Origin: an uncultured Ignavibacteriales bacterium
GTDB lineage: Bacteria > Bacteroidota > Ignavibacteria > Ignavibacteriales > Ignavibacteriaceae
Assembly (NCBI GenBank): GCA_937858935.1
Contig: CALLZX010000460.1
Location: forward strand, 1-44,190
Length of the DNA stretch: 44,190 nt
Direction of reading: 5' to 3'
Shown here one piece after another: positions 1-44,190 of this stretch. The notes beneath the pieces were generated by a model. The model saw only the letters and a list, made by a program, of their open reading frames with translations, ran no database searches and had not been told where the DNA came from. A program made the translations under genes and the position numbers. Every line of letters starts with the position of its first letter. Position 1 is the first letter of the stretch.

Positions 1-1008
1 ATTAAAAAGTAATCGTGTTGGTAATTCAATTTGTTTGGAAAAATCCTTTTCAGGATAATTCATTAAATCACAAAGCAAGTTTACCGCAGAAGTTCCCAGT
101 TCTTTTGTCGGTTGATCGACATAATTGAATACAGAGGGAGCCATATACTTAAAAACATTATTACCAAAACAAGTAATGTTAATATCCTTTGGAATTTTTA
201 TTCCTACTTCAGATGCAGCTTCGTACAAACCGAGAGCAACCGGATAAGTTACTGCAAGAATTGCTTCAGGCAACTGACCGCTTTTTAGTAACTCCTTAAA
301 AGCATTATAACCGTCTTCCTCACCAAATCCACCTTTAATAATCCATTTGTCATTCACAGGTAAATTGTATTTAGACATTGCATCAAAAAATCCCTGTGAT
401 CTTGCCTTTCCAATGTTTATGAAATCGTGCCCGCCAACTAAACTTATATTCCTATAACCCTTATTAATAAAATACTCAACTGCAGAAAAAGCTCCGCCCC
501 GATCATCCACAGTAACACTAGGAACTCCCGGAATATCCGGGACTCTATCAATAAAAACCATTGGAACATTCATTTTAATAACACGTTCAAAAATCGAATA
601 ATCTTTTGTTTGTTCTGTAATCGATACTATCAATCCGTCAATTCGCATTGAAAGTAAAGATTCTATGTGCTGTCGTTCTCTTGATGCTATTTCTTGTGAT
701 ACAGTGATAACACTTTCATATTTTTTTTCAAATGCGGAATCATAGATCGCCTCAATCACCGAACCAAAAAAGAAATGTGCAATCTTTGGAACCACTATAC
801 CGATAATATTAGATTTTCTAGCTGATAGATTTCTTGCATTTAAGTTTGGACGATAACCCAAACTTTCAGCAAGTTGTTTTACTTTTAATTTCGTTTCGTC
901 AGAAATATCTGAATGATCTCTAAGAGCTTTAGAAATTGTAACCTTAGAAACTCCCAGAATTTTTGCCAGATCTTCTAATTTTGCTGGTGAGACTCTTTTG
1001 TTAGGCAT
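1..1008 (-). CDS. LacI-family transcriptional regulator (3' end cut by window edge)
   Basis: The reading frame opens with MPNKRVSPAKLEDLAKILGV at 1008 and stays open for 336 codons to the window edge, so only the last few residues are missing. Residues about 9-55 form the LacI helix-turn-helix (LAKILGVSKVTISKALRDH) followed by the hinge (GYRPNLNARNLSARKSNIIG). The rest matches the periplasmic-binding-protein-like sugar sensor, including IDGLIVSI, VPMVFIDR and LPTRLL near the end. It is the last visible gene of the receptor-lyase-hydrolase series, 44 bp after the GH105 gene, so it probably senses a pectin breakdown product and controls this cluster. A palindrome suited to a LacI protein lies at 10125-10148. 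The family call is firm. The effector and the direction of regulation are inferred. Confidence 0.93.
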   Translation of the reverse strand, partial: MPNKRVSPAKLEDLAKILGVSKVTISKALRDHSDISDETKLKVKQLAESLGYRPNLNARNLSARKSNIIGIVVPKIAHFFFGSVIEAIYDSAFEKKYESVITVSQEIASRERQHIESLLSMRIDGLIVSITEQTKDYSIFERVIKMNVPMVFIDRVPDIPGVPSVTVDDRGGAFSAVEYFINKGYRNISLVGGHDFINIGKARSQGFFDAMSKYNLPVNDKWIIKGGFGEEDGYNAFKELLKSGQLPEAILAVTYPVALGLYEAASEVGIKIPKDINITCFGNNVFKYMAPSVFNYVDQPTKELGTSAVNLLCDLMNYPEKDFSKQIELPTRLLFN

Positions 1009-1052
1009 AAAAAAACACTACTCTCTTTCTAATAACTTCAACTACAAAGATT

Positions 1053-2270
1053 CTAATTTTTACTACTCAATTTACTAATTTCATTTGCTGCAAGTATCAA
1101 AGCTCCATAACCTTTAAAATCATTGTCACGTTTTGGTTCACGAATATAATACTCAAAACTACCATCGCGATATGGATTACCGCCTAACCCTGATACCGAA
1201 CATACATTAGTTAAAATATAATTTCCATTATCATTCAAAATTAAAAATTCTTTTATCAAATTTTCATACGATTCTTTTCCAATTTCCATAAACTTATTAT
1301 CTAAATATCCTTTATTATAACCTTTCGCAAAAGCATAGATAAACATGGAGGAGGCAGATGTTTCGATGTAATTTCCTTCACGATTTAGTATATCTACAAC
1401 TTGATACCATAACTTGGTTTTTTCATCACGATATTTTAATAAAGAAGAAGATAACTCCCGAAACATTTTAAGAATTTCATTTCTGTCTTTGTGATTTTCA
1501 GGAAACGAATCAAGCACATCAACCATAGACATCATAAACCAACCGAGTGATCTTCCCCAAAAGTTTGGTGAAGTTCCTTTAACTGGATCAGCCCATTTTT
1601 GTTGCTTACTTTCATCCCACCCGTGAAAGTACAATCCTGTCTTTTCATCATACAAATGCTTTTTAATCAACAAAAACTGATTTGCAATATCATCAAAATT
1701 GTTTTGAGAATTAAACATCACAGAATATTCAGTATAAAATGGTTCTGCCATATACAAACCATCGAGCCACATTTGATTTGGATAAATTTTCTTATGCCAG
1801 AATCCACCTTCAGAAGTTCTTGGATGCAATTGTAATTGTTTGATTAATGTATCTGCTGCAAGTTTATACTTCTTTTCTTTTGTTATCTCATAAAGATGAA
1901 GTAGAACTCTGCCTGGAGCAACATTGTCAATATTAAAATTATTTAAGTCATAAGTTTTGATAGAACCATCATCATTTACATAATAATCGATGTTCTTTTT
2001 TATGTAATTAAAATACTTTTCATCCTTTGTTTTAGTCCAGAGTCTGTAAATTGATTCAAGTATTAATCCTTGTTCATAATTCCATTTATAACTTTTCGCT
2101 TCTGTTTTATAAGCAACAGTATCAGGGTACAGAGCTATAAAGTTATTCACAAGAATTTCTGGTGTAATTGAAACAACTTCTTTATTAACTGTATCAACAG
2201 AACTGCAGCCAATAAAAAAAGAAAAAAGAATAGTCAAAATAACTTTTCGAATAAGATTTCTGTAAAACAT
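1053..2270 (-). CDS. GH105 unsaturated rhamnogalacturonyl/galacturonyl hydrolase, lipoprotein
   Basis: A 405-residue protein with a lipoprotein signal peptide (lipobox FFIGC, Cys22). It carries GH105/GH88-type signatures: MWLDGLYM at 167-174 (the conserved Asp is the expected catalytic residue), HGWDES at 216-221, FWGRSLGW at 237-244, and a C-terminal GLGGNPYRDGSFEYY segment. The family removes the unsaturated uronic acid from the non-reducing end of oligosaccharides made by pectate or rhamnogalacturonan lyases. That fits the neighbouring PL9 and PL10 lyases. Length is normal for the family plus a signal peptide. The gene follows the GH28 gene with a 2-bp gap, so the two are almost certainly co-transcribed. 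Whether the substrate is rhamnogalacturonan or homogalacturonan oligomers cannot be told from the sequence. Confidence 0.9.
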   Translation of the reverse strand: MFYRNLIRKVILTILFSFFIGCSSVDTVNKEVVSITPEILVNNFIALYPDTVAYKTEAKSYKWNYEQGLILESIYRLWTKTKDEKYFNYIKKNIDYYVNDDGSIKTYDLNNFNIDNVAPGRVLLHLYEITKEKKYKLAADTLIKQLQLHPRTSEGGFWHKKIYPNQMWLDGLYMAEPFYTEYSVMFNSQNNFDDIANQFLLIKKHLYDEKTGLYFHGWDESKQQKWADPVKGTSPNFWGRSLGWFMMSMVDVLDSFPENHKDRNEILKMFRELSSSLLKYRDEKTKLWYQVVDILNREGNYIETSASSMFIYAFAKGYNKGYLDNKFMEIGKESYENLIKEFLILNDNGNYILTNVCSVSGLGGNPYRDGSFEYYIREPKRDNDFKGYGALILAANEISKLSSKN

Positions 2271-2272
2271 AA

Positions 2273-3673
2273 TTAATTGATCACTCTATTATTTATAGTA
2301 ACATCTTCAAATGAGAGGTTTTCAACATTCTCCAACAAATTATCGTTACCAACATTTTCAAATTTTGAATTTCTTATAATCAAATTTTTTACTTTTGAAT
2401 GATCATAAGCTTTAATCCAAATTGCGAAAGGACTTTTTTTACTTGTTATATTCTCAAGAATAACATTATTAACAGTTGGTGCAAATTTGCCGGCATCGCC
2501 TTCTTCGTAATAGTAATCTATTTTTAAAATCGCTTCACTAACTTCTCCGATGGTTAGATTTCGCACGAAAATATTTTCAAGAACTCCGCCTCGTACCGAA
2601 TTAGTTTTTATTCTTATTGCACGATCGAGATTGGGACTATCCATCCGGCAATCTTCTACAAATATATTTTTTACACCGCCAGAAATTTCACTCCCCAATA
2701 CTACACCACCGTGTCCATTTCTCATCACACAATTTTTAACAACAATATTTTCACTTGGAATATTAATCCTTCTTCCATCATTGTTTCTGCCCGATTTTAT
2801 TGCGATGCAATCGTCTCCATTATTAAAGTAACAATCCTGAATTAAAACGTCTTTTGAACTTTCTGGATTGCAGCCATCATTGTTTGGTCCTAATCCTTCT
2901 ATCTTAACATTCAGTACAGAAACATTCTGACAGAGGACAGGATTGATAAACCACATTGGTGAATCTTTTAAAGTTACTCCTTCTATCAATACATTTTTAC
3001 AATTATAAAACTGAATAAAATTTGGTCTTAAATAAAATCCTTCTCCAAATATTCTATGTTCCAGAGGAATATTATTCTCTCCCATTTCAAAAAGTTTATC
3101 TCTGCCATTTTTTTGATGAGGCATTCCCTCTTTCCAACCGAACTCTTCTTTCCCTTTCCAGCTCCACCAATTTTCATTGCTTGATTGTCCATCCAGTATT
3201 CCGCTTCCACTGATTGCAATATTTTCCTGTCCATCAGCATAAATCAATGAAGAGTAATTCATGCATTCAACACCCTCCCATCGAGAAAATACAAGTGGAA
3301 GATATTTATTTGGATCAGTAGAAAACTTAATAACAGAACCTTCTTTTAAAAAAAGATTTGTATTACTTTTTAGATGAATTGCTCCCGTTAAGAAAGTTCC
3401 TTTTGGTATAACAACTTTTCCACCACCACTTTTAACACATTCATCAATAGCAAGTTTAAATGAATTTGTACAATCGGTATTTCCATCACCAACAGCGCCA
3501 TACTTTGTAATATCAAAAATTTTATCATGAAAAGTTGGGGGTACAATTCTTTCTAGTATTTCATCAGCTTTCTTCCAATTGTCTGTAGCTTCAGTATGAT
3601 TACTCTTCGAACAACTTAACAGAAGAATGCTTGTGAAAGAGATGATAAAATATTTTATTAATGATTTAGTCAT
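2273..3673 (-). CDS. GH28 polygalacturonase-family lipoprotein
   Basis: A 466-residue right-handed beta-helix glycosidase with a lipoprotein signal (LLLSC, Cys21). An N-terminal FDITKYGAVGDGNTD segment opens the helix, as is usual in the family. The GH28 catalytic motifs are all visible: NNDGCNPES at 264-272, GDDCIAIKSG at 286-295, GHGGVVLGSE at 320-329 and RAIRIKT at 351-357. These supply the catalytic Asp residues, the His and the substrate-binding Arg-Lys pair. The family hydrolyses alpha-1,4-galacturonan or rhamnogalacturonan linkages. As a lipoprotein it probably acts at the cell envelope on oligomers already cut by the lyases. It sits 3 bp after the PL9 gene. Exo- or endo-activity is not decidable here. 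Confidence 0.93.
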   Translation of the reverse strand: MTKSLIKYFIISFTSILLLSCSKSNHTEATDNWKKADEILERIVPPTFHDKIFDITKYGAVGDGNTDCTNSFKLAIDECVKSGGGKVVIPKGTFLTGAIHLKSNTNLFLKEGSVIKFSTDPNKYLPLVFSRWEGVECMNYSSLIYADGQENIAISGSGILDGQSSNENWWSWKGKEEFGWKEGMPHQKNGRDKLFEMGENNIPLEHRIFGEGFYLRPNFIQFYNCKNVLIEGVTLKDSPMWFINPVLCQNVSVLNVKIEGLGPNNDGCNPESSKDVLIQDCYFNNGDDCIAIKSGRNNDGRRINIPSENIVVKNCVMRNGHGGVVLGSEISGGVKNIFVEDCRMDSPNLDRAIRIKTNSVRGGVLENIFVRNLTIGEVSEAILKIDYYYEEGDAGKFAPTVNNVILENITSKKSPFAIWIKAYDHSKVKNLIIRNSKFENVGNDNLLENVENLSFEDVTINNRVIN

Positions 3674-3676
3674 AAT

Positions 3677-5212
3677 TTATTTCATCAGTATCATTTTTTT
3701 TGTCTCAACAAAACCTTGTCCTGAGCCTGTCGAAGGATCACCTGCTTTAAGCTGATAGAAATATATTCCGGAACTTAATTGTGCATCGTTCATTGTAAAT
3801 TGTACATTGTATCTACCTGCAGATTTATATTCATCAACAAGTTTTGCGACTTCATTTCCAAGGACATCATAAACTTTTAATGTTTGCCAACTGGAGACGG
3901 AAGACTGCCAACTGATGTTAGTACTTGGATTAAATGGATTTGGATAATTCTGTTGAAGATAAAATTGATTTATCACCATATTTTCATTTTTAACCGAACT
4001 GGGAATACCATCTGTTTCAAAAGCCCCTAAATCCGGTGCTGCATCGTTATATGGTAAACCAACAGGAACACCAGCATCAATTAAATCACTGCCTGTGGCA
4101 AGATGCAAAAATTCTAAGTCTGGTAAACTTCCATCGGCGTTACGAGGTCCCCGAACTCCAAGTGTATCGATAGAAACAAAATCATCAATTGTAACATTAA
4201 AAGGACTCATCCAACTATTTGTTTGTTGAATTACAAAGCTTGCCAAAGAACCGTAACTATCTAATGCTAGATTATTAATTAAAATTGCTGTCTTGCTGCT
4301 ATCCAATGCAGTTGTAATTGAATAATTAGTTCCGTTCCTATAACCAGAGCAATTATAAAGAGTCATCGAACCTTTATTATTGTTCTGATCAAAACCTTTT
4401 ACCCTATTATCAAAAGCAACACAATTCTTTAAAGTAAAATTATGCATTAAATCTTTATTATCACTTCCGCCCATTTTAAAACCGTTACCATTTCCGGAAC
4501 TTGGACTTCCATCACTTAGATATCCATTAGCAAAACACCAGCAATTTTCCAGTACCGTATTCACATCGTTTGAAGGTCGAAGATATCCATCCCAGCCATC
4601 ATCTGAATTTTGCCAAGCTCTGCAGCCATAAAAATAGTTATTGGTTCCTACATTAAGCTTCGGCGCAAATCCATCGGCATTCCCCTGAGCTGGATCAGAA
4701 TTAAAGTATGAGTCACAATTAATGATCTGATTATTCGATGCACCACCGCTTAATTGTAATCCAGTATCGTGATTTTGATAAAAGGAACAGAATTCTATTA
4801 TATTGTTTGAACCACTTAAGTTCATACCATTATCACCAGCTCCTTTTATATCTAGTCCTTTAATGTGCCAATAACTGCCGCTTAATGTTATCGCACGATT
4901 AGTACTACTAATTGTCATTGAAGAAAAATCCAGAATAGGTTTTTCTTGATTGTATGAAAATAAATAGTATCTGCTGTTTACGTTCCCGCTTTTTGAAATA
5001 CTAATTTTATCAATATCTGATAGTAAATAAATTCCACCCTTAACAAAAATAGTATCACCCAGCTGAATCCTGTTAACAGCGGCTGGAATACTTTTTAATG
5101 GAAATTCCAAAGTGCCAGTGTTGTTATCATCACCATCAGGAGAAACAAATATCTGAGAATAACTCATGGAAAAAGTTATTATTAAATAAATTAAAATTTG
5201 CAGTTTCATCAT
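3677..5212 (-). CDS. PL9-family pectate lyase with T9SS C-terminal sorting domain
   Basis: A secreted parallel beta-helix protein of 511 residues counted from the MMKLQ start at 5212. An earlier ATG at 5227 lies inside the stem of an intercistronic hairpin (5223-5246) and would add MPSLN ahead of a good signal peptide, so it was not chosen. PL9 landmarks, numbered from MMKLQ, are GNADGFAPK (Asp179), NSDDGWDG (Asp204, Asp205, Asp208) and GNGNGFKMGG (Lys246). They correspond by pattern and spacing to the calcium-binding aspartates and catalytic lysine known for Pel9A. The last 85 or so residues are a type IX secretion tag with NYPNPFNPST and a terminal FVETKKMILMK. A repeat-like in-frame insertion (GDPSTGSGQG) interrupts that tag close to the end. 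The enzyme should cleave polygalacturonate by beta-elimination outside the cell. Confidence 0.9.
   Translation of the reverse strand: MMKLQILIYLIITFSMSYSQIFVSPDGDDNNTGTLEFPLKSIPAAVNRIQLGDTIFVKGGIYLLSDIDKISISKSGNVNSRYYLFSYNQEKPILDFSSMTISSTNRAITLSGSYWHIKGLDIKGAGDNGMNLSGSNNIIEFCSFYQNHDTGLQLSGGASNNQIINCDSYFNSDPAQGNADGFAPKLNVGTNNYFYGCRAWQNSDDGWDGYLRPSNDVNTVLENCWCFANGYLSDGSPSSGNGNGFKMGGSDNKDLMHNFTLKNCVAFDNRVKGFDQNNNKGSMTLYNCSGYRNGTNYSITTALDSSKTAILINNLALDSYGSLASFVIQQTNSWMSPFNVTIDDFVSIDTLGVRGPRNADGSLPDLEFLHLATGSDLIDAGVPVGLPYNDAAPDLGAFETDGIPSSVKNENMVINQFYLQQNYPNPFNPSTNISWQSSVSSWQTLKVYDVLGNEVAKLVDEYKSAGRYNVQFTMNDAQLSSGIYFYQLKAGDPSTGSGQGFVETKKMILMK
3714..3739. repeat. Repeat-like sequence inserted in frame in the PL9 T9SS tag
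   Basis: The plus strand contains the core CCTGAGCCTGTCGAAGG with weak inverted complementarity (TCCT at 3719-3722 against AGGA at 3734-3737). On the coding strand it reads DPSTGSGQG, in frame, between FYQLKAG and FVETKKM. The sister tag of the beta-helix gene (5260-6954) has FYKLESGKNVATQKM at the same place without this segment. I recall this core as a dispersed repeat in many environmental bacterial genomes. Only one copy was noticed in this window. Confidence 0.6.
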
Positions 5213-5222
5213 ATTCAAAGAA

Positions 5223-5246
5223 GGCATCCAGCAAAAACTGGATGCC
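5223..5246 (-). terminator. Intercistronic hairpin between the beta-helix and PL9 genes
   Basis: GGCATCCAG at 5223-5231 and CTGGATGCC at 5238-5246 form a perfect 9-bp stem with a 6-nt loop, 13 bp after the stop of the upstream gene (5260). On the minus strand it is followed by TTCTTT, a weak T-tract. It could act as a partial terminator or as an RNA-stabilising hairpin that sets different levels for the two genes. Confidence 0.6.
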
Positions 5247-5259
5247 CAGAAGATTTTTA

Positions 5260-6954
5260 TTATTTGAGCAACATCATTTTTTGTGTTGCTACATTTTTCC
5301 CAGATTCTAATTTATAGAAATAGATACCCGAAGAAAGATTGGAAGCGTTAAAATCAACAGTATGTCTGCCTGCATGAAGTTCCTGATTTAGAATGGTGAC
5401 AACTTTTTGTCCCAATAAATTATATACTGATACATTTGTCAACCCTGCTTCAGTTAAATTAAATGTAATTCTAGTGGATGGATTAAATGGATTAGGATAA
5501 TTCTGTTCAAGTGAAAATGATTGAGGGATATATCCTTCTTCAGTTTCAACATCAGTAATCCATGTCAGCCATTCAGCTTTTTTAGTTGGGAACCAATTTA
5601 AATCACCAACCGGAAAACCACCTTGTGAACCTGTGTATGCAGCAACAGATGTTGGATAAGAACAGTTTAGTGTGTCACGATAATATCGATATCCTTTTCT
5701 GTCCATATCATCTGTAGCTCTGTTCCAGAGTGATGAAGGAGTATTTTTGGTTTTGTTACCACCGCTTGGGCTCCAATACCAACGAATCATATTAACCATT
5801 ACTTTAGGTATGTTTGCTAACAAAATTGACTCCTTAGTAAAAGCTGTTAGCGAATCCGCACCAATTCTTGAATTAATATGCCAGGATAACGGTGAACCTT
5901 CAGTAACGTTATACTGATTAAAGAATCCCTGACCTGTATCAGAAATAGAATAGAAATTGTTAGAAATAAACCATTGAGTAGTATCGTTTGGTGCTGTAAA
6001 AATCCATGACATTCTATTATTTCCGTTTGGATATTTTTCACCTGTGTTAGCCCATTCAGCAGTTCTTGTAGCATCTGTTGAATCTTCACCACCTGCAAAT
6101 CCATCTATAATTAAATTATTTGTGATATAGAATTTTTCACCAACATTTCCTAATGATAAAAGACCATGAAAGGAAAACCCATTTACAAAGGAATTATGAT
6201 CGATTCTGCCATACTTTATTCCGCCAGTGCCCGCAAGTGGGTTAGCAAAATTGTAATGTCTTATAACACGATCCTGGAAGTTTACAAAAGTATTATTCAC
6301 AATAATTAAAGAATCACAGGATGCTTCTCTCAAGTCGATTCCTTTGCCTGCTCCTAAATTTGAAGTACTTAGAGCACCCATATTTGCGAAAATACAATTT
6401 GTTATTTCAACCTTTGTAGTAGCGCTACCTGTTCTTACATGCTGACCGTTAATATTTGTAAGTATACAACTATCAATTATGATATATGATCCTTCACCAT
6501 TTGTATTAATCAATCCACCTTGTACGTTATTAAAGTTAGAATCTACAGGTTCAAAGTATCCAGAGACAATAATATTTTTCATCTCAAGGTTACCACCACC
6601 TAATTGGAATAAATTTCCTGGAGGTCTATGTGGATTTGCACCTGTTCCTTGGGGATATTGGAAAATTATTGGCTTAGTTGTATTTCCAGCGACATTTTTC
6701 ATTTTAATTCTTAATGTCTTACCAGAAGGTACATTAAAAATCTCAGTATTAAGATACAACCCTCCTGGTTGCAGTAAATAAACACGATCAGGTAATAAGC
6801 CACTTGTTGCCGTTGTGTCTGCACGGATCTGTTCCATTAGAAATGTTCCAGGTCCGGTATATGGAGCTAATTCTAAATAGCTCTGAGCAAATGCAGAAAT
6901 TTGCAGCAGCATAGCAAGAAAAAGAATAATGCCACCGTATTTTTTTGCAATCAT
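5260..6954 (-). CDS. Secreted right-handed beta-helix protein with T9SS sorting domain, family unknown
   Basis: A 564-residue protein with an N-terminal signal peptide (IILFLAMLLQISAFAQ) and a clear SD (AAGGAG) before the ATG. Residues about 70-330 show short repeating strands rich in Asn, Ile and Val (IIIDSCILTNINGQHV, VEITNCIFANMGAL, LIIVNNTFVNFQDRVIRHYN), typical of pectate-lyase-like parallel beta-helices. The C-terminal 85 residues are a type IX secretion tag (SFSLEQNYPNPFNPST to KMMLLK). I cannot match it to a numbered polysaccharide lyase family. It lies between the receptor gene and the PL9 gene in the same direction, so a pectin-cleaving or pectin-binding role is likely but inferred. 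A candidate basic active-site residue is the Arg in DRVIRHYN. Confidence 0.8.
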   Translation of the reverse strand: MIAKKYGGIILFLAMLLQISAFAQSYLELAPYTGPGTFLMEQIRADTTATSGLLPDRVYLLQPGGLYLNTEIFNVPSGKTLRIKMKNVAGNTTKPIIFQYPQGTGANPHRPPGNLFQLGGGNLEMKNIIVSGYFEPVDSNFNNVQGGLINTNGEGSYIIIDSCILTNINGQHVRTGSATTKVEITNCIFANMGALSTSNLGAGKGIDLREASCDSLIIVNNTFVNFQDRVIRHYNFANPLAGTGGIKYGRIDHNSFVNGFSFHGLLSLGNVGEKFYITNNLIIDGFAGGEDSTDATRTAEWANTGEKYPNGNNRMSWIFTAPNDTTQWFISNNFYSISDTGQGFFNQYNVTEGSPLSWHINSRIGADSLTAFTKESILLANIPKVMVNMIRWYWSPSGGNKTKNTPSSLWNRATDDMDRKGYRYYRDTLNCSYPTSVAAYTGSQGGFPVGDLNWFPTKKAEWLTWITDVETEEGYIPQSFSLEQNYPNPFNPSTRITFNLTEAGLTNVSVYNLLGQKVVTILNQELHAGRHTVDFNASNLSSGIYFYKLESGKNVATQKMMLLK

Positions 6955-7033
6955 AATGTACTCCTTATGTTATTTAGTAGGTTTTATTTAATTGTTACTT
7001 GTGTAACTGGTATGATCGAGTTGAATTTTATTG

Positions 7034-10000
7034 TTAGAGTTCGAGAATTATCCCTAAGTCAGCAGTGATACCATAATGCTCGCTGGTATTGAGAATTTTG
7101 TATTCATTAACCCTGTTGTAAATGGAATTACTTTCTTTGATGTTATTCAGGTTGCTGATATTTAGAAGTACTGATAAATATTCTGTTATTTTTTGTCTAA
7201 GTGCTAAATCAATTCTTGTAAAACTGTTAATAATTTGATCACTTCTTCTGCTTGCTGTAAACAAATGATTATATTCTGATTGATAAAACAATGATACTCT
7301 ACCTGAGAAACCATCAATATCATAACCAAGAGAAATATTACCAAAAAACTTTGGTTGATCTTCCAGTTGTTGTTTTATCTGAACAGGACGATCCTCGTAA
7401 CGATAAAATGGAATTCCTGGAAACTCTGGCACATAATAAATAACAGTATCTGTAACAGCAGAAAGTATCACAGTTTCAGATTTCACTAAAGAGAAATTAT
7501 AAGAAAGAACTATATTCTTAAGTAAACCAGGCAGGAATGCAAAATTCATTTGATGTTCAAATTCTAATCCCCACACCTTTGTGTCTTGCGGTGAATTGTA
7601 AGGAACCGTCAATTGATAAGATCCGGTATGTAATGATTCCCATTGTAATCCAAGATACGATAAGAGTGTATCACCTGTAGTATTTATTTGGTTAAGAACA
7701 TGATACTGATCTTTAATTACCTTATAGAAAGCTGATAAAGATACCAACCCTATTTCATTTCCAAATAATGATGTGTTAATCTCGTAATTCCATGCTTGTG
7801 CTGTTTTAAGTGTTGGATTTCCAACAATTATTTCCTTATTCGCACTTACATCAGCACCTCTCCATGCAAAATATGTATTAAGTCTATAGTTAAAATCTGG
7901 TCTCGCCAACGCTTTATATACTGCTAATCTAATATTTAATGTTTCAGTAGGTTTAATATTTAAGTGAAAATTTGGAAGATAAATTGTTTCACTATGATTT
8001 GCGGATGTATCTCTACTAAGGTCCGGTGGAATAGGAAATCCCCCTGTTTGAACAGGCGAATACTTTGAGTAATAATCGTTATTTTCATTCTCAACTCTTA
8101 ATCCAGCAATAAATGTCGCAAATTGTCCAATGTTAAGAGTGTTCATTAAATATAAAGCCCCAACCCTCTCGGTGATATTATAGTCACCTGCTTTTACTGA
8201 AGGATCATTATTGTATTCAAGTTTGGTTCCATTTTCACTGATACCATTTATATTCAAATCATACCATTGATTCAATCTATCTCTATCGATAAGAGGATTT
8301 AGTAAGTACTGGTTAAAAAGATTCCACGATTCCGGATTAGAACCTAAAAATTCTGAAAATGAAGCTGATGTATTAGCAGGAGATTGAAGGTATCTCTGAT
8401 AGAAGGCATCAAAATATGAACCGGCAAGTTGTTTCTCTCGCATCGAGCCATCTTCTAATCGCTCAAATGGCTGCCAGTAACCTAAATAATAAGGGGCATA
8501 TAATGCACCATTAACATTTGTTCTATCTTTAATACGATATTTGCCGCCAAATTTTAATTCACCTGAAAATGAATTATCAATCGTATATGTTTTGGAAATA
8601 TTTAGAAATGCTGTTCGTTCTTTATCAAAGTTTTTTTGCGAATAATAATCTGCCTCGTAAAGAGTTGCAGCATTAAAATTATTATATGCAAATGGAATAA
8701 GTTGCTCCGGATTTGTTTTGATGTCAGGGGTATTCATCATTCCTGCACCAGTAATAGAAGGCTCAAGAAATTCCATATAATAATCGTATGGATAGTCAGA
8801 AGATGATTGTGCAAATGAAAGACCCCAGTTTAACTTAAAATCAAAAAGATTATTTGTTCCTGTTAGCGAACTATTAAACGTTTCTATCTCCTGTTCCCTA
8901 TCTCTAAAATTATATGTAACCGCGCTGCTGGATTCGCGTGCTGGGTAATCTCTTTCATGTGTAATATAATTTCTGTTAGTGCTACTATACACATTATTAA
9001 ATTTAATTGTTCCCTCGTCCGGAGTATTAAAATCAAGAAGTAAAGTTACTCCGTTTCTCTTTCTTATCTCATCAGTAAAGCGAACGGAAAAATTACTTAT
9101 TAAATAATCTGTTTGATTGAGAACACTTTGATCATAATCTAAATTAATTCTTTCACTACTTCTAATCCTATTTTCTAAATTTGCCAGAACTTGAACACCA
9201 AGTAATTGGTCGATAAATCTTTCACCATATTTTATTCCAAAATTGTATTGTTTAAAGGAGTTCATAATATCGTTATAACCACCTTTGAGATCTAGTCTTA
9301 TTGTTCGGTCGGTGGGTGCTCCTTTGGTACCTAAATTCACGCTGCCAGCAATTGCATCAGCATCTTTGTCAGCAGTTAATGCTTTATAAAGTTCTATACC
9401 AGCAAGAGAGCCTTGAGATATAGTTCCTAAATCTAAACCTCGACCACTCGCATCAGTTGGTGGAATTCCTATACCATCTATAGTAACCTTAACAAACTTA
9501 TCACTTAGTCCACGAAGCACAATTTTATTTGCCTCGCCACCAGAACGAAGAATAGAGACCCCAGGTAGTCTTCCCATTACTTCAGCTGCGTTTACATCTG
9601 GCAACTCCTGAATCTTTTCTTCTGATACAACATTTATAATTGTATTTGATGTTCGTTGTTGATTTATTGCAGAGACTTGTCCCATCATTTGTCCAGTAAC
9701 TACAACTTCCTCACCGACCAGTACATCAAGCGATAGTTGAATATTCAATTCTTTTGTTTCAGATCTTTTTATCGTTACCTCAGTTTCTTTTGCCTTATAA
9801 CCAATATATGAAACCTTAACAACATACTTACCTGAATCGATAGAACTGATTATATACCTGCCATCAATATTTGTGGCAGCTCCAAGTGATGTTCCAATTA
9901 GAAATACATTAGCACCAATCAACTCTTTATTAGTTAAAGAATCAGTCACAGTACCCTTAAGAATTCCTTGGGCTAAGGATTGTGTTATGCTAAGAAAAAG

Positions 10001-10039
10001 AATAAGGATGGTAACTTTAATGCAGTAAAATAATTTCAT
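7034..10039 (-). CDS. TonB-dependent outer-membrane receptor
   Basis: A 1001-residue receptor. It has a signal peptide (ILILFLSITQSLAQ), then a carboxypeptidase-regulatory-like beta-sandwich at about 24-110 (GILKGTVTDSLTNKELIGANV, DGRYIISSIDSGKYVVKVSYIGY). A TonB-box-like EEVVVTG and a plug domain with LPDVNAAEVMGRLPGVSILRSGG and a GSVNLGTKG end follow, then a long beta-barrel closing in an aromatic-poor ADLGIILEL strand. The family imports large ligands using TonB energy. It is the first gene of the pectin series after a promoter region with a candidate LacI operator, and has a good SD (AGGAGAGG). Import of oligogalacturonides is inferred from context. No SusD-like lipoprotein follows, unlike classic Bacteroidetes polysaccharide loci. 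A TonB-type transducer is encoded at 42299-42958. Confidence 0.93.
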   Translation of the reverse strand: MKLFYCIKVTILILFLSITQSLAQGILKGTVTDSLTNKELIGANVFLIGTSLGAATNIDGRYIISSIDSGKYVVKVSYIGYKAKETEVTIKRSETKELNIQLSLDVLVGEEVVVTGQMMGQVSAINQQRTSNTIINVVSEEKIQELPDVNAAEVMGRLPGVSILRSGGEANKIVLRGLSDKFVKVTIDGIGIPPTDASGRGLDLGTISQGSLAGIELYKALTADKDADAIAGSVNLGTKGAPTDRTIRLDLKGGYNDIMNSFKQYNFGIKYGERFIDQLLGVQVLANLENRIRSSERINLDYDQSVLNQTDYLISNFSVRFTDEIRKRNGVTLLLDFNTPDEGTIKFNNVYSSTNRNYITHERDYPARESSSAVTYNFRDREQEIETFNSSLTGTNNLFDFKLNWGLSFAQSSSDYPYDYYMEFLEPSITGAGMMNTPDIKTNPEQLIPFAYNNFNAATLYEADYYSQKNFDKERTAFLNISKTYTIDNSFSGELKFGGKYRIKDRTNVNGALYAPYYLGYWQPFERLEDGSMREKQLAGSYFDAFYQRYLQSPANTSASFSEFLGSNPESWNLFNQYLLNPLIDRDRLNQWYDLNINGISENGTKLEYNNDPSVKAGDYNITERVGALYLMNTLNIGQFATFIAGLRVENENNDYYSKYSPVQTGGFPIPPDLSRDTSANHSETIYLPNFHLNIKPTETLNIRLAVYKALARPDFNYRLNTYFAWRGADVSANKEIIVGNPTLKTAQAWNYEINTSLFGNEIGLVSLSAFYKVIKDQYHVLNQINTTGDTLLSYLGLQWESLHTGSYQLTVPYNSPQDTKVWGLEFEHQMNFAFLPGLLKNIVLSYNFSLVKSETVILSAVTDTVIYYVPEFPGIPFYRYEDRPVQIKQQLEDQPKFFGNISLGYDIDGFSGRVSLFYQSEYNHLFTASRRSDQIINSFTRIDLALRQKITEYLSVLLNISNLNNIKESNSIYNRVNEYKILNTSEHYGITADLGIILEL

Positions 10040-10092
10040 TCGGCCTCTCCTTTGGTGTAATGAAATAGTTTTGAAGGGATTGGTTTTTGTCT

Positions 10093-10108
10093 GGGCGTAG
10101 CTTCGCCC
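10093..10108 (-). other. GC-rich hairpin in the receptor 5' leader
   Basis: GGGCG at 10093-10097 pairs with CGCCC at 10104-10108 around a 6-nt loop, a conspicuously GC-rich element in AT-rich surroundings. It lies between the palindrome at 10125-10148 and the receptor start at 10039, so it is probably in the 5' leader of the mRNA. No T-tract follows. It could be a leader structure or a small dispersed repeat. Confidence 0.4.
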
Positions 10109-10124
10109 CTTGAGTCACATAACT

Positions 10125-10148
10125 GTTTACTTTATCGGTAAAGTAAAC
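10125..10148. promoter_or_regulatory. Candidate LacI-family operator upstream of the receptor gene
   Basis: A 24-bp palindrome with 10-bp arms GTTTACTTTA (10125-10134) and TAAAGTAAAC (10139-10148) around TCGG, so the centre is CG. Even length with a central CG is the usual design of LacI-family operators, and a LacI gene ends this cluster. On the minus strand a TTGACA hexamer (10188-10193) lies about 40 bp upstream of the palindrome and could be a -35 element. No convincing -10 box was identified. If the promoter is there, a repressor on the palindrome would block the receptor-to-LacI series. Confidence 0.65.
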
Positions 10149-10254
10149 GAAAAAGCACATCTCAAAAAAAACTAAAAAAATCTACATTGTCAAGAAAAAT
10201 TTTTTGATAGAATGAATTATTTATGATTTTTTGCGAAAATAGCTCGAAATCAAA

Positions 10255-11232
10255 CTATTTTTTTAGAAAATCACCAATAATATTTGCAGCGGATTTAAAC
10301 CACGGATCGAACAACCAAAATGTGTGAGGTGTATTGGGTAAGGTCTCAATCTTGTATTTAATTTTATGTTTTTCAAAAAGAATTACCGCAGAATCTCTTC
10401 CTGCATGGAATCTGGATATTGAGCTATTGATGAATAAGAACTCCGGACTGTTATCATTTATATAGTTTATCGGTGAAGCTTCAATCCATAGTTTTGGATT
10501 TTCTTTAAATGATGTACCGAACCAGAGTTTTCCGACTGATGGATATAAATCAGAAGTATCCTTTCCGCTTTCTGCTGGATGACTGAAATCAAGTATGCCA
10601 TCGAGGTCTATCACCGCGCTCACTTTTGATGAAATACCCAATAAGTAGTCAGATTCAAATTTTGGGATATTATTTGTAACACCACATAATGCCGCTAAGT
10701 GTCCGCCAGATGAACAACCTAATAAAGTCACTTTTGATGAATCTGCATTATATGCTTTGGCATTTTTTTTTAACCATTTAATTGCACTCTTAATATCCTG
10801 AACCGCAGCCGGATATTTTGCTTCAGGGGAGAGTCGATATTCTATTGTGGCACACAAAAATCCTTTAGAAGCCACTTTAGAAGCTAATGGATGTTGAAAT
10901 GATTTATCTCCAGATCGCCATCCACCTCCATGTATAAAGATGACTATTGGTATTGGTTTTTCAGATTCGGTAGGAAAGAATAAATCGAGTTTAAGATTTC
11001 TTTTCCCAATCGATTTATAAATTAAATTGGATACTTCCATCACATTCGCTGGAATTTCTTTTTTAGTAATTTTTATAAAAGGAAATCTTACTAACTCTTT
11101 TTGGTAATATCCATATACGGTATATGAAGAATCTTTTGGAATTCCTTCATCAGAAATATATGACTGAGGGAAAACTAAAATGGTGAACAGAATATACGCA
11201 ATGATAAATTTACTTTTCATTAATCTTATCAA
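10255..11232 (-). CDS. Secreted alpha/beta-hydrolase, carboxylesterase (Aes/BD-FAE-like)
   Basis: A 325-residue alpha/beta-hydrolase with a signal peptide. The oxyanion-hole motif is HGGGW at 101-105, the nucleophile elbow is GCSSG at 172-176 (Ser174), and the likely catalytic His is His303 in TPHTFW. YPAAVQDIKSAIKWLK between them is typical of the esterase/lipase family of COG0657. The gene overlaps the 3' end of the PL10 gene (23 bp from this start, 11 bp if the MKSKF start at 11220 is used), so the two are translationally coupled. The setting suggests removal of acetyl, methyl or feruloyl esters from pectin before lyase action. That substrate is inferred. No T9SS tag is present, so a periplasmic location is likely. 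Confidence 0.85.
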   Translation of the reverse strand: MIRLMKSKFIIAYILFTILVFPQSYISDEGIPKDSSYTVYGYYQKELVRFPFIKITKKEIPANVMEVSNLIYKSIGKRNLKLDLFFPTESEKPIPIVIFIHGGGWRSGDKSFQHPLASKVASKGFLCATIEYRLSPEAKYPAAVQDIKSAIKWLKKNAKAYNADSSKVTLLGCSSGGHLAALCGVTNNIPKFESDYLLGISSKVSAVIDLDGILDFSHPAESGKDTSDLYPSVGKLWFGTSFKENPKLWIEASPINYINDNSPEFLFINSSISRFHAGRDSAVILFEKHKIKYKIETLPNTPHTFWLFDPWFKSAANIIGDFLKK

Positions 11233-12370
11233 GCCATTTGGGATAATTATCTAAGACTACTTGCGGATCATAAACATACCAGACATAGCCGATCCTTCGT
11301 TCTCTTTCAACTTCTGAAAATGAATAAACAATATTTCCATCTCTATTGCAGAATATTGGGAGGTGAGTTTCTAGACTATAATATCTAGCCCATATTGGTT
11401 TTGCATTTGTATCTTTAACAACAATTTTATCTTGATCTGAATTTCGATATTGATACTCTGAATGCGGAGCACTAATTGTCTCCACTTTAATTCCAAATAT
11501 TTTCGATGATTTAAACCAACTTACTGCGGATTGTATAGACTTAATTATTCTTTCACTAGGTTTTTTCAAGGACATTAGAAATTCAACTATCTCCGAACTT
11601 TCGCCATTGCAAATAGCAGCAGGTTCATATGACCTAGCATTTTCTGGAACTAGAGTAATGTTGTTATGTTGCTGGCACCAGACTAAAAGTTTATCACCTT
11701 CTTTTATTTGTGAATTTAATATGCACTCAATCCCCTTTTCAAAAGAAATAAAAACTTTTTCATATAGTTTCTTATCGAGAATATTATATTCATCCTCTCT
11801 ATTTACGATTCGTTGTAAAACTTTCATCACCCCAATCATCGCACCATCATTAAAAGTTATATACTTACGATATCCACTTGTGTCAGGATAAAATTGAGGC
11901 CATCCCCCACTAGAATATTGCGCTGATATAATAAATTTAATTCCCTCTGTAAAAGCGATTTTATATTTTTCTTTTTTCGAGATACTATATGTTTTTGCTA
12001 AATAGTTCAGATGTGAGAATGTAGCAGAATTATCAAAACAGGTATTAAAAATATTCTTTGAATTCTTTATTGCATCTGCTTGTTCACTAGTTAAAATTGC
12101 CTGCATATCATAATTCTTCGGCCATCCGCCATTATTTTTTTGATACAACAAGATATTATCAGCAATTTTTTCAAATTCTTTGGCTGAATATTTTTTTTGA
12201 TCTTCCAAAGGTTCAATCAGTTTATCAGTATCCTTTATATCATTCCAATGATGTGCGCTATTCTCAAATTCGAATGTATCTATGATGCTGAATGTTTCAT
12301 TCTTTTTCTCCTGTGCGAAGTTATTTAAATGAATCATAATAAGTATTAAAGACAGTACTCTACATTTCAT
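11210..12370 (-). CDS. PL10-family pectate lyase
   Basis: A 386-residue protein with an N-terminal signal peptide (MKCRVLSLILIMIHLNNFAQ). The alpha-helical toroid signatures of PL10 are clear: NNGGWPKNYDM at 79-89, FDNSAT at 112-117, SGGWPQFYP at 154-162, FNDGAM at 173-178, WCQQHN at 231-236, and the C-terminal WARYY (327-331), NRDG (342-345) and ERERRIGYVWY (355-365). The family cleaves polygalacturonate by calcium-dependent beta-elimination. There is no T9SS tag, so it probably works in the periplasm on imported fragments, complementing the tagged PL9 enzyme. It is the first gene of a two-gene unit with the esterase. Its upstream region shows no copy of the palindrome found before the receptor gene. 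Confidence 0.93.
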   Translation of the reverse strand: MKCRVLSLILIMIHLNNFAQEKKNETFSIIDTFEFENSAHHWNDIKDTDKLIEPLEDQKKYSAKEFEKIADNILLYQKNNGGWPKNYDMQAILTSEQADAIKNSKNIFNTCFDNSATFSHLNYLAKTYSISKKEKYKIAFTEGIKFIISAQYSSGGWPQFYPDTSGYRKYITFNDGAMIGVMKVLQRIVNREDEYNILDKKLYEKVFISFEKGIECILNSQIKEGDKLLVWCQQHNNITLVPENARSYEPAAICNGESSEIVEFLMSLKKPSERIIKSIQSAVSWFKSSKIFGIKVETISAPHSEYQYRNSDQDKIVVKDTNAKPIWARYYSLETHLPIFCNRDGNIVYSFSEVERERRIGYVWYVYDPQVVLDNYPKWLDKINEK

Positions 12371-12769
12371 AGGTATTACAAAATAAAATCTAAATAGAAT
12401 TTGAAAAATACTTATTTAAATATTATAAATTCTGAGACAATTACTCTTTGATTTTACAAGATTATTAACATCTTTTTGTTGTTTGGCAATGATGCGGCTG
12501 ACCTGCCCCCAAAAAAGAGATCCAATTGTTAAATTAGGATCAAAGGAGAAAAAGCTTGGGGGAAGACTTTCTGCTAACCAAAATATAAAACCCTACGAAA
12601 AAGGCAAACCTATCTTGACTGTGCCAAAAGAAATAGCACCTATTTATGATTGGGATGTCTATTAAGTAAGAGAAATAATATAAAGCTGTTACTAATAAAG
12701 GCGTTTCTAGTTGTGATAATTTGTGGATATTTTGAGAAATACTGATAACTCCTTATAAAATAAGGGACT
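12371..12769. other. Intergenic stretch between the PL10 gene and tRNA-Ser
   Basis: About 400 bp with no confident gene. The left part must hold the PL10 promoter (minus strand). The middle holds a 60-codon plus-strand frame described separately. The right part has a short hairpin (CCTTA at 12751-12755, TAAGG at 12761-12765) immediately 3' of the minus-strand tRNA-Ser, without a T-tract. Confidence 0.5.
12483..12665 (+). pseudogene. Short frame in a possible insertion-sequence relic
   Basis: A 60-codon frame with no recognised family. Near its start the DNA reads TGACCTGCCCCCAAAAAAG (from about 12499), which resembles the terminal inverted repeats of IS3-family elements (TGAxCTGCCCCxAAAA). 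Base composition here is more GC-rich than the flanks. No transposase frame and no matching opposite end were seen. It may be a solo end left by an excised or decayed element, or a chance frame. Protein expression is doubtful. Confidence 0.25.
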
Positions 12770-12859
<90 letters not shown>

Positions 12860-12964
12860 GAATTTGTGTTTCAAATATATCGAATCAATCTAACTTGGCA
12901 AAACAATTTGAGGTTTTTAATAACTAATAAAATTTATTTTGTTAATTTTACCTTGTTGATTTTT

Positions 12965-13053
12965 GGAAAGGTGGCAGAGCGGCTGAATGCGGCGGTCTCG
13001 AAAACCGTTATATCGGGAAACTGATATCGAGGGTTCAAATCCCTCCCTTTCCG
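12965..13053 (+). tRNA. tRNA-Ser (CGA anticodon)
   Basis: Acceptor GGAAAGG (12965-12971) pairs with CCTTTCC (13046-13052) followed by discriminator G. The anticodon loop CTCGAAA gives CGA, which reads UCG serine codons. A long variable arm and the GGTTCAAATCC T-arm are present. CCA is not encoded (CTC follows). It is divergent from the tRNA-Ser(GGA) gene, with 105 bp between them that must contain both promoters. Confidence 0.96.
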
Positions 13054-13076
13054 CTCGATCATTAATCATAAAAAAA

Positions 13077-13100
13077 AATACCGCTACTAAGAGCGGTATT
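13077..13100 (-). terminator. Rho-independent terminator of the cytochrome cluster
   Basis: AATACCGCT (13077-13085) and AGCGGTATT (13092-13100) form a 9-bp stem with loop ACTAAG. On the minus strand the stem is followed by a long T-run (from the A-run at about 13068-13078). It lies just after the stop of the 7-heme lipoprotein gene (13122). In the plus direction it could also weakly end tRNA-Ser(CGA). Confidence 0.9.
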
Positions 13101-13121
13101 TAATTTACTTAAAAGTTTAGA

Positions 13122-14021
13122 TTAGTAAATGTACTCACTACCGAAAATATTCAGCTTTCCATTTACGTGTTTATTTTTATCGAGTATTGTATAAGTATTA
13201 CCTGTCACTTCAATAATACCAGTATGGCAAATTCCACAATCCTGATTTGGAGGATGTGTGCCACCTTCTGCTACTGTTTTTGGTAATGGATTTCCTGTAG
13301 CAACATCCCCATGACAAGTACCACAAGCCGAACCTTGCGATTGAGCAGTAAAGGATACTATATTATCTAAATTACCATTTTTAAAGAAACCATGACAGTA
13401 AGTATTAGCACATGTTCCAGCATTTGAGTCAAATGAAGGGTTAGGTATAAAATTTCCTAAACTTGGTTGATAATTAAAACCACCAGACACATTTGTAATT
13501 AATCTAGTAAAAGAACCGAATACTAATTCAGCACCAGCTGTCTGATCAATATGAATTGGATCTGAAAAGCCATTTGGTATTGTATGGCATTCAGTACATT
13601 CAACAACTAAACCAATTCTATTATCCATTAAATGTTTAGAATGTGCACCAACTCCTCTTTCACTTGAGAGTATTGCCCCGCTTGTAGCTCTTGGAGGAGC
13701 AATTCTCAAAGGATTAGCAAAATCACCATGGCACGTATTACAAGCTTCCGGTCCACCAGGTGTTGTATGACAATCATAACAACTCGACCCAGCTGTTCCA
13801 CCACTATAATTCGCAGAATGACACTGCTGACATTGTTTCATATCCCAATTATTATCAGCAATTATATTTCCATGGAAATTGGGTGAGGTTGGATTTACTA
13901 TTCCATCTTTATGCAGAGCTAATTCCGGTACTGTAGTATTAAAGTCTTCTTTTAATTCACTACAACTTATAAAAAGCATTGAGCCTAAAAAAATTGTTAA
14001 ATATAAAATTAAATACTTCAT
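13122..14021 (-). CDS. Heptaheme c-type cytochrome lipoprotein with a CX4CH site
   Basis: A 299-residue protein with a lipoprotein signal (LFISC, Cys20). Six CXXCH heme sites are CQQCH 64-68, CYDCH 81-85, CNTCH 94-98, CTECH 142-146, CGTCH 233-237 and CGICH 262-266. A seventh, CANTYCH at 204-210, has four residues between the cysteines. The CX4CH...CXXCH arrangement in the C-terminal half resembles the Geobacter CxxxxCH...CXXCH repeat family. It is the last gene of a four-gene unit with a 14-heme cytochrome and an outer-membrane barrel. That suggests it is the outer-membrane, possibly surface-exposed, electron-transfer partner, as OmcB or MtrC are in known conduits. The surface location is inferred. 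Confidence 0.88.
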   Translation of the reverse strand: MKYLILYLTIFLGSMLFISCSELKEDFNTTVPELALHKDGIVNPTSPNFHGNIIADNNWDMKQCQQCHSANYSGGTAGSSCYDCHTTPGGPEACNTCHGDFANPLRIAPPRATSGAILSSERGVGAHSKHLMDNRIGLVVECTECHTIPNGFSDPIHIDQTAGAELVFGSFTRLITNVSGGFNYQPSLGNFIPNPSFDSNAGTCANTYCHGFFKNGNLDNIVSFTAQSQGSACGTCHGDVATGNPLPKTVAEGGTHPPNQDCGICHTGIIEVTGNTYTILDKNKHVNGKLNIFGSEYIY

Positions 14022-14057
14022 TAGTTTTTCCGTAAAAATATTTTCAGTTTTAATAAA

Positions 14058-15266
14058 TTACTGTACTCCATGGCAGTAACCACAGAAACCAACACCTGGT
14101 TGAGATTGCGGTGAAGCACTTGTATGACAATTATAACATACGGATGAATTATCGTTATGCCAATCACCCTCCTCACTATCATTCATAAAACCAACAGGAT
14201 GAGTTTTGGGATTTGTACCTTTGATTCCATCAGCATCAAAATGGCAAGTAATACAAGTAGGATCCGCACCATTAACGTCATGACAAGACATACATCGCTC
14301 AATATCCCGCTTAGCTAAGATTGCGTGATCTCCACCACCGGAACCAACACCAAAAGTTTTAAAGTCTGATTTCAAGTGAGAAGCAGGTACGATTCCGCCA
14401 AAAGCAAAATCCTGATCCTCTGACTGATGACACTCAACACAGAATGTTTCTGTTTGATGGCAAGTCTGACATTCAGATGTTTTGCCGCGCGAATCTATTC
14501 CGTGTGAGAATCTGTAATTAAGTTCATGCACACGATTGATCGCCTGTACTTTTGCACCATCAACAAAATTGCTTGGATAATACGGTTGATAGAAATCATT
14601 AAGAGTATTTGTTTCAGTAATTCCAGTAGTTGCAACATGGCAATCTTCACAACTTTGATTATCATGACACATTACACAATTTGCATTAAACTCAAGAGCA
14701 GCAAATTTATGCATTTTTGCAAAGTTAACAACTTGATGATCCTGTGGTTTTAAGTTTGCAGTTGAGATATGACAAGATTCACAAGCATTTGAGGCTACTG
14801 TTTTATCATTGTGGCATGAATAGCAGGTTTCCATTTTGGGATGAGCACCTGCAGATTGCCAGCTATAATCAACTTCACTTATTCCCTTGTGGCAGGATTC
14901 ACAATTAACATCTTTGTCTGTCAAATGAATTTTATGATTGAACAATAATTCAGATTTGGTTTTAACAAGTGCTTCATAATTATCATCATAATGACAAGTT
15001 GAACATTCTTCTTCATTATCAACTTCGTGACAAGCAGAACAATTATCGTGATTTGGAAATAGTGAATCGTTCAAACTTACACTTTCGGTTGCTGCAGAAT
15101 GGCAGGATTGACAATCAGCCAAATCTTTGTGAAGTGAGTGTGAAAATTTAATTCTACCTTCATTTGTAACAAGTTTAATGTCTTCCGAAGAATCCATGGC
15201 ACCAATTAAAAGGAATGTAATCATTCCTAAAAAAACAAACAGATATAAAACTTTTAATTTTTGCAT
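14058..15266 (-). CDS. 14-heme c-type cytochrome
   Basis: A 402-residue protein with 14 CXXCH motifs, the first CQSCH at 52-56 and the last CGYCH at 395-399, and many additional His residues for bis-His ligation (HSLH, HKIH, FNHKIHL). An N-terminal hydrophobic segment (VLYLFVFLGMITFLLIGAM) without a lipobox acts as signal peptide or anchor. Heme spacing changes along the chain, with a cytochrome c3/c7-like pattern at the N-terminus and a longer gap near 213-265. It sits 10 bp after the barrel gene and 36 bp before the lipoprotein cytochrome gene. By analogy to MtrA-type partners it would carry electrons across the periplasm into the barrel. The role is inferred from context, while the heme content is read directly. 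Confidence 0.9.
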   Translation of the reverse strand: MQKLKVLYLFVFLGMITFLLIGAMDSSEDIKLVTNEGRIKFSHSLHKDLADCQSCHSAATESVSLNDSLFPNHDNCSACHEVDNEEECSTCHYDDNYEALVKTKSELLFNHKIHLTDKDVNCESCHKGISEVDYSWQSAGAHPKMETCYSCHNDKTVASNACESCHISTANLKPQDHQVVNFAKMHKFAALEFNANCVMCHDNQSCEDCHVATTGITETNTLNDFYQPYYPSNFVDGAKVQAINRVHELNYRFSHGIDSRGKTSECQTCHQTETFCVECHQSEDQDFAFGGIVPASHLKSDFKTFGVGSGGGDHAILAKRDIERCMSCHDVNGADPTCITCHFDADGIKGTNPKTHPVGFMNDSEEGDWHNDNSSVCYNCHTSASPQSQPGVGFCGYCHGVQ

Positions 15267-15276
15267 ATTTAGAATC

Positions 15277-16542
15277 TTAGATGTTTAAGTTAAACCAGTA
15301 GTTAAGTTTGAAGAACAATCTTAAATCATTCTTATAAATTTTGTTATCCATATACTGTCCTTGTAAATCGAAGGATAGCATACGGAATGGACGAATATTA
15401 GTTCCAACCATTAATGTAGTAATGTTATTTGCTTCAGCATCAGGATTTAGTTTATAATTGGTATAAGACAATCCAACCGAAGGTGTTAACAACCCTTCAA
15501 AAAAAGTATAGCCGGTATATAACGAAACAGCATCCAATTCTCCTGCATAACCAAATGTTTTACGATAATTTATATTTCCGTAAGCTGTGGAAATACCGAG
15601 TCCAACTCTTTGAGAATTTTCGTCCTTATACTGAACGTTTCCGAACTTACCTAATAGAGTAAAAGTTTTGCTGATTTGATAGTCTGCACCAAGTTCTATT
15701 TCGTGAGTATTTCCATAATCAAATACAGCAAATATTGAGTTGTATCTTATTTTTGGTTCACGATAATTGTAATAAAGATTTAGTGCCCAATTTTCAACTG
15801 CTTCTGTTCGTGCATCAAATTCAAACTTGGATGTTTGATTGAAGTTTAAATCATAATCATAACGGGTAAAGATAGAAACTAAACCTTTTTGATTGTAATT
15901 GACTTCACCGGTAATAAATTCATACTGATTAGATTTATTTTCAATATCAACTTCAATAAGATTTAAATCCGGGTTTAATCTGTTAACGGTATACTTCTGT
16001 GGTTGAAAATTTTTATTTACATAACCTACACCAATTTGAAAATTAGGAATTACAGTGGTTGTAAACTTTCCGCCATATAAATAATTATCTTCAAAATTTT
16101 CGATAAGCTTGAATTCTTGATATGCTGGAACATTTCCACCAAAATATGCATTTAGTTTGTACTCCGCTTTCTTTAAAGTAAGTGACGCACCATCATAAAC
16201 GCCACCAGCAATGCTATTGATGATTGGCTGTCTACCTAATCTAACTGTAGCTACGTCCATAATATCCCTGGCTTCTAAATACAGGTTATAAAACCTTAAC
16301 CTTGGATCAGATTGCATTTTGGACATAACATCTGTTTCAAAATTAAGATATGATCTTACGGATACTTTACCATAGTTTAAATTAAGGTTCAACATCTCAT
16401 AAGCTCTTAAATACTGTTCGGAAGAATTGAGTGAGTCATATCTTTCAAAAGTATAAAGAGAACTTGAGAATCTTCCATTAATATTTTGAGCTGAAATAAA
16501 TGCGGTAGCTCCTATAAAGAGCAAAAGTATTAATTTTTTCAT
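15277..16542 (-). CDS. Outer-membrane beta-barrel (putative porin of a porin-cytochrome conduit)
   Basis: A 421-residue protein with a signal peptide (MKKLILLLFIGATAFISAQ) and a long run of amphipathic, aromatic-rich strands (LNLNYGKVSVRSYLNFE, TVRLGRQPI, YLYGGKFTTT, NINYRKTFGYAGELDAVSLYTGY), ending in a final strand with aromatic residues (LFFKLNYWFNLNI). It contains no cysteine pair and no enzymatic motif. The alternation and the C-terminal aromatic pattern indicate an outer-membrane barrel of roughly 16-20 strands. It lies between the tetraheme and 14-heme cytochrome genes in one co-directional unit. This suggests a sheath that holds a cytochrome across the membrane, like MtrB or OmbB, although no specific sequence likeness can be claimed. 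Confidence 0.78.
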   Translation of the reverse strand: MKKLILLLFIGATAFISAQNINGRFSSSLYTFERYDSLNSSEQYLRAYEMLNLNLNYGKVSVRSYLNFETDVMSKMQSDPRLRFYNLYLEARDIMDVATVRLGRQPIINSIAGGVYDGASLTLKKAEYKLNAYFGGNVPAYQEFKLIENFEDNYLYGGKFTTTVIPNFQIGVGYVNKNFQPQKYTVNRLNPDLNLIEVDIENKSNQYEFITGEVNYNQKGLVSIFTRYDYDLNFNQTSKFEFDARTEAVENWALNLYYNYREPKIRYNSIFAVFDYGNTHEIELGADYQISKTFTLLGKFGNVQYKDENSQRVGLGISTAYGNINYRKTFGYAGELDAVSLYTGYTFFEGLLTPSVGLSYTNYKLNPDAEANNITTLMVGTNIRPFRMLSFDLQGQYMDNKIYKNDLRLFFKLNYWFNLNI

Positions 16543-16575
16543 TTAATTTTCTGTAAGAATTATTCTCTAATAAAA

Positions 16576-17121
16576 TTAATTTTGAGTTTTTGGTACTGAG
16601 TGTTTGATCTTCTGCCAAGCTTCATCAACGTTCATATCAACAAATGTAGGACTTTCAACATTATGACATCCAATACAAAAACTTTCAAGTTTATCATGCA
16701 TAACCAATCCATTCTTTATAGCCAAATCTTTGTCTTTCATTACTTTCATATCTTTATAATCAGATCCTGCTCCGTGACAAGTTTCGCACTGCACACCATC
16801 TTCAACTTTAAATTTCTTACCTTTTAATGATGCATCAATATTATAACCCGAAACGTGACATTTCAAACATTCAGGCGTTTCAACTGCTAAAGTACTAAAC
16901 CCTTTTTCTTTTGCGATTTGATTAGCTTTATCTGTCTTTAGTGTCTCATAAGCTTTTGAGTGTTTGCTGTTTTGCCAGATGGATAGTTGGCTGCCTTGTT
17001 TTTCTGTTTTATGGCACATTGCACACGCTTCCACACCAATATATGAATGACCGTTTTGAGCTTGAATTAATATGAAAGGTGTGAGAATAAGTGTAGCAAG
17101 GATGTAAGTAAAGAGTTTCAT
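16576..17121 (-). CDS. Tetraheme cytochrome c554-like protein
   Basis: A 181-residue protein starting at MKLFTYILATLILT (17121), chosen because a strong SD (AGGAGG) lies 5 bases upstream and a signal peptide follows directly. The frame extends upstream to 17193 but that would bury the signal. Four heme sites are CAMCH, CLKCH, CETCH and CIGCH. The order SYIGVEACAMCH, WQNSKHSKAYETL, ECLKCHVSGY and GVQCETCHGAGSDY matches the cytochrome c554/multiheme family (PF13435-like), which includes proteins of nitrite and hydroxylamine metabolism and general periplasmic electron carriers. Here it heads the porin-cytochrome unit, so it is likely the periplasmic feeder. A catalytic role is not excluded. Confidence 0.88.
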   Translation of the reverse strand: MKLFTYILATLILTPFILIQAQNGHSYIGVEACAMCHKTEKQGSQLSIWQNSKHSKAYETLKTDKANQIAKEKGFSTLAVETPECLKCHVSGYNIDASLKGKKFKVEDGVQCETCHGAGSDYKDMKVMKDKDLAIKNGLVMHDKLESFCIGCHNVESPTFVDMNVDEAWQKIKHSVPKTQN

Positions 17122-17566
17122 AAGACCTCCTAAATGATGAATAAATCCTGATGCAATATTCAAAGAATTATTGATAAAGGCAACTAAAAACAAAGTTGAT
17201 TATTAAATAATCGACATATTAATTATTTGCCATTTTATCTAATTAGCAATTTATGACAATTTAGGTACCAAAAAAATTATTTGATTTTAATTAGTCGATT
17301 GAATGATCATTCTTTAATTTGAAAAATTTGATCAACATTCTCCCAATACTGATAATTGTTATAATCAATCTTACCCCTAACGATATTGTTAATAGTTTGA
17401 ATTGCCACCAAGGTTTTGAATTTAAGAAACGAATATTTTTCATTATGTTTGTGTAGCAAAAAATATCGTTAAAATATTTTTTGTCTGATTTACTTCTTTG
17501 ATTTCTTTCTATCATAGAATAATCAGATAATATGGACAATTCTCTAATTAAACTAAAAATTCTATA
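17122..17566. other. Intergenic stretch upstream of the cytochrome and SET genes
   Basis: About 445 bp with no confident gene. It holds the SD (17123-17130 region) and presumably the promoter of the cytochrome unit on the minus strand, and the promoter of the SET gene on the plus strand. It is very AT-rich. One weak minus-strand frame is listed separately. Confidence 0.5.
17291..17539 (-). CDS. Possible small membrane protein, unknown
   Basis: A frame of up to 82 codons. The part from MKNIRFLNSKPWWQF onward (about 50 residues) has one hydrophobic stretch (LLTISLGVRLIITIISIG) flanked by basic residues, as in small single-span membrane proteins. No SD is visible before either start and no family is recognised. 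The region is AT-rich, where chance hydrophobic frames are common, so the gene is doubtful. Confidence 0.2.
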   Translation of the reverse strand: MSILSDYSMIERNQRSKSDKKYFNDIFCYTNIMKNIRFLNSKPWWQFKLLTISLGVRLIITIISIGRMLIKFFKLKNDHSID

Positions 17567-17980
17567 ATGTTTAAAATGACTGCTAATAATTTAACTGTTA
17601 AAGATTCCTCTGTACATGGAATGGGCCTTTTTTCAACTATGGATCATAAAGAAGGACAAATAATTACAATAATTAGTGGAGAACTTATTGATGCAGATGA
17701 ATGTGTGAAAAGAGAGGATGAAGGAAATGTTTATATTTTCTATAAAGATGACGATGAATATATTGATGCTTCAAATCATTCACAGTTGAGATATTTGAAT
17801 CATTCCTGTAATTATAATTGCGATATTGATGAAGATGAAAATGGGAATCTTATATTATTTGCAGCAACTGATATTCGTTCAGGTGAAGAGTTAACCATAG
17901 ATTACGGTTATGATGAGATTTATGATTATTGTTCCTGTTCTAACTGTGAAAATAAATCAGAACAAAATGATACCGAATGA
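17567..17980 (+). CDS. SET-domain protein (putative protein-lysine methyltransferase)
   Basis: A 137-residue, nearly minimal SET domain. The S-adenosylmethionine-binding HGMGLFS is at 17-23, the pseudoknot motif RYLNHSCNYNC at 75-85, and ELTIDYGYD at 108-116, with the Tyr expected to help catalysis. A C-terminal CSCSNC (122-127) resembles the zinc-binding post-SET CXCX4C segment, together with Cys81 of the NHSC motif. Family members methylate lysines in proteins; bacterial targets are mostly unknown. The protein is strongly acidic. It stands alone on the plus strand and converges with clpS with one base between the stop codons. The start could also be Met4 (17576). No SD is seen at either. 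Confidence 0.87.
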   Translation: MFKMTANNLTVKDSSVHGMGLFSTMDHKEGQIITIISGELIDADECVKREDEGNVYIFYKDDDEYIDASNHSQLRYLNHSCNYNCDIDEDENGNLILFAATDIRSGEELTIDYGYDEIYDYCSCSNCENKSEQNDTE

Positions 17981-17981
17981 G

Positions 17982-18272
17982 CTAAGTTAAAATCTGCGTA
18001 TATAGAGCTATTTCTTCTAAAACTGATGAAACTCTTAAACATTCACTCATTGAACCGCTGAAAACTATTGCTTTTCCTTTAACGTGCACTTCAAAAGCAA
18101 ATCCTCTTGCTTTTTCAAAACTGCATTTTGTTGCAATTATAAGCTGTGCTATTACTTCCTCAAATGTATGCCAGTCGTCATTATATAGTACAACTCTTGA
18201 GGAGAGATTAACATCCGATATCTCTTCAGTAGTTATTTCAACTTGTTTAGTTTCATCAGGTTTTAATTCCAT
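17982..18272 (-). CDS. clpS: ATP-dependent Clp protease adaptor ClpS
   Basis: A 96-residue protein of normal family length. VVLYNDDWHTFEEVIAQLI is the ClpS N-degron-binding signature (the NDD motif and following His-Thr), and the ATKCSFEKARGFAFEVHVKGKAIVFSG segment matches the rest of the fold. ClpS binds ClpA or ClpC and presents proteins with bulky hydrophobic N-terminal residues for degradation. The N-terminal 20 residues are polar and flexible as expected. No clp ATPase is nearby. It is convergent with the SET gene and divergent from etfB. Confidence 0.94.
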   Translation of the reverse strand: MELKPDETKQVEITTEEISDVNLSSRVVLYNDDWHTFEEVIAQLIIATKCSFEKARGFAFEVHVKGKAIVFSGSMSECLRVSSVLEEIALYTQILT

Positions 18273-18427
18273 AATTAAAAAATACTTAAATGATTTTTTT
18301 TATAAAAGCACAACTAAAAATTACATATTCCTCACACAATAAATTCAATTTTAATAATAAACTCATCTTATAATTGATTTTAGAACACTGTGTCTTTATA
18401 TTTTTGTATCAAAAACTAAGAACTTTA

Positions 18428-18433
18428 CGGAGG
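18428..18433 (+). promoter_or_regulatory. Strong ribosome binding site of etfB
   Basis: CGGAGG lies 4 bases before the ATG at 18438. It is one of the few near-consensus SD sequences in the window and fixes the etfB start. Confidence 0.8.
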
Positions 18434-18437
18434 TTAA

Positions 18438-19190
18438 ATGAAAATAGCAGTATGTGTTAGTCATGTACCAGACACTGCTACAAGAATAAAAATCGGAGCG
18501 GATAGAAAAACAATTGATCCAACCGGTGTTACTTATATCATAAATCCTTATGATGAATTTGCAGTTGAAGAAGCACTTAAAACTAAAGAAAAAATCGGCG
18601 GCGATTCGATTGTATATGCTATCAGCGTTGGTGGCGATACGAACAAAGAGTCGATCCGAAAGGCATTAGCAATGGGTGTTGATGAAGGTATTCTTCTAAA
18701 AGATGACTCTATAAGAGATTCTTTTGGAATTGCTCACGCTCTTGCAGATGAAATTAAATCACTTGGATGTGAGATTGCATTCTTTGGCAAACAGTCTGTT
18801 GATTTTGACAACTCAATTACCGGACAAGTTACGGCAGAATTACTCGGTTATAATTGTGTTCCGGTTGTAGTTGATTTTAAATTAGAAGGCTCAAAAATTA
18901 CAGCTGAACGAGAAATTGAAGGCGGAAGAGAAGTTGTTGAAACTGAATTACCTGCAATAATCACAACTCAAAAAGGATTGAATGAACCACGTTATGCTTC
19001 TTTAAAAGGGATAATGGCCTCAAAGAAAAAAACTATTGCGGAAAAAGCTGCGGCACAATCTCCAAATCATTCTGAGATAATTGATATGAACCTTCCAACC
19101 TCTAAGCAACCTGGAAGAATATTGGGAACAGACAGCAGCGCGGTAGCTGAATTAGTTAAATTATTAAGAGAAGAAGCAAAGGTTATATAG
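18438..19190 (+). CDS. etfB: Electron transfer flavoprotein subunit beta
   Basis: A 250-residue protein opening MKIAVCVSHVPDTATRIKI, with INPYDEFAVEEALK and the DFDNSITGQVTAELLGYNCVPVV segment that are characteristic of EtfB, and the AEREIEGGREVVETELPAIITTQKGLNEPRY C-terminal part. EtfB binds AMP and, with EtfA, forms a soluble heterodimer passing electrons from acyl-CoA and other dehydrogenases to the quinone pool. Length is standard. The etfA gene begins 8 bp later, so the two are co-translated. No Etf-quinone oxidoreductase or acyl-CoA dehydrogenase gene is adjacent, so the partner dehydrogenase is unknown. Nothing suggests a bifurcating variant, but that was not testable by eye. Confidence 0.95.
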   Translation: MKIAVCVSHVPDTATRIKIGADRKTIDPTGVTYIINPYDEFAVEEALKTKEKIGGDSIVYAISVGGDTNKESIRKALAMGVDEGILLKDDSIRDSFGIAHALADEIKSLGCEIAFFGKQSVDFDNSITGQVTAELLGYNCVPVVVDFKLEGSKITAEREIEGGREVVETELPAIITTQKGLNEPRYASLKGIMASKKKTIAEKAAAQSPNHSEIIDMNLPTSKQPGRILGTDSSAVAELVKLLREEAKVI

Positions 19191-19198
19191 GCAAAATT

Positions 19199-20167
19199 AT
19201 GGCAAATAAAATTCTAGCAATCTTAGAGCAAAGAGAAGGCTCATTAAAAAAAGTTTCATATGAAGTAGCAAGTGTTGCATCAAAATTAGCGAAAGAATTA
19301 AATCTTGAAGTTGAAGCAGTTGTTGTAGGAGCTGATGTAAATGATCTTAACAATATTTCTAAATATGGTATTCAAAAAGTTATTCATTTAAAAAATTCTG
19401 AATTTAGTAATTACACTTCTAGCGGATATACAGAAGCTATCAGTAACTATTCGAAAGAAGTAAATGCAGTTTGTTTAATTGTCGGTAACACATCACTAGG
19501 AAATGATCTTGCTCCGAGATTAGCAGTTAAGCTAAACTCAGGATGCATTACGGATTGTGTAAATCTTCAGGTAGAGTCGGGTGAAGTTATTGCAACTCGT
19601 CCAATTTATGCCGGAAAAGCTTTTACTAAAGCAAAATTATCTTCAGTTGTAAAAGTATTTACAATCAGACCGAATGTATTTAAAGCTGAATTAAATGAAA
19701 ATGAAACCTGTAATATTGAAATAAAAGAGATATCCTCTCCAAACCTAAAATCGAAAGTTGTTTCTTTCAAAAAATCGGAAGGAAAATTAGATGTTGCAGA
19801 AGCAGATATTATTGTTTCTGGCGGAAGAGGAATGAAGGGACCGGAAAATTTCAATCTCATAGAATCTCTTGCTGATTCACTTGGTGCTGCAGTTGGTGCT
19901 TCCCGTGCTGTTGTTGATGCCGGCTGGAGACCTCATCGTGAGCAGGTTGGGCAAACAGGAAAAACTGTCTCCCCTTCTTTATATGTTGCCTGTGGAATTT
20001 CCGGTGCAATTCAGCATCTTGCAGGAATGTCTACATCGAAATACATTGTTGCAATTAATAAGGATAAGGATGCTCCAATTTTTAGTGTTGCCGATTATGG
20101 GATTGCTGGAGATCTTTTTGAAATTTTACCAGTGCTTACAGAAGAAATAAAAAAAATTCGTTCATAA
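19199..20167 (+). CDS. etfA: Electron transfer flavoprotein subunit alpha
   Basis: A 322-residue protein with the EtfA layout: an N-terminal alpha/beta domain (NKILAILEQREGSLKKVSYEV) and a C-terminal FAD-binding domain with VSGGRGMKGPENFNLIESLADSLGAAVGASRAVVDAGW, GQTGKTVSPSLYVACGISGAIQHLAGM and AINKDKDAPIFSVADYGIAGD. These are the FAD-contact signatures of the family. It forms the functional flavoprotein with EtfB, encoded 8 bp upstream. The BFN-UVR gene follows 17 bp downstream and may share the transcript. Confidence 0.96.
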   Translation: MANKILAILEQREGSLKKVSYEVASVASKLAKELNLEVEAVVVGADVNDLNNISKYGIQKVIHLKNSEFSNYTSSGYTEAISNYSKEVNAVCLIVGNTSLGNDLAPRLAVKLNSGCITDCVNLQVESGEVIATRPIYAGKAFTKAKLSSVVKVFTIRPNVFKAELNENETCNIEIKEISSPNLKSKVVSFKKSEGKLDVAEADIIVSGGRGMKGPENFNLIESLADSLGAAVGASRAVVDAGWRPHREQVGQTGKTVSPSLYVACGISGAIQHLAGMSTSKYIVAINKDKDAPIFSVADYGIAGDLFEILPVLTEEIKKIRS

Positions 20168-20184
20168 TATAGCAGGCTAAAAAG

Positions 20185-20772
20185 TTGGATAAAGTTCAGT
20201 GTGAAATATTAGGTTTGTCAACCAACCCATCAACAGGTGGAGCTTACGCAATTTTATTAAAAGAAATTGAAGGCACACGCAGGTTACCAATAATTATTGG
20301 TGCCTTTGAAGCACAGGCAATTGCTCTTGAGATGGAAGGTATAAAACCTCCAAGACCGTTAACTCATGATCTGTTGAAAACTCTGGTTGATAATCTTGGT
20401 GCAAACGTTGTAGAAATAATTGTAAATGAACTTAAAGAAAATACTTTTTATGCAAAAATAATTCTGGAAGCCTCCGGACTAACTAATGAAATTGATGCAC
20501 GGCCAAGCGATGCTATCGCATTGGCTGTGCGCACTTATGCACCTATTTATGTTAGTGAAACAGTCATGAGTACAGCTGCATTCATTCCCTCAGATGAGAC
20601 TGATATACCGGGATTTGAGAGTTCTGATTTTGAATCTGATAAAAAACCACTATCAAAAGAAGCCCAACTTGCAGCGTTACAGGATAAACTGCGCGAAGCT
20701 TTGGAAAGTGAAGAGTTTGAACGTGCAGCAAAATTAAGAGATGATATTAAACGGTTATCACAGAATAATTAG
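20185..20772 (+). CDS. BFN-domain (bifunctional nuclease) protein with UVR tail
   Basis: A 195-residue protein. Residues about 1-135 form the BFN/DUF151 domain (LGLSTNPSTGGAYAILLKEIEGTRRLPIIIGAFEAQAIALEMEG, RPLTHDLL, DARPSDAIALAVR). Residues about 158-193 are a UvrB/UvrC-type UVR helical motif (LQDKLREALESEEFERAAKLRDDIKRL). The domain pair is common in the Bacteroidota/Chlorobi group. BFN proteins are named for nuclease activity of a plant homologue; the bacterial role is not established. The start is TTG at 20185: an in-frame TAG lies at 20170-20172 and no ATG or GTG falls between it and the conserved sequence. The gene's last 4 bases overlap the end of the convergent DUF2851 gene. Confidence 0.9.
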   Translation: MDKVQCEILGLSTNPSTGGAYAILLKEIEGTRRLPIIIGAFEAQAIALEMEGIKPPRPLTHDLLKTLVDNLGANVVEIIVNELKENTFYAKIILEASGLTNEIDARPSDAIALAVRTYAPIYVSETVMSTAAFIPSDETDIPGFESSDFESDKKPLSKEAQLAALQDKLREALESEEFERAAKLRDDIKRLSQNN

Positions 20773-22244
20773 TTAAAAACTTTTTTGCCAATTTCGCATT
20801 CTATGCATTTATTTTTAATACAGTAGTTTCTAAAAAGATCAATCATTCCCTGATAATATACACTTCTGAATTTTTCGTTCTTTAATCCGAGTATATCATT
20901 AATCTGATCAACAAGATGATTACCTTCCTTTTGATAATAATTAAGGAACAAATTTAAAACTTTTTGAGATAGATCTTTATCGCCATGAATTTCAAAGTAG
21001 ACTGAATAAATTGGGAGAATAATATTTATTACAATTTCATCAGCTCTTCCAAGTCCAATAAAATAATTTAACTTTGTCTTTGTTTCTTTATTAAAATTGT
21101 AATGCCCAGCCCAATAGCCCTCTCCTTTAATAATGATTTCGTTTCTTAGTTTGGTAATCAGCTTATTGATATCTGAATTTTGTTTAAAAATATTAATTAT
21201 CCTAATAAATTGTTCGTGAATGATAATTTTTTCAAGCAATCTAGCCCCAGCCGCAATTCTAATTGTTGGAAAATTTTGTGGTCGCAGTTTAAAAAAGTTC
21301 CATTCGTTTTTGTTTAGCAAGCCTGAATCATAATTATTCTTAATAGCCATCCATAAATCTAAACTGTTTCTCATATATTCGGAGGTTTCCTCGTTTGCAA
21401 TATCAACTACATCTGGAAACATGCCGCTGATATGAAAAAGAATACTTTCGATTTTTTCTTTGTTTAGATCATCAATAGTTTTAAAGAATTTAATATCCAC
21501 TGCCTTGCTTAACTTCAACATTATGTCTTTGTTTTTAGAATAACCAAGAGCTTCAAATAATTGTTCATAGTAAAGCTGTTGCCATAATTCTAAATGTTCA
21601 AAATCCTTCTGTACGTATTCTCGATTAGATATTTCTTTATGAAAATCGTGAAATACTTTTGGCTCTTTAATTTGAAGTTCATTTAATAAAACAATTTCCT
21701 TAAGCCGTTCAATATTCTTTTCACATTTTTTTCTAAACCTTAACAATCCAAGATTTTTTAAATAACTTAACTTTTCTCTTCTATCAACATTATGATTTAG
21801 TTGAGAGCATGGCATTTTAATTTCATCTTCAGATTGAATTGCCTTTAAATCCTGCTGGATATTTTGCTTAATCGTAGCAGATAAATATCCTTCCAATGAT
21901 AGCGTTGGAACTTTTCTGCCGCTTTGAGTTACAACAAATGGATAAGATGAATCATTGGAAAGGACTGCATGAAGTATTACTTTATTGTATCGCTGATTAA
22001 GATTGTGTCCGTGGGCTTTCCAATCAGAATGTAATGTGTCTATCTCAACATCACCTGCAAATGTAATGTTACCGATCTTTATTCTGGCATGCCTGTAATC
22101 AGGGCCCGCTTCATCAGTGTTCCTAACTCCACAATCGATTATTTCTATTGATAAGCCCTCAGCAGTTGTAAGAGAAGCATCAATTCGTTTCTCTTCCCAG
22201 ATTTTGTAGATAAGCTCTTCTGGAATTTTAGGATTGGTTTTCAA
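20769..22244 (-). CDS. DUF2851 family protein
   Basis: A 491-residue protein. The N-terminal half has the DUF2851 signature order: ELIYKIWEEKRI, RHARIKIGNITFAGDVEIDTLHSDWKAHGHNLNQRYNKVILHAVL, then GRKVPTLSLEGYL. The C-terminus has a cysteine cluster, NYCIKNKCIECEIGKKV, which may bind metal. The family is widespread in Bacteroidota and relatives and has no known function. No signal peptide is seen, so it is cytoplasmic. It is preceded by 139 bp without a gene, on the side of pyrF, and converges with the BFN gene. Function is not assigned. Confidence 0.85.
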   Translation of the reverse strand: MKTNPKIPEELIYKIWEEKRIDASLTTAEGLSIEIIDCGVRNTDEAGPDYRHARIKIGNITFAGDVEIDTLHSDWKAHGHNLNQRYNKVILHAVLSNDSSYPFVVTQSGRKVPTLSLEGYLSATIKQNIQQDLKAIQSEDEIKMPCSQLNHNVDRREKLSYLKNLGLLRFRKKCEKNIERLKEIVLLNELQIKEPKVFHDFHKEISNREYVQKDFEHLELWQQLYYEQLFEALGYSKNKDIMLKLSKAVDIKFFKTIDDLNKEKIESILFHISGMFPDVVDIANEETSEYMRNSLDLWMAIKNNYDSGLLNKNEWNFFKLRPQNFPTIRIAAGARLLEKIIIHEQFIRIINIFKQNSDINKLITKLRNEIIIKGEGYWAGHYNFNKETKTKLNYFIGLGRADEIVINIILPIYSVYFEIHGDKDLSQKVLNLFLNYYQKEGNHLVDQINDILGLKNEKFRSVYYQGMIDLFRNYCIKNKCIECEIGKKVFN

Positions 22245-22383
22245 TAGTTTACCTTGATTTGAATTTTAGAGTATCAAATATTTCTTTTATTGATTCCTCA
22301 GTTCAAATCTATTACTTTTTTAATCATAACTAAAGAGAATATTTTGGTAGTAAAATTATAATAGTAGAATTTTTATGTGATTT

Positions 22384-23187
22384 TTAATTACCTGAACTTA
22401 TCTTATTCAAAGAAACTATTTCATCACGAGCTACTTCAGCAAAATCTTCTCCACTACTCTTATATATGATACCACGGCTAATATTTACTAAATAATTTTT
22501 ACGCTTATTCTCACTAAATGTTTTACTCACATCTTCCAGACTTCCACCTTGTGCACCAACGCCAGGTAAAAGAATTGATAGATTATCAAAATTGCTAATA
22601 TTTGCTTTTAGTTCTTCAAGTTTTGTTGCACCAAAAACAATTCCACAATTATGATTTGTGTTCCATTCACTAACGCTCTGTAAAATGTTTTGATATAAAA
22701 ATCTCCCATCCTTTAATTCTAACTTTTCAAAATCAATTGCACCTGGATTTGATGTTAAAACCAATACAAAATTCATTTTATCAGTAAAATCTAGAAAAGG
22801 CTGTAAAGAATCTTTACCCATGTATGGATGCAATGTTATTGCATCAAACCTAAAATGATCATAAACAGATTTTGCATACATTTCGGAAGTATTCCCGATA
22901 TCACCACGTTTAGCATCCGCAATGGATAATATATCCTGTGGAATAAGTTCTACGGTTTTCTCAAGCTCAGTTATACCTTTAGCACCAGCTCGTTCATAAA
23001 ATGCAAAATTAATTTTATAAGCAGCAGCATAATTTTTAGTAGCGTTAATTATTGATTTATTGAACTTGAAAACTCCATCAGGGTCTTTTCTTAGATAAGA
23101 AGGAATCATATTTATATCTGTATCCAATCCTACACAGATAAACTTTCCCTCATTATTTTTATTAAGAATTTTTTCTTGTGATTTCAT
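22384..23187 (-). CDS. pyrF: Orotidine 5'-phosphate decarboxylase (subfamily 2)
   Basis: A 267-residue protein with the catalytic DAKRGDIGNT motif at 91-100 (Asp91, Lys93, Asp96) and FVLVLTSNPGA, ILLPGVGAQGG and VNISRGIIY segments of the type 2 PyrF group. It decarboxylates orotidine monophosphate to UMP, the last step of de novo pyrimidine synthesis. It starts 8 bp after the rodA stop and so is probably the last gene of the long mre-rod transcript. Length is usual for the subfamily. Confidence 0.95.
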   Translation of the reverse strand: MKSQEKILNKNNEGKFICVGLDTDINMIPSYLRKDPDGVFKFNKSIINATKNYAAAYKINFAFYERAGAKGITELEKTVELIPQDILSIADAKRGDIGNTSEMYAKSVYDHFRFDAITLHPYMGKDSLQPFLDFTDKMNFVLVLTSNPGAIDFEKLELKDGRFLYQNILQSVSEWNTNHNCGIVFGATKLEELKANISNFDNLSILLPGVGAQGGSLEDVSKTFSENKRKNYLVNISRGIIYKSSGEDFAEVARDEIVSLNKISSGN

Positions 23188-23195
23188 AATACCTT

Positions 23196-24425
23196 CTAAG
23201 TGTAGTTTTTTCTGTTACGGTAAACATTCGCAATTATACCGAGCATAAACATGTTTACGAGTAAAGAACTTCCACCGTAACTAACAAATGGAAGCGGAAT
23301 ACCGATTACAGGTAATATCCCAACAACCATTCCGATGTTAATTAAATAATGGATAATGTATACTGAAAGAATTCCAATTATGGTTAAACTTAAAAATTCA
23401 TCTTTAGTAGTTGATGCAATTTTTAATATTCTTAAGAACAAATAAAGAAATAGTATCAATACAATCATTGAACCAATGAACCCAAATTCTTCTCCTATAA
23501 CACAATAAATAAAATCCGTCCATTGTTCTGGTATGTATTGCAACTGAGTTTGATTGCCTTGCAGAAACCCTTTACCAAACAATCCACCTGAACCGATTGC
23601 TACTTTAGCTTGAATTGTATTATAACCAGCGCCAAGTGGATCAGTATTTGGATCTATGAATGATTGAATTCTTTTTTGTTGATGTGGGCTTAAAGCATTG
23701 TAGAGGTAATCAGTAAAAAATCCAGCAGCTAAATTCAAAGCGAAAATTGAACCACTAAAAAAAACATCCTTTCGAAATAGGATCAACATAATCAAAACTA
23801 AAATTAGTGAAGCAAGAAAATAATAGAATCCAAAAATTGCAGCTATTGCTACAAAACCAGGAGACAGTACAATGAATAATCCAAAAAGACTTATACCTTT
23901 CCAGAATATCAGAATTAATATTGTCCCTAAAAAAACCATTGAAGTTCCCATATCGGGCTCAAGTAAAATCAACATCACAGGAATGAATCCAATACCCAAA
24001 GAAATTATTATATCTTTAAATGAATCAATATCAGTATTTTTTCTACTCAGGTAGGCTGACATGGCCAGTACAGTCCCGATCTTACCGAACTCAGAAGGTT
24101 GAAATCCAAATGGACCTAAATCCAACCAGCTTCTTGCACCAGAAACTTTCCGTCCAATAACCATTACAACTACTAAAAGTAAAAGTGATAACAAATAAGT
24201 TGGTGTTGTAATCATCCGAAAAGAATTTGTAGGTAAGGAGTAAGTAATGAAAAAAATAATGAAAGCAGCTACACTAAAAACTAATTGCCTATTAAAATTT
24301 CCACTCATGGTTGGATGATTAAACGTAGAACTATAAATGGCTGCTAATCCAATTAAAATCAGAAGAGAAACAGGAACAAAAATTCCGAAATCAAATTTAT
24401 CGCTAAACTTATAATCAATCCTCAA
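23196..24425 (-). CDS. rodA: Rod-shape-determining protein RodA (SEDS glycosyltransferase)
   Basis: A 409-residue polytopic membrane protein of the SEDS family. Motifs include [35 protein letters not shown], the long periplasmic loop [35 protein letters not shown] and the C-terminal [15 protein letters not shown]. RodA polymerises glycan strands during elongation, paired with PBP2, which is encoded immediately upstream with an 11-bp overlap. About ten membrane segments are visible. The PSE and GG-S-S signature residues are all intact. Confidence 0.95.
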
Positions 24426-26229
24426 GTTTTACCCCGGCAATGATTTGATTATCATCTTTTTTTAATTCATTTTTATTTAGAGTTTCCTTTTTGAGGTAAG
24501 CTTCAATCATAGCTTTAGCTATTGGCGCTGCATGTGTTCCACCAAATCCAACATTTTCTACAACCACTGCAATTGCAATTTTTGGATCTTCTGCAGGAGC
24601 AAAACAGACAAACAAAGCATGATCTTGCCCATGTGGATTTTGTGCAGTACCTGTTTTACCGGATATATCGATATCAGTCATTTTAATATGAGTAGCTGTT
24701 CCTGATCCATTTACAACAAGGAACATGCCTTCTTTTACAATATCGAAAACTCCTTGTTTAATTCCTGTGGTTATTTCAGGAAATTTGTAAGGAATAATTT
24801 GTCTTGTTTTGTCATCAAGATAGCCCTTAACTATATGCGGTTGGAATGATTTGCCATTGTTAGCAATTAATGCAACATACTTTGCAAGTTGAAGAGGAGT
24901 AACACTTACTTCACCTTGCCCGATCCCTAAACTTGCCATAATACTTCTTGGCCACTTTTCACCGTACATTTTTACATAATAATTCTCACCGGGAATAAAA
25001 CCTGCAGCTTCTTCACCAATATCAATCCCTGTTTTTGATGCAAATCCAAATTTAAGAGCGTACTCTTTCCACTTATCCAATCCAATCTTATAAATCAAAT
25101 GATAGAAAAAACTATTACACGATTTTTCAATGGCGTGAACAACATTAACTGAACCATGATTACCATGACATTTAAAAAATCTGCCAAATGTAAATCCACC
25201 ACCGCAGTTTATTGTAGTTGAAGGTGTTATGATACCCATATCAAGCGCCGCAATGGCTGCAAGCATTTTAAATGTTGAGCCTGGTGGTTTTAATGACATT
25301 GTGGCACGATTGAATGATGGCTTCTCAGGATTATTATAAAGTTCTTGTAAAAATTCTCTGGACGTTACATACGAAAATTGATTAAGATCATAATCAGGTG
25401 CGCTCACTAATGCTAATATTTCACCGGTCTTTGGTTCGATGGCAACAATAGCACCGCGTTTGCCAATCATTTTTTCTTCAGCAACTTTTTGAACATCGGC
25501 ATCATAAGATAAAACAAGATCTTTTCCTTTTATTGAATTTTTATCTTGACTTCCTTCTTTATACTTACCAATTTCCTTACGCTTAGAATTTACAAGCACA
25601 TAATTAAATCCCTTTACACCTCTTAAATCTTTTTCGTATTGCTTTTCAATTCCATTATGGCCAACATAATCACCTGGGACATAATAATCTTTTTCTTTAC
25701 TTAATTGATTCGGAGAGATTTCTTTTGTGTATCCAAAAGAATGTGAGCCTTTAATACCAATTGGATAACCACGCTGCATCTCAACAATATAATCAACACC
25801 AGGCAGATGTTCTTGATTCTCTTCTATCCATGAAACTACTTCGAAACCAACTCCTCTTTTAATTCTAATTGGAATGTACTTAGAATATATTCGATTCTTT
25901 TTTAGTATGGATGCAACATATCCGGAATCTGATCCGATTATTTTATCAATAAGTGGATTTAGTTTTGGATCGTAATCAGATGGAGTGATTCGCAAGGTAT
26001 ATGCTGGAATATTATCCACCATAACTTTTAAATTTCTATCATAAAAAACGCCGCGGAATGGAATTTGTTCAATCGCTTTTATACTATTATCTGCTGATTT
26101 CTCTTCGTATGCTTCTTGATTCAGAATCTGCATCTGAAAAAGCCTGAAAGACAAAACACCAAACAGAATTATCACAAAAGCATAAATAAAAGTTCTTCTG
26201 CTTATTGAAGCAAAGTTAACGGATTTCAA
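24415..26229 (-). CDS. mrdA: Penicillin-binding protein 2 (elongation transpeptidase)
   Basis: A 604-residue class B PBP with one N-terminal membrane span (about 12-32), a dimerisation domain starting near [11 protein letters not shown] (56-66), and a transpeptidase domain holding all three active-site motifs: STFK at 318-321 (nucleophile Ser318), SCN at 370-372 and KTGT at 525-528. It cross-links peptidoglycan in the elongasome together with RodA and MreBCD. It overlaps mreD by 4 bp and rodA by 11 bp. The C-terminus has a 25-residue polar tail past the domain. Confidence 0.95.
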
Positions 26230-26717
26230 AACATTTTCCTCTTAGGATAAAATATCATTCCCATCAAAGCTAAAGCAGCAGTATAGATAGCAGGAAGTAA
26301 TGCATATTGAAAGAAAAGTAAAAATATGTTTGAATTAAAGTTTATTGATGAAAAGAATGCATTAATTGTTGAATCTATTAATGATGAAAGCAATACAATT
26401 AATGCAAAGTTATAAGAAACTAGATTTTGGTCCTGTTTATTTTCGGATGAGAAATATCCTGCTGTAAATCCAGCCATCGTTTTGGCAATCATAGCACTTC
26501 CTAATAAACTTCCAGTAATGATATCAAACAAAAAACCATAAGTAAATCCTAAAAGTGATCCATAAATTTGACCTTGTGTAATTGAATAATAAACCAATAA
26601 AATTATTATCAGGTCCGGGATAACAGTATCAATAGCTAGGAGAGGAACAATTGTTGTTTGAATTAATAACAAAGGAAAGAAAAGAAGAATAGAGATAATA
26701 TATTGTGATTTTATCAT
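26226..26717 (-). CDS. mreD: Rod-shape-determining protein MreD
   Basis: A 163-residue, very hydrophobic protein with about five membrane segments. The TIVPLLAIDTVIPDLIIILLVYYSI and LLGFTYGFLFDIITGSLLG segments match MreD. It belongs to the MreBCD complex that links the cytoskeleton to wall synthesis. ATGA-type 4-bp overlaps with mreC upstream and the PBP2 gene downstream indicate translational coupling. Confidence 0.9.
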   Translation of the reverse strand: MIKSQYIISILLFFPLLLIQTTIVPLLAIDTVIPDLIIILLVYYSITQGQIYGSLLGFTYGFLFDIITGSLLGSAMIAKTMAGFTAGYFSSENKQDQNLVSYNFALIVLLSSLIDSTINAFFSSINFNSNIFLLFFQYALLPAIYTAALALMGMIFYPKRKMF

Positions 26718-27550
26718 TGTCTGTTTAATAAATTAAATTCTATATCATCAATCTCTTTACTCTTAACAATTCCAAGAATAAAAACATTTTCTGTTTTTTG
26801 AAAATCAACAAAAGGCTGAACTTTTACTTCATTAAAAATTCCCTTTTCAACATTCCCTATTTCGTATACCAACCCTACCGGTAATGGAAATGGTATGATT
26901 GAGCTGATCTCAGATGTTACAATTCTATCACCTTTTTTAAGATCAAATGTTTTTGGAACATTGATCATTACCAACCATTCACCATTCCATTTCAATACAG
27001 CGTTTTCTCTTGTACGTTCACTTTTAACCGTAACTTTTAAATCAACATTAGTTAGAGTTCTTGCGATCGAATAATTATCGGCAGTGGAATAAATTATACC
27101 TACCATTCCTTTATCAGTTATAACAGGCATTCCAACTTTTACGGATTGATTATTTCCAGCATTAAGAGTTATAGTTCCCTGAGATTTGGTTAATGATTTC
27201 GAAACAATAGTCGCCGATATAAGCGGAAATGTGGACGAATCTTTTAATGCAAGTAATCCTTTTAAATCTTCATTTACTATTGCGTACTCGCGGAGTCTGC
27301 TTAAATGCAACATCATTTCAGCATTTGTTCGGCGCAGATTTTCATTTTCATTTTTAAGATTGCTGATATTAAAAACGTCTGTAAATACTGAGGTGACAGT
27401 TGCAAAAGTTCCAAAAGCAATTGAGCGTACTTTTTGTATTCCCTGTGAACTATTTTGTGAGAGCAGAATGAGGCTGACAATTAATAAAACTACAAGTACA
27501 ATATATTCCTTAAAATTTTCCCATACAGAAACAAAAAATCTTATCATCAA
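26714..27550 (-). CDS. mreC: Rod-shape-determining protein MreC
   Basis: A 278-residue protein with a single N-terminal membrane span (about 16-32), a periplasmic coiled-coil (about 62-92, NLKNENENLRRTNAEMMLHLSRL) and the MreC beta-domain (VSKSLTKSQGTITLNAGNNQSVKVGMPVITDKGMVGIIYST, GDRIVTSEISSIIPFPLPVG). It activates PBP2 in the elongasome. It overlaps mreB and mreD by 4 bp each. Length is normal. Confidence 0.93.
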   Translation of the reverse strand: MMIRFFVSVWENFKEYIVLVVLLIVSLILLSQNSSQGIQKVRSIAFGTFATVTSVFTDVFNISNLKNENENLRRTNAEMMLHLSRLREYAIVNEDLKGLLALKDSSTFPLISATIVSKSLTKSQGTITLNAGNNQSVKVGMPVITDKGMVGIIYSTADNYSIARTLTNVDLKVTVKSERTRENAVLKWNGEWLVMINVPKTFDLKKGDRIVTSEISSIIPFPLPVGLVYEIGNVEKGIFNEVKVQPFVDFQKTENVFILGIVKSKEIDDIEFNLLNRQ

Positions 27551-28575
27551 TATCTTCTGTTACGTATTAAAACCTTAGAATAGTGATTAAGATTATCAAT
27601 AACTTTTCCGGCACCTCTTACTACCGCAGTTAGCGGATCTTCTGCTACATGAACAGGTAAATTAGTCTCCATTCTAATTCGTTCATCTAATCCTTTCAGC
27701 AATGCACCACCCCCGGTAAGCATTACCCCACGATCCAGAATATCTGCCGAAAGTTCAGGTGGGGTTCGTTCTAGAGTTTGTCTTACTGCGTCTACTATCT
27801 GCACAACAGCTTCATTTAGAGCTTCCCTGATTTCTACTGAACTTACCTCTGTTGTTTTAGGAATTCCACCAACTAAATCTCTTCCCTTAACCTGAATCGT
27901 AATTTCTTCTTTTAATGGAACTGCTGAACCAACTTCACACTTTATAGCTTCGGCTGTTCTTTCTCCAATAAGTATGTTATGATTTTTTTTGAAGAATTGC
28001 ATGATAGCATAATTCATTTCATCACCGGCTATACGTATGGATTCTTCATTTACGATACCCGATAAAGCAATAACAGCAATTTCCGTTGTTCCTCCACCGA
28101 TATCAATAATCATATTTCCAACCGGTGCTTCAACATCAATTCCGATTCCTATGGCCGCAGCCATTGGTTCCGCAATTAGGTGAACTTCTTTTGCTCCTGC
28201 ATGTTCTGCACTATCCCGGACAGCACGTTTTTCAACTTCAGTTACTCCGCTTGGTACAGCAACAATAACTCTTCTGCTTGCCATAACACTTCCACCGTGC
28301 ACTCTTTTAATAAAGGCACGAATCATTCCTTCAGCAATTTCAAAATCAGCAATAACTCCATCACGCATAGGACGTGTAACCTTAATTTCTTTGTGCTCCC
28401 TGCCCTGCATTTCTTTTGCTTTATTTCCAAGCGCAATTATTCGTTTGGAGTTTTTATCAAATGCAACAATAGAAGGTTCATTTAAAACTATACCCTTACC
28501 TTTAACATGGATAAGAGTATTTGCCGTGCCTAAATCTATTGCAATATCATTTGAGAAAAAATCAAATATGCCCAT
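27547..28575 (-). CDS. mreB: Rod-shape-determining protein MreB (actin-like)
   Basis: A 342-residue actin-fold ATPase. The phosphate-1 loop IAIDLGTANTLIHVKGKGIVLNEPS, the phosphate-2 segment NMIIDIGGGTTEIAVIALSGI and the adenosine motif GVMLTGGGALLKGLDERI are all intact. An amphipathic N-terminus (MGIFDFFSN) would bind the membrane. It organises lateral wall synthesis through MreCD, PBP2 and RodA, all encoded directly downstream. It starts 8 bp after the purH stop. Confidence 0.97.
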   Translation of the reverse strand: MGIFDFFSNDIAIDLGTANTLIHVKGKGIVLNEPSIVAFDKNSKRIIALGNKAKEMQGREHKEIKVTRPMRDGVIADFEIAEGMIRAFIKRVHGGSVMASRRVIVAVPSGVTEVEKRAVRDSAEHAGAKEVHLIAEPMAAAIGIGIDVEAPVGNMIIDIGGGTTEIAVIALSGIVNEESIRIAGDEMNYAIMQFFKKNHNILIGERTAEAIKCEVGSAVPLKEEITIQVKGRDLVGGIPKTTEVSSVEIREALNEAVVQIVDAVRQTLERTPPELSADILDRGVMLTGGGALLKGLDERIRMETNLPVHVAEDPLTAVVRGAGKVIDNLNHYSKVLIRNRRY

Positions 28576-28583
28576 TGTTCCTC

Positions 28584-30101
28584 TTAATGTTTAAAGTGCC
28601 TTATTCCGGTAAATACCATAGAAATTTTATTTTGATTAGCAGCGTCAATTACTTCCTGATCACGTACTGAACCGCCTGGTTGAATAACTGAAACAGCGCC
28701 GCATTTAATTATTTCAATTAATCCATCAGCAAATGGAAAAAATGCATCTGAAGCTGCTACAGACCCGGATAAATCTAATCCGTGTTCTTTAGCTTTCATA
28801 ACTGCAATCCTTGCTGAATCTATTCTAGACATTTGTCCAGCACCCACACCCAAAGTTGCTTTATCTTTAACATAAACAATTGCATTGGATTTTGTGTGCT
28901 TTGCGATCTTCCATGCAAACTTAAGATCCTCAAGTTCTTCTTCTGATGGATTTTTATCTGTTACTATCTTTAATTCATCTTCTTTTAAAGAGATAGAATC
29001 AGAATCTTGTACCAGTACGCCACCGGGAATTGAACGAAAAGTTTTACCTTCGCTCAAAACAGATTTTTTCTGAATTACAAGTCTTCTGTCTTTTTTCTTT
29101 TTTAGAATTTCCAGCGCACCATCACTAAAAGATGGAGCACTAATTATCTCTAAAAATATTTTATTTAGTTCAGTAGCAGTTTCAATATCTACTGTTTTAT
29201 TAAAAGCAACAATTCCGCCAAAAGAGGAAACGGGATCACATTTTAATGCTCGAATATAAGCTTCAAAAGGATTCTTACCAATAGCAGCGCCTGCAGGATT
29301 ATTGTGTTTTATTATAGTGCACGATGTTTCGCCCAGATCTTCACAAAGTTCAACAGCAGCAACCAGATCCAGGATATTGTTGTAAGAAATTTCTTTACCA
29401 TGAAAAACTGAGAAGTACTCTTCAAAATTACCAAATATTCCTGCACTCTGATGTGGATTTTCTCCGTATCGCAATGACTGATTTAACTCTTCATTTATGC
29501 GAAAATGTGTTGGTGAAATTGAGAATTTATTTTCTAAATAATTTGCGATATGAGTATCATAATTTGCAGTATGCGAATAAGCAGCAACAGCAAGTTTTTT
29601 TCTCGTTTCATCAGAGATACTACCAGCATTTAATTCGTCAAGAAAAGAATCATACTGTTCTGGATTTGTGAGAATGGATACAAACTTATAATTTTTTGCA
29701 GATGCTCTAACCAAACTGGGGCCGCCAATATCAATATTTTCAATTATCTCATCTAAAGTTGATTTTGGATTTGCAGCCGTTTTAACGAAAGGGTAAAGAT
29801 TAACACAAACTATGTCTATTGCTTCAACGGAATTTTTGATTGCCTGTTTTACATCCGAATCATTATCTCTTCTAAAAAGTATTCCGCCAAATATTTTCGG
29901 ATGTAATGTTTTTACTCTGCCGTCAAATACTTCCGGAAAACCGGTAATCGAACTAATTTCTGTAACAACAATTTTATTATCAGAAAGTACTTTTGCAGAA
30001 TTGCCCGTGGCTATTATTTGATAACCATTTTTTACTAAACCATTAGCAAATTCTACAATTTTAGTTTTATCTGATACACTAATTAATGCTAACTTTTTCA
30101 A
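28584..30101 (-). CDS. purH: Bifunctional AICAR formyltransferase/IMP cyclohydrolase
   Basis: A 505-residue protein of usual PurH length. The N-terminal MGS-like IMP cyclohydrolase domain shows ALISVSDKTKIVEFANGL and FDGRVKTLHPKIFGGIL. The C-terminal AICAR transformylase shows LRYGENPHQSA, CTIIKHNNPAGAA, KHTKSNAIVY and AASDAFFPFADGLIEI. Together they perform the last two steps of IMP synthesis. It follows purN after 37 bp and precedes mreB by 8 bp. Confidence 0.97.
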   Translation of the reverse strand: MKKLALISVSDKTKIVEFANGLVKNGYQIIATGNSAKVLSDNKIVVTEISSITGFPEVFDGRVKTLHPKIFGGILFRRDNDSDVKQAIKNSVEAIDIVCVNLYPFVKTAANPKSTLDEIIENIDIGGPSLVRASAKNYKFVSILTNPEQYDSFLDELNAGSISDETRKKLAVAAYSHTANYDTHIANYLENKFSISPTHFRINEELNQSLRYGENPHQSAGIFGNFEEYFSVFHGKEISYNNILDLVAAVELCEDLGETSCTIIKHNNPAGAAIGKNPFEAYIRALKCDPVSSFGGIVAFNKTVDIETATELNKIFLEIISAPSFSDGALEILKKKKDRRLVIQKKSVLSEGKTFRSIPGGVLVQDSDSISLKEDELKIVTDKNPSEEELEDLKFAWKIAKHTKSNAIVYVKDKATLGVGAGQMSRIDSARIAVMKAKEHGLDLSGSVAASDAFFPFADGLIEIIKCGAVSVIQPGGSVRDQEVIDAANQNKISMVFTGIRHFKH

Positions 30102-30138
30102 TTCAAATTCCTGTTTAACGAGAGCTTTAAAATTCTCT

Positions 30139-30744
30139 TCAATTTATTATAATAATCCTTTCGGATTCAATCTTAACTCTATTTTCAGCGAATGCTTTTA
30201 CAACTTCAGGCAAAAGCTGATGTTCAATCTTCAAAACTCGTTCTGCTATTTCTTCCGGATTTTTTACATCAGATATATCAACACACTTTTGGGCAATAAT
30301 TTTTCCCGTATCATAAGTCTTATCAACCATATGCACAGTTGCCCCGCTTACTTTTGCAGATGAATTAAATACCGCTCGATGAACATATAATCCATACATT
30401 CCTTTCCCTCCAAAAGAAGGAAGTAAAGCCGGATGAATATTAACTATTTTATTTTCAAACTTTTCAATTAATTCATTTGGAATGAGTTTCAGATATCCAG
30501 CAAGAACAACAAAATCTACTTCAAGTTTTTTTAATATGGAAGTAATATCTTTTTGACTAATTTTGTCATTTTCCTCACCCATAGTAAAAGTATTTATTCC
30601 AAATTCTCTAGCTATCTCAAATGCTTTACAGTCAATTTTATCGCTGACTACGGCAACAATTTCAATTAAATTTATTAAATCAGGATAATTTAAGAGAGCG
30701 CTTAGATTAGAACCTCTGCCTGATACAAAAACTGCAATTTTCAA
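30139..30744 (-). CDS. purN: Phosphoribosylglycinamide formyltransferase
   Basis: A 201-residue PurN. It has KIAVFVSGRGSNLSALL at the N-terminus, the catalytic NIHPALLPSF segment (Asn and His) and GATVHMVDKTYDTGKIIAQ with the conserved Asp. It transfers a formyl group from 10-formyl-tetrahydrofolate to GAR in purine synthesis. It is upstream of purH in the same direction, as expected for a pathway pair. Confidence 0.96.
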   Translation of the reverse strand: MKIAVFVSGRGSNLSALLNYPDLINLIEIVAVVSDKIDCKAFEIAREFGINTFTMGEENDKISQKDITSILKKLEVDFVVLAGYLKLIPNELIEKFENKIVNIHPALLPSFGGKGMYGLYVHRAVFNSSAKVSGATVHMVDKTYDTGKIIAQKCVDISDVKNPEEIAERVLKIEHQLLPEVVKAFAENRVKIESERIIIIN

Positions 30745-30820
30745 TTAAAAATACCTGAAATGTTGGCGAAAATTAGCTATTCGGTCAAAAAGAAGCAATG
30801 AAAGAAATGAGGAATTAAAA

Positions 30821-32329
30821 TTATTTATTGCTTTCTTCAGGCAGCAACCTCTGCAATGTATATATTTTATTTTCTAGAGAATTTCTAAAATCAAAATCTT
30901 CCAGATTATCTATTTGTAAAAGAAATAATTTTGCTTCAATAAATTTTTTCTGATTATAACTATTCCAAGCTCCAACATAATATGCATAAGCATGCACCCA
31001 TCGTTCTTTTTCAATTTCAGTATTAATACAATCTACTGCATAATCTAATGACTCCTGGAACCTTCTTTGTTTATAACTTATTTGAGATAAATATAGTAAG
31101 GCTTCGGCTTTAAGATCACTAGCAATTTTCTTCTGGCCAATGAAATTCTCTATTGAATCCTTGGCAGCAGCTAATTTATTTTGCTTAATAAGGTTTGAGA
31201 ATCTGATCAATTGGATTTCATTATCGGTCAATTTTCTATCTTCAAAATCGTTCCCCTTACGTTCTGCAAAAAGATCCTCTTCGATATCAGAATTTCCATC
31301 AGAAGATTTATCATAATACTTTACAGCTTCTTTTCTATTACCCGAAATCTCTAAACATAATCCAATTTGCATATTTACAAATCCTTTGTAGTCATCATTA
31401 ACAGCTAATTTAAGGTAATTATTATAATAAACTCTTGCTGAATCGAATTGGTTACGTGCAAAGAAAACGTTTCCTAATAGATAGTTAGAATTAGAAACTA
31501 CAAATGGGTAGAGATTATCATCAGCATTAATTACAAATCTAAGATGTTTTTCTGCACTTGAAAGATCATTCAGTTCATATTCAATCCATGCAAGTGAAAA
31601 ATTAAACAATAAATTTTTTGGATATCTTTTAACTAAATTACTTAACAAATCTTTTGCTGCAGGATGATCTACTACAACACGCGAATAGAGTTGAGATAAA
31701 TAGTACTGCGCATCAATTTTAGAAAACTTACCTTTTTGCACAGTTTTATTAACATAAGTCAAGCCTAATTCTTTATCAGCAGTAATACCAACTAGATTAG
31801 CGGCCCATTCCAAGGTGGAAGGAATTTGTGATAATGCAAAGTTATATAATCCTAATCCTAAAAAAGCATCATAAAGATCTGGTCTGAGTTTAACTGCTTC
31901 TTCAAGATTTGATTTCATCTGATTGCTTGTCCAAAGTGCTTGCAGATAATTACCGCTTCTAGCTTCAGCAATAGATTTATTATAGTAGATTGAACCAATT
32001 AAATATTTTAACTCAGCAGTAGCTTTTTGCGTTAGCTTCAGATTTGCTAATTCGAGTGATTTATCAGAGAAGTATGTAAAAGAATCTAAATTTGTTTCCT
32101 GCAGATTACCTAAATAATACCAAAGAAAAATTATTGATTTATAATGATAGCCTCTGGGATCATCGGGACTTTTTTTAATAATTGTATTGAAAGCTTTAAA
32201 ACCATCTTCCCAATTAAAATTATATATCTTATCTAATCCTACCTGTATTTGTTTATCTGTAACCTGTTGTGAAAAACCTGTTGAGAATAATAAAAAAAGT
32301 ACAATGGAGATATAATTTATTTTTTTCAT
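30821..32329 (-). CDS. Secreted TPR-repeat protein, unknown function
   Basis: A 502-residue protein with a signal peptide (YISIVLFLLFSTGFSQ). It is mostly helical, with tetratricopeptide-like repeats such as FNWEDGFKAFNTIIKKSPDDPRG, AWIEYELNDLSSAEKHLRFVI, LLGNVFFARNQFDSARVYYNNYLKLAVND and ALLYLSQISYKQRRFQESLDYAVDCI. It probably scaffolds a periplasmic or outer-membrane complex. It lies between pyrG and purN in the same direction, without a functional link that can be read from sequence. Confidence 0.75.
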   Translation of the reverse strand: MKKINYISIVLFLLFSTGFSQQVTDKQIQVGLDKIYNFNWEDGFKAFNTIIKKSPDDPRGYHYKSIIFLWYYLGNLQETNLDSFTYFSDKSLELANLKLTQKATAELKYLIGSIYYNKSIAEARSGNYLQALWTSNQMKSNLEEAVKLRPDLYDAFLGLGLYNFALSQIPSTLEWAANLVGITADKELGLTYVNKTVQKGKFSKIDAQYYLSQLYSRVVVDHPAAKDLLSNLVKRYPKNLLFNFSLAWIEYELNDLSSAEKHLRFVINADDNLYPFVVSNSNYLLGNVFFARNQFDSARVYYNNYLKLAVNDDYKGFVNMQIGLCLEISGNRKEAVKYYDKSSDGNSDIEEDLFAERKGNDFEDRKLTDNEIQLIRFSNLIKQNKLAAAKDSIENFIGQKKIASDLKAEALLYLSQISYKQRRFQESLDYAVDCINTEIEKERWVHAYAYYVGAWNSYNQKKFIEAKLFLLQIDNLEDFDFRNSLENKIYTLQRLLPEESNK

Positions 32330-32352
32330 TGAAAATTTAAAATACGTTTATA

Positions 32353-34011
<1,659 letters not shown>

Positions 34012-34051
34012 CTAAGATTTCCAATCTGATTTGGAACTAAAACATACATTA

Positions 34052-36490
34052 TTAATTAATTTTTAGAATTACCATCGTCATATCATCGTGCTGGGGTGCT
34101 TTTCCTATAAACTTGTTAACATCCGCCATCATTTTCTCCTGGATTTCTGCTGCTGAGGAATTATTCCAAGACTTAGCAATTTCAAACATTCTATCCAAAC
34201 CGTACTCCTCGCCTTTTTTGTTAACTGCTTCAGTAAAACCATCAGTATAAAAAATAAAAGTTTTACCAGCTTGTATTTTTTCCTCGAATTCCGTTATTAC
34301 TTTACTGAATAAATCCCCTTTTTCAAGTCCAAGGGCTAATCCATTCGGACTGATCAGATCCACTTTTCCAGTTGTATCGTGATAAATTACAGGATTATGC
34401 CCTGCTCTTGCAATTCTAATAAACTTAGATTCTAAATCTACAACAGCATAAATCATAGATATAAATCTGCCTCGTTCTACGTTTTCATAAAATAGTTCAT
34501 TCATCTTTGTTAAAACTTCTGAAGGTGAATCTGTGTGTTTTGCAATTGCCTTTAAAAATCCTTTTGTTAAAGTCATATAAAACGCAGCTTGTGTTCCTTT
34601 TCCTGAAACATCGCCAATAATTATTCCGAGTTTGTTTTTACCAAGATGAATAAAATCATAATAATCTCCACCGACTTCAAAAGCAGGGATACAAATTGAC
34701 GCAATATCTATTCCTTTTAATATCGGGTTTACTTTAGGTAAAAAACTCATTTGAACATGCCGTGCAACATCAAGTTCTTTTTTTAATCTCTGTCGCTCAG
34801 TAATATTCTCAACAAACTTTGGTGTTATCGAATCATAATCTGTAAACTTATCTTTTCTGAACACTAGAATGATTCCTAAAACAAATAGGACAGAGCATAT
34901 TACTGCTAGAATGTACCACTCATTTTTAAGACTGGTTTCAGTTACAAACAATAATTCGGTTGCTTTGATAAAAAATTTAAATAGTAAAAAGGAAAGCAGA
35001 GTAGTTAGTAAATCATATTTGATTAAAATCAGAGTTAATAAGACACCAATAACAAGATTTATTGGAAGTCCTGCAGTCAGCGGACTTACATTTGAATGGA
35101 TTAATAATGCCCAGGTTAAGCCGCTTACTAAGATAAAGATGATATCATTATTTATATATCGTTTAATTGCGGCAGTAAGGAACATAAAAAAGGCAACTGA
35201 TAGAATTCCGTAGCCATTAATAACACCCAAGAAAATGTTTAATAAAGGTAGATAAGCTATAACATGAGATTGGGAAGTAAAACTATCACCCACAAATACA
35301 ACGTTTGAATAATAACTTACGGCATACTGCAAAAGAAAAAATAGTGCAGTTAATCCAAACCCAAATGAAATACTATTAATAATTGATTTTCCAACGGACG
35401 AATGATTGATTTTTCTATGATAAATTAAATCCAAAGATCGGAATTTATCATTCCAGATTTCCCTAAAAATTGTTTCACTTACTGCCCAAAGTATGATTGC
35501 AGCACCAGCAATAAAAATGCCTCCTAATCCAAGTCCTAGGATAATCGTCCATTCAAATGTGCTAAATCTTTCAAGTAATTCTTTAATTATAAATGAAACC
35601 AAAACAAAAATTCCGAAAACGATTGCAATTTTAAAGCCAACTTCGTAGGCTCTAAATCTTTTAAATCCAACTACTAAAACTGAAATGATGATTAGAAGTG
35701 TAAAAATTATAGTAGTAGCAACTTCAAATACATCGGTTTCACTATTCATATATTCATCTGGCACAATTGCCTGAATAGAAAAATTTGATAAACGATCACC
35801 AACAACTTTGGCTTTTAGAACATAATTAATAATTGATTTATTTTTTGTTTCCCAGGTGAAATTGTAATCTACCCGTTCAAGTTTTTTAATTGTTTCAGTT
35901 TCTTTGTAGTAAAAAGTGTCAGAGCTATCTTTCCCGTTAACTCTCAAGGAATCCCCAACAAAAGTAATATCGTTTCTAAGTTTTTTAATAAATTCCAAAG
36001 TAAGACTAACTGCTTCATCAGGGGAAACAGAATTTTTCACAGTTGAATCAGGCAGTTCGGTATTGAATTCTATTATCTTACCATTATCAAGAATTTTTAA
36101 ACTAAAACTTGTTTTGTTAAGATTAATTCTTCCATCTGAATTGGAGGAAACAGTTATCTCTGAATCTTCATCTTTATCTTGAGTTACTATCCAATAATAA
36201 GCAGTACCTGCATCTGACAAAATTTTGTTTGCCTCATTTATCCTGTACTCGGAGTTAATCCATCTGACAAAATTTTCATCCGTTTTAAATCCGATGTTTA
36301 GTTTATTCTCGTTAAATAAAACATTTGATTTGTTTAAATATTTTTTTGATTGATTCAGAATTGACTGTTTATTGTTTATAATTTTAAGTCCCCCAAATGG
36401 GTGGTAACTTGGGATTAGAATGTAAACCAGGATAATTGCAATGAATAATACGGTTAAAGGAATGATGATTTGTTTTAATTTATCTATCAT
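34052..36490 (-). CDS. Membrane-bound SpoIIE/PP2C-type serine phosphatase
   Basis: An 812-residue protein. One membrane span near 8-28 is followed by a soluble region of about 220 residues, then a cluster of about seven or more hydrophobic spans (roughly 255-560), then a linker helix (ERQRLKKELDVARHVQMSFLP) and a C-terminal PP2C-like phosphatase. Phosphatase motifs are EVGGDYYDF, GIIIGDVSGKGTQAAFYM, RAGHNP, FYTDGFTEAVN and APQHDDMTMVIL; these supply the metal-binding Asp and Gly residues. Such RsbU-type proteins dephosphorylate anti-anti-sigma partners in stress-response switches. No partner STAS or kinase gene is in the window. The signal sensed by the N-terminal part is unknown. Confidence 0.88.
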   Translation of the reverse strand: MIDKLKQIIIPLTVLFIAIILVYILIPSYHPFGGLKIINNKQSILNQSKKYLNKSNVLFNENKLNIGFKTDENFVRWINSEYRINEANKILSDAGTAYYWIVTQDKDEDSEITVSSNSDGRINLNKTSFSLKILDNGKIIEFNTELPDSTVKNSVSPDEAVSLTLEFIKKLRNDITFVGDSLRVNGKDSSDTFYYKETETIKKLERVDYNFTWETKNKSIINYVLKAKVVGDRLSNFSIQAIVPDEYMNSETDVFEVATTIIFTLLIIISVLVVGFKRFRAYEVGFKIAIVFGIFVLVSFIIKELLERFSTFEWTIILGLGLGGIFIAGAAIILWAVSETIFREIWNDKFRSLDLIYHRKINHSSVGKSIINSISFGFGLTALFFLLQYAVSYYSNVVFVGDSFTSQSHVIAYLPLLNIFLGVINGYGILSVAFFMFLTAAIKRYINNDIIFILVSGLTWALLIHSNVSPLTAGLPINLVIGVLLTLILIKYDLLTTLLSFLLFKFFIKATELLFVTETSLKNEWYILAVICSVLFVLGIILVFRKDKFTDYDSITPKFVENITERQRLKKELDVARHVQMSFLPKVNPILKGIDIASICIPAFEVGGDYYDFIHLGKNKLGIIIGDVSGKGTQAAFYMTLTKGFLKAIAKHTDSPSEVLTKMNELFYENVERGRFISMIYAVVDLESKFIRIARAGHNPVIYHDTTGKVDLISPNGLALGLEKGDLFSKVITEFEEKIQAGKTFIFYTDGFTEAVNKKGEEYGLDRMFEIAKSWNNSSAAEIQEKMMADVNKFIGKAPQHDDMTMVILKIN

Positions 36491-36612
36491 ATTTATGCTT
36501 TTAATTCGATGAGAAAATCACTAAATAATTATGCAAATAAACATTATTTTTTGCATACAATAATAGAATAAAATTTCGTCTAATGTAACATATTTAATTT
36601 ATTGAGAAAATA

Positions 36613-38184
36613 TTGCAGATTAAAAATCAAATTCCTTTAGCTATTATTTTAGTTTTCTTTTTATTAATTCCAGCAGAACTCACAGCGCAAGACTCCACAA
36701 AAAGTTTAGCCTTTAAAAAGAACAGACCTTACAGAAATAATCCTTACTTTTATCAACCGGATTTATCTTACCAGATTTTACAACAATTTAAATTAGTTCA
36801 GATTGCAAATAGCGGTGACCCGTTGGCTCAGCATGAACTTGGTTTAAGACTACTTACAGGCGAAGGAATAGCTGCAGACACAATAACAGCAGTTTATTGG
36901 ATTAAAAAAGCTGCTTCGCAAAAGCTAACCTCCGCACTTTATAATTATGGTATAATGCTGATTAATGGCTGGGGAACTGAATGGAACCCGTTTGCAGCTT
37001 ACGAAAATTTTTTACTTGCTGCTGAAGCAGGAATGAGCCAGGCACAATATGTTGTAGGCGTGCTGCACACAGACAATTTAATTGTACCGAGAGATTGGAA
37101 CAAATCGTATTACTGGATTAAAAAATCGGCTGATGGTGGGTACGAACCTGCTAAAGAGGTAATCCTGGAGCTATCACCAAAAGTATCATCAGAGTTCAAA
37201 GATTCTGTTAATCAGAACAAATATGCTTTAACAAAAGACAATACTACAAAAGATGATAAGGATGAATCCAAAATCCAACCTTCAATCGGATTAGTTTTTA
37301 TTGATTTTGATACTCAGTCAGACACTCTTAAAGATATTACTGATGAGATGCTGATATCAGATTTAAAAAATCTAAATCTTACAATTGTCAAGGATTCTAT
37401 AGTAATCAAAGATGATTCTTCCTTGACTTCATTTTTTAATGAGGGAAAAATCAATTTACTTCGAAACCTTGCGGATGTTGGAAGTCACGAAGCTCAAACA
37501 ATAGTAGGCAAACTTTATGAAGTTGGAGATTTTGTTGGAAAGAATAAATTGTTGGCAGCAGAGTATTATATCAGAGCAACTATTTTAGATTCACCAAGAG
37601 CAGCTTATTTGCTTTGGAAGCTGGTACGAGAAAAAGATTTTTACACAATATTAAACGACGCAGTACAATTTGAAGATCCAACAGCACAGTTTGTTTGGTA
37701 CGGATTGCAAAAACTTGGTTATGAGAATCGTTTAAGTGAAAAGGATGCAATAGATCTATTACAGAAAGCCGCAGTACAAAATCATATTCCGGCTATCATT
37801 GAACTTGGCTTTAATTATTATACAGGCAAGTATGTTAATATGGATAAATCAAAGGGTTTAGATTATTGGAAAATTGCAGAAAGGTTTGGCAGTCCGGAAG
37901 CTTCTGTCAGATTAGCTGTATCAAAAGTATTTGGTGCTACTGTAAATGATGATTTGAATAGTGAATTTTTATTATTGGAAAAATATGAAAACAGTGGATC
38001 GGTCCTAGCTCAATTTGCAATAGGATACTGTTATGAAAATGGAATCGGTGTTTCCAGAAACTTACCAAATGCTGTTGAGTATTATAGAAATTCTGCTCAA
38101 AGAGGTAATCAATATGCGTATGAGCAATTAAAACGTCTATATGATAATCTTAGACCTACAGATACAATATTTAAGGTTAACTAA
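36613..38184 (+). CDS. Secreted Sel1-repeat protein
   Basis: A 523-residue protein with a signal peptide (PLAIILVFFLLIPAELTAQ) and Sel1-type repeats in two blocks, about 65-180 and 285-515 (AQHELGLRLLTGEGIAADTITAVYWIKKAA, ALYNYGIMLINGWGTEWNPFAAYENFLLAAEAG, AQFAIGYCYENGIGVSRNLPNAVEYYRNSAQRG), separated by an acidic linker. Sel1 proteins mediate protein contacts. The start is TTG at 36613, directly before the signal peptide; no in-frame ATG is near. The aminotransferase gene follows after 7 bp. A function cannot be assigned. Confidence 0.82.
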   Translation: MQIKNQIPLAIILVFFLLIPAELTAQDSTKSLAFKKNRPYRNNPYFYQPDLSYQILQQFKLVQIANSGDPLAQHELGLRLLTGEGIAADTITAVYWIKKAASQKLTSALYNYGIMLINGWGTEWNPFAAYENFLLAAEAGMSQAQYVVGVLHTDNLIVPRDWNKSYYWIKKSADGGYEPAKEVILELSPKVSSEFKDSVNQNKYALTKDNTTKDDKDESKIQPSIGLVFIDFDTQSDTLKDITDEMLISDLKNLNLTIVKDSIVIKDDSSLTSFFNEGKINLLRNLADVGSHEAQTIVGKLYEVGDFVGKNKLLAAEYYIRATILDSPRAAYLLWKLVREKDFYTILNDAVQFEDPTAQFVWYGLQKLGYENRLSEKDAIDLLQKAAVQNHIPAIIELGFNYYTGKYVNMDKSKGLDYWKIAERFGSPEASVRLAVSKVFGATVNDDLNSEFLLLEKYENSGSVLAQFAIGYCYENGIGVSRNLPNAVEYYRNSAQRGNQYAYEQLKRLYDNLRPTDTIFKVN

Positions 38185-38191
38185 TTAAGAA

Positions 38192-39346
38192 ATGAGTACC
38201 CAATTAAAATTATCTTCAAAGCTTCCAGATGTAAAGACAAGTATTTTTGCTATAATGTCTAAAATGGCAAACGAATATAATGCGATTAATCTTTCACAAG
38301 GCTTCCCGGATTTTAATTGTTCAGAACAACTTATTGAACTCGTTCATCATTTTATGAAAAATGGTAACAATCAATATGCTCCAATGCAGGGAACATTTGA
38401 ACTTAGAAAACAAATTTCTTTGAAAGTTAAAAGAGATTATGGACGCGAATACAATCCTGAAAATGAAATAACAGTAACTGCGGGTGCAACACAGGCTCTT
38501 TATACAGCATTTTCAGCTTTAGTAAATAAAGGCGATGAAGTAATTATTTTTGAACCTGCGTACGATTCTTATCTTCCGGCAATAATTGCACATGGTGGAA
38601 TTCCTATTACAATTAAACTTAATGCAAGTGATTTTAGCATCCCTTGGCAAGAAGTTGAAAAATCAATAACTAAAAAAACTAAATGTATTGTATTTAACTC
38701 TCCACACAATCCCACTGGAGCTATTCTAAATGAGTCTGATATTTTACAACTTGAACGGATTGTTAAAAACACTAATATTTTTCTTATAAGCGATGAAGTT
38801 TATGAGCATATAATTTTTGATAATCAGAAACATCTAAGTTTTACTGGATACAATGAACTTGCAAAGAGAAGTTTCATAATTTCATCCTTTGGAAAGACTT
38901 TTCATACTACCGGATGGAAGATGGGTTATTGTTGTGCCCCTGAAAATCTTACAACAGAATTCAGAAAGTTTCATCAGTTTATAGTTTTTACTGTCAATAC
39001 TCCAATTCAATTAGCGGTGGCTGAATTTCTGAAAGATGTAACCAACATTTATTCACTCCCCCATTTTTATCAAGCTAAACGAGATCTATTTTCTTCATTT
39101 ATAAAAAATTCAAAATTTATTTTAAAAAATTGTGATGGCACATATTTCCAACTGTTAGATTACTCTAGAATATCTGATAAAAATGATTTTGAATTTTCAG
39201 AATGTCTCACTAAAGAAATTGGTGTTGCAGTTATCCCTATTTCACCATTTTATAAGGATGGAAGTAATAATAAACTTATTCGAGTATGTTTTGCTAAAAG
39301 AGATGAAGTGCTAAAAGAAGCTGCGGAAAAACTAGTTGCTATTTAA
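38192..39346 (+). CDS. Class I/II aminotransferase (methionine/kynurenine aminotransferase-like)
   Basis: A 384-residue PLP enzyme. It shows INLSQGFPDF at 32-41, TAGATQALYTAF, FEPAYDSY, the NSPHNPTG motif at 169-176, DEVYEH at 201-206, and the PLP lysine in SSFGKTF (Lys235) followed by TGWKMGY. The pattern is that of the YbdL/kynurenine aminotransferase group, which uses methionine, glutamine or aromatic amino acids with 2-oxo acids. The exact substrate is not decidable. It is 7 bp downstream of the Sel1 gene and probably co-transcribed with it. Confidence 0.92.
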   Translation: MSTQLKLSSKLPDVKTSIFAIMSKMANEYNAINLSQGFPDFNCSEQLIELVHHFMKNGNNQYAPMQGTFELRKQISLKVKRDYGREYNPENEITVTAGATQALYTAFSALVNKGDEVIIFEPAYDSYLPAIIAHGGIPITIKLNASDFSIPWQEVEKSITKKTKCIVFNSPHNPTGAILNESDILQLERIVKNTNIFLISDEVYEHIIFDNQKHLSFTGYNELAKRSFIISSFGKTFHTTGWKMGYCCAPENLTTEFRKFHQFIVFTVNTPIQLAVAEFLKDVTNIYSLPHFYQAKRDLFSSFIKNSKFILKNCDGTYFQLLDYSRISDKNDFEFSECLTKEIGVAVIPISPFYKDGSNNKLIRVCFAKRDEVLKEAAEKLVAI

Positions 39347-39350
39347 TGAG

Positions 39351-39368
39351 TTATAAATCGATTTATAA
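39351..39368. other. Perfect 18-bp AT-rich palindrome
   Basis: TTATAAATCGATTTATAA is a perfect inverted repeat centred on ATCGAT, 4 bp after the aminotransferase stop. It lies between convergent genes, so it is not an obvious operator. It may be chance in AT-rich DNA or part of a bidirectional 3' structure. Confidence 0.35.
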
Positions 39369-39369
39369 A

Positions 39370-39387
39370 AGGAATGAAATTATTCCT
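39370..39387 (-). terminator. Weak terminator of the UMF1 transporter gene
   Basis: AGGAAT (39370-39375) and ATTCCT (39382-39387) form a 6-bp stem with a 6-nt loop 9 bp past the transporter stop. On the minus strand it is followed by TTTTAT. The stem is short, so the call is tentative. It could serve both convergent genes. Confidence 0.4.
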
Positions 39388-39396
39388 GCTTAATGA

Positions 39397-40647
39397 TTAA
39401 TTCACATAATCCGGATCCTTAACCTGCGTTAGTATTATTAGCCCGACAACAAAGAATAAACCAATAGATATAATAGCTAAACGCTGATCACCTGAAATGA
39501 AGCTGACCAATCCAAAAACCAATGGACCAATAACTGCAGAACTTTTTCCAAAGAAAGAATAAAACCCAAAAAACTCTGTTTTCTTTTCTGGCGGAGTTAG
39601 CTTACTCATTAAACTTCTACTTGTTGATTGACTTGAACCCATTGCTGCCCCGGCTATAAGTCCAACAATATAAAATCCATTCTTATCCTGGACTAAGAAA
39701 GCAATTAAGACTGTAATTAACCACATAATCAAAGTGATCATAATGGTTTTTTTCTGGCCAATAGAATCAGCAACAATTCCGAGTAAAACAGAACCCGCAA
39801 TTGCAGTTGTTTGTACAGTCAGAAAAAATATTAGTAACTCAGTCTCTGAAAAACCTAAAGTCGTACTGGCATAATTACCGGAGAAAAATATTATTGTGTT
39901 CACTCCTTCGATGTAAAAAAAATATGCAAGTAAAAAAGTTGCTAGGTTTTTATAATTCTTTAAGTGGGATAAAGTACCCCATACTCGTGTAACACCAATT
40001 TTAAAGTAAGATTCGTGTTCGACTATTTTTTTTCTGTTATCCTTTAAGTAAATAAACAGTGGTAAAGAAAATATCAAAAAGAAAAGAGCAGCAATTGGAA
40101 AAGATTCTTTAATCATTTCTGCTTGAATGAAAGGATAAATTATTGCAAGCGTTGCTAGCGATCCTAAATACCCCATTGCAAATCCATAACCACTAACTCT
40201 TCCATAATTTTTGGGCTCTGTTAGTTCAGGAAGAAAGGAATCATAAAAAACCAACCCTGCTTCAAATCCAACATTAGCAAGAATAAAAATTAGAACTCCC
40301 ATTAACACATTACCACTTCCAACAAAATAAAGTGATGAAGTTGCAGCAATACAAAGAAGAGTAAAGAATAATAAAAATCTTTTTTTACCTGCAGAATAAT
40401 CAGCTATAGCTCCTAATATCGGTGAGATTACAGCTGTTATTATCATAGCAATACTTGTTCCGAGCGACCAATACAAATCCCCGATAGGCTGACCTTGCGC
40501 TACAATTTTTTTGAAATAAACCGCATAAAGAAATGTTACTACAACAATTGAAAATGAAGTATTTGCAAAATCAAAAAGAGTCCAGACAAATATTTTTTTC
40601 TTACCTGTCATCGGAGCGTTTGGGTTGATTCTTAGAGACTGTTTCAT
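39397..40647 (-). CDS. MFS transporter, UMF1/Atg22-like
   Basis: A 416-residue protein with 12 predicted membrane spans. FVWTLFDFANTSFSIVVVTFLYAVYF at the N-terminus, GAIADYSAGKKRFLLFFTLL, GYGFAMGYLGSLATLAIIYP and MGSSQSTSRSLMSKLTPPEKKTEFFGFYSFFGKSSAVIGPL are typical of the UMF1 family related to vacuolar Atg22 amino-acid effluxers. The start at 40647 has an SD-like GGAAGAGG and overlaps the end of nusB by 47 bp; an alternative Met13 (40611) would reduce this to 11 bp. Transported substrate is unknown. Confidence 0.88.
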   Translation of the reverse strand: MKQSLRINPNAPMTGKKKIFVWTLFDFANTSFSIVVVTFLYAVYFKKIVAQGQPIGDLYWSLGTSIAMIITAVISPILGAIADYSAGKKRFLLFFTLLCIAATSSLYFVGSGNVLMGVLIFILANVGFEAGLVFYDSFLPELTEPKNYGRVSGYGFAMGYLGSLATLAIIYPFIQAEMIKESFPIAALFFLIFSLPLFIYLKDNRKKIVEHESYFKIGVTRVWGTLSHLKNYKNLATFLLAYFFYIEGVNTIIFFSGNYASTTLGFSETELLIFFLTVQTTAIAGSVLLGIVADSIGQKKTIMITLIMWLITVLIAFLVQDKNGFYIVGLIAGAAMGSSQSTSRSLMSKLTPPEKKTEFFGFYSFFGKSSAVIGPLVFGLVSFISGDQRLAIISIGLFFVVGLIILTQVKDPDYVN

Positions 40648-41095
40648 CGACCAAACCTCTTCCTGTTTTAGTCAATCTACCGGCAGTTTTTTCATCGGAT
40701 AAAATGGCATCTAGAATACCATTGATAAATTTACCGCTGCCAGCTGTGCTAAACTCCTTTGCAATTTCAATTGCTTCGTTTATTGATACTTTAGGCGGTA
40801 TGTCCGGAAAGTATAACAATTCACAAATCGCCATTCTTAAAAGAATTTTGTCTATCAGAGCAATACGCCCCATCTCCCAATTACTGACTCTTTCTTCAAT
40901 TTTTTGATCTAGTTCTTTTTTATGTATCAACACTCTGTTCACAAGATCTTCACCATATTTTCTATCATTTTCTTCCCCAACTTCTCCTAAAACACTTTTT
41001 GTAAGAGCCATTAAATTTTCATTATTCATATCATAAGCATATAAAATCTGTAAAACCTTTTCCCTTACTACTCTTCGCTTGAATACTGCAGACAT
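40601..41095 (-). CDS. nusB: Transcription antitermination factor NusB
   Basis: A 164-residue protein with RRVVREKVLQILYAYDMN at the N-terminus and the helical body IALIDKILLRMAICELLYFPDIPPKVSINEAIEIAKEFSTAGSGKFINGILDAIL, which is the NusB/RsmB fold signature. It binds boxA RNA with NusE in antitermination of rRNA transcription. A basic C-terminal extension of about 30 residues (KTAGRLTKTGRGLVDETVSKN) goes beyond the usual end and overlaps the transporter gene start. Confidence 0.93.
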   Translation of the reverse strand: MSAVFKRRVVREKVLQILYAYDMNNENLMALTKSVLGEVGEENDRKYGEDLVNRVLIHKKELDQKIEERVSNWEMGRIALIDKILLRMAICELLYFPDIPPKVSINEAIEIAKEFSTAGSGKFINGILDAILSDEKTAGRLTKTGRGLVDETVSKNQPKRSDDR

Positions 41096-41126
41096 TGTTT
41101 TCTCCTGTAAATCCTATACTATTTTA

Positions 41127-42155
41127 TCAAATGGCAAAAAGCCAAAATACTGTTAAAGCTAAAGCTTCTCTTGTTTTATTGTATAATGCTTTCTCAAAGC
41201 TTTGAGAAAGTTCAGATGCAGAAACTTGAATTTCAATTTCATGAAATTTAGCTATTTCTAAAACTCTAACTAAATGATAGCCATCTGATATAACAATTAC
41301 ATTTCTATTTGATCTTGAAATCAATTTTTTCTTAATATATTGAATTTGTTCATTCGTCGAAGTAGACTCTTTCTCAAGAAAGATCTCTGATGCTTTAGAA
41401 TCTTTACTCTCAATATATTTCAATGCAACTTCTGATTCAGTTAATTCACCGGGCGCATTACTGCCGGTAAGATAAATTTGGGAAATTTTATTCTGCTTAT
41501 ACAATGATAATGCTTTATCAACGCGGCCAGCAAGAGATGGACTGGGTTTATTGCCTGACCAGACTGCTGCCCCAAGTACAACACCAACATTATTATTTCC
41601 GTCTTTTATCAATGCATCGTCAAATACGGCTTCTTTTCCAATTATGTAGAGAAACACAACCATTAAAATCAATAACATAGATACTGCAGAATTAAACATC
41701 GCCCTAATCATAATAACATTTTTTACTTTGAAAATGCTTAACCAAACAAGAAAAATCAAAACAAGATAAGTAAATGTGTATAAGACAAAAATGGCACCAA
41801 TTAATAATTCATCACCAGTTTGACCAGAATAATAAATTTCTTTGAATGGTAAAGAAATGAGTTTTGATATATAAATGGCAACTAGAAAAAATTGGTTTAA
41901 TATAAAAAATGGGACGAAATTCTTGATGTCGAATATTAAATCCTTCTTTACCACCATAATTAATATTCCAGTAATAAGCATAACTGTAAAAAAAATATTA
42001 CTCAGATTACCAAAATTTGTTAGATCATAATCACCAATTGTTAAGTTTTGATTTTGATATTTGAGAAGGGAAAGAAATGCCAGATTTAATATGATAATTA
42101 GAATAACTACTAGTGGAAGTTTGAATATTTTACTTTTTTTATTCTTAATCATCAT
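41127..42155 (-). CDS. DUF218/YdcF-SanA-like membrane protein
   Basis: A 342-residue protein with about five N-terminal membrane spans (to about residue 175), then a DUF218 domain: VGVVLGAAVWSGNKPSPSLAGRVDKALSLYKQNKISQIYLTGSNAPGELTESEVALKYI, EKESTSTNEQIQYIKKKLI and VIVISDGYHLVRVLEIAKF. The conserved Gly, Arg, Glu-Ser-Thr-Asn and His residues are intact. Proteins of this group (ElyC, SanA) affect envelope integrity and lipid-carrier metabolism in other bacteria. The role here is not known. It follows a gene-poor 140 bp and precedes nusB by 31 bp. Confidence 0.85.
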   Translation of the reverse strand: MMIKNKKSKIFKLPLVVILIIILNLAFLSLLKYQNQNLTIGDYDLTNFGNLSNIFFTVMLITGILIMVVKKDLIFDIKNFVPFFILNQFFLVAIYISKLISLPFKEIYYSGQTGDELLIGAIFVLYTFTYLVLIFLVWLSIFKVKNVIMIRAMFNSAVSMLLILMVVFLYIIGKEAVFDDALIKDGNNNVGVVLGAAVWSGNKPSPSLAGRVDKALSLYKQNKISQIYLTGSNAPGELTESEVALKYIESKDSKASEIFLEKESTSTNEQIQYIKKKLISRSNRNVIVISDGYHLVRVLEIAKFHEIEIQVSASELSQSFEKALYNKTREALALTVFWLFAI

Positions 42156-42273
42156 TTCAATGAATTATTTGTTTTGAGTAATTATCAGAATTACCACTTA
42201 AAAAATACAAATTATAGAACCACAAAAAAATTAAATTAGGGTAATAATATGATTGGTAAAAAACGGGTAAAAA

Positions 42274-42294
42274 AAGGCGTCTTTTAGACGCCTT
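42274..42294 (-). terminator. Rho-independent terminator of the TonB gene
   Basis: AAGGCGTCT (42274-42282) and AGACGCCTT (42286-42294) form a 9-bp stem with a 3-nt loop, 5 bp past the stop codon. On the minus strand it is followed by a run of T residues (A-run at 42269-42273). It is the strongest terminator in this half of the window. Confidence 0.92.
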
Positions 42295-42298
42295 AAAA

Positions 42299-42958
42299 TT
42301 ATTGAAGTTTAAATACTACAGGTATAGAAACCTGAACTCTAACTGCTTTACCTCTTTGCTTGCCAGGTTTAAATTTGGTTTTCTTAACAGCGTCTAAAGC
42401 TGCTTCGTCACATCCCGCTCCAATTCCTTTGATAATCTTAGCATCAGTAACATTACCAGATTCATCAACGAAAGCAAGAACATAAACTTTTCCTTCAACA
42501 CCAGCTCTCTTAGCTATTTCAGGGTAAACAATCTTTTTCTGAATTTCGCCAATTCCACCGATTGGTTCTGGCATTTCTTCAACCGCTACAAAGTAAACTG
42601 GTTCTTCTTCAACTATTTTTTTATCCTCTTTTGGAGGTGGTGGTGGAGCATCTACTTGCTCATTGATATCAATTTCTGTGTCACCAATCTCTATATCTTC
42701 CAAAACGTCAGAAGATGGTGCTTCAATCGGAATTGGAGGTTTTGGTGGAGGAGGTGGTCGATTTTCCTGTTTAGTCTGATCGATTTGCTCAACTTGGAAA
42801 AGTTCCTGAGTTCCCTCAGAAACAACTTCACCGCCTTTTAGATCTGGAAAAAACTTAAACGCTACGATTAATAAAGCTAAAGCAACAATTAAACTGATCT
42901 CAAATACTTTTTTGTATTTGGCCATCAGGTCTGCTTTTTTTGTTTTTACAATTGCCAT
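42299..42958 (-). CDS. TonB-family energy transducer
   Basis: A 219-residue protein with one N-terminal membrane span (about 21-40, ISLIVALALLIVAFKFF), a proline-rich periplasmic linker (NRPPPPPKPPIP, DAPPPPPKEDKK) and a C-terminal TonB domain (EPIGGIGEIQKKIVYPEIAKRAGVEGKVYVLAFVDESGNVTDAKIIKGIGAGCDEAALDAVKKTKFKPG). It transmits the proton-motive force to outer-membrane receptors. An SD (TAGGAG) precedes the ATG. It is monocistronic between a promoter side of about 90 bp and a strong terminator. It may power the receptor encoded at 7034-10039, though such genomes carry several transducers. Confidence 0.93.
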   Translation of the reverse strand: MAIVKTKKADLMAKYKKVFEISLIVALALLIVAFKFFPDLKGGEVVSEGTQELFQVEQIDQTKQENRPPPPPKPPIPIEAPSSDVLEDIEIGDTEIDINEQVDAPPPPPKEDKKIVEEEPVYFVAVEEMPEPIGGIGEIQKKIVYPEIAKRAGVEGKVYVLAFVDESGNVTDAKIIKGIGAGCDEAALDAVKKTKFKPGKQRGKAVRVQVSIPVVFKLQ

Positions 42959-43052
42959 AATTCTTTACTCCTAACTTGCAATTAGTGTTGCTAAACTAAT
43001 AATGAGTTTTTCGATTGTCAAATGATTTTTCAAGTCTTTTACAATAATAATT

Positions 43053-43481
43053 TTAAAAAGTTCCCACTTTTAATTTGGATTTTTCAATTTCATTTTGTTT
43101 AAACTTTTTAATAAGATATCCGGTTATCAAAACAGCTATTAAAGAACCAGAGAAATCTGCAACCCAGTCCAAAAACTCAGCACTTCTTCCTGGAACAAAC
43201 ATTTGATGAATTTCATCCAGCAATCCATATGTAGAAGCAATTAATAAAGTAAAAATTCCTGGATAATTACTAAATAATTTTAATTTGTTCTGGAAATGTA
43301 AATTCAGATAAAGAAAAACACTTAGCAGTCCATAAGCACCAAAATGATTAACTTTGTCACTAATATCAGTCGTTATTGCCATACCGGATGGAAGTGATGT
43401 TAAAATGAACAGGATTATCCAATAAATTATTAGAGGTAAATGGATAAGATATTTTTTGTGGGACCAAAGGTAACTATACAA
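43053..43481 (-). CDS. VanZ-like membrane protein
   Basis: A 142-residue protein with four membrane spans. DKVNHFGAYGLLSVFLYL and STYGLLDEIHQMFVPGRSAEFLDWVADFSGSLIAV are the VanZ-family signatures, including the DEIHQ and PGR motifs. VanZ gives low-level teicoplanin resistance in enterococci, but stand-alone homologues are widespread and not resistance markers. The start overlaps the end of the NAD(P)HX dehydratase gene by 8 bp, so they are coupled. Confidence 0.88.
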   Translation of the reverse strand: MYSYLWSHKKYLIHLPLIIYWIILFILTSLPSGMAITTDISDKVNHFGAYGLLSVFLYLNLHFQNKLKLFSNYPGIFTLLIASTYGLLDEIHQMFVPGRSAEFLDWVADFSGSLIAVLITGYLIKKFKQNEIEKSKLKVGTF

Positions 43482-44190
43482 TACTTTCCTCTAAAAATTT
43501 TACAGCAGAAGGATAGTTATTCATTATATCTGAAGCAAGGTAGTTTGAGATTGGCTTTTTATTAAGAAGCAAATCTGCAGATAAACTATGTAGATAAACT
43601 CCGGCTATTGCTGCATTTTCTGGATTTTTATTTTGTGATAATAATCCAGCAATAATTCCAGTTAACACATCACCAGAACCATACTTTGCCATCCCACTGT
43701 TACCAGTTGTGTTGATTAATGCTTCGCCTTCAGGATTAAAAATAATTGTAGGTGCGCCTTTTAAGACTAATATACATTTATGATTGATTGCAAAATCTCT
43801 TCCGTAACTCAAAACGTCTTTTTCAATCAATTCAGATTCTATACCAATCATTTGTGAAAACTCTCCTAAATGCGGAGTAAGAATACAATTTTTAAGGTTT
43901 ACCTTTTCTAAAAACACTTTATCTAATGCAAATAATGCATCAGCATCTATTACTGCAAACTTAAATTTTTGATCATGCACTAACCGTTGAACTGCTTTTA
44001 CTGTATCAACTTCCCTGCCTAAACCTGGGCCAACAGCGACTACATCAGCCCATTTAATTTTTTGTTGAAGTGTTTTTAAAGCTTCATCATCAAAATATTT
44101 TGATTTTTCATTTCCATAAGATTCTACAACAACTTCAAGCAGATTTTTATGAATCAGCTTTTTTGTGCTTTCAGGAATTGTAAGAATTGA
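43474..44190 (-). CDS. nnrD: NAD(P)HX dehydratase (5' end beyond window)
   Basis: The frame is open from the window edge for 238 codons and ends at 43474, so it is the C-terminal part of a longer protein. A GTG inside it (43980) is not the start, because conserved sequence continues upstream (IKWADVVAVGPGLGRE). The carbohydrate-kinase-like dehydratase domain shows VIDADAL, NCILTPHLGEF and NSGMAKYGSGDVLTGIIAGLLSQN, with the catalytic GSGD Asp. The enzyme repairs hydrated NADH and NADPH using ADP or ATP. In many bacteria an epimerase domain is fused at the N-terminus; whether it is here lies outside the window. Confidence 0.93.
   Translation of the reverse strand, partial: SILTIPESTKKLIHKNLLEVVVESYGNEKSKYFDDEALKTLQQKIKWADVVAVGPGLGREVDTVKAVQRLVHDQKFKFAVIDADALFALDKVFLEKVNLKNCILTPHLGEFSQMIGIESELIEKDVLSYGRDFAINHKCILVLKGAPTIIFNPEGEALINTTGNSGMAKYGSGDVLTGIIAGLLSQNKNPENAAIAGVYLHSLSADLLLNKKPISNYLASDIMNNYPSAVKFLEESIV

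Follow-up and report, generated by a model that had tools for sequence, protein, structure and literature searches.

A REP-like palindrome recurs in many lineages of T9SS C-terminal sorting domains (tags) as a clean 24-nt in-frame insertion, at a fixed position and lacking the TGA of the dispersed element. One such copy lies in the tag of a PL9-like protein encoded in the window, the 44,190-nt stretch of DNA from an uncultured Ignavibacteriales bacterium analysed here. The account that we favour, and hold to be somewhat probable, is that REP insertions are tolerated in dispensable loops of the tag and that the stop-free form at the last turn has spread mainly from tag to tag. The features of the window that bear on this are as follows.

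3677–5227, minus strand: PL9-like (Pel9A-type beta-helix) protein with a C-terminal T9SS type A sorting domain (ORF, 516 aa; profile matches)
3680–3952, minus strand: T9SS type A sorting domain, QNYPNPF ... KKMILMK (TIGR04183 and PF18962; seven-strand model of 3680–3994)
3716–3739, minus strand: 24-nt in-frame insert GATCCTTCGACAGGCTCAGGACAA, coding DPSTGSGQ at the predicted β6–β7 turn (reading frame; empty-site paralogues of other tags; model)
3721–3735, plus strand: 15-nt REP-like core CTGAGCCTGTCGAAG (12 exact genome copies; GTCAxx / x'x'TGAC flanks in most dispersed copies)
5260–6954, minus strand: neighbouring T9SS protein whose tag, used for comparison, is without the insert (ORF; TIGR04183/PF18962 profiles; tag comparison)

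The PL9-like protein matches PF22842 at 72.9 bits (cut-off 25.2), as well as PF13229 and PF18962, and its sorting domain scores above both curated cut-offs (TIGR04183, 30.2 against 23 bits; PF18962, 36.8 against 27 bits). Both Por_Secre_tail profile matches end at residue 497, the first residue of the insert, and the C-terminus reads LKAG-DPSTGSGQ-GFVETKKMILMK. The 17-mer CCTGAGCCTGTCGAAGG lies at 3720–3736 on the plus strand, with its minus strand coding PSTGSG inside the ORF at 3677–5227, and is the single match in the window at three or fewer mismatches, where 0.03 would be expected. A preliminary description of this DNA had proposed a repeat-like, in-frame insert in this tag that is missing from the neighbouring tag at 5260–6954. 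The insert stands, whereas the interval given for it (3714–3739) does not, since the inserted segment is two bases shorter, 24 nt at 3716–3739, in a register ambiguous by about one codon. The window copy has not kept the REP arms, its single-strand fold is ordinary (z = −1.38), and Rfam gave no match at the element at gathering score. Elsewhere in the same tag, the part coding ISWQSSVSSWQT contains a direct repeat, TGCCAACTG, at 3885–3893 and 3906–3914 (21 nt apart), and QSPVSSWQT-like segments, comparable with this ISWQSSVSSWQT region, recur in other tags. The window also holds two tRNA genes (Rfam), at 12773–12859 (minus) and 12965–13053 (plus).

The core CTGAGCYTGTCGAAG forms the middle of a REP-like palindrome, GTCAxx-core-x'x'TGAC, in which the inner bases compensate each other. 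The window's own genome (G000), an 84.8% complete MAG with 472 contigs totalling 3.46 Mb, contains two exact copies of the 17-mer and 12 of the 15-mer CTGAGCNTGTCGAAG, in which one base is free, against none for the reversed-pattern control. Over G000 and 40 relatives, the exact 15-mer occurs 190 times, in 21 of the 41 genomes including G000, so that the preliminary description was right to regard the core as a dispersed repeat. All exact copies were inspected in G000 (12), G002 (52) and G004 (22), and most lie outside recognisable genes as judged from open frames, several being in long stop-to-stop frames before the presumed start; two G002 copies (L298, L299) are ambiguous by inspection in their placement relative to genes. 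Last-turn tag copies make up 1 of 12, 3 of 52 and 2 of 22, respectively, and two further G004 copies occupy β2–β3 tag turns. In G002, 18 of the 52 copies are arranged in inverted pairs, 28–58 nt apart. In G000, G002 and G004 the element thus agrees with the definition of a REP (20–40 nt, many copies, mostly extragenic); G006 differs, in that all five of its exact copies are in tags.

Arm pairing differs between the two settings. In the fetched loci, 71 of the 97 distinct copies that lie outside T9SS frames pair at 5–6 of 6 arm positions, while last-turn copies pair at 2–4 of 6. A test for perfect stems picks out 0 of 37 last-turn inserts of the first family; with the ordinary fold of the window copy, this indicates a hairpin that is imperfect and has eroded in tags.

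Recurrence in tags was assessed across 164 genomes of the order, with pattern searches that required the exact core in one orientation near KKM. The core followed by N{6,30} and AARAARATG gave 25 matches in 14 genomes, with a gap of exactly 20 in 20 of them and of 23 in none. A gap of 23 is the one expected of an intact element. The remaining five comprise three matches in G072 (gap 17), which are also tags, and two that are not tags. At G072 loci L085, L095 and L098, variant or tandem forms (TSPSTGSGTSPSTGSGT, TSTGSVTGASTGSGT and TSTGSVAG) lie near the last turn and are three bases nearer to KKM. A search with CTTCGACARGCTCAGGACA found 30 matches, spread over 15 genomes; T9SS tags account for 25 (21 intact, two broken and two at contig ends), and the other five lie elsewhere. 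In the 21 intact tags the core centre is 17 codons before the end. Chance was rejected as an explanation on the reversed-pattern controls and the fixed gap.

Of the 25 matches in named genomes, 24, from 22 of the 23 stretches, fall in tag-like C-termini; the exception is from Marinobacter. By title, 20 of the 22 tag-like stretches are of Ignavibacteria type, one is a Deltaproteobacteria MAG and one is from Bacteroidetes. Ten of the insert-bearing proteins were scanned, and all ten match Por_Secre_tail, eight of them over the cut-off. Their Pfam passengers are FG-GAP/ASPIC, peptidase S41, beta-helix/NosD and Big_7, in one protein each; the others have no clear Pfam passenger family.

Pooled over G000, G002, G004 and G006, the last 30 codons of T9SS genes hold 11 of 91 exact copies, against 0.63 expected (P = 5 × 10⁻¹¹), an expectation that assumes 290 tags per genome, the G006 candidate count, which was applied to the other three genomes (150 of the 290 G006 candidates were scored, all over the cut-off). 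The bias towards these codons that the preliminary description raised is therefore found in the pooled set, and singly in G006 (P = 1 × 10⁻¹¹), G002 (0.004) and G004 (0.012); it does not hold for G000 alone (1 of 12 copies, P = 0.09). G006 consists of one contig of 3.86 Mb, and because its five exact copies are all in tags it has no exact dispersed donor. The first-type insert occurs there in 5 of 162 distinct tags, four of the five having been added from pattern matches. Decayed forms of the insert also persist, at L047, L100, L102, L112 and, in G000, L008 (contig C63, near 22733–22749), where DPSASSGQ occupies the same turn of another T9SS tag.

Paralogous tags within one genome differ by precisely this segment, as expected if it was inserted. 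In G006 the difference is a clean 24 nt between each of L123, L143 and L147 and their paralogue L256, and again between L149 and L201; at L120 and L112, adjoining paralogues with and without the segment are 78–86% identical outside the gap. The pair at L121 is less clean (72% identity, 21-nt difference). Near-identical inserts, or their cores, sit in tags whose other codons have diverged. An ancestral origin, in which the segment is native to the tag and was lost from most copies, would accommodate its occurrence in the tags of several genera within the order and of named Ignavibacteria genomes. This is highly improbable in view of the dispersed copies with paired arms outside recognisable genes and of the near-identical core in otherwise diverged tags, and it was rejected on the dispersed copies and the empty-site paralogues. 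Conservation across PL9 orthologues is likewise lacking, as only L047, among the readable orthologue tags, has a related, diverged insert.

A tree built without the turn from 239 tags, of which 45 carry an insert, calls for at least 27 changes of state; at least 25 are needed with branches below SH-aLRT 80 collapsed and at least 11 with those below 95 collapsed. Though the tags are short and resolution of the tree is weak, these at least 11–27 changes require many separate gains or losses. Shuffled labels gave means of 41.8 (full), 39.4 (80) and 23.9 (95) changes. The observed values are lower, so the inserts cluster more than by chance, as duplication and sampling would produce.

To place the insert in the fold, we modelled the segment encoded at 3680–3994 (23 sequences), obtaining seven strands with a mean pLDDT of 82.1 and a pTM of 0.74. 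In this model the insert falls in turn 85–94, between strands 76–84 and 95–103, the predicted β6–β7 turn. Foldseek matched the model weakly to CTD chains of the T9SS translocon (8gl8_D, E = 0.008; 8gl6_D, E = 0.026), with several non-T9SS matches ranking above them and none reaching 0.001, and a PDB sequence search returned no T9SS CTD.

Extra segments of at least four residues are confined to a few places in the tag. Among 249 sampled tags, 31 have one in the β2–β3 loop, 42 in β5–β6 and 51 in β6–β7, with others placed in strands β3 (6) and β6 (3), and none in the β3–β4 and β4–β5 loops; the loop-length reference lacks one residue at the last turn, and the pooled set (249–253 tags) is enriched for last-turn inserts because such tags had been fetched. 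G006 tags alone (162, mainly from the tag model) show 13, 21 and 10 in the same three loops, with 2 and 3 in strands. An inverted repeat (p < 0.05) was detected in 24 of 69 distinct loops with other kinds of insert, not all of them independent because they come partly from related genes, compared with 7 of the 207 control windows taken from those tags. The other palindromes, and intact first-family copies, are located in β2–β3 or β5–β6 loops. The types GTCATTGCGA, GTCATTCCGG, GTAGGGGCG and GAGACGTTGC are presumably common REP-like repeats elsewhere. Eight G006 tags (L156, L159, L160, L166, L177, L214, L237 and L239) have a common 8-residue extra segment in β5–β6, mostly LPxRSGSAL, without a clear palindrome.

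In Porphyromonas gingivalis, according to the accessible part of PMC11285876, the L-β3-β4 loop and the C-terminus are essential, and an 11-residue replacement of L-β5-β6 in RgpB was exported normally. The loops that accept palindromes here include the one that is dispensable in P. gingivalis, whose essential loop is the one in which none is accepted. Ignavibacterial tags thus provide a natural insertion scan of a secretion signal, a test of which of its parts can change.

Read in the last-turn frame, the complete element would give TCA Gx'x' TGA. TGAC is kept in none of 32 last-turn copies, in 4 of 4 β2–β3 copies and in 76 of 97 others, where distinct copies in the fetched loci were classified by reading frame alone and the 32 comprise 30 whose frames run to a KKM-like end, together with L087 and L135, judged by eye. 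Because TGA in this frame would end the protein before KKM, its absence is partly forced; the informative result is that the last turn shows no intact copy in the other, open frames and no tag truncated by one. The intact β2–β3 copies (L310, L314, L137 and L306, in three genomes) are read in the frame LRQAQ, and show that the dispersed form does insert into tags directly. At L306 (G024) an inverted REP-like pair is read in frame in the β2–β3 turn, its partner as LSLSK, and L137 (G146) is one tag with copies in both the β2–β3 and the last turn.

A second, different palindrome is also found at the last turn. Upstream of AARAARATG, CTGAAAYAARTTCAG was matched 12 times in 6 of the 164 genomes, with a gap of 20 and a tag-like context in 12 of 12. 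These inserts mostly code GPE(I/T)(N/S)SGQ and are all followed by GACA. Outside tags, four of the five copies in the fetched loci read x'ATGAC after the core, so that three bases are again missing in tags. This second palindrome, the absent TGA, the exact recurrence on different passengers and the use of other loops all go beyond what the preliminary description had claimed.

These data allow two routes into the tag to be weighed. Dispersed REPs could have inserted repeatedly and independently, filtered for frame and fold, with the turn being merely a well-tolerated site in a numerous domain. About five palindrome types in tag loops would fit such a history, as would the inner-pair variants TC/GA and CC/GG both found in tags, the 11 or more changes of state that remain at 95 support, and the intact TGAC copies, read in another frame, in the β2–β3 turn of four tags of three genomes, one of them beside its inverted partner. 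We nevertheless regard it as rather unlikely: at the last turn, all observed copies of both families share one frame and lack TGA, even though the other two frames of the intact first-family element are open, and G006 has no exact dispersed donor. Spread from tag to tag is favoured by these same features, namely the absence of exact dispersed copies from G006, the single frame and the common lack of TGA.

Alternatively, the insert itself may have been selected, either because a DPSTGSGQ or GPEINSGQ turn alters secretion, cleavage or anchoring, or because a hairpin in the DNA or RNA has an effect close to the gene's 3' end. Two different palindromes with the same frame and SGQ ending, and near-identical inserts in otherwise diverged tags, could be taken in this sense. 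Most tags, however, lack the insert (5 of 162 in G006 carry the first type), close paralogues differ in its presence, decayed forms persist and the arms are eroded, which makes selection improbable. The peptide is probably a neutral, flexible passenger, and secretion would be retained despite it, a tolerance judged from the intact reading frames.

Taken together, the preferred reading would run as follows. The palindrome is dispersed, mostly between genes, in the window bacterium and many relatives. Insertions into tags would survive where the fold tolerates extra residues, in the β2–β3, β5–β6 and β6–β7 loops, and would be lost from the β3–β4 loop and the C-terminal motif, both needed by the translocon. 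At the last turn only a version without an in-frame TGA is seen, and the window segment would be one such 24-nt, stop-free derivative in the β6–β7 turn. This version may then have spread by duplication, transfer and recombination among the many homologous tags of each genome, a mainly tag-to-tag route that would not need fresh insertion of a dispersed copy each time. More tentatively, a REP-like lineage may have become adapted to coding DNA, as a stop-free 24-nt cassette that moves among Ignavibacteria T9SS tags by recombination, uses the tag family as its niche and survives in genomes, such as G006, that no longer have exact dispersed copies. It also becomes testable whether REPs transpose on their own account or are carried along by homologous domains. 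There is also a caution for annotation, in that sorting-domain profile matches stop early at such inserts.

REPs mobilised by RAYT proteins carry a GTAG foot and a flanking RAYT gene; the element described here has no GTAG foot. Y1-type transposase genes are present in 37 of the 41 genomes, with no correlation between copy number and Y1 gene count (Spearman 0.19, p = 0.22) and no Y1 match in the incomplete G000. At six loci examined, Y1 ORFs lie 0.3–4.9 kb from the nearest core. Closely similar Y1-type ORFs (193 and 189 aa; L294, L321) occur in G002 and G004 with core copies some 1–1.2 kb away, on both sides in the case of G002. Compared with REPIN/RAYT systems, as set out in the available part of PMC3116915, the inverted pairs of short palindromes and the widespread Y1 genes are alike, whereas the lack of a copy-number correlation and of a Y1 match in G000 sets our element apart.

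The CGTC/TGTC-tagged REPs are alike in several respects. The accessible portion of Di Nocera et al. 2013 (PMC3733652) describes them as short palindromes with an unpaired CGTC foot (TGTC being a common variant), an 8–9 bp stem and a 4–5 nt loop, often in inverted pairs and mostly intergenic, as here; no transposase has been assigned to them, and Chlorobi and Bacteroidetes are among the five phyla that carry them. Set against this description, many of our dispersed copies have GTC at the foot, but paired with GAC and on an interrupted stem. The same portion reports copies inside ORFs, equates RPE-4 and RPE-6 with CGTC repeats, notes a single instance, in recB of two Xanthomonas, in which distinct REPs occupy roughly one position, and makes no mention of T9SS tags. 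Our searches of the open-access literature found no paper on the core strings and none on palindromic or repeat insertion in T9SS C-terminal domains; for REPs of Bacteroidetes in connection with secretion, PMC3733652 alone was pertinent, judged by title.

Intragenic REPs and RPEs are thus already known (PMC3733652, PMC10969869, as far as their available parts go), and it is the concentration at fixed loops of T9SS tags that appears to be new within the open-access literature. Rickettsia palindromic elements resemble the present case, by the description in the available part of PMC10969869, in placing palindromes in frame in many unrelated genes, but they are of about 150 bp and occupy unrelated metabolic genes, whereas ours are of 24–27 nt in fixed loops of one domain. 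The host domain itself agrees with the T9SS type A CTD, as described in the accessible part of PMC11285876, in its seven-strand sandwich, its conserved C-terminal lysine and its loops, variable except for β3–β4, and differs in that many of the ignavibacterial tags sampled here carry palindromes in those loops.

What the first reader, a model, noticed from the sequence alone, without database searches (positions are those of the whole stretch)
13122..17121. Four-gene porin-cytochrome cluster for electron transfer across the outer membrane
A tetraheme c554-like protein, a beta-barrel without other motifs, a 14-heme cytochrome and a 7-heme lipoprotein are encoded in one direction with gaps of 10-36 bp and a shared terminator. 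This is the layout of known outer-membrane conduits (periplasmic cytochrome, porin, surface lipoprotein cytochrome), giving 25 hemes in total. The proteins do not show the familiar MtrA/MtrC or OmaB/OmcB length patterns, so this may be a separate conduit type of the Ignavibacteria group. Heme counts and gene order are read from sequence; the conduit function is inferred.
Basis: partly seen in the sequence, partly recalled or inferred. Interest (0 to 1): 0.72.

Follow-up and report, generated by a model that had tools for sequence, protein, structure and literature searches.

The report
Ignavibacteria outer-membrane electron-conduit gene cluster
Four neighbouring genes encode an outer-membrane pore and three heme-packed proteins that most likely carry electrons out of the cell; the same arrangement was described in 2014 in a close relative, and it turns out to be carried by most species of the class Ignavibacteria.

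Summary
On the minus strand lie a 4-heme c554-like protein (A), a 421-aa barrel (B), a 402-aa 14-heme cytochrome (C) and a 7-heme lipoprotein (D, six CXXCH plus one CX4CH), with gaps of 33, 10 and 36 bp and a terminator after D. B folds confidently as a 22-24-strand outer-membrane barrel without a plug.

The conduit reading is supported, but the cluster type is not new. Shi et al. 2014 (PMC4245776) list the same layout as the pcc cluster IALB_1840-1837 of Ignavibacterium album: periplasmic cytochrome, porin, 400-aa 14-heme cytochrome, outer-membrane cytochrome with an atypical motif. They noted that its porin and periplasmic cytochrome fall outside the other Pcc groups.

What is added here: B is found in 136 of 164 genomes of the order and 128 of 197 sampled genomes of the class, and in none sampled elsewhere in the phylum. 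B and C are gained and lost together: 134 genomes have both, 25 neither, and the 5 exceptions are cut by contig ends. D varies from 7 to 29 hemes. Relatives place inner-membrane quinol modules beside the cluster, or cytochromes with type IX secretion tails; I found no paper on the latter. Function remains untested.

The parts
16576..17121 (-). Gene A: 181-aa tetraheme cytochrome of the cytochrome c554 family, predicted soluble periplasmic electron carrier feeding the conduit
   Evidence: 4 CXXCH; Pfam Cytochrome_C554 E 4e-20; PDB best match Nitrosomonas c554 1bvb E 2e-7; found directly upstream of B in most relatives
15277..16542 (-). Gene B: 421-aa outer-membrane beta-barrel with signal peptide, no plug, predicted sheath for the 14-heme cytochrome
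   Evidence: AlphaFold model from 71 sequences, pLDDT 85, 24 strand segments; hits are outer-membrane barrels: FimD/PapC ushers, 22-strand TonB receptor barrels Z about 20 over about 350 residues; present in 54 of 59 relatives, normally one copy
14058..15266 (-). Gene C: 402-aa 14-heme cytochrome, predicted wire through the barrel
   Evidence: 14 CXXCH; all 14 heme Cys/Cys/His sets invariant in 69 homologues; c7-type repeats, best PDB match the cytochrome 3ov0 E 1e-10; directly downstream of B in 75 of 80 loci by the length and heme filter, others mostly cut by contig ends
13122..14021 (-). Gene D: 299-aa 7-heme lipoprotein (6 CXXCH + 1 CX4CH), predicted surface terminal cytochrome
   Evidence: lipobox FISC|S and heme motifs; TIGR01904 CxxxxCH/CxxCH domain above cut-off; least conserved of the four (median 41% identity against 55-57%) and variable in heme number in relatives
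13076..13101 (-). Intrinsic terminator after D, palindromic so possibly bidirectional
   Evidence: 10-bp stem and T-run; fold z -3.1
17232..17259 (-). Promoter-like site TTGTCA-16-TAAAAT upstream of A; weak, consensus match only
   Evidence: promoter-like sites are common in this AT-rich region (35 found, 24 expected)

Best explanation
This is a porin-cytochrome (Pcc) trans-outer-membrane electron conduit of the Ignavibacterium type. Quinol is oxidised at the inner membrane by separately encoded multiheme complexes. The tetraheme protein A shuttles electrons through the periplasm to the 14-heme protein C. [quoted passage not shown] Shown here: the gene content, heme motifs, barrel fold, lipoprotein signal, operon-like layout, co-inheritance and neighbouring quinol modules in relatives. 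Inferred: complex formation, placement of C in B, direction of flow and the acceptor.
For: Motifs and layout; barrel fold with a plug-free 22-24-strand barrel; the order A-B-C-D in nearly all relatives and B followed by C in 29 of 30 loci from more distant members of the class; B and C both present in 134, both absent in 25 of 164 genomes, the 5 exceptions cut by contig ends; invariant 14-heme core against a variable surface protein D with 7 to 29 hemes; quinol modules adjacent in relatives: cytochrome b561-fused 16-18-heme proteins, and Rieske plus cytochrome b plus 11-heme protein plus NapC/NirT-type cytochrome; T9SS-tailed multiheme cytochromes adjacent in 17 of 80 loci, which points to the cell surface. 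Published precedent: IALB_1837-1840 (PMC4245776). Melioribacter roseus, which carries the cluster (G056, contig of 3,300,414 bp as in PMC3534657), respires Fe(III).
Against: No experiment on any member. I. album, with the same cluster, was reported unable to use Fe(III) or Mn(IV) oxides (PMC4245776), so the acceptor is unknown. The model of C is confident only for about its first 150 residues, and the fold matches are to the inner-membrane-anchored ActA subunit of alternative complex III, so the cellular location of C is not settled. No complex could be predicted here.
Confidence: 0.82

Rival explanations
1. Same conduit, but working inwards or both ways: electrons enter from a partner cell, Fe(II), humics or a cathode and are fed through C and A to periplasmic oxidases or nitrous oxide or nitrite reductases.
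For: I. album does not respire Fe(III) or Mn(IV) oxides (PMC4245776); Mtr-type conduits are known to run inwards in Fe(II) oxidisers (same paper); direction cannot be read from sequence.
Against: The adjacent modules in relatives are of quinol-oxidising type, and M. roseus, an organotroph, respires Fe(III) (PMC3534657). Shi et al. knew of no pcc cluster in an Fe(II) oxidiser.
Confidence: 0.1
2. C is anchored in the inner membrane by its hydrophobic N-terminus, as ActA is, and the cluster is a periplasmic respiratory chain; B is an ordinary porin for a soluble substrate that D reduces.
For: The C model's only fold matches of note are ActA-type subunits of alternative complex III; B also resembles substrate porins structurally.
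Against: B is co-inherited with C, every exception being cut by a contig end, has no match to a substrate-porin family (only a sub-threshold Porin_4 hit), and D is a lipoprotein whose heme number varies as expected of a surface protein.
Confidence: 0.06
3. The c554-like protein A marks a nitrogen-oxide or hydroxylamine pathway, and the cluster handles nitrogen compounds rather than extracellular electron transfer.
For: Pfam Cytochrome_C554 and the match to Nitrosomonas c554.
Against: Only the heme fold is shared. The NCBIfam CycA equivalog cut-off is missed by far (50 of 400 bits), and no hydroxylamine oxidoreductase-like gene was recognised in the neighbourhoods inspected.
Confidence: 0.02

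Closest known systems
Ignavibacterium album JCM 16511 pcc cluster IALB_1840-1839-1838-1837 (Shi et al. 2014, PMC4245776)
   Same: Same four-gene order; porin; 400-aa 14-heme periplasmic cytochrome; outer-membrane cytochrome with an atypical heme motif; extra periplasmic cytochrome before the porin.
   Different: Different species. Sequences of I. album were not available here for a direct comparison, so orthology rests on layout, size, heme number and the single-copy nature of the family.
Geobacter sulfurreducens OmbB-OmaB-OmcB (Pcc)
   Same: Small porin plus periplasmic cytochrome plus surface lipoprotein cytochrome; conduit function shown in proteoliposomes (cited in PMC4245776).
   Different: OmaB has 8 hemes and OmcB 12. 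Shi et al. place the I. album proteins outside the five Pcc groups. Later surveys call Ignavibacteria porins OmbB-like (PMC7399161, PMC6137239); not tested here.
Shewanella MtrCAB
   Same: Same principle: barrel, multiheme wire and surface cytochrome.
   Different: MtrB is much larger (28 predicted strands in PMC4245776), and MtrA and MtrC carry 10 hemes each. The 14-heme C and 421-aa B do not fit; C's best PDB sequence matches are c7-type, not MtrA.
Kuenenia and Anaeromyxobacter two-gene pcc clusters
   Same: Porin next to a 12-14-heme periplasmic cytochrome of 338-344 aa (PMC4245776).
   Different: They lack the surface cytochrome and the tetraheme gene; sequences not compared here.

Membership tests
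Porin-cytochrome (Pcc) clusters as defined by Shi et al. [quoted passage not shown]
   Plug-free barrel with 24 strand segments, probably 22-24 membrane strands, pLDDT 85, outer-membrane barrel matches
Porin-cytochrome (Pcc) clusters as defined by Shi et al. 2014 | Adjacent gene for a periplasmic multiheme cytochrome (5-14 hemes) | tested here: met
   C, 14 hemes, 10 bp from B; location itself is inferred
Porin-cytochrome (Pcc) clusters as defined by Shi et al. 2014 | In most cases a gene for an outer-membrane cytochrome | tested here: met
   D, lipoprotein with 7 heme motifs; surface exposure inferred
Porin-cytochrome (Pcc) clusters as defined by Shi et al. 2014 | Proteins form a complex that moves electrons across the outer membrane | not testable with these tools
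   needs purification or electrochemistry
I. album IALB_1837-1840 type | Gene order cytochrome, porin, about 400-aa 14-heme cytochrome, outer-membrane cytochrome with atypical motif | tested here: met
   Layout identical to the published description; same-genus genomes show C of 400-404 aa with 14 hemes and D with 6+1 or 5+2 motifs
I. album IALB_1837-1840 type | Sequence orthology to the IALB proteins | not tested
OmbB porin family | Sequence homology to Geobacter OmbB | not tested
   No Geobacter sequence available; published statements differ in emphasis (PMC4245776: distantly related; PMC7399161 and PMC6137239: OmbB-like or Geobacter-like)
MtrCAB | Ten-heme MtrA and MtrC with a much larger MtrB barrel | tested here: not met
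   14 and 7 hemes and a 421-aa barrel with 24 strand segments; DmsE and OmcA/MtrC family cut-offs missed

The most novel reading that the evidence does not exclude
In part of the Ignavibacteria the conduit discharges onto multiheme cytochromes that reach the cell surface through the type IX secretion system. In 17 of 80 loci a 459-811-aa, 8-15-heme protein with a T9SS type A sorting domain lies beside the conduit genes, in most directly upstream of A, and the T9SS core protein SprA is present in nearly all such genomes tested. This would be a delivery route for extracellular cytochromes for which I found no paper in the held library (searches for T9SS or type IX secretion with multiheme cytochrome or extracellular electron transfer: 0 papers).
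Probability: 0.5. Interest if true: 0.6.

Novelty: new member of a known kind. Interest (0 to 1): 0.38.

Why it matters
The conduit is usually mentioned for one or two Ignavibacteria. Here it appears as a near-core, single-copy trait of the order, with a divergent form across the class, while the surface cytochrome and inner-membrane quinol module are exchangeable. That suggests extracellular electron exchange is ancestral to a class common in aquifers, sediments, reactors and bioanodes, including a species reported not to reduce Fe(III), so the natural acceptor is an open, testable question. The invariant B/C core gives a clean marker for surveys. T9SS-tailed cytochromes beside it suggest another way to dress a cell surface with hemes.

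Tried and rejected
Sequence search of the barrel profile against the PDB gave nothing useful, and Pfam and NCBIfam have no family for it above threshold. MtrB did not appear in the listed fold matches; this is not evidence that it differs. The structure model of C was poor beyond residue 150 (pLDDT 58), so no heme-wire length was derived. The 46-heme cluster on contig C207 was considered as the same system and set aside: its 538-aa protein gave no Pfam family, did not come up in the barrel search of the genome, and is patchy in relatives (30 of 59). A plasmid search gave no match. MtrC/MtrF domain hits (PF22113) in A and C were disregarded, as every multiheme protein here gives them through CXXCH motifs.

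Full report
CHECK OF THE OBSERVATION. D has six CXXCH motifs and one CX4CH (CANTYCH), so the count of seven depends on that atypical site; the CxxxxCH/CxxCH domain model TIGR01904 scores above its cut-off there. The three cytochromes are the only reading frames in the 44-kb window with two or more CXXCH motifs. The terminator after D is a 10-bp stem followed by a run of T. A promoter-like site lies about 110 bp upstream of A, but such sites are frequent here by chance.

WHAT THE PARTS ARE. A is a cytochrome c554-family tetraheme protein (Pfam E 4e-20; PDB 1bvb) with a signal peptide and no lipobox. B has no Pfam or NCBIfam family above threshold. Its AlphaFold model from 71 homologues has mean pLDDT 85 with 24 strand segments after the signal peptide. 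Foldseek and VIA-align return only outer-membrane barrels at the top: the FimD and PapC ushers and the barrel part of TonB-dependent receptors, Z about 20 over about 350 residues at 4-5 A. Since those receptors carry a separate plug domain and B has none, B is a wide barrel of 22-24 strands with an unfilled lumen. C is a 14-heme protein of c7-like repeats; the cysteines and histidine of all 14 motifs are invariant in 69 homologues. Its model is only reliable for the N-terminal 150 residues, and its fold matches are ActA-type subunits of alternative complex III. D is a lipoprotein (FISC|S).

CONSERVATION. B is found in 54 of 59 relatives, normally once per genome, and in 136 of 164 genomes of the order. 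It occurs in 128 of 197 sampled genomes of the class, where other orders carry a divergent form. None of the phylum-wide sample outside the class matched (57 of 395, all listed matches within the class). C was searched independently in the same 164 genomes and found in 137. Crossing the two lists gives 134 with both and 25 with neither. The five exceptions (G065, G069, G070, G078, G121) all hold a partial gene that runs to within 6 bases of a contig end. In 80 named loci C follows B with 13-14 hemes and about 400 aa in 75, and A precedes B in about 70. In 30 loci chosen from more distant members of the class, 29 show B followed by an 11-14-heme C; in the remaining one (L205) a long overlapping frame displaced the gene in my listing. 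D is the least conserved (median identity to the window 41%, against 55-57% for A, B and C). Its heme number ranges from 6+1 to 28+1. An invariant wire-and-sheath core with a variable outer end is what a conduit predicts.

ELECTRON SUPPLY. In the window's genus the four genes stand alone, but relatives place inner-membrane quinol modules directly upstream. In Melioribacter roseus and its family these are 16-18-heme proteins, most with a fused cytochrome b561 domain. In other orders the module is a Rieske protein, a cytochrome b and an 11-heme cytochrome preceded by a NapC/NirT-type multiheme protein, or a 17-heme NapC/NirT-type protein with a separate cytochrome b561. The window's own genome holds a 13-heme cytochrome b561 protein next to a NapC/NirT-type protein on contig C128, a plausible unlinked donor. 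This fixes the inner end of the pathway by association only.

SURFACE END. In 17 of 80 loci a further multiheme protein (8-15 hemes) with a T9SS type A sorting domain lies next to the cluster, in most of them directly upstream of A (sorting domains confirmed by profile for the eight proteins scanned, by sequence pattern for the rest). The T9SS core protein SprA is present in 10 of 11 genomes tested, the exception being 76% complete, and in none of 14 control genomes. Two literature searches combining T9SS or type IX secretion with multiheme cytochrome or extracellular electron transfer returned no paper in the held library. This applies to relatives; the window's cluster has no such gene.

COMPARISON WITH WHAT IS KNOWN. 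Shi et al. 2014 (PMC4245776) reported the pcc cluster of I. album: IALB_1840 periplasmic cytochrome, IALB_1839 porin, IALB_1838 of 400 residues and 14 hemes (then the largest Pcc periplasmic cytochrome), and IALB_1837 outer-membrane cytochrome with an atypical motif. They noted that 1839 and 1838 lie outside the five Pcc groups and that I. album does not use Fe(III) or Mn(IV) oxides. Order, size, heme number and the atypical motif match the window one for one. Later surveys mention Geobacter-like or OmbB-like Pcc in Ignavibacteria (PMC7399161; PMC6137239). M. roseus, recognised here as G056 because its contig length equals the published chromosome size of 3,300,414 bp (PMC3534657), has the cluster and respires Fe(III). 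The finding is therefore most likely an orthologue of a described cluster, not a new conduit type. I could not compare sequences with I. album or Geobacter directly, so orthology with the IALB genes is inferred.

VERDICT. Trans-outer-membrane conduit, confidence about 0.8. Shown: parts, fold of B, co-inheritance, neighbours. Inferred: C inside B, D on the surface, outward flow, the acceptor. The interest lies less in the cluster itself than in its near-universality in the order, its exchangeable ends and the T9SS-tailed cytochromes.

Noticed in passing
L072, L079, L084-L086, L088, L090, L093-L095, L098, L101, L108, L115, L118, L122, L130 (upstream or downstream of the conduit): Multiheme cytochromes (8-15 hemes) with a type IX secretion C-terminal sorting domain beside the conduit genes; no paper found that links T9SS and extracellular electron transfer.
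   Followed up: partly
G000:C207, L162:772-7378: A 20-heme 524-aa protein, a 46-heme 1146-aa protein and a 538-aa protein with no Pfam match and a C-terminal F are encoded in a row; a possible second conduit or cytochrome system, patchy in relatives (30 of 59).
   Followed up: partly
window 15277-16542, protein residues 261-278: The most invariant stretch of the barrel (RYNSIF(S/A)VF) has the lowest model confidence, as if it folds only against a partner such as the 14-heme protein.
   Followed up: no
window 14058-15266, protein residues 1-150: Fold matches of the 14-heme protein's model are ActA-type subunits of alternative complex III, and its N-terminus could be an uncleaved membrane anchor.
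   Followed up: partly
L209, L210, L223, L226 and similar: In other orders of the class a Rieske protein, cytochrome b and 11-heme cytochrome lie directly upstream of the conduit, joining a bc-type complex and an outer-membrane conduit in one gene block.
   Followed up: partly
L219 (G297:C6): Tandem duplication of the conduit: two barrel, 14-heme and lipoprotein sets side by side, with two tetraheme genes between them.
   Followed up: no
L166:561-2464 and L167:8326-9864 (window's own genome): Two further multiheme genes followed by T9SS tails that appear interrupted, one by a change of frame and one by an in-frame stop; assembly error or decay.
   Followed up: no
L035:3991-5121, L046:4107-5294, L209:3176-4348: A second lipoprotein cytochrome with collagen-like Gly-Pro repeats after the signal sequence follows the conduit in several relatives.
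   Followed up: no
window 1053-12370: Pectin-type polysaccharide degradation locus (GH28-like, lyase-like proteins, TonB-dependent receptor, esterase), with T9SS tails on the proteins at 3677-5227 and 5260-6954; names by eye only.
   Followed up: no
window 12770-13054: Two tRNA-Ser genes (GGA and CGA) on opposite strands lie just downstream of the conduit.
   Followed up: no
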